Positions 1 through 35,883 of a stretch of 35,883 bases of DNA are shown piece after piece. The notes under the pieces were generated by a model. That model ran no database searches and was not told the origin of the DNA. It saw only the letters and a list, made by a program, of their open reading frames with translations. The first letter of the stretch is position 1, and every line of letters begins with the position of its first letter. The DNA is from Ruminococcus sp. (lineage in GTDB: Bacteria; Bacillota; Clostridia; Oscillospirales; Ruminococcaceae): contig JAFUAO010000103.1 in NCBI GenBank assembly GCA_017460665.1, positions 1-35,883 of the forward strand, written 5' to 3'. Position numbers and translations under genes: made by a program.

Positions 1-16
1 ACCTCTTGCAGATGCG

Positions 17-108
17 CCTTCGTAAGGAGATTTCGCCCTCTGCGGAGGGCGACCAGAGGCTCTGCCTCTGGACTCCGCAAGCCTTTGAAAAGGCTTGACC
101 GAAACTTT
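17..108. repeat. Multi-hairpin palindromic intergenic element
   Basis: Successive perfect palindromes are packed into about 90 bases: CCTT/AAGG at 17-27, CGCCCTC/GAGGGCG at 34-51, CCAGAGGC/GCCTCTGG at 53-71 and AAGCCTT/AAGGCTT around 79-96, followed by a T-rich tail ending near 109. This looks like a dispersed non-coding palindromic element of the kind common between genes of Oscillospiraceae. Only one copy lies in this window, so dispersal is inferred. The transcript could fold into a chain of hairpins and might also act as a terminator. Confidence 0.6.
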
Positions 109-143
109 TAATTGCAATTTGTCATTCACACTTCTTCAGATAA

Positions 144-210
144 GTCCGCCAACGGCGGACACCACAATTCCGAATTGAAGAAGGACGGCGGTGCCGCCCT
201 TCTTTTATTT
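144..210. terminator. Tandem hairpins downstream of the amidase gene
   Basis: A 7-bp perfect hairpin (GTCCGCC/GGCGGAC, 144-160) is followed by a longer one at 178-204 (AAGAAGG and CGGC arms with a single A-C mismatch). On the plus strand the second hairpin runs into TTATTT, so it resembles an intrinsic terminator for a gene upstream of the window. It also lies immediately after the stop codon of the minus-strand amidase and may stop transcription from both sides. Confidence 0.55.
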
Positions 211-933
211 CTCCGCCACAAAATCACTGATCCCGGCAAAGATCGTCAGCGCTACCTTCTCCTGATACTCCTCCGTGTTCAGCAGCGCCGCCTCCTCCGG
301 GTTGGACAGGAAGCCGCACTCCACCATTACCGTCGGGTTCGTGCTGTAATAGCACAGGAAGAGCTCCTTGCCGCACAGCTTGATCTCACGGCGGTTGTCC
401 GGCTGCAGCAGCTCCCCGAAGCGCCCCTGAAGGTCCCGTGCCAGAGCCTCGCTGCGCCTATTCGCGGCCGAATAGAACATCTGGGCGCCGCTGTAGTATG
501 GGTCGGTGAACTCGTTCTGGTGGATCGAGATGCAAATGGCGTTCTGGCGGCTGTTGAACAGCGCCAGGCGATTGTCCATGTCGGAGCTCTTCTGGCTGGC
601 CAGCCCCTCGATGCCCTGATCGTGTATGGAAATATCGCTGTCCCGAGTCACCTCCACCTGATAACCGCTGAGCTCAAGAAGGTCCCGGAGCCGCAGGAGG
701 ATACTGAGGTTTATGCCCTTCTCCGGGACGCCCTCCGCCGAAACGCAGCCCCCGTCAAAGCCTCCGTGACCGGCGTCGATGATGATCACAGGCGGCTCTT
801 CGCTGTAGGGCGCAGACACAGGGACAGCGCCGTTTTCCGCCTTTTCCGAAAGATGAGAGAGAGCTCCCATAGCCGCCGCAGCGCAGACTATAAGGACTCC
901 CCCGCTGATGATCTTCTGCTTTGCTCTTTTCAT
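205..933 (-). CDS. cwlD: N-acetylmuramoyl-L-alanine amidase, CwlD-like
   Basis: A 242-residue zinc amidase of the Amidase_3 family that cleaves the MurNAc-L-alanine bond of peptidoglycan. One N-terminal hydrophobic segment (about residues 9-26) would anchor or export it. The metal and catalytic set is complete: DAGHGG (His56), PEKGINLS (Glu71), SIHQN (His138) and VECGFLSN (Glu205). Length and the SSDMDNR and YYSGAQMFY segments fit CwlD, the enzyme that with a partner deacetylase makes muramic-delta-lactam in spore cortex. The start has a good ribosome site (AAGGAGTGAG before ATG). It stands alone and diverges from islA. No clear vegetative promoter was seen upstream, which would suit sporulation control but does not prove it. 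A vegetative amidase of the same fold is the alternative. Confidence 0.8.
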   Translation of the reverse strand: MKRAKQKIISGGVLIVCAAAAMGALSHLSEKAENGAVPVSAPYSEEPPVIIIDAGHGGFDGGCVSAEGVPEKGINLSILLRLRDLLELSGYQVEVTRDSDISIHDQGIEGLASQKSSDMDNRLALFNSRQNAICISIHQNEFTDPYYSGAQMFYSAANRRSEALARDLQGRFGELLQPDNRREIKLCGKELFLCYYSTNPTVMVECGFLSNPEEAALLNTEEYQEKVALTIFAGISDFVAEK

Positions 934-1011
934 GATCTCACTCCTTTTTGTACATGATATTCAGCAGGAGCCGGCATTATGTGGAGGCGGAGAAAAAAGC
1001 TCCTCCGGCCC

Positions 1012-1058
1012 AGATCTGTCAAGATCTAACAATTTCTTGGCGCAAGATCCATGATCTT
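1012..1058. promoter_or_regulatory. AGATC-rich repeats upstream of the islA promoter
   Basis: Two AGATCT palindromes (1012-1017 and 1022-1027) and a 6-bp inverted repeat AAGATC-CAT-GATCTT (1044-1058) lie just upstream of the islA -35 box. Their spacing suggests activator or repressor sites, but no known motif is recognised. They could also serve the divergent amidase gene. Confidence 0.3.
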
Positions 1059-1073
1059 TCATAAAACGAAATA

Positions 1074-1102
1074 TTGACTTTCCCTTGCAGATGTGATAAA
1101 AT
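1074..1102 (+). promoter_or_regulatory. Sigma-A type promoter of islA
   Basis: TTGACT at 1074-1079 and TAAAAT at 1097-1102 are separated by exactly 17 bases. They lie 61 bases upstream of the islA start codon. Confidence 0.8.
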
Positions 1103-1116
1103 ATATGTAGTTTCAA

Positions 1117-1139
1117 AAACCTATTTTTTAGATAGGTTT
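1117..1139. promoter_or_regulatory. Operator-like palindrome in the islA leader
   Basis: AAACCTAT, seven bases, then ATAGGTTT form a perfect 8-bp inverted repeat that starts 15 bases after the -10 box and ends just before the ribosome site. This is where a repressor would block early transcription. A sulfur-responsive regulator such as CymR (Rrf2 family) is a reasonable guess from the operon's role, but I cannot match a consensus. Confidence 0.5.
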
Positions 1140-1163
1140 AATATGTAAAGGAGATGCTTTCAT

Positions 1164-3629
1164 ATGTCTCAGATCAAGGAATTATCCCCTCAGGAGCTCC
1201 GCATACAGCACAATATCGGCTACGGCCAAAAGCGTGCCGGCAGGATCCTTGAGGGCTTTCAGGGTAGCCGCCCCGTCATAGACATCGAGCGTGGAAAATA
1301 CTTCACCGAGAGCTTCAAGCAGACCGAGGGCCAGCCTCTGGTGCTGCGCTGGGCAAAGGCCCTGTACAGCTACGCCCAGAACGCCACGGTCTACGTTGAC
1401 GACGATCAGCTCATCGCAGGCCGTGCCGGACGTGAGGGCCGCTACGGGATCCTCTACCCGGAGCTGGACGGCGATTTTCTGGACGAGGCCATAAAGAGCC
1501 TGCCGGAGAGGGAGAGCTCTCCCTTCGACATAACTCCCGAGGACGCCGACTACATCATAAACGAGATCTCGCCCTACTGGAAGGGCAAGACCTTCCACGA
1601 GGCACTGGCGGCGGCGATCCCGGAGGACACAAGGAAGTACACCTATAATAACGACTCCGAGCTCAGCTCACGTTTCATAGTCAATGAGACAGCCTCCTTC
1701 CGTTCGTCGATACAGTGGGTACACGACTACGAAAAGCCCCTTCATATCGGCTTCAACGGCATCAAGAGGGAGGCTCAGGAGAAGCTGGCAGAGCTGGACG
1801 AGTTCAGCCCCGTGGACAACACCGAGAAGCGTCCCTTCCTTGAGGCGGTGATCATCACTGCCGATGCGATCATTCTTTGGGCACAGCGCCACGCTGAGCT
1901 GGCAGAGAAAAAGGCGGAGGCCGAGACCGATGAGAAGCGCAAAGCCGAGCTCCTTGAGATCGCACGGATCTGCCGGAAGGTCCCTGCTGAGCCCGCAGGC
2001 AGCTTCTACGAGGCCGTCCAGTCACAGTGGTTCATACAGCTCTTCTCCCGTGTGGAGCAGAAGACCGGCACGATCATCTCCAACGGAAGGATGGACCAGT
2101 ACCTCTACCCCTACTACAAGGCAGACAAGGAAAAGGGCCTTATCAACGAGGACAGGGCCGAGGAGCTGCTGGAGTGCGTTTGGGTGGCTATGGCCCAGTA
2201 CATCGACCTTTATCTCTCAAAGGCCGGCGGCGCCTTCAACGAGGGCTACGCTCACTGGGAGGCCGTAACGATCGGCGGCCAGACTCCCGACGGCCGTGAC
2301 GCTGTCAACGAGCTGACCTACATCTTCCTCCGGTCCAAGAGGGAGTTCCCCCTCAACTACCCCGACCTTGCCGCAAGAATCCACACACGCTCCCCCGAGA
2401 AGTACCTCTACGAGGTGGCTGAGACGATCAAGGACGGTAGCGGCTTCCCCAAGCTGATCAACGACGACGAGGTGGTGCCTCTCCTTCTGGCAAAGGGAGC
2501 TCAGTTCGAGGAGGCCTACGATTACAGCGTTTCCGGCTGTGCGGAGTGCCGTATGCCCAACAGGGACACCTACACCTCCCCCTGCGCTTATATCAACTTC
2601 GCCGCAGCGCTGGAAATGACGGTGTATAACGGAAAAATGCTGAAATACGGCGACGAGGTGATCGGTCTCCAGACCGGCGAGGCCGAGGACTTCGAGAGCT
2701 TCGATGAGTTCCTTGAGGCCTACCTGCGCCAGCAGAAGAACTTCATGAAGCACGCCTTTATCCAGCAGCATGAGATCATCCGCCTGAGAGCAGAGCACTT
2801 CGCCTCGCCTCTCGGATCCTCCCTCCACAAGCTGTGCATGGAGCAGCAGAAGGACATACACTCCCCCAAGATCGAGGGCGGCATAGACCTGGGCTATTTC
2901 GAGTTCATCGGCTACGGCACGGTGATCGACTCACTGGCGGCGATCAAGAAGGTGGTCTTTGAGGACAAGAGGATCACTCTCCCTCAGCTCAGAGAGGCCA
3001 TGGAGCACGACTTCGAGGGCTATGAGCCGATCAGAGCTCTGGTCACCAGCGCTCCTGCCTACGGCAACAACGACAGCTACGCCGACCAGATCGGCAAGCG
3101 CCTTGACCGTGAGCTGCTGGAGTTCACCAAGAAGTATTCCAAGGAGCTGGGCGTACATCTGGACCTGAGATACGTTCCCTTCACGTCGAATGTTCCCTTC
3201 GGAAAGGTGGTCTCGGCCACTCCCAACGGCAGAAGGGCCTATGTGCCGCTGTCGGACGGCTCCTCCGCTTCACAGGGAGCTGACAGGAACGGTCCCACGG
3301 CGATCCTGCTGTCCAACTACGCCACCAAGAACTACGACTACCGCAACAGAGCGGCAAGGCTTCTCAATATCAAGCTCAGCCCTCAGTGCGTGAAGGGCGA
3401 GGAAGGCACCGCCAAGCTGGTGGACTTCATCAAGGCCTGGCGTGACCTTAAGCTGTGGCACTTGCAGTTCAACATCATCAACCGTGAGACCCTGATCAAG
3501 GCTCAGCAGGATCCCGACGCCTACCGCAGCCTCCTTGTGAGAGTCGCCGGCTACAGCGCTTACTTCTGCGAGCTCTCGAAGGACCTCCAGGACGATATAA
3601 TCTCCCGTACTGAGCACGGCGCAGTATGA
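1164..3629 (+). CDS. islA: Glycyl radical enzyme, probable isethionate sulfite-lyase
   Basis: An 821-residue glycyl radical enzyme of the pyruvate formate-lyase superfamily. The C-terminal motif RVAGYSA places the radical on Gly796. The active-site loop SGCAECR gives the thiyl residue Cys459 and the general base Glu461. Residues I recall from published isethionate lyase structures (Arg189, Gln193, Trp374, Cys468, Glu470, Arg678, Phe682, Gly805) each have an identical residue here at a constant offset of nine: Arg180, Gln184, Trp365, Cys459, Glu461, Arg669, Phe673, Gly796. That favours cleavage of isethionate (2-hydroxyethanesulfonate) to acetaldehyde and sulfite. The start follows AAAGGAG. 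The stop overlaps the activase start (ATGA), and a sulfonate-type transporter lies downstream. Dihydroxypropanesulfonate lyase (HpsG) is the main alternative. The numbering is from memory and was not checked by alignment. Confidence 0.85.
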
Positions 3630-4495
3630 CCGGGACAGTATTCAATATCCAGCCATATTCCCTCCACGACGGCCCCGGCATACGGACGATCGTGTTCCTG
3701 AAAGGCTGCCCCCTTAGGTGCAAATGGTGCTCAAATCCTGAGTCCCAGAGCCCCTATCCGGAGGTAGCTTTCGACAGGGAGAAGTGTATCGCTGACAAGG
3801 GCTGCCGCTTCTGTGAGGGCGTCTGTCAGATCGAGGGCTTCTCCCCCAGCGAGACAAACGCTCGGCTAAAGGGCCGATGTCAGCAGTTTTGTGAGGTCTG
3901 TCCCTCGGGGGCCCTTACCGTTTACGGGAAGGAGATGTCCCCGGAGCAGATCCTTGACCGGGTGGAGGCCGACAGCGCCTTCTACTCCCACGGGAAGGGC
4001 GGCCTTACCCTTTCCGGCGGAGAGCCCTTCATGCAGGGACAGTTCGCCCTTGAGATCCTTCGTGAGGCAAAGCGCCGGAGGATCAGCACTGCCGCCGAGA
4101 CCTGCGGCTTTTGCGACACTGAGGTGCTGAGGCAGGCTGCCGGACTGCTGGACTATGTACTGTTCGATATAAAGCTCTTGGACAGCGAAAGGCACCGGCT
4201 CCACACCGGCGTCCCCAACGAGCTGATCCTCAGCAACCTGGAGATGCTGTTCAGTGAGTTCCCGGAGCTCCACAAGCACATCAGGACCCCTGTGATCCCC
4301 ACGGTCAATGACAGCCTGGAGGACATAGGCGCCATAAGCAGGTTCCTCTCCGGACGGGAGAACTACAGCTACGAGCTGCTCCCATACCACCGGTTCGGAA
4401 CGGGGAAATACGCTCTGCTTGGCCGGGGATATGCCGATATTCCCGAGAAAGTGGACGATGAGCTCATGGCGGAGCTGAAGAAGCTCCAGGTCTGA
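3626..4495 (+). CDS. islB: Glycyl radical enzyme activase (radical SAM)
   Basis: A 289-residue radical SAM protein that would install the glycyl radical on the preceding lyase. The CX3CX2C cluster motif is Cys28, Cys32, Cys35, and the SAM-binding TLSGGEP segment is near residues 128-134. Between them is the cysteine-rich insert typical of this family (Cys54, 60, 63, 67, 85, 89, 92), which in relatives carries extra iron-sulfur clusters. The start codon overlaps the islA stop by four bases, so translation is probably coupled. Assignment as IslB rather than another activase rests on its position. Reductive SAM cleavage makes the system strictly anaerobic. Confidence 0.88.
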
Positions 4496-4515
4496 AAATA
4501 ATTCCAGCTAAGGTA

Positions 4516-4544
4516 TTGACAAAGGAGATACATGGTGGTATAAT
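4516..4544 (+). promoter_or_regulatory. Consensus promoter of the sulfonate transporter
   Basis: TTGACA (4516-4521), a 17-base spacer and TATAAT (4539-4544) match the consensus at all twelve positions. The promoter sits in the 96-base gap between the activase and the binding protein, so the transporter can be expressed without the lyase. Confidence 0.85.
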
Positions 4545-4591
4545 ATCAATGCATACAATTCATATGTATTAAGTAGGAAAGGATAATTACT

Positions 4592-5581
4592 ATGAAAAAA
4601 TTACTCAAAACAGTGGCTATCGTATTGGCAATGAGCATCAGCGCAGTCCTGCTGACTGCCTGCGGATCCTCTTCACAGAGCAGCGAAGCCGGCTCCTCCG
4701 AGAGCAGCACGACCCTGCGTATCGCAGCTCAGCCCTTCCCCCTGTACACTCCCGTGTTCGTGGCCTATGACCTGGGCTACCTCAAGGAGGAATTCGACAA
4801 GGTGGGCGCTGACTTCACTTGGGATCTGTTCAACTCCGGTCCTCTGGTAAACGAGGCAGTTGCTGCCGGCGAGGCTGACATGGGCTTCATGGCCGACCTT
4901 CCCGCTATCATCGCTAAGTCTACAGGCCAGCCTATCGAGATCGTTTCAAACGTCGCTTACGGCGAGAAGGGCCTTGCAGTCCTCGTACAGGCCGACTCAG
5001 ACATCAAGAGCGTCGCAGAGCTCAAGGGCAAGAAGGTGGCCTATGCTACAGGCTCCTATGCTCAGCACCTGCTGGCTCTCCTCCTTTCAAATGAGGGACT
5101 TTCACTGGACGACGTTGAGACCATCAACCTCGGCGCAGGAGACTCCCCTGCTGCACTTGCTGCCGGAGAGGTAGACGCTATCGTTATCTGGGAGCAGTTC
5201 ATCTCAAAGCTGACCACCGACGGCACAGCTAAGGTGCTGGCAGACGGCACAGGCGTCAAGAAGGGCAACATGATCACTTACTTCGTCAGCGACTACGCTA
5301 ACGCTCACCCCGACGTGGTAAAGGCCTACATCAACGCCCTCAACAGAGCTAACGAGTACATCGAGAAGGACCCCGAGGCTGCTGCTGAGCTGGTGGCTGC
5401 TGACTTCAACATCGACAAGGAGCTCATGTCTCAGATCATCCCCAAGTTCACCTACAAGACCTCTCTCGACACTGACGATATTGCCGAGATCACCAAGGTG
5501 AAGGACTTCTCCCTTGAGGCCGGCATCATCAGCAACGACGTCGATATGGACAGCTTCATCAACACCTCATACCTGAACTAA
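4592..5581 (+). CDS. Sulfonate-type ABC transporter substrate-binding lipoprotein
   Basis: A 329-residue secreted lipoprotein of the NMT1/SsuA/TauA family, which binds nitrate, taurine, alkanesulfonates or thiamine precursors outside the cell. The signal peptide ends in the lipobox LLTAC with the lipidated Cys24, followed by a Ser-rich linker. The fold begins at TLRIAAQPFPLY and shows the family's GYLKEEF, VNEAVAAGEADMGFM and AALAAGEVDAIVIWE segments. It has its own consensus promoter and comes right after islAB, so isethionate is the most likely ligand. The sequence alone does not fix ligand specificity. Confidence 0.85.
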   Translation: MKKLLKTVAIVLAMSISAVLLTACGSSSQSSEAGSSESSTTLRIAAQPFPLYTPVFVAYDLGYLKEEFDKVGADFTWDLFNSGPLVNEAVAAGEADMGFMADLPAIIAKSTGQPIEIVSNVAYGEKGLAVLVQADSDIKSVAELKGKKVAYATGSYAQHLLALLLSNEGLSLDDVETINLGAGDSPAALAAGEVDAIVIWEQFISKLTTDGTAKVLADGTGVKKGNMITYFVSDYANAHPDVVKAYINALNRANEYIEKDPEAAAELVAADFNIDKELMSQIIPKFTYKTSLDTDDIAEITKVKDFSLEAGIISNDVDMDSFINTSYLN

Positions 5582-5593
5582 AACACCGAAAAA

Positions 5594-5619
5594 GGGGACT
5601 GCTGCTTGCGGCGGTCCCC
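5594..5619. other. Hairpin between binding protein and permease genes
   Basis: A 9-bp stem (GGGGACTGC/GCGGTCCCC with one T-G pair) with an 8-base loop sits 13 bases after the binding-protein stop. No T-run follows on the plus strand, so it more likely protects the upstream mRNA or gives partial termination, raising binding protein over permease. On the minus strand the stem is followed by TTTTT, although no minus-strand gene is seen here. Confidence 0.55.
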
Positions 5620-5640
5620 TAAAAAAGGAGTCAGACAACT

Positions 5641-6393
5641 GTGAAAAAGAGTTTCTCTTATTGGCTGATATATCTCGCTCTGCCGATCATCGTGCTTGCG
5701 GTCTGGGAGGGCTTCGACATAGCCGGAAGGCTAAAGCCCTACACCATGCCTGCACCCATGGCGATCGTGGATACTACTCTTGACTACATAAAAAACGGCA
5801 AGCTGTGGACCAACATCACCGTCAGCTTCCTCAGAGTGCTCAAGGGCTTCGGAGTAGGCCTTGCAGCAGGCTTTTTAGTCGGGATACTCTCGGCTCTCTT
5901 CCCGAAATTCGAGGCCTTCACCGACCTTGTGATCCAGATACTCCGCCCGATCCCTCCTATCGCTTGGATCCCCCTTGCGATCCTTTGGTTCGGCATCGGC
6001 GAGGAGTCGAAGGTCTTCATCATCTTCCTTGGAGCCTTCTTCCCGATCTTCCTCAACACCGCTGAGGGCGTAAAGAGCATCGACAGCAAATACTTCGAGC
6101 TTGCACAGGTCTATGAGGTGCCGAAGCCCATGCTGATCTGGCAGATCGTGATCCCGGGAGCTCTTCCCTCTATCATGACCGGTATCAGGCTGGGTGTGGG
6201 CAACGCTTGGGTCTGCGTGGTGGCCGCCGAGATGATCGGAGCCGTCAGCGGCGTCGGGCATATGCTCTCCGACGGCAGGAGCCTTTCACGGCCTGACATA
6301 GTGATCCTCGGTATGCTGATCGTCGGTATCGTTGGAAAGATCATGGACGACATACTAAAGCTGATCCACAAGAAGCTCATCACTTGGATATGA
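5641..6393 (+). CDS. Sulfonate-type ABC transporter permease (SsuC/TauC-like)
   Basis: A 250-residue integral membrane protein of the binding-protein-dependent permease family with about six hydrophobic segments. It includes the RPIPPIAWIPLAILWFG segment typical of SsuC/TauC and an EAA-type cytoplasmic loop (PKPMLIWQIVIPGALPSIM) that contacts the ATPase. The start is GTG, preceded by GGAG ten bases upstream. It follows the binding-protein gene after a hairpin, and the ATPase gene starts 9 bases after its stop. The substrate is inferred from the neighbouring islAB genes. Confidence 0.88.
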   Translation: MKKSFSYWLIYLALPIIVLAVWEGFDIAGRLKPYTMPAPMAIVDTTLDYIKNGKLWTNITVSFLRVLKGFGVGLAAGFLVGILSALFPKFEAFTDLVIQILRPIPPIAWIPLAILWFGIGEESKVFIIFLGAFFPIFLNTAEGVKSIDSKYFELAQVYEVPKPMLIWQIVIPGALPSIMTGIRLGVGNAWVCVVAAEMIGAVSGVGHMLSDGRSLSRPDIVILGMLIVGIVGKIMDDILKLIHKKLITWI

Positions 6394-6402
6394 GGTAGAC
6401 AT

Positions 6403-7170
6403 ATGGCTAACATCATCGAGATAAAAAAACTGAACAAGGTCTTCCGGTCGAAGGAGAACGAGGTGCAGGCCTTGGAGAACATCGACCTGACCATCGAGGA
6501 GGGCAGCTTCGTTTCGATCATCGGCGGAAGCGGCTGCGGCAAGAGCACCCTGCTGAGGGTGATCGGCGGCCTTGAGACCGACTATGAGGGCGAGTACCTC
6601 TTCGACAACGCTCCGGTCAAGGGACCCTCCCGTGACAAGGGCTTCATCTTCCAGGACCACAGGCTCCTTCCTTGGCTGACAGTGGAGAACAATATCCGCT
6701 TCTCCCTGCCAAAGGAAAAGAAGAAGGACGACGCCCTCATCAGGGAGAACCTTGAGCTGGTGGGGCTCACCGGCTTCGAGAAGTCCTACCCCAGACAGCT
6801 CTCAGGCGGCATGGCCCAGCGTGTGGCGATCGCAAGAGCTCTGGCCAACAAGCCGAGGATCCTGCTCCTGGACGAGCCCTTCGGAGCCCTGGACGCTATT
6901 ACAAGAATGAATTTGCAGGAGCAGATGCTCAAGATCTGGCACGAGGAAAAGATCACCATGATCATCGTCACCCACGACATCGACGAGGCGGTCTACCTTG
7001 GAGGGACCGTCGTGGTAATGACTCCCAGACCGGGCCGGATCAAGCGCATACAGAAGGTGGACCTTGGTACTCCAAGGCGCCGCACGGGAACTCCCTTCAC
7101 CCTTGCAAGAGATGAGATCTACAGGGAATTCTTCAGCGATGCGGAGATACCGATAGAATATAACATATAA
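6403..7170 (+). CDS. Sulfonate-type ABC transporter ATP-binding protein (SsuB/TauB-like)
   Basis: A 255-residue cytoplasmic ATPase that powers the preceding permease. All nucleotide-binding motifs are present: Walker A GGSGCGKST (41-49), the Q-loop glutamine (about 84), signature LSGGMAQR (133-140), Walker B ILLLDEP (153-159) and the switch histidine in VTHD (191). The DEAVYLGGTVVVMTPRPGRI segment is typical of the nitrate/taurine/sulfonate importer subfamily. It is the last gene of the operon and is followed directly by a strong terminator. Confidence 0.9.
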   Translation: MANIIEIKKLNKVFRSKENEVQALENIDLTIEEGSFVSIIGGSGCGKSTLLRVIGGLETDYEGEYLFDNAPVKGPSRDKGFIFQDHRLLPWLTVENNIRFSLPKEKKKDDALIRENLELVGLTGFEKSYPRQLSGGMAQRVAIARALANKPRILLLDEPFGALDAITRMNLQEQMLKIWHEEKITMIIVTHDIDEAVYLGGTVVVMTPRPGRIKRIQKVDLGTPRRRTGTPFTLARDEIYREFFSDAEIPIEYNI

Positions 7171-7173
7171 AAG

Positions 7174-7212
7174 ACCGGACACAAGGCTCTTCCGCTTTGT
7201 GTCCGGTTTTTT
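7174..7212 (+). terminator. Intrinsic terminator of the sulfonate operon
   Basis: A long stem (ACCGGACACAA paired with TTGTGTCCGGT) is followed by TTTTT. The hairpin also lies directly after the stop codon of the minus-strand 632-residue gene and may act in both directions. Confidence 0.85.
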
Positions 7213-9110
7213 CACGTTGACTGGGCTGCTGTGGGGAGATGATCCGGCATATGGCCGATCACCACACGCCTTTCCTCCTCGTCCCAGCAGAAATATATCC
7301 GGATCAGCAGCTTTGCGCTGACCCCGTATTTGATGTGCATATCCAGCAGGTACCTCCTGCCGTCAGCCTCGATCTCGTAATCGTCCCGGCGCAGCCTCAG
7401 CGCTCCGCTGCCGCAGCCGGCAGCCTCCCAGCTATAGCTCTCGCCGTACAGGGCCAGCTCCTCCCCGCAGATCTCTCCCCTGCGGTATCTTGCATAGGCG
7501 TCGAGGTAATAGATCCCGTCGCAGAGAATGGCCGTATCCAGCCCTCCGCCGTACTTCCTGAGAGCAGTCTCCGCCTGGGGAGCGATATAGATCCGCTCCG
7601 GGAAGCTCTTCTTTACCCAGCCGCAGATGCTGTTCTTGTCGGTGGGGAACTCCGCTGCGTCATAGGCCTTCTGCCGGTAGAAGCTGACCAGCTCCGCCGC
7701 CCGTTTATAGGCCTCCTCCTTGGAGCCGTACTCGTTCTTCAAGCTGGAGATGTAGACCTTCAGGCCCTCGTTCTCCCCTGTCAGGTCCCTTATCTGCCGC
7801 CGGAGCGTTCGGTCGCTCTCGATCTTCTGGCGAAGGTCGTTGTTCTGCTGAGCAAGCTCCCGGTTGCTCTCGCTGAGCTCAGTGTTCTCCTGCTTGTAGC
7901 TGGCCAGCTTGTCCTCTAGGGAAAGGCTCTCGTGGCGGCGCTCTCGCAGGTCTGCCAGCCTTGCGTCGGAGTAGAACAGCACGTCACCGTACCGGAAGGG
8001 CAGCCTTTTCAGCATATTGCGCAGCTCAGTTTTCAGCCTTAGCCCGAGCTGCTCCATATCTGCGTCCAAGTACCTCAGCCGCTCGGTCTCATGTCCGCCG
8101 GAGATCACTAAGATCTCGCCCTCGGACAGAGAGATCCCCAGCTTGTTTTTCAGCGCACCGAAGCAGCTCTCCCCCACGAAGCAGACCACCGAAAAGCACA
8201 TGGTCTTTGCGGCCAGCAGCTCGTAGTCTATGACCGGCAGCTTCTCCTTCTCCGCCTTCACAGGCCTTGGGCGCTGCTTTGCAGGAGCCTCGCTCTGGGG
8301 CCTTGCCTCGGGAGAGGTCAGGCTGGACTTGATGCTGACCTTCGACAGATCCGCCGTCAGTCCCCCTGTCAGTGAGAAGCTGTCAAAGCCGGTCAGCGAC
8401 AGCTTCCCCGGCTCCGGAGCTATCACAGGCCTTTCCGCCTTTTCATAGCCGCTGTCGGCCACCAGCACCACCGGCATACTGAACTCACGGGACTCGATCA
8501 GCCGCTCAAGCTCCCGAACGGAGCCCTTGTCGGTGATCATCATGGGCTTGCCGTCCAGCCGGAAGCCCTCCGCCGCAAGTCCCACATCGGGGTCGTTGGC
8601 CAGCTCCCTGACCACTGCCGGGCGGAACACCGAGCAGGGCGCATCGCAGTCCGAGGGCTCGGAGCAGACGGTCCGCACGCCCACCTCCACGTTCTCCTTC
8701 CACCTGAGAAAGGTGACCTCGGTCTGGAAGACCCGGCCTATGATCGGAGCTCTTCCCGAGGCGGCATCACCGCTCTCTCCGGCGTCGGGCTCAGAGATCC
8801 GGAAGGACCACACCCCTCGCCCGGGTATGTATGTGCAGTCCATGGCGGCGCCGGTGTTGATGTTGAAGGAGCGGAGCTGCTCGGAGGAGAAGCCGGCGTA
8901 GTCCTCCGGCTCAGGAGCCATGAGCTCCTCCGGGATCTTATCGAACCGAGCGAGCCTGGACCTCAGCCATTTCAGGGTCTGGAGCACGCAGATATTGAAA
9001 ACAGTGTCCGCCGGCAGCTTCTGCGATGCGGTGAACGCATGGAGCTGATAGGTGGGATAGCTTTTCAGCGGTGTGAGTTTTTTCGCCAGATATTCTTCCA
9101 TGATCATCAC
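7212..9110 (-). CDS. Uncharacterised 632-residue coiled-coil protein
   Basis: I do not recognise this protein. It has no signal peptide or membrane segment and is probably cytosolic. Visible layout: an N-terminal domain (about 1-230) with GRGVWSFRISEPD and VEVGVRTVCSEPSDCDAPC stretches; a Pro/Lys-rich linker (about 250-300); a second globular part (about 305-390); a heptad-like coiled coil rich in Glu, Gln and Leu (about 395-475); and a C-terminal domain (about 490-632). The last 41 residues (HIKYG, LIRIYFCWDEE, VVIGHMPDHL) read like the beta strands of a small RelE/ParE-type fold, but that is only an impression of the strand pattern. A promoter of its own lies in the divergent gap. Start could be the ATG at 9110 or the one at 9104. 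Its solitary setting would suit a single-gene stress or defence protein, which is speculative. Confidence 0.75.
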   Translation of the reverse strand: MMIMEEYLAKKLTPLKSYPTYQLHAFTASQKLPADTVFNICVLQTLKWLRSRLARFDKIPEELMAPEPEDYAGFSSEQLRSFNINTGAAMDCTYIPGRGVWSFRISEPDAGESGDAASGRAPIIGRVFQTEVTFLRWKENVEVGVRTVCSEPSDCDAPCSVFRPAVVRELANDPDVGLAAEGFRLDGKPMMITDKGSVRELERLIESREFSMPVVLVADSGYEKAERPVIAPEPGKLSLTGFDSFSLTGGLTADLSKVSIKSSLTSPEARPQSEAPAKQRPRPVKAEKEKLPVIDYELLAAKTMCFSVVCFVGESCFGALKNKLGISLSEGEILVISGGHETERLRYLDADMEQLGLRLKTELRNMLKRLPFRYGDVLFYSDARLADLRERRHESLSLEDKLASYKQENTELSESNRELAQQNNDLRQKIESDRTLRRQIRDLTGENEGLKVYISSLKNEYGSKEEAYKRAAELVSFYRQKAYDAAEFPTDKNSICGWVKKSFPERIYIAPQAETALRKYGGGLDTAILCDGIYYLDAYARYRRGEICGEELALYGESYSWEAAGCGSGALRLRRDDYEIEADGRRYLLDMHIKYGVSAKLLIRIYFCWDEEERRVVIGHMPDHLPTAAQST

Positions 9111-9133
9111 TTCCCTTGAAAGGTCTTTTTCTA

Positions 9134-9162
9134 ATTATACCATGGCCTCGCCCTTTTTGCAA
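9134..9162 (-). promoter_or_regulatory. Promoter of the 632-residue protein gene
   Basis: On the minus strand, TTGCAA (9157-9162) and TATAAT (9134-9139) are 17 bases apart, just upstream of the start. Confidence 0.75.
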
Positions 9163-9174
9163 GGCGCAGGGCAC

Positions 9175-9203
9175 TTGACGATCCGTAAGATCTGTGCTAC
9201 CAT
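9175..9203 (+). promoter_or_regulatory. Promoter of the RibD-C family reductase gene
   Basis: TTGACG (9175-9180) and TACCAT (9198-9203) with a 17-base spacer lie 31 bases before the start codon. The promoter is divergent from the one for the 632-residue protein. Confidence 0.65.
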
Positions 9204-9234
9204 AGGGTCAGTGAATGATTTTAGGAGGATGGCT

Positions 9235-9942
9235 ATGGAAACTAACTCACGGCCCTATGTGATCTGCCATATGGTGACCTCGATCGACGGCAAGGTCACG
9301 GGGCAATTCCTGTCCTCCGACGCTGCGAAGGCGGCTGAGGAGGAGTACTACCGCATAAACCGCAAGCTGAAGGGCGAGGCCTTTGCCTGCGGAAGGATCA
9401 CTATGGAGGGCAGCTTCACAGGAGGCTATAGGCCGGATCTTTCGGCCTTTGAGGGAGCCGAACTCCCTGAGGGCGACTTCATCGCCCGGCAGCACGGCTA
9501 TTACGCCGTGTCCTTCGACCGAAAGGCTTTAGTGGGCTGGACCGACAGCCTTATCCACGACGAGGACGAGGGCTATGACGACTGCCACATCATAGAGGTC
9601 CTGACCGAGGAGGCTCCGAAGGCGGCGCTGGCTTACTACCGGAGCATCGGCGTTTCCTACATCTTCGCCGGAGAGCATGACATCGACATCTGCGCTGCCC
9701 TTAGGAAGCTGAGGGAGCTCTTCGGGATCCGCACTCTCCTGCTGGAGGGCGGCAGCATCATCAACGGCGCCTTCGCAAGGGCAGGGGCCGTGGACGAGCT
9801 GAGCCTCGTGGCGGCGCCGGTGATCGCCGACGCAGACAGCAAGCCCCTGTTCTATGACTGCGGTATGTCAAGGTTCGACCTTGAGCTGGCAGAGCCCCTG
9901 CCCGGCGGCGCAGTCTGGCTAAGGTACAAGGCGCAGGACTGA
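9235..9942 (+). CDS. RibD C-terminal/dihydrofolate reductase-like family protein
   Basis: A 235-residue NAD(P)H-dependent reductase of the RibD_C superfamily, the fold shared by the reductase half of riboflavin enzyme RibD and DHFR-like proteins. Visible features are the N-terminal VTSIDGKVTG strand, the RITMEGSFTGG segment, and LLLEGGSIINGAFARAGAVDELSLVAAPVI near the C-terminus. An open frame extends further upstream, but AGGAGG six bases before the ATG at 9235 decides the start, and the promoter overlaps the upstream extension. There is no deaminase domain and no other riboflavin gene nearby, so it is probably a stand-alone reductase with an unknown substrate. Confidence 0.85.
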   Translation: METNSRPYVICHMVTSIDGKVTGQFLSSDAAKAAEEEYYRINRKLKGEAFACGRITMEGSFTGGYRPDLSAFEGAELPEGDFIARQHGYYAVSFDRKALVGWTDSLIHDEDEGYDDCHIIEVLTEEAPKAALAYYRSIGVSYIFAGEHDIDICAALRKLRELFGIRTLLLEGGSIINGAFARAGAVDELSLVAAPVIADADSKPLFYDCGMSRFDLELAEPLPGGAVWLRYKAQD

Positions 9943-9949
9943 CCGTCAG

Positions 9950-9980
9950 GGCCGCAGGAGAGCTCTCCTGCGGCCTTTTT
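9950..9980 (+). terminator. Intrinsic terminator after the RibD-C gene
   Basis: A perfect 26-base palindrome (GGCCGCAGGAG/CTCCTGCGGCC around AGCT) is followed by TTTTT, starting 8 bases after the stop codon. Confidence 0.9.
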
Positions 9981-10066
9981 GCCTAAATACAGCGGCTTCC
10001 GCCTGCTTTCTCAACTATCGTTCTACAGGCTAGAGCTGTGGTTGTATCAAGTCGCAAAACGATCGC

Positions 10067-10095
10067 TTGCAATCAACCATGCGTTGTGCTATAAT
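10067..10095 (+). promoter_or_regulatory. Promoter of the XRE regulator-GH44 unit
   Basis: TTGCAA (10067-10072), a 17-base spacer and TATAAT (10090-10095) lie 46 bases upstream of the regulator start. No separate promoter was seen before the GH44 gene, so this probably drives both genes. Confidence 0.75.
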
Positions 10096-10141
10096 AAACA
10101 CAGAAGGGCAGAAAGCCTTCACCAAACTCCGGAGAAAAACT

Positions 10142-11038
10142 ATGGATAAGAAGAATATCTTTCGCAGGAACCTCGTTGCACGCCGCCGGGAGCTGGGCCT
10201 TACACAGGAGCAGCTGGCCCAGCGGATGAACGTTTCGCCTCAGGCAGTCTCGAAATGGGAGAACTCGAGCTATCCCGACGCCGAGCTACTGCCTCTGCTG
10301 GCAAAGTCACTGAACACCTCCCTGGACGCCCTTTTCGGGATAAAGGCCTCCGGTGAGTCAGTGGACCTGCTCCAGCTCATCCACGACACCGTCCAGAGCA
10401 CTGCCCCTGAAAAGCGGCCTGAGCTGCTCATGCAGATGTTCTACACCGCCGTTTGCGCCTATAGGCCGAATTTCCAGAAGGCCGCCAAGCTCAAGGACGA
10501 CTATGAGCAGGAGACCTTCGCCGGCGTTAAGACCGATAACGAGATCATGCTCTCTCGGCTCAACCGTGATCTGAGATACTTCATGTATATGGAGGATCCC
10601 CCAGAGGGCGTGAACAGCTATTTCACCAATACCAAGAACATGGCCCGTCTGCTGAAGACCCTTGCCGATGAGGACGCTATCCGCATAATAAGCTACCTTG
10701 GCAGCGGAAGGCGGAACAAGATGCACTCCCCGGCGGTGATCTCAAAAAGGCTCCAGATCCCGGATGAAAAGGTGCAGTACGTCATCGACAGGCTGGACAG
10801 GTTCGGGCTGGTCTGGAGAGTGGGCGTGGACCTCGAAGAGGGCGAGACCATAATGTACGGCTATACCCATAGCCAGGCCCTGCCGATGCTCCTTGTGCTG
10901 GCAGAGAGCATATGCAACTATTTCAGCTCGTGGGATCCGTCCTATGATGTGCATACCCACGGCGTTTTCAAGAACGAGACCGGATCCGTCACCGGGGACC
11001 TTCCGCAGGTCTCCTGGTGGAAGGAGGACGAGGTCTGA
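10142..11038 (+). CDS. XRE-family regulator with ArsR-like winged-helix region
   Basis: A 298-residue DNA-binding protein. Residues about 6-66 are a clear Cro/CI helix-turn-helix (LGLTQEQLAQRMNVSPQAVSKWEN). The middle is helical and unassigned. Around residues 155-250, RLLKTLADEDAIRIISYL and a following RLDRFGLVWRVGVDLEEGETIMYGYT look like an ArsR-type winged helix with its beta wing. The frame is open further upstream, but GGAGAAAAACT before the ATG at 10142 sets the start. Only 24 bases separate its stop from the GH44 gene, so it may control the cellulose or xyloglucan enzyme it is transcribed with. The ligand is unknown. Confidence 0.85.
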   Translation: MDKKNIFRRNLVARRRELGLTQEQLAQRMNVSPQAVSKWENSSYPDAELLPLLAKSLNTSLDALFGIKASGESVDLLQLIHDTVQSTAPEKRPELLMQMFYTAVCAYRPNFQKAAKLKDDYEQETFAGVKTDNEIMLSRLNRDLRYFMYMEDPPEGVNSYFTNTKNMARLLKTLADEDAIRIISYLGSGRRNKMHSPAVISKRLQIPDEKVQYVIDRLDRFGLVWRVGVDLEEGETIMYGYTHSQALPMLLVLAESICNYFSSWDPSYDVHTHGVFKNETGSVTGDLPQVSWWKEDEV

Positions 11039-11062
11039 GAACTATTTCAGGAGGGAATTAGA

Positions 11063-13360
11063 ATGAAGAAGGCGATAGCCGCTATCTCGGCGCTCGTGAT
11101 CGCAGCGCCATGGGTTTTGCCGGCAGCTAAGGCTAAGGCTGCTGACACCTATGACATGACAGTTACCGTTGATATGACTGACAGTGGAAAGGCCATAAGC
11201 CCATACATTTACGGTATAAATCAGTACGCTCATCAGGAGGACTACAAGATCGTAAGGCCTACCGCTGTCCGTCAGGGCGGAAATCGTATGACCGCCTATA
11301 ACTGGGAGACCAACGCCTCGAATGCCGGCTCTGACTGGAAGCACAGCTCAGACGACAACCTTTCCAAGTCCGACCGCCCCGCAGACTGCGCTCAGGTGCT
11401 CTCTGCCGAGGGAACTAAGTACGGCTTCGACTACAAGCTCACCACACTTCAGCTCGCAGGATACGTCGCCGCAGATAAGGACGGCCCGGTGAGCGAGGCG
11501 GAGGCGGCTCCCTCAGACCGCTGGAACAAGGTGGAGATCGTGAAGGGCGCTCCCTTCGATGAGACCCCCGACCTTGAGGACGGCACTGTCTACATGGACG
11601 AGTATGTCAACTACATCATCGGCGCTTTGGGCGACTCCTCCTCACCGACAGGCATACAGGGCTACAGCCTCGACAATGAGCCTGCCCTCTGGAGCGGCAC
11701 CCACTCAAGGATCCACCCCGAGAGAGTGACTGTGGCTGAGCTGGCAGAGAAGTCTATCGCTGCTGCCGGTGCTGTCAAGAAGCTGGATCCCGGCGCTGAG
11801 ATCTTCGGACCGGCCCTCTACGGCTATACCGCCTACGACCACCTGGCAGACGACGACAGCTCCACCGAATGGGAGACTATCCAGAGTGAGAACAACTATC
11901 ACTGGTATCTGGACTGCTACCTCGACCAGATGAAGAAGGCCAGCGACGAGGCCGGCACAAGGCTGCTGGACGTGCTGGATATACACTACTACTCCGAGTC
12001 ATCGAGAGTGGGCGCTGAGGACAGAGTGCAGTCTGTCCGCACTCTCTACGAAAAAGGCTTCGTTGAGAATAGCTGGATCGGCCAGTGGTGCCAGAAGAAC
12101 GTACCGATCCTACCTACAGTACAGGCTTCTATCGACAACTACTTCCCCGGCACTAAGCTGGGCGTGACCGAGTACAACTTCGGCGGCGAGGACGATGCCT
12201 CCGGCGCTATCGCACAGGCCGAGGCCCTTGGCTGCTACGCAGATCAGGGCGTGTACTTCGCTTCCCTCTGGGGCGGCAGCGGCTTCATCTTCTCGGGACT
12301 TGCCCTTTATACCAACTACGACGGCAGCGGGAGCTCCTTCGGCGATACCCTCCTGAGCACCAGCACCGAGGACGTTTCAAAGGCCAGCGCCTATGCCTCT
12401 GTCAACTCCGGCGACGACTCTACAGTTACCGTTATGGTCACAAATAAGGACTTCACCTCCGCCGAGAACGTCAAGATCGTTCTGGACGGCGCAAAGAAGG
12501 ACTACAAGTCTGCTGCGGTATACGCAGTTTACGGCGACAGCTCTGACATCCGCCTGATCGACGTCCAGCAGATAAACGGCAAGACCGTCGATCTCCAGCT
12601 CCCTGCCCTTTCTGCCGCAATGGTAGTGATCAAGGACGAGGAAACTGACATACAGATCCCCACTGAGCCTGTTATCGAGACAGAGGTCTATGACGACCCC
12701 ATGTCCATGATCAACGAGAACGGCTATGTCGAGATCCCGATCACGGATCCCGAGCACCTGAAAAAGATCGTCATCACCGGCGATGTGGCCTCCTCTGCCG
12801 GCTCTACATGGGGCAGCGCAGGCTGTGCAGTCTGCATCAATGCTGTTGACGATGCAGGAACTAAGTTCTGGACCTCAAAGAGCTACAGCCTGAGCCTCGG
12901 CACGGGCTCAAAGGCAACAGTGGACTTCGACGGCACCCTCAAAAACAAGGACGACGAGGTCAATGCTGTCGTGGCCGACGGCAAGGTAGAGCTCCAGAAA
13001 TGGTGGGATTCCTCCGAGAAGAAGGAGCTCGAGCAGGAGGACGAGATCACGGTGAGCTACACCAAGGTAGAGGTCTTCTACGAGTACCCTGCCGGCGAGC
13101 AGACCGAGACTGCAATGGGCGATGCGAACTGCGACGGAAAGGTGGATCTTGCCGATGCGGTAGCCGTCCTGCAATACTCCGCACTTCCTGCAAAGTACGG
13201 CCTTACAGACCAGGGATTGCTCAACGCTGACGTTATCGACAACGGCGAGAGCGGAGTCAACGGCGTGGACGCTCTGGCGATCCAGATGGTGGACGCAAAG
13301 GTGATCACGGTGGGCGACCTTCCTATGACTAAAGAAAACATGGATAAGATAAAGAAATAA
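11063..13360 (+). CDS. Secreted GH44 endoglucanase/xyloglucanase with CBM and dockerin
   Basis: A 765-residue exported plant cell-wall hydrolase. A signal peptide (about 1-27, ending AKAKAAD) precedes a GH44 catalytic module whose acid/base is Glu206 in SLDNEPALW and whose likely nucleophile is Glu370 in GVTEYNFGG. After the GH44 beta-domain, an acidic linker with IPTEP leads to a beta-rich module at about 540-675, probably a carbohydrate-binding module like those on ruminococcal GH44 enzymes. A type I dockerin (about 686-757) follows, with calcium loops GDANCDGKVDLADAV and a second, shorter NADVIDNGESGVNGVDAL. The dockerin implies attachment to a cohesin scaffold. The ribosome site is AGGAGGG seven bases before ATG. 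GH44 enzymes act on beta-1,4-glucans including xyloglucan; the exact substrate cannot be read here. Confidence 0.92.
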   Translation: MKKAIAAISALVIAAPWVLPAAKAKAADTYDMTVTVDMTDSGKAISPYIYGINQYAHQEDYKIVRPTAVRQGGNRMTAYNWETNASNAGSDWKHSSDDNLSKSDRPADCAQVLSAEGTKYGFDYKLTTLQLAGYVAADKDGPVSEAEAAPSDRWNKVEIVKGAPFDETPDLEDGTVYMDEYVNYIIGALGDSSSPTGIQGYSLDNEPALWSGTHSRIHPERVTVAELAEKSIAAAGAVKKLDPGAEIFGPALYGYTAYDHLADDDSSTEWETIQSENNYHWYLDCYLDQMKKASDEAGTRLLDVLDIHYYSESSRVGAEDRVQSVRTLYEKGFVENSWIGQWCQKNVPILPTVQASIDNYFPGTKLGVTEYNFGGEDDASGAIAQAEALGCYADQGVYFASLWGGSGFIFSGLALYTNYDGSGSSFGDTLLSTSTEDVSKASAYASVNSGDDSTVTVMVTNKDFTSAENVKIVLDGAKKDYKSAAVYAVYGDSSDIRLIDVQQINGKTVDLQLPALSAAMVVIKDEETDIQIPTEPVIETEVYDDPMSMINENGYVEIPITDPEHLKKIVITGDVASSAGSTWGSAGCAVCINAVDDAGTKFWTSKSYSLSLGTGSKATVDFDGTLKNKDDEVNAVVADGKVELQKWWDSSEKKELEQEDEITVSYTKVEVFYEYPAGEQTETAMGDANCDGKVDLADAVAVLQYSALPAKYGLTDQGLLNADVIDNGESGVNGVDALAIQMVDAKVITVGDLPMTKENMDKIKK

Positions 13361-13362
13361 CG

Positions 13363-13392
13363 AAAAGGGACTGCTCTTGCAGTCCCTTTTTT
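13363..13392 (+). terminator. Intrinsic terminator after the GH44 gene
   Basis: The stem AAGGGACTGC/GCAGTCCCTT with a TCTT loop is followed by a T-run. It starts just after the GH44 stop codon. Confidence 0.9.
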
Positions 13393-13411
13393 GCTTAGCT
13401 GTGACAGCAGA

Positions 13412-13549
13412 TCATTTCTCATCATCTGTCTTGTCGTCGGAGCCCTTCTTTTTCGGCGGCCTGTTCAGATCTCTTGAAATGAACATATCCAGACCGATCA
13501 GCCCCAGTAATAACAGTATGCATCCAATAATAAGTATAGTCTTTATCAT
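13412..13549 (-). CDS. 45-residue single-span membrane protein
   Basis: A very short gene with a strong ribosome site (GGAGG five bases before ATG). The product starts MIKTILIIG, has one hydrophobic helix of about 20 residues (roughly 3-22), then a charged cytosolic-type tail rich in Lys and Asp (RPPKKKGSDDKTDDEK). It lies 38 bases after the 137-residue membrane protein gene on the same strand, so the two probably share a transcript. I do not recognise the family. It could be a small regulatory subunit or part of a membrane pair with its neighbour. Confidence 0.7.
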   Translation of the reverse strand: MIKTILIIGCILLLLGLIGLDMFISRDLNRPPKKKGSDDKTDDEK

Positions 13550-13587
13550 TTTTTCCTCCGTAGTATCGTTTTGGCTAAATAGCTTGG

Positions 13588-14001
13588 TCAATAATACGAA
13601 GGTGTGATCTTATGGCCGTCCTGGTCGTGTATGTACTTGATGATAGCTCTGTGGCTGCGGCATATTTTCCTGCAAAAAGAATACAGTGCTGCGAACGATA
13701 TGCCTACAGCGGACCAAAGGAAGGAGCCTCCCCTTGATGAGCGGTCAAGGTCCCTTAGCCGAGGAAGTCTCCTTGAGGTGTCGCAGCGCTGCAGCCTTGC
13801 AGTTTTCGACGTTAGATGTTCCTCTGCACATACGGCCTCAACAAAGCTGTAAACATCGCAGGTAATGACCTTTCGGTCACAGGACGCCCTCGAAAGGTCG
13901 TTAGCCGTCCCGGTCTGACTGACCCCTGAAAACAGGAGCGGGATAAAGATCAAGGCGATGAGCGAAGCTGCTATATTTCGCATGAAGGATCCCCGCTCCA
14001 T
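13588..14001 (-). CDS. 137-residue predicted membrane protein, unknown function
   Basis: AAGGAGG seven bases before ATG at 14001 fixes the start; the longer open frame reaches into the promoter. The product has an N-terminal hydrophobic helix (about 8-24), a middle part with Cys residues and many Arg residues (about 35-88), a second hydrophobic helix (about 92-108) and a basic C-terminal tail containing IIKYIHDQDGHK. That tail looks like a deliberate conserved motif, but I cannot name a family. A promoter with 17-base spacing lies upstream, and a 45-residue membrane protein gene follows. Confidence 0.65.
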   Translation of the reverse strand: MERGSFMRNIAASLIALIFIPLLFSGVSQTGTANDLSRASCDRKVITCDVYSFVEAVCAEEHLTSKTARLQRCDTSRRLPRLRDLDRSSRGGSFLWSAVGISFAALYSFCRKICRSHRAIIKYIHDQDGHKITPSYY

Positions 14002-14087
14002 AGCTTGACCTCCTTTTCGTGACCCATCAGGGCGACATGATAAGTCTGATATGATGAATGACATTCGATATATTATTGGACAGTCTA

Positions 14088-14116
14088 AGTATAGCATAGA
14101 TCTCCCCAAAAGTCAA
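14088..14116 (-). promoter_or_regulatory. Promoter of the small membrane protein pair
   Basis: On the minus strand, TTGACT (14111-14116) and TATACT (14088-14093) are 17 bases apart. The leader to the start codon is about 85 bases and contains a GAATG/CATTC inverted repeat. Confidence 0.8.
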
Positions 14117-14139
14117 TTGGTGTCCTTGGGGTTTTGGCA

Positions 14140-14402
14140 GGGGGCACACATCGTGCGCCCGTGTCTCCCGGAAACTCTGTAGGGACGGCCACTGGCCGTC
14201 CGTGCGCTATATACCTTGTGTAGGGGAGGCCGTCCTCGACGTCCCGGCCGATTGATCAGATCTCCGGAAACAAATTGTAGGGGCGATCCCTAACCGGGAC
14301 CCGTCCCCTCTGTCAGCTTCGCTGACATCTCCCCACACTGTGGGGAGTCACCCACATCGCCCCACGATGTTTTATGATGTGTAGGGGCGAATTCTCATCG
14401 CC
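14140..14402. repeat. Cluster of TGTAGGG-type palindromic intergenic repeats
   Basis: Several short palindromic units follow each other. Four begin with TGTAGGG or TAGGGG (near 14178, 14219, 14276 and 14380). Clear stems are GGACGGCC/GGCCGTCC (14183-14201), GTCAGC/GCTGAC (14312-14326), CTCCCCAC/GTGGGGAG (14329-14347) and GGCGA/TCGCC (14386-14402). A short direct repeat (TCTCC..GGAAAC before TGTAGGG) occurs near 14165 and 14261. Such units are common between genes of Oscillospiraceae. From about 14313 the cluster also forms the 3' end of the broken surface-protein gene. Apart from the promoter above, nothing else is seen in the gap from 14002 to 14312. Confidence 0.75.
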
Positions 14403-17012
14403 GTCGGTAACGATCTTCACCAGATACCGGTGGAGCTCACCGTCGGCGTCCTCATATGTCATAGGCGACATAACGAAGCCGAAGCTCTCGGGGTCGTCGA
14501 TGACCTGCTGAGGAGTCACCTGTGTGCCGTTGAGATAGAGAGTATCCTCGTGGGACTCAAAGTGGATCATGCCTGCCGGCTCCTCCATAAGGCCGGAGAA
14601 GTCGAAGGTGGAGATCAGGGTATCCTCGTCGCCTGTAATGGTAGTCTCGGCCTCCTCGATGAGCATATCCGAAAGGTCCTGAGCCTGCTCGTCGTCCTCG
14701 GTGCCAAGGAACTCATGGCCGTCGATGAAGGCCTTGCCGTTCTTGTTCTGAACGAGGCTGGGGCTGCTCTCACGGACAGCGTTCAGGCTGAGGGTACCGG
14801 GTACCTTGGTGGCGAAATAGCCCTCGCCCTTCCAGGTGCCGGACTCCTCATCGAAGAAGAGGGGTATGTCAGAGGACTGGCCGTTGACCGTTGAGGTGAT
14901 ATAGACCGTCACGCAGTCGTTCTCGGAGAGAGTCACCTCGAAGCCCAGGGGCTTCCCGGGGTTATAGGCGATATAGGGCGAAGCGCCGGAGGTGAATATA
15001 TCTGTTATGTCAAGGCTGTAGGCTGAATGGTTATTGTCTTGGTAGAGGATCACCTTCTCGGCGGTAACAGCGCTGCTGCGGCATACAACTGTCCTCTCGA
15101 AGGACTTCTTGTCGCCGTACTGAGCCGCCAGCTTCTTGGTCTCGCCCTCGCTGGCAGGAGCAGTCACTGTGCCGGAAAATCTTCCTGTGTACTGGTCAGG
15201 TGTGAGCGTCAGGGCCTCCTCGCCGTCCAGAAGGATCACAACATCGTTCCCGGAGGGAGCATAGCCGTAGACGTTTATGGCGGCAGTACCGTTTTTCAGA
15301 GGAGCGTTCTCGGGAGCGTAAAGGGAAACGGCGCTGTCGCTGACATCGTCACGCTCGGCATAGATGTACTCGCCGAACTCCCTGTAGCCGGTGTTGTATC
15401 TAGCTCCCACCCAGACGGACACCGTGGTATCGGCGCCCTCCTCGGGCTGGGTGCTGAACCGGAAAACGCCCTCCTGCTCGTTGGCCTCTACGGGGAATAC
15501 CGCTCTGTAGGTATAGCCGGCGGTCTCGCCGTCAGTAAGTCCCACGGGGAGGCTCCTGTTGGCGATCTGGTTGCCCGATCTGGTAGGGGCCTCGATCTGT
15601 CCGCTCTCGAAGATGTCTGCGAAAACGGGGTCGTACTTATAGTATACCGTGTAGTTTATGAGGCCGTTCTCTCCGGGAGAGGTCTCGATCTTGTTGATGA
15701 AGGTAGCCGATCCGTCGCAGGTGACTACTCTCTCGTCGTGGAGCATCTCGCAGTCACGGAAGGTGTAATAGTAGAAGTTGACATTGGGGACCAGATCTCC
15801 GGGCTCGAAGGGCATATCCAGAGTCTCCAGCTTGTGGCACTTGTAGAAGGCCGAGTCGCCGATCTCCTTAACAGAGCCGGGGATATGGGCGGTCTTCAGG
15901 TTCGCAGAATCTCCGCAGATCTCCGCAGGGATCGACTCTAAGCCCTCCTCGAACCAGATATCGGTGATACCGCTCTCATAGAAGCAGCTTCCGCCTGTCT
16001 CCTTGATGCTTTTGGGAACGGTGAACTCCTTGATCCCGGCCGATCTGTAGAACAGGCCATTGCCCAGATCGGTAACGGTGTCGGTGATATTGATCTTGCT
16101 GACATAGTCTGACTGAGCGCACAGCTTTTCCGGCAGCTTCTCCATGCCCTCGGCCACATTGACGGTCTCCACATAGGAGTGTTCAAAGACGTACTCTGCA
16201 TTCGTAAGGGTCGAAGGCAGGGTGACCTCCTTGAGGCTCTCGCAGTCTTTGAAAACGTCCCAGCCCATAGTTTCAAGGCCTTCGTTCAGCTCAACGCTCT
16301 CCAGAGCATCGTCGTCATTGAAGACGTATGTGCCGACCTCACAGCCGTTTTTCGGGAGGTGCAGGTCCGTCAGTGACGAGCAGCGCTGGAAGGCATGAGA
16401 GCCGATCTTAGTGACCGTATCAGGGATCACTAAGCTCTCCAGAGCCGTACAGCCTGAGAAGGCATACTCGCCGATCGTGGTAACGGACTCCGGGATCACT
16501 ACCTTCGTTACGGACTGAAGGCTGTAGCAAAGCCCGTTGGGGACGAACTCTATCCCGTCCTCAAGGATGATCGTCTCGATAGACGAGTCGGAAAGGGCCG
16601 TATGGAAACCGGCGCCGTAGGCTGTTCCGGCACCGATACCGTTCTAATCAAAGCCCTTCGGGATAGTCAGCTCCTTCAGCGAGGGCACCTTCTCGATCGC
16701 CCACCACCTCATGTCCTTCAGCGAGGAGGGCAGGGTCAGGGACGAGAGCAGCAGCATATCGCTTATAGCAGACATTCCGAGCCTTGTGACGGGCTGGCCC
16801 TCCACAGTTTCCGGCAGAGTGAGCGATGTAACGGTCTCCTTATCGCCGGTCCAGCCGGTGACAGCGGCGTAGTCCTCACCTATCTCGTAGGTGAAGCCGT
16901 CGGAGGTCTCGCTGGTGATAGGGTCAGCGGCCTTGGCGGTTGCCGGGAAGCAGACGCCGGCACTGGCAGTCATTGCAGCAGCCGTGAGAGCCGATAGCAG
17001 TCGTTTTCTCAT
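14313..17012 (-). pseudogene. BspA-type leucine-rich-repeat surface protein, interrupted by amber codon
   Basis: The frame runs unbroken from ATG 17012 (preceded by GGAGG) except for a TAG at 16644-16646, after 122 codons. Downstream, 48 codons lead to an internal ATG at 16499, all in the same frame, so the gene would encode about 899 residues if the stop were sense. Layout: signal peptide (MRKRLLSALTAAA... to AKAAD), LRR_5/BspA repeats (motifs such as LPSSLKDM, IPESVTTIGEYAFSGCTALESL) over roughly the first 350 residues, then beta-sandwich-like segments. The last 25-30 codons lie in an intergenic repeat cluster, so the original C-terminus is probably lost. BspA-like proteins are surface adhesins. 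Either a recent pseudogene or a leaky stop; re-initiation at 16499 would give a protein without signal peptide. Confidence 0.8.
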
Positions 17013-17059
17013 GCACAATACCTCCATAAAAATCAACATCGAAAGGTTTAATATGTACC

Positions 17060-17088
17060 ATTATTCCATAGCTGCCATATGAAATCAA
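17060..17088 (-). promoter_or_regulatory. Promoter of the leucine-rich-repeat gene
   Basis: On the minus strand, TTGATT (17083-17088) and AATAAT (17060-17065) are separated by 17 bases, 47 bases before the start at 17012. The promoter region appears intact although the gene is broken. Confidence 0.6.
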
Positions 17089-17108
17089 CAAATGTCACAC
17101 AAAAGTCA

Positions 17109-17137
17109 TTGACAAATTTCGTGTCATATAGTATCAT
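17109..17137 (+). promoter_or_regulatory. Promoter of the double-HTH regulator and GH3 unit
   Basis: TTGACA (17109-17114), a 17-base spacer and TATCAT (17132-17137) lie 18 bases before the start codon, which gives a very short leader. Confidence 0.75.
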
Positions 17138-17142
17138 CATAT

Positions 17143-17154
17143 AGGAGGTGATCC
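17143..17154 (+). promoter_or_regulatory. Extended Shine-Dalgarno, fully complementary to 16S rRNA 3' end
   Basis: AGGAGGTGATCC matches the usual bacterial anti-Shine-Dalgarno tail over 12 consecutive bases and sits just before the ATG at 17156. It implies unusually strong ribosome binding for a regulator gene. Confidence 0.75.
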
Positions 17155-17155
17155 T

Positions 17156-18541
17156 ATGCTTTGTGACAGGTTAGATCTGATCATGAGAGAGATAAACGCT
17201 GAAAACGCCGATATTGCAGAGATCGCAGGCTTTGACCGCTCAAATGTCAGCCGAATGAGGAGCGGCGCAAGGGTGCCGCTGAAAAACGGCTCCTGCATGG
17301 CGAGGACCGCAGGTGCGGTCATCACCTGTGCCGCCGCCAGCGGCAAGACCGATGCCCTTTGCCGGACGATCGCCTTCACAGGTGAGCCCTCCCCTGAGGA
17401 GCTGCGGAGGGCTCTGACAGACTGGCTCTACGAGGACAGCGCTCTCCCGTCCCCCAAGGAGCCCTCCTCCGATCCGGAGGCAGGGCTGTATTTCAGCAAG
17501 AAGCTCACCACACTGATCCAGACCGCCGGAATCTCCGGCGTGAAGCTCAGCAAGGCGGTCAACATCGACCCCTCCTACCTGAGCCGTATGCGGACAGGGA
17601 AGCACCTCCCCAACGAGCGCTCGAAAGTACTGGAGAGGATCTGCGCCGTGCTCATACAGAGGACCGCCGACCGGAAGGAGCTGTCCATGCTATCCGAGGC
17701 GGTGAATATCCCGGAGGAGCTCCTTGCCGCCCAGCCAAGACTGCTGATGGAATGGCTCCTCAGCACTCACAAGACCGCATACAAGCTCCCCGTGGAGCAG
17801 CTCATGGGCAGGATCGGCACCATGGACCGCTGCCGTGAGGCACCGATACCTCCCCCGGACCCTGCTAGAATAGCCGAGGCGGAGGCCGACACCTCTGAGC
17901 TCTACAGCGGTCTCAGCGGCCTGAGAAGGGCCGTGGTCAGGTTCCTGAGCACCTCCTTCCGGGCCGGCAGCGAGCTGCTGCTCTACTCCGACCAGAGCAT
18001 GGACTGGATGAGCGGGCCCTTCCGCAGCCTTTGGCTCTCCCTCATGGCTCAGGTGCTGAAAAAGGGCGTCAAGATCAAGATCATCCACAACATACAGCGG
18101 ACCTCCTCCGAGATGCTGGAGGCGATCACCAGTTGGCTGCCCCTCTACATGACCGGCAGCATCGAGCCCTTCTACTGCCTCAGAAGACATGGCGAGCGCT
18201 TCGGCCACACCCTCTTCCTCGACCCGGAAAACGCCTGTATATCGGGCTTTTGCGCCTTCGGTTCAGAGGAGATGTGCGACTACAGCTACATCACCGACCC
18301 GAAAAAGCTGGACCAGTGGAAACAGCAGTTCGAGCTTCTCCTTGATGACTGCCGGCCCCTTTTGAGGATCAGCGATCAGGTACCGGAGCCTCCCGAGGGA
18401 TCCGTCCAGAGGACAGTCGGCAGCGTCCGGCTGGTCACCACCGAGAAGGAGGCCGTCCTCAGCAAGCTGTCAGAGCCCACCTACTCGTTCAGCTTCGACC
18501 ACCCCCTGCTGATGAGGGCCTTCCGGCACTTCGCACTGTAA
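17156..18541 (+). CDS. Regulator with two helix-turn-helix segments and unassigned C-terminal domain
   Basis: A 461-residue cytosolic protein. Two segments look like divergent XRE-type helix-turn-helix motifs: residues about 1-41 (NADIAEIAGFDRSNVSRMRSG) and about 112-165 (VKLSKAVNIDPSYLSRMRTGKHLP). Both share the SxxSRMRxG recognition pattern, which suggests internal duplication. After a linker, residues about 250-400 form an alpha/beta domain (SELLLYSDQS, VKIKIIHNIQR, GERFGHTLFLDPENACISGF) that recalls phospholipase D-like or TrmB-like sensor folds without HKD catalytic motifs; I am not sure of it. The GH3-dockerin gene starts 36 bases downstream, so it probably controls that enzyme in response to a sugar or cell-wall fragment. 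Confidence 0.8.
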   Translation: MLCDRLDLIMREINAENADIAEIAGFDRSNVSRMRSGARVPLKNGSCMARTAGAVITCAAASGKTDALCRTIAFTGEPSPEELRRALTDWLYEDSALPSPKEPSSDPEAGLYFSKKLTTLIQTAGISGVKLSKAVNIDPSYLSRMRTGKHLPNERSKVLERICAVLIQRTADRKELSMLSEAVNIPEELLAAQPRLLMEWLLSTHKTAYKLPVEQLMGRIGTMDRCREAPIPPPDPARIAEAEADTSELYSGLSGLRRAVVRFLSTSFRAGSELLLYSDQSMDWMSGPFRSLWLSLMAQVLKKGVKIKIIHNIQRTSSEMLEAITSWLPLYMTGSIEPFYCLRRHGERFGHTLFLDPENACISGFCAFGSEEMCDYSYITDPKKLDQWKQQFELLLDDCRPLLRISDQVPEPPEGSVQRTVGSVRLVTTEKEAVLSKLSEPTYSFSFDHPLLMRAFRHFAL

Positions 18542-18577
18542 AATAAGCTTAAATTTAGGCAGAATACGAGGATAAAC

Positions 18578-20800
18578 ATGAAAAGAGAACTTATAAAACG
18601 GGGAGCAGCCCTCCTTTCAGCGCTGCTCCTTACAGGGAGCGTCCCGATCCAGACTGCAAGAGGAGCTCAGGCCCCAGAGGAGAAAGGTCCCCATGAGCTG
18701 GCCGAGGAAATGGTCCAGACCATGCCCCTGCGCCAGAAGCTGGCCCAGATGATCATGCTGGACCTGCGCCAGTGGACCGACAGCGAGGGCAATGCCGCCG
18801 ATCCCACCGTCCTCCATGAGGACCTAGCGGAGCTGCTGAGGAGCTACAGCTTCGCCGGGGTCTGCCTTTTTGCGGAGAACGTCACCGGCACCCAGCAGGC
18901 CGTCCGCTTCACCGCCCAGCTCCAGACAGCCGCCTCCGAGAGCCAGCTCCAGATCCCGCTGATCATATCCGCAGATCAGGAGGGCGGGAGCGTGATCCGC
19001 CTCGGCACAGGCACCGATACCTGCGGAAATATGGCCCTTGGCGCAGCAGGAGACCCTGATCTGGCCCTGGGCAACGCCCAGATCATCGGCAGCGAGCTCC
19101 GGGCCGTGGGGATCAATGCTGACCTTGCTCCCGACATGGACGTGAACAGCGACCCCAGAAATCCCGTGATCAACATACGCTCCTTCTCCTCGGATCCCCA
19201 GCTCACGGCAAAAATGGGCGCCGCCTTCATCGAGGGCCTCGATAGCTGCGGGATCATCTCCACTGCCAAGCACTTCCCCGGCCACGGCAACACCGACACC
19301 GACAGCCACACCGGTCTTCCGCTGGTGGAGAGCACCTACGAGGAGCTAAAAGCCTGCGAGCTCATACCCTTCCAGGCTGCTATCGACGCCGGAGCCGACA
19401 TGATCATGAGCGCACATATCCAGTTCCCTCAGATCGAGAGCTCCACCTATACCTCCGCCTCCACCGGGGAGGAGATCTTCCTGCCGGCCACCCTGTCAAA
19501 GACCGTCCTCACCGACATCCTCCGAGGGGATATGGGCTTTGAGGGCGTGATCATCACCGACGATATGCAGATGGCCGCTGTGAGGGCAAATTTCGACCCC
19601 TGCGATGCGGCAGTCCTGGCCATAAACGCCGGCGCAGACATACTCCTTGAGCCGGTGGAGACCTTCGATCCGGAGGGCGTGGAGGAGCTCGAGCTGTACC
19701 TTGACAAGGCGGAGGAGGCTGTCTCCGAAGGGCTGATCTCGGAGAGCCGGATCGACGAGTCCTGCACGAGGATCATCGAGATGAAGATAAAGCGTGGGCT
19801 CTTCGATGAGAGCTTCGAGGACGTGGAGGAACGGGTGGAGGCCGCCCTTGGCACCGTGGGCTCTCAGGAGAACCACTTACGGGAGATGGAGATCTCAAAG
19901 CAGGCGGTGACTCTGGTGAAGAACAGCCGCCATGTGCTCCCTCTCTCCATGGAGAGCGGCGAGAAGGTGGCCTTCTTCTACCCCTATCAGAGCACCGGCA
20001 ACTCTCTAAGCTACGCCTTCGGCAAACTAAAGGAGGAGGGCCTGGTCCCGGAGGACTGCGAGGCCTCCTTCACCTCCATGGACGGCAGGACTGCCGATGA
20101 ATTCGCAGAGGAGCTCAGCCAGTACAAGGCTGTGATCCTCTCCTCCGAGACCTGGGGCGAGTGGGAGATCTCCCCGAAAAACAGCGCCCGGAGCCGCTTC
20201 ATCAGCGAGATGACGGAGCTTGCCCACGATCGGGGCGTGAAGGTGATCGTGCTCAGCATGGTGCTGCCCTACGACACCGCCGCCTTCTCCGCCGACGCCG
20301 TACTTGCGGCCTATAATCAGCGGAGGATGCCCGTTGTGCCGGAGGTCTTCGACGGGGAGCTGACCACCTACGGTCCCAACTATCCGGCGGCGGTCTATAC
20401 GGTCTTCGGGGGGAGCTCTCCCTCAGGGCGTCTGCCGGTGGAGGTCTGCCGGCTGGACGGTGAGCACCGCTACACCGAGGAGGTCCTCTACCCCTTGGGC
20501 TGGGGAATGTCCTACCCCGAGGGCCTGCTGGGGGACTTCGACCTTGACGGCACCGTGGACGCAGCCGACGCCTCCGGGATCCTTTCGGCCTACGCCATGC
20601 TCCAGACCGGCGGGGCAGAGTCTCTGAGCCGTGAGGAGCTCTCCCTTGGGGACCTTGACGGCGACGGGCGGCTGGACGCCTCCGACGCATCGCTGGTCCT
20701 GAGCTACTACGCCTTTATCCAGACCGGCGGAGAGCTGACCTTCATAGAGTTCCTGCAAAGCGATACTGAGGGAAAAACAGAGGAGGCTGCCGGACAGTGA
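18578..20800 (+). CDS. Secreted GH3 beta-N-acetylhexosaminidase-like enzyme with dockerin
   Basis: A 740-residue exported GH3 enzyme. A signal peptide (about 1-30) is followed by the GH3 barrel. It carries the NagZ-type signature KHFPGHG with the Asp242-Ser-His244 acid/base dyad and the nucleophile Asp328 in IITDDMQM, features that separate beta-N-acetylglucosaminidases from GH3 beta-glucosidases. A GH3 C-terminal domain spans about 400-640. The tail (about 652-725) is a canonical type I dockerin with two clear calcium loops (GDFDLDGTVDAADAS and GDLDGDGRLDASDAS). Substrate is therefore likely a GlcNAc-containing polymer such as chitin or peptidoglycan fragments, unusual for a dockerin-borne enzyme. 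It follows a regulator gene by 36 bases and ends at a terminator. Confidence 0.9.
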   Translation: MKRELIKRGAALLSALLLTGSVPIQTARGAQAPEEKGPHELAEEMVQTMPLRQKLAQMIMLDLRQWTDSEGNAADPTVLHEDLAELLRSYSFAGVCLFAENVTGTQQAVRFTAQLQTAASESQLQIPLIISADQEGGSVIRLGTGTDTCGNMALGAAGDPDLALGNAQIIGSELRAVGINADLAPDMDVNSDPRNPVINIRSFSSDPQLTAKMGAAFIEGLDSCGIISTAKHFPGHGNTDTDSHTGLPLVESTYEELKACELIPFQAAIDAGADMIMSAHIQFPQIESSTYTSASTGEEIFLPATLSKTVLTDILRGDMGFEGVIITDDMQMAAVRANFDPCDAAVLAINAGADILLEPVETFDPEGVEELELYLDKAEEAVSEGLISESRIDESCTRIIEMKIKRGLFDESFEDVEERVEAALGTVGSQENHLREMEISKQAVTLVKNSRHVLPLSMESGEKVAFFYPYQSTGNSLSYAFGKLKEEGLVPEDCEASFTSMDGRTADEFAEELSQYKAVILSSETWGEWEISPKNSARSRFISEMTELAHDRGVKVIVLSMVLPYDTAAFSADAVLAAYNQRRMPVVPEVFDGELTTYGPNYPAAVYTVFGGSSPSGRLPVEVCRLDGEHRYTEEVLYPLGWGMSYPEGLLGDFDLDGTVDAADASGILSAYAMLQTGGAESLSREELSLGDLDGDGRLDASDASLVLSYYAFIQTGGELTFIEFLQSDTEGKTEEAAGQ

Positions 20801-20821
20801 CTGCCCCTCTTATAATAAGGA

Positions 20822-20850
20822 ACGGGATCCGTATCGGGTCCCGTTTTTTT
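20822..20850 (+). terminator. Intrinsic terminator after the GH3 gene
   Basis: ACGGGATCC/GGGTCCCGT (with one T-G pair) around GTATC is followed by a run of seven Ts, about 20 bases after the stop. Confidence 0.85.
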
Positions 20851-20929
20851 CATATTCAACGGCTTTCCGTTTAAGGAGAGGCCTTTCCCCTCCCCTTATG
20901 AGGCCAATTTTTTGCAAAGGAGATCAAGC

Positions 20930-21124
20930 ATGAAAGCAATACTGAACGAAAAGTTTATCCGCTATGACAACGGAAAAGCCGTGATCCGTGCCGAGATCGC
21001 AGCCGACCTCTTCTCAGATCTGCCTGATAACGGACAGATCGGAGGCTGTATCCTGGACATCGGATCCGTTGCCTGGGTCATCAGTACCGGCAAGCTCTAT
21101 GGGCTCTCTTCCTCCGGCGATTGA
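20930..21124 (+). CDS. Small phage-tail-associated-like protein (64 residues)
   Basis: A 64-residue protein with a good ribosome site (AAAGGAG before the ATG at 20930). The C-terminal part, GSVAWVISTGKLYGLSSSG, resembles the short 'GS.AYDISTG.VY.L.S.G' strand motif found in small proteins beside tail-fibre genes of phages infecting Firmicutes. It is the first of three closely spaced genes ending at a shared terminator. No clear promoter was found; the leader 20851-20929 holds only a weak GGCCT/AGGCC hairpin. The assignment is by motif impression and context. Confidence 0.6.
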   Translation: MKAILNEKFIRYDNGKAVIRAEIAADLFSDLPDNGQIGGCILDIGSVAWVISTGKLYGLSSSGD

Positions 21125-21149
21125 ATCTGCCAGACGGAGGGCGAATGAT

Positions 21150-21332
21150 ATGAGGGTACCGTATGACCTAAAAATACCGGCCGAGCCGCTGAGAGCTGCG
21201 CTTTTTTCCAAGCTCATGCACCGGAGCCCCCAGCAGAAGGCTCGCAGCTTCTACATCACCGCCGATAACTATGTGCTCTGCACCAGCATGGCTCAGCGTT
21301 ATGCAGTAAAGGAGGAAGATCATGGCGAATGA
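21150..21332 (+). CDS. Small hypothetical protein (60 residues) in phage-like cassette
   Basis: Starts at ATG 21150 after GGAGGGCGAATGAT. The product, MRVPYDLKIPAEPLRAALF to EEDHGE, has no recognised domain, signal peptide or membrane segment. It begins 25 bases after the previous small gene and overlaps the following gene by 11 bases, so the three are probably translated from one mRNA. Its size and place suggest a minor phage structural or connector protein, but nothing in the sequence proves this. Confidence 0.55.
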   Translation: MRVPYDLKIPAEPLRAALFSKLMHRSPQQKARSFYITADNYVLCTSMAQRYAVKEEDHGE

Positions 21333-22026
21333 TTATATCGGGCAGTTCAGAGGCGAGCAGATCGATGAGCTGCTCCAGACAGTAGACACCAATGTGTACA
21401 CCAAGACCCAGGTCGATTCTGCTCTTGCCGAAAAGGTTGACGCAGTCAGCGGCATGGGCCTGTCCCAGGAGAGCTTCACCACCGCCGAGAAGCAGAAGCT
21501 GGCAGGGCTGAGCTCCTATGACGATACGGCCCTCAAGGCTCAGTGTGCGGCCCTTGCCTCAGCAGGAGCCAAGAACGAGCTCTCCACCGAAAACTTCTCA
21601 GTCTACAGAGGGAACGGCATCACCGTCACCCGCAACAGCGACGGCAGCCTGACCCTGAACGGCACTCAGACTGAAAATTCCGCATTCATCTATCCCATGG
21701 GGATCGGTGTCGCTCTCGGTCCTAAGTATGTGGGCAGGACCGTAACGATCTCAGGTACTCCTGAGGGCTACGGTCCGGACAAGTGCCTTGTCAGGATCTA
21801 TCAGTACAACGGTACTAATCACCTCAACGACAACGGCAGCGGCGCCACCGGCACGATCACCAGCCCGGACGCCAGCTTCGACATCCGGATCTTCCCGGGC
21901 CAGACCTTTGACAATGTCAGGATCTATCCCATGATCCGTGATGCTTCGATCGAGGACCCGAGCTATGAGCCCTATGCTCCGACGAACCGCCAGCTATATG
22001 AGATGATACTTGCCCTTAACAACTAA
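21322..22026 (+). CDS. Phage tail/receptor-binding-like structural protein
   Basis: A 234-residue protein preceded by AAAGGAGGAAGATC. The N-terminal YTKTQVDSALAEKVDAVSGMGLS and FTTAEKQKLAGL segments are the kind of repeated module seen in phage tail fibres and baseplate appendage proteins. The C-terminal beta-rich part ends in RIYPMIRDASIEDPSYEPYAPTNRQLYE, a phrase typical of phage minor structural proteins with a carbohydrate-binding-like sandwich. There is no signal peptide. It sits with two small genes but with no portal, capsid, tape-measure, lysis or integrase genes around it. It may be a phage remnant or a kept receptor-binding module. Confidence 0.75.
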   Translation: MANDYIGQFRGEQIDELLQTVDTNVYTKTQVDSALAEKVDAVSGMGLSQESFTTAEKQKLAGLSSYDDTALKAQCAALASAGAKNELSTENFSVYRGNGITVTRNSDGSLTLNGTQTENSAFIYPMGIGVALGPKYVGRTVTISGTPEGYGPDKCLVRIYQYNGTNHLNDNGSGATGTITSPDASFDIRIFPGQTFDNVRIYPMIRDASIEDPSYEPYAPTNRQLYEMILALNN

Positions 22027-22031
22027 AAAAG

Positions 22032-22064
22032 AACGGGACTATCAAAGCGATAGTCCCGTTTTTT
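22032..22064. terminator. Bidirectional terminator between phage-like and polymer loci
   Basis: AACGGGACTATC/GATAGTCCCGTT with an AAAGC loop is flanked by an A-run on the left and a T-run on the right, so it can end transcription of the phage-like genes and of the minus-strand polymer operon. Confidence 0.9.
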
Positions 22065-23136
22065 ATTTACCGCAAATGCCCTTCAGGTAGTCCAGCGACC
22101 GCTGTTTCTCCTGACCGAGCCTCTCCTCGGCCTTATCCCAGTCGATGGGATCCAGCGAAACGCTCATGGTCTTAGGATCCAGCACCCTTGACCCGAGCCC
22201 GCACAGAGCGAGCAGGTCTCGGCTCCTTGTATTAGTGCTCAGCTTTGTTTTGAGCTCCACTACCAAGTTCTTGTGGAAGATCACTGAAAAGGCCGTTCCG
22301 TGGAAGGAATTTGTGAGGACGTACTCCGCATTTGCGAACCATCCCACGAACTCCTCAGGGGTAGAGAACCTTGCATGGTCGAGCTCTCTGTGGCTGGTAT
22401 AGCTCGAGTTCAGATACACGATCTCATACCCGGTCTGAGCTGACAGCTTCTTTGCATAGTCGATCAGCTTTATGGGGGGCTGGACATGATAGATCAGGAT
22501 GTACTTCCTGTTCCTTTCGGGGAGCTTTGCAAATTTCCGCCACTTCTCTCTGTCCAGTATCAATGTAGGGTCAAGGCTCATGAAGGCATCGATCCCGCAC
22601 TGAGACCTCAGGAGCTCCTCGGCGCTCTTCTCACGGACCGACACAGCGCTGAACTTCTTCAGCAGCTCCTCATAGGTCTGCTTCGTACCCTCCGGGAAGG
22701 AGGTAAAGCCAAAGCTGGCGGCATAGGAATACTTCTTTTTGCTGTCCTTCTCAAAGTCCAGAAGGTATGTGGTATCCATTCCGGAGAACTTCTTGCTCCA
22801 CACCTGATCTGAGCCTGATATGAAAAGGTCATAGCAGCTGCTTGCTGAGGCTATATCATCACGGACATACTTTTTTGAGAGCCTGAGCTTTCTTTCCCGG
22901 AAGCTCTCAAAGATCCCGTATTTCTTGCATTTCCCGTAATAGTGGATACAGGCCGAGAGGAATTTCTGACGCTTGAACACGTTCTTGGGATAATGGCACA
23001 TCTCCACCTCAGGGCAGTAGTAGTCGATGATCTCAGTATCCGGCTCATATCCTCTGACCACCTCAGTCAGAGCATAGGCCTGGAGCACTGCTCCGTAGTT
23101 AGAGGCCCGATGGAAGGTAAGTATACCGATCTTCAT
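22063..23136 (-). CDS. Polysaccharide pyruvyl transferase family protein
   Basis: A 357-residue cytosolic enzyme of the PS_pyruv_trans family, which moves a pyruvyl ketal group from phosphoenolpyruvate onto sugars of surface polymers. Visible family features are the N-terminal GILTFHRASNYGAVLQAYAL, the central LFISGSDQVWSKKFS, SVREKSAEELLRS, and the C-terminal EYVLTNSFHGTAFSVIFHK. Length is normal. Its start overlaps the stop of the upstream polymerase gene (ATGA), so it is the last gene of the minus-strand operon. It predicts pyruvylated sugars in the polymer, though some family members have other transfer roles. Confidence 0.88.
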   Translation of the reverse strand: MKIGILTFHRASNYGAVLQAYALTEVVRGYEPDTEIIDYYCPEVEMCHYPKNVFKRQKFLSACIHYYGKCKKYGIFESFRERKLRLSKKYVRDDIASASSCYDLFISGSDQVWSKKFSGMDTTYLLDFEKDSKKKYSYAASFGFTSFPEGTKQTYEELLKKFSAVSVREKSAEELLRSQCGIDAFMSLDPTLILDREKWRKFAKLPERNRKYILIYHVQPPIKLIDYAKKLSAQTGYEIVYLNSSYTSHRELDHARFSTPEEFVGWFANAEYVLTNSFHGTAFSVIFHKNLVVELKTKLSTNTRSRDLLALCGLGSRVLDPKTMSVSLDPIDWDKAEERLGQEKQRSLDYLKGICGK

Positions 23137-24431
23137 ATTTTAAGCTCCTCCACGTTACTAAAAATAGAGTTCTGCTGTATCTTATCATAATAAAGGAACA
23201 TGATGAAGATGATGAGCAGCTCATACCGGTAAAGGTAGAAATCGAAATTTGCTGACAGGAAGAAAGCGATGGCTGAATAGGCAAGTATCCTGTAGCTCTG
23301 CTGGTCATTAAGTCCCGCCTTTTTCTTATAGAAAAGGCACACATAGACAGCTATCGCAAAGGGTACCAGTGCCAGAAGTCCGCCTCGGTAGAGCAGCTCC
23401 AGCAGGACATTATGCATATGGTTATAGGTCGTCTTCAGGATCGTTACCGTTTCCTGCTCCCAGCCGAAGCCGATGAGGAAGCGGTCCTTCAGCAGTGCGA
23501 TACATCTTTTCCAGATAGTGACACGGGCCTGAAGGCTGTGCTGCTTATTGAAATACTTCTTGAAAATGAACATCATTCCCTCAAGGAGCCGTCCGAAGGT
23601 CAGCAGCACATCGAACCCCACGCACAGGAGGATATATGTTCTCAGGTTGAGCTTGCGCTTATCCAGCTTCCTGCTGCCGATGGAGAACTTATTGAAGATC
23701 CCTTCGCTGACCATGAAGACACCGAACACGAAAAATCCGATGAGGCCAGCCACCGACCACTGTGTAAAGAAGCAGAATATGGCGAACAGCAGATACCCCC
23801 ATGCAAAGGGCTTCAGCTTAGGCGCATAGGTATATACATACACAAAAAGCGCCGAGAGCACACCGATCACGATGAAGTATGATGCATTGGCATGGGTCAG
23901 GAGGAACCAGTTCTCTGAGAAGGATCTTCCCATGGTGGAGTTCATTCCCGAGCGCATACCCTTGTTATGGAATATCAGTATGGTACACAGGTGCAAAAAG
24001 GTCCAAAAGATGCTCATGGACAGGAATCCCTTAAAGAAATTCTTGGTATGGAAGCACAATCCCGAGCTGACTACGCAAATGAACCCGATAGTCTCGATGG
24101 TATTTTGCAGCGCATCGAAGAAATTCGCATTCCTGTAATTGAGCAGTGTCGAAAGGACATAGCAAACGACATAAGAGAAGGAGAACAGCAGCAGGGCGCT
24201 GTCCTTCTTCTGGTATTTTCCGTGCTTCAGATACAGGAACATCGCCACACCGAAAAGGCACACAAAGATCGTATACAGCTTCCACAGCTTATTGATCGTT
24301 GAGCCGATGACATAGTGGGCCGGCTTGATGAACGCCGTAGTCATGAGAGCATACATCAGGGTGATCAGCGTCCCTCTTGTAATATACGGTTTTATTGGAG
24401 AGACCGAAAATCTGGTCCTGATCTTACTCAC
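23133..24431 (-). CDS. O-antigen ligase/Wzy-like polysaccharide polymerase
   Basis: A 432-residue integral membrane protein with about ten or more hydrophobic helices and a long extracellular loop before the last helices. That loop carries the RVTIWKRCIALLKDRFLIGFGWEQETV and TYNHMHNVLLELLYRGG segments typical of the Wzy_C/O-antigen ligase family. It probably joins lipid-linked repeat units outside the membrane. The start is GTG, 21 bases after the Stealth gene, with an AGGTG ribosome site. It works with the Wzx flippase and Wzz-like protein in this window. Confidence 0.85.
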   Translation of the reverse strand: MSKIRTRFSVSPIKPYITRGTLITLMYALMTTAFIKPAHYVIGSTINKLWKLYTIFVCLFGVAMFLYLKHGKYQKKDSALLLFSFSYVVCYVLSTLLNYRNANFFDALQNTIETIGFICVVSSGLCFHTKNFFKGFLSMSIFWTFLHLCTILIFHNKGMRSGMNSTMGRSFSENWFLLTHANASYFIVIGVLSALFVYVYTYAPKLKPFAWGYLLFAIFCFFTQWSVAGLIGFFVFGVFMVSEGIFNKFSIGSRKLDKRKLNLRTYILLCVGFDVLLTFGRLLEGMMFIFKKYFNKQHSLQARVTIWKRCIALLKDRFLIGFGWEQETVTILKTTYNHMHNVLLELLYRGGLLALVPFAIAVYVCLFYKKKAGLNDQQSYRILAYSAIAFFLSANFDFYLYRYELLIIFIMFLYYDKIQQNSIFSNVEELKI

Positions 24432-24452
24432 TGCATTAGCACCTGCTTACAA

Positions 24453-25481
24453 TTATTTTTCAAAGCTCGACTTCTTGGGGAGAGCGTACTCAAAAGCGTC
24501 AATGATCTCTTTCTTAGCTTTCTCAAAGTCCTGCTGAGTAGGCAGAAGATCCATGTCATTGAGGCAAAGCATCTTGTATCTCCTGTTGCGGATAGCGTCG
24601 TCGATCCTTGCATTGGTAGGACGGATAGAGATCGCTCTTCCCAGCTTCTTGACATTTATCGGCTCAAAATTGCCGGAAGCGAGCTGCCAGTAGCGGAACA
24701 TATACTGGCTGACATCACGGCTGTCACGGAACTTTCTCTTCGATGTAGCGTCCAAGAGGTCATGCTCCTTCTTCCAAACGGTCTCGATAGTGCTCTTTAG
24801 GATCGGCACAGGGAGATGCTCGTTGGCGAAGCCCACGAACTCATGATAGTGGAAGTTGAACACATTGCACACGAAGTTCTTCATGCCGATCTTGAAGGGA
24901 TCGAACCACTTGCCCTTGTTCCTCTTGAGGGACTTTTTCATAGAGAAATGGCTGTTTATAGCCGCAGTCATATTCACATAGATATGGGTCATGATGCCGC
25001 CGTCGTGCTTAGGGAGTATGCCATAGATACGGGGCGGATGGACAGGCTTCCCGTGCTTAAAAAACAGGTCGGGAGAGACCTTGTCCGTCAGGAACATATC
25101 GTCGTTGAAATAAACGATCTTGTCTGAGAGCCCCTTGATCCTATGGATATTCAGCTCAATAGGGTGTGAGCTGAAGGTAGGCAGGTACTCCTCAGGCATA
25201 TAATCGGAATGTTTAACGTGTACCAGCTTTTTACAGTCTAAGTTGAGCCACTCCGGGACATGGCCCTCGGTGATGAAATAGACCTTGTTCACCCAAGGGG
25301 CATAATTCTCGACTGCACGGAACCAGTATTTAAGGTTGTCCCAATCACGGTAGCGTGAGTCACGGTCATCGGAGGCTTCCTCTATGACTTCGCCCGAATA
25401 CTGGGCTTTTTTTCTTCTCCAGGCCGGGTCTCCACCGTCCACCCAGATCATTACAAAATCTATCTTTTCCAAGAACAGCAC
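24453..25481 (-). CDS. Stealth-family sugar-phosphate transferase
   Basis: A protein of about 342 residues of the Stealth family, which moves hexose-1-phosphate from a nucleotide sugar to build phosphodiester-linked glycans. The conserved blocks are visible in order: CR1 (IDFVMIWVDGGDPAW), CR2 (SRYRDWDNLKYWFRAVENY, NKVYFITEG, DKIVYFNDDMFL), then CR3 and CR4 near VGFANEHLPVPIL and SQYMFRYWQLASG. The GTG at 25481 is close behind AAAGGAT, so the TTG a few codons later may be the true start. It is tightly packed between licD (5-base gap) and the polymerase gene. It implies a polymer with sugar phosphate linkages. Confidence 0.9.
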   Translation of the reverse strand: MLFLEKIDFVMIWVDGGDPAWRRKKAQYSGEVIEEASDDRDSRYRDWDNLKYWFRAVENYAPWVNKVYFITEGHVPEWLNLDCKKLVHVKHSDYMPEEYLPTFSSHPIELNIHRIKGLSDKIVYFNDDMFLTDKVSPDLFFKHGKPVHPPRIYGILPKHDGGIMTHIYVNMTAAINSHFSMKKSLKRNKGKWFDPFKIGMKNFVCNVFNFHYHEFVGFANEHLPVPILKSTIETVWKKEHDLLDATSKRKFRDSRDVSQYMFRYWQLASGNFEPINVKKLGRAISIRPTNARIDDAIRNRRYKMLCLNDMDLLPTQQDFEKAKKEIIDAFEYALPKKSSFEK

Positions 25482-25486
25482 ATCCT

Positions 25487-26293
25487 TTACTTTGAGATCT
25501 CGGTATTATGGTGATTGCGGTCATCCGCCGCAGGAGGAGTCATATAGTCGCCGTACATCTGGGTCAAGATCTTATCATAGGCCGAGGGCCCTACGAGAGA
25601 GATGTCCTCGAAGGGATACTTAACGGCCTTATCGTAGTAGGCTCTCGGGAAGATCTCCTTCTCCGACCAAGCGCCCATAAGGTTAGCGACATATTTTGAA
25701 TCGCTGTACTTGTATTTTTTCAGCAGCCTGTCGATCTTATCCAAGATCTTCTTATAGCTGAGGACCTTATTGAGCTTCAAGGTCTTTCCCAGCCAGATCA
25801 GCAGGTTATGCATTTTTCCTCTGTGGCTGTCGTACATGATATTGTCGATCAGCGAGAACTTATACAGCAGCTTCTGGAACATGATCCTCTTGATATGGAT
25901 CTTTCTTTTCAGCTTATTGTTGGGGAGCCCGTCCAGAGGGAAGAGGTCCACCCACACGCTCAGCTCCACATCGTGCTCGCCCCTGTGCTTGATGACCTTG
26001 ACCTCATCGTTGGTCAGCTTAGCGAAGTAGGAGATATGGGTATCGTCGGTGTGGTAGGTAGTAAGGGTGAACTTGTTCTTCTCCAGTATTTTCAAAAGGC
26101 GCTCATAGTCCTCACGGGGGAAGCCCAGGTCGATATCGTCGTCCCACGGGATAAAGCCCTTATGCCGGACGCAGCCTAACAGCGTCCCGCCAAGGGCGTA
26201 GTATCTTATCCTGTTCTCATGACAGACCTTGATGAGCTCCATGACGATCTTTTTGGAGGCGGCCTGTACCTCATTCAAAGAATTATTATCCAT
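25487..26293 (-). CDS. LicD-family phosphotransferase
   Basis: A 268-residue cytosolic enzyme of the LicD family, which adds phosphocholine or other phosphoalcohol or phosphosugar groups from CDP donors onto glycans. The catalytic region GGTLLGCVRHKGFIPWDDDIDL (about 35-56) is intact. A start six codons upstream exists, but AAGGA eight bases before the ATG at 26293 favours this one, which also overlaps the stop of the preceding gene. No choline uptake or kinase genes are present; with TagD and GpsA nearby, CDP-glycerol is a plausible donor. That choice is inference. Confidence 0.88.
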   Translation of the reverse strand: MDNNSLNEVQAASKKIVMELIKVCHENRIRYYALGGTLLGCVRHKGFIPWDDDIDLGFPREDYERLLKILEKNKFTLTTYHTDDTHISYFAKLTNDEVKVIKHRGEHDVELSVWVDLFPLDGLPNNKLKRKIHIKRIMFQKLLYKFSLIDNIMYDSHRGKMHNLLIWLGKTLKLNKVLSYKKILDKIDRLLKKYKYSDSKYVANLMGAWSEKEIFPRAYYDKAVKYPFEDISLVGPSAYDKILTQMYGDYMTPPAADDRNHHNTEISK

Positions 26294-27059
26294 TTTTCTG
26301 TTCCTTATCATAAGATCTGCTGATCTTGATAGCCTTTCTGATATACATAATGCTTGCGATGATGCACGATCCGCCGTAATACAGCAGACAGTAGAGCACG
26401 ATCAGGTCTACGAAGCCAAAGATCACTGACAAAAGTATCGCAATGGGGAGAAGTCCGCCGACGCCCAGCTCTGACTCGATCCTTACACGAAGGCTGCCCA
26501 CCTGAGAGTGATCGGTACGCTTGTCCTCGAGCTCAGGCAGGATCCCCTGCTTGACGTGCTTGTTGTACTCAGCGTTGAATTTCTGATAGATAAGGCGCAT
26601 GAGGGTATCAGCGGAGGAAGCCAAGGCACCTGCCAGCACGATCCAGATACAGCCCTTATCCACCAGCACGCCGCCGGTGTTGTAAGCGCAGACTCCCATA
26701 CAGGTACACATGAGCGCTACAAGGATATAGCTGCTTATACCGTCAGCGAACTCGCCGAAGAGCTGCTTGCGGACGCTCCTGGCCATATTGCCGTCTGTGC
26801 AGTCAAGGAGCAGCCAGATGTTTATGAGTATGGCTCCGGTAAGATTGAGCGCAAAGGAATCCGGCAGGAACATGAGACAGGCAGCTATAGCGACGACCGC
26901 CGAGAAATAGCTGACCTCGTTAGCGCCGATGCCGGCGCTGGAAAACAGCGAAGCGGTAACGAATGATGCCGGCCGGTAGAAGATCCTTGAAAGGATAGGA
27001 TCCTTCTTTCTCTTCCACGCCGGAAGGTTGTCGTAAAAGAACTTAGGTGTATACTTCAT
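26286..27059 (-). CDS. CDP-alcohol phosphotransferase-like membrane protein, last motif Asp replaced
   Basis: A 257-residue membrane protein with about six hydrophobic helices. It carries the CDP-alcohol phosphatidyltransferase motif: Asp86-x2-Asp89-Gly90-x2-Ala93-Arg94, then Gly102-x3-Asp106. The final aspartate expected at position 110, the general base in studied members, is serine. It may have a changed mechanism, a shifted base or lost activity. The start may be ATG 27059 (used here) or the GTG at 27071 that overlaps the tagD stop. It follows tagD, so it may transfer a phosphoglycerol-type group to a lipid or sugar carrier. Confidence 0.8.
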   Translation of the reverse strand: MKYTPKFFYDNLPAWKRKKDPILSRIFYRPASFVTASLFSSAGIGANEVSYFSAVVAIAACLMFLPDSFALNLTGAILINIWLLLDCTDGNMARSVRKQLFGEFADGISSYILVALMCTCMGVCAYNTGGVLVDKGCIWIVLAGALASSADTLMRLIYQKFNAEYNKHVKQGILPELEDKRTDHSQVGSLRVRIESELGVGGLLPIAILLSVIFGFVDLIVLYCLLYYGGSCIIASIMYIRKAIKISRSYDKEQKNG

Positions 27060-27067
27060 AGCGCATC

Positions 27068-27463
27068 TCACTTGCCGTTCAGGTCGTGCTTGATCTGCGT
27101 GGTGCTGATCTCAGGCGTGCGCTCGAGATATACCACCTCAGCGCCCTCCTCCTTCAGGAAGTCGAACTTGCCCTTCCAGTCATCGCCGATAACGAAGGTA
27201 TCGACGTGATACTCGTGGATGTCGGACTTTTTCTGCTCCCAGCTCTCCTCAGGGATAACAAGGTCTACATAGCGGATAGCCTCAAGGAGCATCTTTCTCT
27301 TCTCGTATGAGAAATAGCACTTCTTCTGCTTCTCTCTCCAGTTGAACTCGTCTGTGGAAAGGGCGACTATGAGGTAATCCCCCTGTTCCTTAGCTCTGCG
27401 AAGGAGGTTGATATGACCGTAGTGGAGCATATCGAAGGTGCCGTATGTTATAACTCTTTTCAT
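27068..27463 (-). CDS. tagD: Glycerol-3-phosphate cytidylyltransferase
   Basis: A 131-residue enzyme making CDP-glycerol from CTP and sn-glycerol-3-phosphate. It is a near complete match to the small TagD family in length and motifs: GTFDMLHYGHINLL (about 8-21), the EEQ-like EESWEQK segment, and the closing RTPEISTTQIK. A codon three upstream could also start, but AAAGGATG fits the ATG at 27463. GpsA, encoded by the divergent arm, supplies the substrate. The following gene is a CDP-alcohol phosphotransferase-like protein, so the two probably act in sequence. Confidence 0.92.
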   Translation of the reverse strand: MKRVITYGTFDMLHYGHINLLRRAKEQGDYLIVALSTDEFNWREKQKKCYFSYEKRKMLLEAIRYVDLVIPEESWEQKKSDIHEYHVDTFVIGDDWKGKFDFLKEEGAEVVYLERTPEISTTQIKHDLNGK

Positions 27464-27508
27464 TTGAATCATCCTTTTGTTTTGATTATTTCACTGCTCA
27501 AAAGCAGA

Positions 27509-28513
27509 TCAGTGCCTGTAGATAAAGGGCCTTCCGTAGGCCTGGAGAAGTCCTGAGAAGCCGATCATCAGCTTTCTGGGGATCTTTTTGCACAGCTTGA
27601 TGTAAGCTCCCCGCAGACCGGACTCTTTTTTAGCCGGCCAGAGAGGCGTATCGCTCCAAGGGCTGAGGGCCTTATATTTCAGCCATTCTCCCCGATACTT
27701 GTGGCCGCAGCCCTCATACCAAGGCCGCTTGCTGAGGAAGCTGGTGGTGAAGTGGATCAGCACAGGGTCGGCCACAGCCTCCCTGACCTCCTTTTCGGAG
27801 TAATAATCCACGGGCTTCCTGTAGGTCAGCAGCTCAGGATAGGTGAAATCGTAGAAAATGGTCACGGAATTGAACCTTGGGTGGAAGCACAGCGTATCCT
27901 TTGAGAGGACGGCGTTCAGTGCGCCCTGATCGCCCTGCTGGATCCTTCCTCCACGCTTCTTGATGAATCTCAGCAGGCGCTTCTCCACCTGCTGCTCCTT
28001 CCAGCGCACAAGGTCTATGAGCATGACGCCGGAATTGAACATGACATCATGGGGCTGAAGGTCGATGTTCCTGCGGTACTGCTTGCTGAAGGCGTCCTTC
28101 AGGGCGGCTATGGTCTTGCCCTTCATATCCATCGACCACAGCTCAGTGATCGACTTTTTGATGATGATGTCACAGTCCAGGTACAGCACTCTCTCCAGCT
28201 CCTTGGGAAGGTCGCTGGAAACGAAGAGCCTTGCGTACTGGCTCAGTGAGCCACGGTCGGTGTTCACATCCATCGAGAGGATCTTGCTTATGTCCCTTGC
28301 GGAGATGAACCTGATGCCGCTGCGGCCGTATCTCCCGCTGAGAGAGCTCAGCTTCTCCCGGTTCTCCTTGGAGATGCCGCTGTCCAGCACATACACTACG
28401 ATGTCCTCGGCGTCCTTGCTGTTCTCATAAAGAGACACCAGTGACACTCCCAGCACCTCTGCAAATCCGTTATCGGATGCATAGACGATATGCGGTATTT
28501 TTTTATCAAACAT
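27509..28513 (-). CDS. Glycosyltransferase family 8
   Basis: A 334-residue GT-A fold retaining glycosyltransferase (GT8; LgtC or general-stress GspA type). Visible features are the N-terminal HIVYASDNGFAEVLGVSLVSLYEN, the metal-binding Asp113-Cys-Asp115 in RVLYLDCDIII, FNSGVMLIDLVRW, GDQGALNAVL and IHFTTSFLSKRPW. It would add glucose or galactose from a UDP-sugar to the growing repeat unit. It is the first gene of the minus-strand arm, with a promoter 108 bases upstream and GGTGATC as ribosome site. The acceptor and sugar are unknown. Confidence 0.9.
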   Translation of the reverse strand: MFDKKIPHIVYASDNGFAEVLGVSLVSLYENSKDAEDIVVYVLDSGISKENREKLSSLSGRYGRSGIRFISARDISKILSMDVNTDRGSLSQYARLFVSSDLPKELERVLYLDCDIIIKKSITELWSMDMKGKTIAALKDAFSKQYRRNIDLQPHDVMFNSGVMLIDLVRWKEQQVEKRLLRFIKKRGGRIQQGDQGALNAVLSKDTLCFHPRFNSVTIFYDFTYPELLTYRKPVDYYSEKEVREAVADPVLIHFTTSFLSKRPWYEGCGHKYRGEWLKYKALSPWSDTPLWPAKKESGLRGAYIKLCKKIPRKLMIGFSGLLQAYGRPFIYRH

Positions 28514-28620
28514 ATTTCGATCACCGTAACAGGTTATTTCAGCCGGCCGTGCAAAGCTCGCAAGTCCGCCTGATAACGGGATAGAACAGGGCTTTCCCCC
28601 TATACAGTATACCCTTTTTT

Positions 28621-28649
28621 ATTTTAGCATACGATCCAGAGTTTGTCAA
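28621..28649 (-). promoter_or_regulatory. Promoter of the minus-strand polymer operon
   Basis: On the minus strand, TTGACA (28644-28649) and TAAAAT (28621-28626) are 17 bases apart. The promoter is expected to drive the seven genes from GT8 to the pyruvyl transferase. Confidence 0.85.
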
Positions 28650-28694
28650 GACCGAGTTACAGCAATAAAAAGCTCCCCGAATGAAGATGCTGTA

Positions 28695-28723
28695 TTGACT
28701 TTTTTAGGCAAACGTGATATAAT
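28695..28723 (+). promoter_or_regulatory. Promoter of the plus-strand polymer operon
   Basis: TTGACT (28695-28700), a 17-base spacer and TATAAT (28718-28723) lie 69 bases before gpsA. The -35 boxes of the two divergent promoters are only 45 bases apart. Confidence 0.88.
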
Positions 28724-28792
28724 GTGTTATACATTTCATCTATAATGTGTAAAACGCAAGACAGATAAGAAAAAATTTGGAGGAACGACAGC

Positions 28793-29797
28793 ATGAAAAT
28801 ATCGATATTAGGCGCAGGAACATGGGGCATCGCACTGGCGAAGATGCTCTGTATCAGCGGCCATGAGGTGACCGTTTGGTCCGCCTTAGCCCCTGAGATC
28901 GAACACCTTACTGCTACTCACACCCACCCTATCTTCCCCGATATACAGCTCCCGGAGGAGCTTTGCTATACAGCCGATACAGAGACTGCCTGTAAGGGCA
29001 GGGACGTGCTCCTGATCGCCGTCCCCTCACCGTATATCCGCTCTACCGCCCGATCGGCCGCCCCTTTCCTTGAGAAGGGCCAGATCCTGGTCAGCGTGGC
29101 AAAGGGCATCGAGGAGGCCACTCTCTTCTCCATGACTGAGGTCATCGAGGACGAGCTGGGGCCGCTGGTCAGCGAAAAAGACCTAAAGATCGCTGCTCTG
29201 TCCGGACCCACTCACGCAGAGGAGGTCATCCGGAGCATCCCCACTACCATAATCTCTGCCTGTTCGGATATAGATACAGCTCAGTTCATACAGGAGATCT
29301 TCATGAACACCTGCATGAGAGTGTACACGAATACCGATATCAAGGGCGTTGAGCTGTGCGGAGCCTTAAAGAACATCATCGCCCTTGCTTCCGGCGTGCT
29401 CAGCGGCCTGAACTACGGCGACAATATCAAGGCCGCCCTCATAACCCGTGGTCTTGCCGAGATCAAGCGCCTCGGCGTAGAGCTGGGCTGCTGCGAGCAG
29501 ACCTTCTACGGACTTGCAGGCATGGGCGACCTCATCGTTACCTGCCTGAGCGTCCACAGCCGAAACTATAAGGCAGGCATACTCATCGGAAAAGGCTATT
29601 CTCCGCAGGAGTCCGCCAAGGAGGTGGGCATGGTCGTCGAGGGCATCAACGCTATCAAGCCTGCTATGCGCCTGTCTGAGAAGACCGGCGTGGAGCTGCC
29701 CATAATCTCTGCTGTGAACTCCGTTGTCTATGAGGGGGCCTCTCCTGCCGAAATGGTAGACCGGCTCATGCAGAGATCCATGCGGTCTGAGATCTGA
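28793..29797 (+). CDS. gpsA: NAD(P)-dependent glycerol-3-phosphate dehydrogenase
   Basis: A 334-residue cytosolic enzyme reducing dihydroxyacetone phosphate to sn-glycerol-3-phosphate. The Rossmann motif GAGTWG is at residues 7-12. The catalytic lysine is Lys193 in ELCGALKNIIALASG, and GLAGMGDLIVTC and the C-terminal NSVVYEG segments are typical. The ribosome site GGAGG precedes the start. Heading the plus arm of the polymer locus, it may be a dedicated copy that feeds TagD, or the cell's only gpsA serving lipids as well. Confidence 0.93.
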   Translation: MKISILGAGTWGIALAKMLCISGHEVTVWSALAPEIEHLTATHTHPIFPDIQLPEELCYTADTETACKGRDVLLIAVPSPYIRSTARSAAPFLEKGQILVSVAKGIEEATLFSMTEVIEDELGPLVSEKDLKIAALSGPTHAEEVIRSIPTTIISACSDIDTAQFIQEIFMNTCMRVYTNTDIKGVELCGALKNIIALASGVLSGLNYGDNIKAALITRGLAEIKRLGVELGCCEQTFYGLAGMGDLIVTCLSVHSRNYKAGILIGKGYSPQESAKEVGMVVEGINAIKPAMRLSEKTGVELPIISAVNSVVYEGASPAEMVDRLMQRSMRSEI

Positions 29798-29888
29798 CAG
29801 GCGCTCTCCCCGGAGCCTATCCGTTATCCGCCGCCGGAGAGAAGTCTGACTTCCCTCTCCTGCGAGCCCGATGAAAGGAAAATATAAA

Positions 29889-31298
29889 TTGAGCCGAGAA
29901 AGCAAACTTGCAAAAAATACAGGCATACTGGCCATAGGCACCTTCCTGCCCAAGCTGGCGTCGTTCATCACCCTGCCTATCCTGACAGGCTGTATGACCA
30001 AGGAGGAGATGGGAAACTACGACCTGATCACGGTCCTGGTCTCACTGATCCTTCCCACAGCCACACTCCAGATCCAGTCCGCTGCATTCAGATTTCTGAT
30101 CGACATAAGAAAAGACGAGAAAAAGATCAAAGCGATCGTTTCTACGATCCTGACCTTCATAATACCTGTCTCGCTGGCAGCCCTGCTGATACTTTTCTTC
30201 GTCCTTCCGGGCATGGATCCTACCATCAAGCTGCTGATCTGCGGCTATTACTTCGCAGATATACTCGTCAACGCCGTCCGGCAGCTCGCAAGAGGACTTG
30301 AAAGGAACCTTGACTACTCCATAAGCGCTATCGTGAGCTCCCTTTTCAAGATGATCTTTGCGGTAGTATTCGTCTGGCACCTCAAATGGGGCCTCACCGG
30401 TTCGGTCATCGCTCTTATGGGAGCCTCGACCCTGTCCCTCGTCGTGATACTGATAAGATCCAAGATCTACCGCTATTACGACCCCAGGAGCTTCAGCACT
30501 GACTGCCTAAAGGAGATGCTGAAATACTCATGGCCCCTCATACCTAACGGTATGTCGATGTGGATCATGAGGCTCTCCGACAGATTCGTAGTCACCCTTT
30601 ATATGGGCGTCGCCGTCAATGCGGTCTATGCCGTTGCCAACAAGATCCCCTCTCTGCTGAATCTGGCACAGAGCACCTTCACTATGGCCTGGCAGGAGAA
30701 CGCCACCATCGTCTCAAAGGACGACGATGCAGATAAGTATTACTCCCTCATGTTCAGAACGATGTTCGACCTTGTAGCAGGCTTCCTGGGGATACTGATC
30801 TGTGCTACTCCCCTGCTGTTCAAGCTGTTCATCAGGGGCGACTACAGCGAGGCGTATTTCCAGATGCCGGTGCTCTTCATCGCAATGTTCTTCTACAGTA
30901 TGTCCTCCTTCCTGGGAGGCATCTATGTCGCTTATATGAAGACCAAGAGCATTGGCGTGACCACCACCGCTGCGGCCGTCTGCAACCTGGTCATCGACAT
31001 CGCTCTGATCAAGTTCATCGGCCTGTATGCAGCCTCAGGCTCTACCCTCATCAGCTATATGCTGCTGTTCGTTTTCAGAATGATCGACGTCCGCAAAATG
31101 GTAAAGATCTCATACAGCAAGCCGCATATGATCCTTATACTGGCGATCCTGCTGACAGAGTCCGTGCTCTGCTTCCTTCAGAAGCCTATACTCAACGTCA
31201 TCAACATCGTCTTCGGCGTGACTGTCTTCTTCTGGCTCAACAAGTCCCTTGTGCGTGCAGTTTTCAACAAGGGCATGAAAATATTGAAAAAGCATTGA
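29889..31298 (+). CDS. Wzx-like polysaccharide flippase (MOP superfamily)
   Basis: An integral membrane protein of about 469 residues with 12-14 hydrophobic helices that flips lipid-linked repeat units across the membrane. N-terminal ESKLAKNTGILAIGTFLPKLASFITLPILT and a conserved Arg and Pro pattern fit the RfbX/Wzx branch. An ATG six codons upstream (29871) has no ribosome site, while AAAGGA lies nine bases before the TTG at 29889, so TTG is chosen as start. It works with the Wzy-like polymerase and Wzz-like protein here. The 73-base gap after gpsA shows a CTCTCC/GGAGAG pairing but no terminator. Confidence 0.88.
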   Translation: MSRESKLAKNTGILAIGTFLPKLASFITLPILTGCMTKEEMGNYDLITVLVSLILPTATLQIQSAAFRFLIDIRKDEKKIKAIVSTILTFIIPVSLAALLILFFVLPGMDPTIKLLICGYYFADILVNAVRQLARGLERNLDYSISAIVSSLFKMIFAVVFVWHLKWGLTGSVIALMGASTLSLVVILIRSKIYRYYDPRSFSTDCLKEMLKYSWPLIPNGMSMWIMRLSDRFVVTLYMGVAVNAVYAVANKIPSLLNLAQSTFTMAWQENATIVSKDDDADKYYSLMFRTMFDLVAGFLGILICATPLLFKLFIRGDYSEAYFQMPVLFIAMFFYSMSSFLGGIYVAYMKTKSIGVTTTAAAVCNLVIDIALIKFIGLYAASGSTLISYMLLFVFRMIDVRKMVKISYSKPHMILILAILLTESVLCFLQKPILNVINIVFGVTVFFWLNKSLVRAVFNKGMKILKKH

Positions 31299-31342
31299 GG
31301 CTCAGCTAAACAGCCTGCAATAAAGATCATTAGGAGGAAAAT

Positions 31343-33082
31343 ATGGGACAAAAGTACTCTATCGAAAAGAATACCCAGCGGCTCATCGCTATCATGAAGC
31401 ACCATGGCATACGAAAGGTCGTGGTCAGCCCCGGAGCTCAGAACATCTGCTTCGTTGGCAGCATACAGCACGACGGCAGCTTTGAGATCTATTCGGCCCC
31501 CGATGAGAGGTCGGCTGCATATATCGCCTGCGGTCTTGCTGCCGAATCAGGTGAGGCCGTCGCTCTTAGCTGTACCGGTGCCACCGCCTCACGGAACTAT
31601 GTTCCTGCTCTGACCGAGGCCTATTACCGCAAGCTGCCGATCCTGGCGATAACTGCTACGAAGCACCCTGCCTTCATCGGACAGAACGTGCCTCAGGTCA
31701 TCGACAGATCCAGCCTCCAGAACGACATCGCAAAGAAGAGCGTGTATGTTCCGACTATCCAGAGCAAGGACGACGACTGGGGCGCTGTCGTGGCCATAAA
31801 CAGCGCTATCCTTGAGATGAAGAGGGGCGAGGGCGGACCTGTCCACATCAGCCTTGAAACTACCCACAGCTCCGACTATTCAGTAGAAGAGCTGCCGAAG
31901 ACACGCTTCATCGACAGGCTCTTCCTCACCGACCGCTTCCCCTCTATCGATCCCTCTAAGAAAACAGCTATCTTTGTAGGCGCCCACTTGAAATGGACCC
32001 CCGAGCTGACTGCCGCTGTAGAGAGATTTTGTGAAAGATACAACGCAGTCGTGCTCTGCGACCACACCAGCAACTACCACGGAAAATACAAGATCCTTCC
32101 GGCACTGGTGACCTATCAGTCTCAGTACCACGCCCCCTGCACCGACATCGACCTGCTGATCGATATGGGCAACGTCTCAGGCGCCTACATCGAGCTGAAG
32201 CCCAAGCAGGTGTGGAGGGTCCACCAGGACGGCGAGATCCGTGACCAGTTCAGAGCTATCAGACTTGTGTTCCAGATGGACGAGCTCAGCTTCTTCAAGA
32301 GATATACCTCCAAGGAGGAGACCGCCCCTCAGACATCATACTATGAGGAATGGAAAAAGGAGTACGATGAGCTCCTCGGGATGATCCCGGAGATCCCCCT
32401 CTCCAACCTTTGGATGGCGAAGTCTCTGTCTCCTGAGCTGCCCGGCGGATCTGTGCTCCACCTCGGTATACTCAACTCCCTGCGGAGCTGGAACTTCTTC
32501 CACGTCAGCGAGGACATCGACTGCTACTGCAATACAGGCGGCTTCGGCATAGACGGTCCTGTCTCTACCGTTCTGGGCGGAGCTCTGGCTGCGAAGGACA
32601 GGATCCACTATCTGGTGCTGGGTGACCTGGCCTTCTTCTATGACCTCAACTCCCTCGGCAACCGCCATTACCCGGATAATATCAGGATCCTCCTGATCAA
32701 CAACGGCGTTGGCACTGAGTTCAAGAACTACAGCCACAAGGCAGCCCTTTTCGGTGATGATGCCGATATGTTCATGGCCGCAAGAGGCCACTACGGAAAC
32801 AAGTCCCCTGTCCTGGTAAAGCACTACGCAGAGGATCTGGGGATCGAATACCTCACAGCCTCGGACAAGGCCGGCTTCAAGGAGCAGCTCGCAAGATTTA
32901 CCGACACATCAGTCAGCAAGCCGATGATCCTTGAGGTCTTTACAGACAGCAGCGAGGAGAGCGACGCTTTAAAGGCGGTCCGCAACATGAAGACCTCTAT
33001 CGAGGGCTCAGCAAAAAACATCGTCAAGAAGCTGCTGGGGCCCAATAACGCCAAGACCTTGAAGAAACTGTTAGGAAAGTGA
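31343..33082 (+). CDS. MenD-like thiamine diphosphate-dependent enzyme
   Basis: A 579-residue ThDP enzyme. The cofactor-activating Glu55 lies in PDERSAAYIACGLA and the ThDP motif runs from Gly427-Asp428 (GDLAFFYDLNSLGN) to a double Asn 26 residues later. VSPGAQN and SCTGATASRNYVPAL also resemble MenD, the menaquinone carboligase, more than acetolactate synthase. No other menaquinone genes are here, and it lies between the flippase and an SDR gene, so it is probably a paralogue making or modifying a polymer precursor by a carboligation or decarboxylation. The C-terminus has a Lys-rich amphipathic tail. The substrate is unknown; comparison with yersiniose synthesis (ThDP enzyme plus SDR acting on a CDP-sugar) is only an analogy. 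Confidence 0.85.
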   Translation: MGQKYSIEKNTQRLIAIMKHHGIRKVVVSPGAQNICFVGSIQHDGSFEIYSAPDERSAAYIACGLAAESGEAVALSCTGATASRNYVPALTEAYYRKLPILAITATKHPAFIGQNVPQVIDRSSLQNDIAKKSVYVPTIQSKDDDWGAVVAINSAILEMKRGEGGPVHISLETTHSSDYSVEELPKTRFIDRLFLTDRFPSIDPSKKTAIFVGAHLKWTPELTAAVERFCERYNAVVLCDHTSNYHGKYKILPALVTYQSQYHAPCTDIDLLIDMGNVSGAYIELKPKQVWRVHQDGEIRDQFRAIRLVFQMDELSFFKRYTSKEETAPQTSYYEEWKKEYDELLGMIPEIPLSNLWMAKSLSPELPGGSVLHLGILNSLRSWNFFHVSEDIDCYCNTGGFGIDGPVSTVLGGALAAKDRIHYLVLGDLAFFYDLNSLGNRHYPDNIRILLINNGVGTEFKNYSHKAALFGDDADMFMAARGHYGNKSPVLVKHYAEDLGIEYLTASDKAGFKEQLARFTDTSVSKPMILEVFTDSSEESDALKAVRNMKTSIEGSAKNIVKKLLGPNNAKTLKKLLGK

Positions 33083-33091
33083 TATTTCGAT

Positions 33092-33907
33092 ATGAGCGTA
33101 CTGAAAAAGATCATAAATAAGCTGCGTACCGAGAAGCTGGTGCCGGTAAAATGCTCCGTGGAGAACGGCAGTATCCTCGCCGGCAAGACGGCCTTGGTCG
33201 TAGGCGGGAGCGGCGGGATCGGAAAGGCTGTTGCAAAGGAGCTCGCAAAACAGGGCTGCAATGTAGTGATCTCCGGAAGAGACCCTGAGAAGACTAAAAA
33301 ATGCTGTCAGGAGATCGGGACGGAGCACTTCGTCATAATGGACCTGAGCAATGTGAGCTCTATCCCGGAAAAAATAGCCGAGGCAGAAAAAGCTGCCGGA
33401 GCAAAGATCGGCATACTGGTCAATTCCTCCGGTGTGAACGGTAAGTTCAAATTCGGCTCGATCACCGAGGAGGAGTTCGACAGGGCCATGGACGTCAACC
33501 TGAAGGGCGCATTCTTCCTCTGTCAGGCAATGGGCAACTATATGATCGAAAACAAGATCCACGGACATATCCTCAATATCTCGTCCTCGTCAGCACTAAG
33601 ACCGGCATGGTCCCCGTACCAGATCTCTAAATGGGCGGTCAAGGGGATGACCGTTGGGCTTGCGGACAAGCTCCTCCCCCACGGGATAATCGTGAACGCC
33701 ATCGCTCCGGGGCCTGTGGCTACGGAGATGCTTGGCAAGGGCGAGGGCGACAGCATCGAGATGCCTCAGCAGCCCTCAAAGCGGTATGCCCTCCCGGAGG
33801 AGATCGCCTCACTGGCTGCATATATGGTCAGCGACCTTGGCGATCTGATCGTAGGCGATACGTTCTACATCACCGGCGGCAGCGGCATAGTCTCGCTTCA
33901 CCACTGA
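33092..33907 (+). CDS. Short-chain dehydrogenase/reductase (SDR)
   Basis: A 271-residue NAD(P)-dependent oxidoreductase. The nucleotide motif is GGSGGIG (38-44), a variant of TGxxxGIG; NSSGVNG replaces the usual NNAG. Catalytic Tyr176 and Lys180 (PYQISK) and a Ser in NISSSSA are present, and the cofactor-side IAPGPVATEM and C-terminal GGSGIV segments are standard. An N-terminal extension of about 30 residues precedes the Rossmann fold. It starts 9 bases after the ThDP enzyme and ends the plus operon, so it probably reduces that enzyme's ketone product. Confidence 0.88.
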   Translation: MSVLKKIINKLRTEKLVPVKCSVENGSILAGKTALVVGGSGGIGKAVAKELAKQGCNVVISGRDPEKTKKCCQEIGTEHFVIMDLSNVSSIPEKIAEAEKAAGAKIGILVNSSGVNGKFKFGSITEEEFDRAMDVNLKGAFFLCQAMGNYMIENKIHGHILNISSSSALRPAWSPYQISKWAVKGMTVGLADKLLPHGIIVNAIAPGPVATEMLGKGEGDSIEMPQQPSKRYALPEEIASLAAYMVSDLGDLIVGDTFYITGGSGIVSLHH

Positions 33908-33920
33908 ATAACGCTATCCC

Positions 33921-33950
33921 AAAGAGCACCTGTAACGGTGCTCTTTTTTT
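33921..33950 (+). terminator. Intrinsic terminator of the plus-strand polymer operon
   Basis: AAAGAGCACC/GGTGCTCTTT with a TGTAAC loop is followed by a T-run, 13 bases after the SDR stop codon. Confidence 0.92.
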
Positions 33951-33977
33951 CGGGCAGTCCTTGGTCCAAATGAACAG

Positions 33978-34012
33978 AAAAAAGCTCCGCCGGCTATAAG
34001 CTGACGGAGCTT
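33978..34012 (-). terminator. Terminator of the Wzz-like gene
   Basis: On the minus strand AAGCTCCG...CGGAGCTT, with partly paired inner bases, is followed by TTTTTT, about 20 bases after the stop of the Wzz-like gene. Confidence 0.85.
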
Positions 34013-34032
34013 ATGTTTTCATCGTGATCTTA

Positions 34033-35553
34033 TCACTTTGCTGAGGGCTCGGGATCGGCCTTGGGCGCCTTCTCAGGCTCCTTATCAGCCTCGGGGACGA
34101 TGCCCTTTCTCTTGCGGCCGTCTGCCACGATAGCCTCTACGATCGCCAGCATGATGAAGGCTACGATCACCAGGGCCTCGATCACTATCAGGGGCAGCTT
34201 TGCGTTGTCGATGATGTGGTGTATCCTGTTGGTAACTGTGCTGGCAGCAGGCACCAGTACATTGTAGGCGTTCCTGAGAGTTACGTTCTTGTAGTAATCA
34301 TCAGAGGTCCTGCTGGTCAGGTCGATGAGCTCGTTGATCTTGTCGCTGAGGGCCTCAAGCTGAGCGTCAAGGTTCTCTGCCTTAGCGTCTGAGCCGGCAG
34401 GATTGTTCTGGAGAGCGTCCTTGCGCTCCTTGTAGTAGTTGATGCTCTGCTTCGTATCGGCAAGATCCTCAGTGATCTGGAGCTTTTTCTTGATCATGTT
34501 GTCGTACTGGTCTGAGGCGACCGTTGAGGACATATTCGTATTAGCCTCGTCCGTGCCGGAGAAGATGAAGATCTGATCCTTCTCATAGGCCTCGATAGAC
34601 TCCTGAACAGACTTGAGCTGCTCCTCAAGAGAGGTCTTTGAGCGGTTAAGTGAGCTGATACGGTAGTCGTAGTAAGCGATAGAAGCGTCCTTGTCCTTGG
34701 TAAGGTTGTTTACCGTGATATAGGACGAGATCTTGTCAAGGTCGATATCCTGGATAGTGATGATAGCCTGATACAGGTCATCGAAGGTATATCCTGTAAC
34801 AGCAGAACGGAAGCGGGTAGAGTCCTCGTTGGAGAGCTGTCTTACATATCTGCGAAGCGTAGTCAGGTTGTTCTTGAAAACATCCACTGCCTCTGAATAG
34901 TCATAGCTGTCATAGCTGATAGCAGTGACCGCAGATCCAAGGGACTCATTGTAGCCGTACTCCTCATAGAAATAGTCCTGATACTTGTCAAGGATCGCAT
35001 TGAGGACATCAGTAGCCTCAGCGGTCGTGAGCTGAGTATTATTGTAATCGAAGTACACCTTGAACTGAGTGGGGTAATAAGTGACATCCAGCATCTCCTT
35101 AGCGGCGTTCAGATTACCGGCGCTCTCATAAACGTTCTGATAAACGGTGATCCTGTCGATAGCGTCCGAGGGGATGATACCGCTGATCGAGATCCCCTCA
35201 CGGATGACCTCAAGGTTTTCAAGGCCCATGCCCAGTTCAGTCAGAGCAGACTCGATGACTGAGGGGTTTTTCAGAGTGTTGACATCGAACTTTCGGCCGT
35301 TGGGGTCGTTGCCCTTCTCTATGCCCGAGTAGGAGAAGCTGATCAGGGCGTTGAGCTTAGGCTTGTTGATCTGAGTCGTCAGAGTTGCATAGCCCACTGT
35401 CAGCACCACGAAGACCACTGCCACGATGATCCACAGCAGGAAGTATTTTTTCAGCTTTTTGAAGATCGTTACTAAGGAGATAACGACCTCATCATCGTCA
35501 GAGGCCTTATTATTTATGGTGATATTCAGGTTTTTCTCATTTGAATTATCCAT
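34033..35553 (-). CDS. Wzz/CpsC-like polysaccharide chain-length regulator
   Basis: A 506-residue membrane protein with two spans, at about 37-57 and 454-477, a large outside region rich in predicted coiled coil (about 290-420) and a short cytosolic tail rich in Pro, Glu and Lys. This is the topology of Wzz and Gram-positive CpsC co-polymerases that set polymer length. The tail carries no kinase, and no CpsD/Wze kinase gene is seen in the window. AGGAGG six bases before the ATG at 35553 fixes the start; the open frame extends further into the promoter. It is transcribed alone, convergent with the plus arm. Confidence 0.82.
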   Translation of the reverse strand: MDNSNEKNLNITINNKASDDDEVVISLVTIFKKLKKYFLLWIIVAVVFVVLTVGYATLTTQINKPKLNALISFSYSGIEKGNDPNGRKFDVNTLKNPSVIESALTELGMGLENLEVIREGISISGIIPSDAIDRITVYQNVYESAGNLNAAKEMLDVTYYPTQFKVYFDYNNTQLTTAEATDVLNAILDKYQDYFYEEYGYNESLGSAVTAISYDSYDYSEAVDVFKNNLTTLRRYVRQLSNEDSTRFRSAVTGYTFDDLYQAIITIQDIDLDKISSYITVNNLTKDKDASIAYYDYRISSLNRSKTSLEEQLKSVQESIEAYEKDQIFIFSGTDEANTNMSSTVASDQYDNMIKKKLQITEDLADTKQSINYYKERKDALQNNPAGSDAKAENLDAQLEALSDKINELIDLTSRTSDDYYKNVTLRNAYNVLVPAASTVTNRIHHIIDNAKLPLIVIEALVIVAFIMLAIVEAIVADGRKRKGIVPEADKEPEKAPKADPEPSAK

Positions 35554-35588
35554 CTTGTTCCTCCTAAAAATAAAGTATACTAATGATA

Positions 35589-35617
35589 ATGATACCATGT
35601 TTGCCCCAAAAAGTCAA
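35589..35617 (-). promoter_or_regulatory. Promoter of the Wzz-like gene
   Basis: On the minus strand, TTGACT (35612-35617) and TATCAT (35589-35594) with a 17-base spacer lie 36 bases before the start at 35553. Confidence 0.8.
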
Positions 35618-35727
35618 CTATTTAAGGATATTTCAGTGATCAGGACAAATGGAAAACAGCCCAAGATGATTATTTTGATGAAATTGACAGCCCAAGGATA
35701 GGCCGATCCGAAAAGCTCCGGCAACAG

Positions 35728-35756
35728 TTGCAATTTTCCATCCACCGTGGTATAAT
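35728..35756 (+). promoter_or_regulatory. Promoter of the phosphofructokinase gene
   Basis: TTGCAA (35728-35733), a 17-base spacer and TATAAT (35751-35756) lie 36 bases before the start codon. Confidence 0.8.
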
Positions 35757-35792
35757 TAAGGTACAAAGCAAGGAAATGAGAGGGTAACAACT

Positions 35793-35883
35793 ATGATGAA
35801 CATCGCAGTAGCGCAGTCCGGCGGCCCCACCTGCGCCATAAACGCCTCACTTGTGGGAGTTTTCGGCGAGTCGCTTAAAGTCG
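35793..35883 (+). CDS. 6-phosphofructokinase, N-terminal fragment cut by window edge
   Basis: Only the first 30 codons are present. The segment NIAVAQSGGPTCAINASLVGV carries the glycine-rich start of the phosphofructokinase fold, in a form (AQSGGPT.AINASL) common in clostridial PPi- or ATP-dependent enzymes of glycolysis. Two ATG codons (35793 and 35796) follow GAGAGGG; either may be used. Which phosphoryl donor it uses cannot be decided from this fragment. Confidence 0.8.
   Translation, partial: MMNIAVAQSGGPTCAINASLVGVFGESLKV

Follow-up and report, generated by a model that had tools for sequence, protein, structure and literature searches.

A predicted isethionate sulfite-lyase cassette with an SsuABC-type importer, read as serving sulfur assimilation in a Ruminococcus-like bacterium

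The window, meaning the whole stretch of 35,883 nucleotides that was analysed, carries a block of five genes (Table 1). A glycyl radical enzyme predicted to be the isethionate sulfite-lyase IslA is followed on its 3' side by its activase and by an SsuA-type ABC importer (4592-7170), as a sequence-only reading of this DNA had described. That reading had also noted that neither a sulfite reductase nor an aldehyde dehydrogenase was adjacent, and we found neither among the neighbours scanned (for the ORF at 7212-9110, an NCBIfam scan only, which gave no match); nor did the cassette or these neighbours contain TRAP importer or microcompartment genes. The view of the host as a dockerin-encoding bacterium held as well: Dockerin_1 was matched (E 2.7e-6) on a GH3 enzyme at 18578-20800. 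The host is a Ruminococcus-like fibre degrader, and its nearest relatives are from the rumen. Further along, a TPP enzyme (31343-33082) was considered as a sulfoacetaldehyde acetyltransferase and rejected, its best match being MenD (177 bits, cut-off 244) and Xsc appearing only at E 2.5e-4.

Table 1. Genes and predicted regulatory sites of the cassette
Feature	Coordinates	Strand	Basis
Sigma-70-like islA promoter, TTGACT / 17 bp / TAAAAT	1074..1102	+	By eye
Predicted sulfur-regulon site; palindrome AAACCTAT-N7-ATAGGTTT at 1117-1139	1114..1151	.	Palindrome also in L001; matrix rank 1
islA: isethionate sulfite-lyase, glycyl radical enzyme, 821 aa	1164..3629	+	PDB/NCBIfam matches, active-site residues, tree, identities
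islB: radical SAM activase of IslA, 289 aa, 4-base overlap with islA	3626..4495	+	TIGR02494 317.6 bits (cut-off 174.35, passed); NF048010 383.9 bits (cut-off 430, under)
Second promoter TTGACA / 17 bp / TATAAT, operator-like site 4546-4574	4516..4574	+	By eye; matrix rank 4 in window
Substrate-binding lipoprotein, lipobox LTAC, predicted isethionate-binding	4592..5581	+	TIGR01728 SsuA_fam 203.3 bits (cut-off 163.5, passed); under taurine equivalogs
ABC permease, predicted isethionate importer	5641..6393	+	PF00528; no NCBIfam model over cut-off
ABC ATPase, predicted isethionate importer	6403..7170	+	PF00005; among best 25 of 188 NCBIfam matches, none over cut-off

The islA gene is rare in related bacteria, being found in 2 of 125 genomes of the genus and 4 of 396 of the family. 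Horizontal gain was considered in view of this rarity in the genus and of flanks that differ from those of a related locus (L001), yet the GC content and third-position GC of the cassette resemble those of the neighbouring genes.

We looked at the importer and its likely ligand. The lipoprotein matches the SsuA family profile (Table 1), and none of the substrate-specific NCBIfam models reached its cut-off on it; the TauA-type taurine equivalog TIGR01729 gave 76.2 bits (cut-off 304.25). Its identity to the taurine-type binding protein of relatives is about 30%. As no equivalog of a defined substrate was passed, and as a separate promoter seems to serve the importer genes, the importer might be a mere neighbour of islAB carrying another ligand, such as some other alkanesulfonate or a compound resembling nitrate or a thiamine precursor. 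However, the five-gene block is intact in the window and in L001 despite flanks without match, the same gene order recurs at four further loci (L017, L020, L023 of the cultured relative Clostridium chromiireducens, and L042), and among the five genomes whose binding proteins are closest, four lack Toa, the aminotransferase of the taurine pathway, so that imported isethionate is their likely supply. We consider another ligand unlikely, and isethionate remains the predicted one.

We then turned to the identity of the enzyme. With phmmer against the PDB, it matched 5ymr (IslA of D. vulgaris) at 1234 bits, 7kq3 (IslA of B. wadsworthia) at 1208 and 6lon, which we take to be HpsG of B. wadsworthia, at 1156, with identities of 66.2%, 62.9% and 60.7%, respectively. 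By these matches the resemblance to IslA is not due to chance, and overall identity parts the enzyme from HpsG only weakly. In a quick midpoint-rooted tree with no outgroup besides HpsG, the window enzyme fell within a clade of fermenters (26 rows, SH-aLRT 99) that contains neither IslA reference; the HpsG branch was long (1.16) and its position unsure.

Eight active-site residues had been listed in the sequence-only reading at a constant offset of nine, and the alignment bears this out: Arg180, Gln184, Trp365, Cys459, Glu461, Arg669, Phe673 and Gly796 are all present and equal B. wadsworthia IslA Arg189, Gln193, Trp374, Cys468, Glu470, Arg678, Phe682 and Gly805 minus nine, according to PMC8473560. 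They include the glycyl radical Gly796, the catalytic Cys459 and Glu461, and the sulfonate-binding Arg180, Gln184 and Arg669 plus Trp365 named in the same source, all four of which are common to HpsG. Indeed, seven of the eight are found in 6lon. Judged by alignment, the value of the list lies mainly in setting the enzyme apart from other glycyl radical enzymes, and it does not alone separate IslA from HpsG. The sole separators were Phe673 and Thr303, which are Ile and Ala in 6lon, the one HpsG sequence compared, and which match both IslA structures and 80 of 80 relatives.

An HpsG-type lyase, whose real substrate would be DHPS or another C3 sulfonate, is suggested by these seven shared residues, by an identity to HpsG near that to B. 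wadsworthia IslA and by the top NCBIfam model, NF048011 'HpsG' (1516.6 bits, cut-off 1000); moreover, isethionate is described as also cleavable by HpsG (PMC13219744). The model name was set aside: four other IslA-type proteins, two of them from the branch beside D. vulgaris IslA, also score above the cut-off of NF048011 (1538-1561 bits), and the model therefore does not discriminate between the two enzymes. Phe673 and Thr303 also speak against HpsG, and genes leading from taurine to isethionate, linked to islA at 15 of the 25 clade loci, point to isethionate. An HpsG-type activity is thus quite improbable, and we keep to an isethionate lyase.

Elsewhere in the genome we found one NIR_SIR gene. 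Its cluster encodes CysN, CysD, AprA, a MoeB-like protein, TusA, JAB proteins, an O-acetylhomoserine-sulfhydrylase-like protein, Rrf2 and siroheme genes. The NIR_SIR protein reached 71 bits on the DsrA model, whose cut-off is 393, and so is not DsrA; as a sulfite reductase it scores 158 bits (cut-off 324), and both it and the sulfhydrylase (410 bits, cut-off 495) are under their equivalog or family cut-offs. The genome has sulfate-assimilation genes too, and isethionate would therefore be dispensable when sulfate is available.

A separate operon, on contig C28, encodes a taurine importer, the aminotransferase Toa and a TauF-type sulfoacetaldehyde reductase. The reductase is nearest to BkTauF, 6jko (420 bits, next 164), and, as read by eye in an alignment, keeps its substrate residues Phe252, Thr257 and Phe265 and the metal ligands Asp, His and His; Gln196 of BkTauF is replaced by His, which is commoner in the superfamily, and no NCBIfam model passed its cut-off on this protein, SarD included (176 against 700 bits). 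The aminotransferase is nearest to the taurine:2-oxoglutarate aminotransferase 6jix (498 bits, next 270), and the taurine-type binding protein scores 248 bits, under its cut-off of 304. From these matches, the genome can, as predicted, make isethionate from taurine, and the importer in the window is for this reason probably a second isethionate route. The taurine-derived source proposed in the earlier reading stands in this respect, but isethionate derived from sulfoquinovose in the rumen is an equally plausible source, going by PMC13219744.

We compared this arrangement across loci and genomes. Toa was found near islA at 15 of 25 clade loci compared with 0 of 55 other loci; for assimilatory sulfur or siroheme genes the counts were 12 of 25 and 0 of 55, the linked kinds including sulfhydrylase, cysteine synthase and siroheme genes; these loci are not phylogenetically independent. 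For the queries we took sequences of the window's own genome or of close kin and set the identity or E-value cut-offs ourselves, and distant orthologues in the other loci may be missed; the counts of 0/55 therefore lean toward the assimilation reading. Forty genomes were searched, 23 of the IslA clade (G027, the genome of locus L029, included) and 17 others. DsrA exceeded its cut-off in 0/23 clade genomes and in 7/17 others, whereas a sulfite reductase of the own-genome type (C95) was present in 20/23 and 1/17, respectively; none was found in G010, G014 and G018. It lay on the contig of Toa or of the importer, within about 12 kb, in seven genomes. At the thresholds applied, five clade genomes (G003 and G011-G014) showed neither Toa nor a binding protein of the window type. 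The proposal of sulfur assimilation had first rested on genes missing beside the locus. It is now supported by the assimilatory surroundings of the sole NIR_SIR gene found, by the DsrA count in the clade and by the assimilatory genes linked to islA.

We also studied the promoter regions. A consensus, CATASTANWCAKATAGG, was drawn by eye from the islA promoters of relatives and the metY region. Allowing at most one mismatch, it matched eight times in 28 sequences, always upstream of islA, taurine importer genes or metY (two of the eight are near-copies from one MAG), and not at all in five base shuffles. The own genome gave six motif matches, fewer than the 15 of the reversed control pattern, and five of the six closely precede sulfur or cysteine genes or operons. 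The scan being partly circular, we built a matrix from five own-genome sites that do not belong to islA; these had themselves been found with the consensus, and some circularity remains. The site at the islA promoter was the best of 71710 window positions. When the matrix columns were permuted, 61 of 1000 matrices also ranked the islA promoter region first, and 2 of 1000 reached the same ranks at islA and at the importer; the matrix is AT-rich, and these controls weaken the islA-promoter result. Among relatives, a top-two site (score >10) preceded islA at 14/25 clade loci compared with 5/54 others, one of the 55 having been dropped for its short upstream sequence. Both supply routes probably answer to a predicted Rrf2-type sulfur or cysteine regulator; both Rrf2 proteins, those of contigs C95 and C20, score under the CymR cut-off.

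Dissimilation, with isethionate as terminal electron acceptor or electron sink and sulfide as end product as in Bilophila, would use the same enzyme pair and sulfite reduction could be an electron sink in a fermenter, but it is very improbable given the absence of DsrA over cut-off from the clade genomes, the single non-DsrA NIR_SIR protein among assimilatory genes, the linked sulfhydrylase, cysteine synthase and siroheme genes, and the predicted sulfur-regulon operator at islA.

Taken together, these results make it likely that the cassette imports isethionate, cuts its C-S bond and supplies sulfur to cysteine and methionine synthesis. Import would fall to the lipoprotein, permease and ATPase, and IslB, by homology, would install the glycyl radical on Gly796 of IslA. 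Cys459 and Glu461 would then split isethionate into acetaldehyde and sulfite, with Arg180, Gln184 and Arg669 holding the sulfonate; we infer this step because the residues needed in B. wadsworthia IslA are fully conserved. Sulfite would go to the small sulfite reductase, whose gene lies elsewhere in the genome, and be reduced to sulfide, which O-acetylhomoserine sulfhydrylase or cysteine synthase would fix; the genes for both steps are present and the flow through them is predicted. One of the single-domain iron alcohol dehydrogenases may reduce the acetaldehyde. As a second supply, the separate taurine importer, aminotransferase and sulfoacetaldehyde reductase of the same genome could feed IslA from taurine. 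We read the cassette as a known enzyme in a putative assimilatory variant, whose supply modules, an isethionate importer or a taurine operon, would be interchangeable.

More broadly, we lean toward the view that fermentative Clostridia in the rumen, fibre degraders among them, and probably in other guts too have a sulfur-starvation regulon in common, with IslA as the outlet shared by the two interchangeable modules; sulfonate sulfur would enter biomass rather than sulfide, and the fibre degraders would then vie with sulfite respirers for isethionate that other members produce, for instance from plant sulfolipid. The role known so far for IslA is in the conversion of taurine and isethionate to gut sulfide. 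If a clade of fermenters builds amino acids with it, metagenomic islA alone would be no marker of sulfide production, and isethionate from plant sulfolipid or taurine would gain a second, non-sulfidogenic consumer. The module pattern also leads to simple predictions of which strains use taurine, isethionate or both as a sulfur source.

In the open-licence literature we found no description of IslA in sulfur assimilation by fermenters. Taurine and isethionate were reportedly described as sulfur sources of clostridia by Chien and co-workers in the 1990s. The importer has the make-up of SsuABC/TauABC sulfonate importers, an SsuA-family binding lipoprotein, one permease and one ATPase, and differs in a lipoprotein that is distant from the taurine-type one and under every substrate-specific cut-off. 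The cassette shares its enzyme, activase, active-site residues and predicted reaction with IslAB of Bilophila wadsworthia and Desulfovibrio, as presented in PMC6386719, PMC6453916 and PMC8473560; there IslAB serves sulfite respiration, whereas our searches of this genome gave no DsrA, an ABC importer follows islAB, and assimilatory genes surround the sulfite reductase. With the taurine nitrogen-assimilation clusters of Bifidobacterium and other fermenters, contig C28 shares the taurine importer, Toa and the TauF-type reductase; isethionate is proposed to be exported there as waste (PMC6616044), whereas here it would be cleavable by IslA and its sulfur kept, the taurine genes lying near islA at many clade loci. 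In Rhodobacter capsulatus, IsrBHDK and SsuCAB likewise allow anaerobic use of isethionate sulfur with an SsuABC-type importer, though the enzyme there is nitrogenase-like and not a glycyl radical enzyme (PMC11423573). As described in that paper, islAB can replace part of this system, Bilophila IslAB having restored growth of an R. capsulatus mutant on isethionate as sulfur source, and one sentence there calls IslAB assimilatory.

The genome is a draft of 2.87 Mb in 104 contigs with a completeness of 92.9%, and the window is one entire contig (C88) of it. As the sequence-only reading had claimed, the lyase gene is followed by an activase gene and a sulfonate-type importer, all within the five-gene block listed in the table below; the importer genes look as if they had their own promoter ahead of the lipoprotein gene. 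A locus from a roe-deer rumen Ruminococcus MAG (L001) aligns with this block at 79-80% DNA identity with a single gap, and beyond the aligned stretch no DNA match was found at E 1e-10 over the 22 kb of L001 compared. In G093, a genome of the same genus, islA has the same contig coordinates as in L001; G093 is therefore most likely the L001 genome, and the window most likely shares the genus of that Ruminococcus record. The islA gene is rare, being present in 2 of 125 genomes of the genus and in 4 of 396 genomes drawn from the family.

Features of the window, of contigs C95 and C28 of the same genome, and of one relative's locus
Feature	Position	Remarks
Five-gene block	1164-7170	
islA, glycyl radical enzyme	1164-3629	821 aa; first gene of block
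islB, radical SAM activase		overlaps islA by four bases
Binding lipoprotein, permease, ATPase, in this order	to 7170	importer, downstream of islB
Stretch aligned with L001	1149-7198	sole gap 4465-4704
GH44 enzyme	11063-13360	
GH3 enzyme	18578-20800	type I dockerin (E 2.7e-6)
Region around the MenD-like TPP enzyme	22063-33082, mainly 31343-33082 (+) and 25487-27071 (-)	also encodes polysaccharide-synthesis, pyruvyl-transferase-like and phospholipid-synthase-like proteins
MenD-like TPP enzyme	31343-33082 (+)	177 bits, below cut-off
C95 run with sulfite reductase	L085:836-16491	
C95: CysD and CysN (sulfate adenylyltransferase)		
C95: AprA-type adenylylsulfate reductase		898 bits, cut-off 557
C95: ferredoxin-like, JAB, MoeB-like, TusA proteins		
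C95: O-acetylhomoserine-sulfhydrylase-like protein		410 bits, below cut-off 495
C95: Rrf2 regulator		divergent
C95: six siroheme/tetrapyrrole synthesis genes		read from sequence, without profile search
C28 operon: AraC-type regulator		
C28 operon: iron alcohol dehydrogenase		closest to BkTauF (6jko), sulfoacetaldehyde reductase
C28 operon: aminotransferase		closest to taurine:2-oxoglutarate aminotransferase (6jix)
C28 operon: importer		taurine model best for binding protein, below cut-off
islA locus of Ruminococcus YE71 (G003)	L003:10001-14542	islA with in-frame stop at codon 704

We considered whether the enzyme is an isethionate lyase (IslA) or the related HpsG. All eight active-site residues named from the sequence were found, each nine positions below its number in B. 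wadsworthia IslA. In that enzyme, exchange of Arg189, Gln193, Cys468, Glu470, Arg678 or Gly805 abolished detectable activity, and exchange of Trp374 or Phe682 reduced it (PMC8473560). Together with Thr303, the eight residues are invariant in the alignment of the 80 relatives, save in L044, which stops short of the glycine. Seven of the eight are also present in structure 6lon, which we take to be HpsG, and discrimination therefore rests on Phe673 and Thr303. Overall identity (66.2% with D. vulgaris IslA, 62.9% with that of B. wadsworthia, 60.7% with HpsG) sets the two apart only slightly. The NCBIfam HpsG model gave 1516.6 bits on the window enzyme and 1538-1561 bits on four further IslA-type proteins, including two that belong to the branch adjoining 5ymr (D. 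vulgaris IslA), and thus offers no basis for deciding. This model, NF048011 '(2S)-3-sulfopropanediol dehydratase (HpsG)', exceeds its cut-off by >500 bits on the window protein and on those of L023, L054, L059 and L075, meaning that pipelines relying on it are likely to misname IslA. In a quick tree the window pairs with L001 (SH-aLRT 99) inside a 26-row clade (SH-aLRT 99) that is entirely Bacillota, holds no named sulfate reducer and lies apart from both IslA references; HpsG sits on a long branch of unsure position.

Genetic linkage at the relatives' loci is the best argument for isethionate as substrate. A one-per-species genome scan gave 181 loci, of which the best 80 were kept: 25 of the fermenter clade (L001-L023, L029, L044) and 55 others. 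Among these 80, a taurine aminotransferase (Toa) gene lies at 15/25 clade loci vs 0/55 others, a window-type importer at 4/25 vs 1/55, and sulfite reductase, sulfhydrylase, cysteine synthase, JAB-protein or siroheme genes at 12/25 vs 0/55; the Fisher value for this last linkage, 9e-8, is inflated, since the loci are kin, the contigs in many cases short and the queries drawn from the window's own genome or L002. Two of the loci, L004 and L005, are nearly identical and lie on two contigs of one MAG (RGIG4809), by duplication or assembly artefact.

A search of whole genomes covered 40 of the 80 loci (23 in the clade, 17 others). Dissimilatory sulfite reductase (DsrA) exceeded its cut-off in 0/23 clade and 7/17 other genomes; matches of any strength occurred in 38/40, as expected for a shared domain. 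The C95-type sulfite reductase was present in 20/23 clade genomes (no match in G010, G014 and G018), in 1/17 others and in none of the seven DsrA genomes. In seven genomes (G002, G007, G008, G015, G019, G021, G027) it shares a contig with Toa or the importer, within ~12 kb. At E 1e-120, Toa was found in 17/40 genomes, 15 of them in the clade, and at E 1e-50 the window-type binding protein in eight, five at 44-90% identity (G001, G016, G019, G022, G034) and three at 34-38%; among those five, Toa is confined to G022 (Clostridium chromiireducens). At these thresholds neither was found in G003 and G011-G014. In G003, islA is interrupted and all that is left behind islB is a taurine-type ATPase broken into two frames, which looks like ongoing loss of the pathway.

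The C28 operon probably enables the window's genome to make isethionate from taurine intracellularly. Its reductase retains the BkTauF substrate residues Phe252, Thr257 and Phe265, and the odd Gln196 of BkTauF is His, the commoner residue. The window importer would probably be a second isethionate route beside this operon. For the sulfite that IslA would release, the NIR_SIR profile has one match in the genome, on C95; this reductase is AsrC-like, yet below the AsrC cut-off (158 vs 324). Elsewhere the genome encodes a further sulfhydrylase (622 bits, cut-off 495) as well as a cysteine synthase (470 bits, cut-off 351). The C95 assimilatory sulfate/sulfite cluster, with its TusA, MoeB-like, JAB and sulfhydrylase-like proteins, is reminiscent of the way Wolinella makes methionine, by the protein-thiocarboxylate route. 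None of the seven iron alcohol dehydrogenase matches in the genome lies in a frame of AdhE length, which makes a single-domain alcohol dehydrogenase the probable reductase of acetaldehyde.

A 17-base consensus, derived from the regions upstream of relatives' islA genes and of metY, has six matches in the genome with at most 2 mismatches. Five directly precede the metY cluster, the taurine operon, the gene of the further sulfhydrylase, a gene weakly matching glutamate-cysteine ligase (37 bits) and a cysteine synthase gene beside an Rrf2 gene; the sixth precedes a restriction-type specificity gene, named from sequence only. The reversed control pattern gave 15 matches, and the consensus is thus notable by position, not number. 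With a matrix built from the five sites, the islA promoter came out first of 71710 window positions and the importer promoter fourth; 61 of 1000 column-permuted matrices placed islA first and 2 of 1000 reached both ranks, AT bias accounting for part of the ranking. Both Rrf2 proteins (83 and 110 bits) stay below the CymR cut-off of 195. An operator common to islA, the importer and the sulfur genes is likely.

Elsewhere in the window, the type I dockerin on the GH3 enzyme bears out the proposal of a dockerin-encoding host and, with the GH44 enzyme, suggests cellulosome-type fibre degradation.

IslA was described for sulfite respiration (PMC6386719, PMC6453916); one of these papers also reports Clostridia and Negativicutes homologues, whose metabolism it posed as a question (PMC6386719). 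For fermenters with Toa and TauF, use of taurine nitrogen and release of isethionate were proposed (PMC6616044). IslAB rescued growth of a Rhodobacter mutant on isethionate sulfur, and one sentence of that study labels IslAB assimilatory and its distribution was plotted (PMC11423573). Rumen bacteria transcribe a sulfoquinovose pathway yielding isethionate, for which the probable consumer named is a sulfite-respiring Mailhella (PMC13219744), and the anaerobic taurine route figures as a sulfide source both in a review from 2026 and in a survey of gut metagenomes (PMC13232883, PMC9016944). Set beside these systems, what genomes alone would add here is an assimilatory setting of IslA in fermenters, with interchangeable modules.
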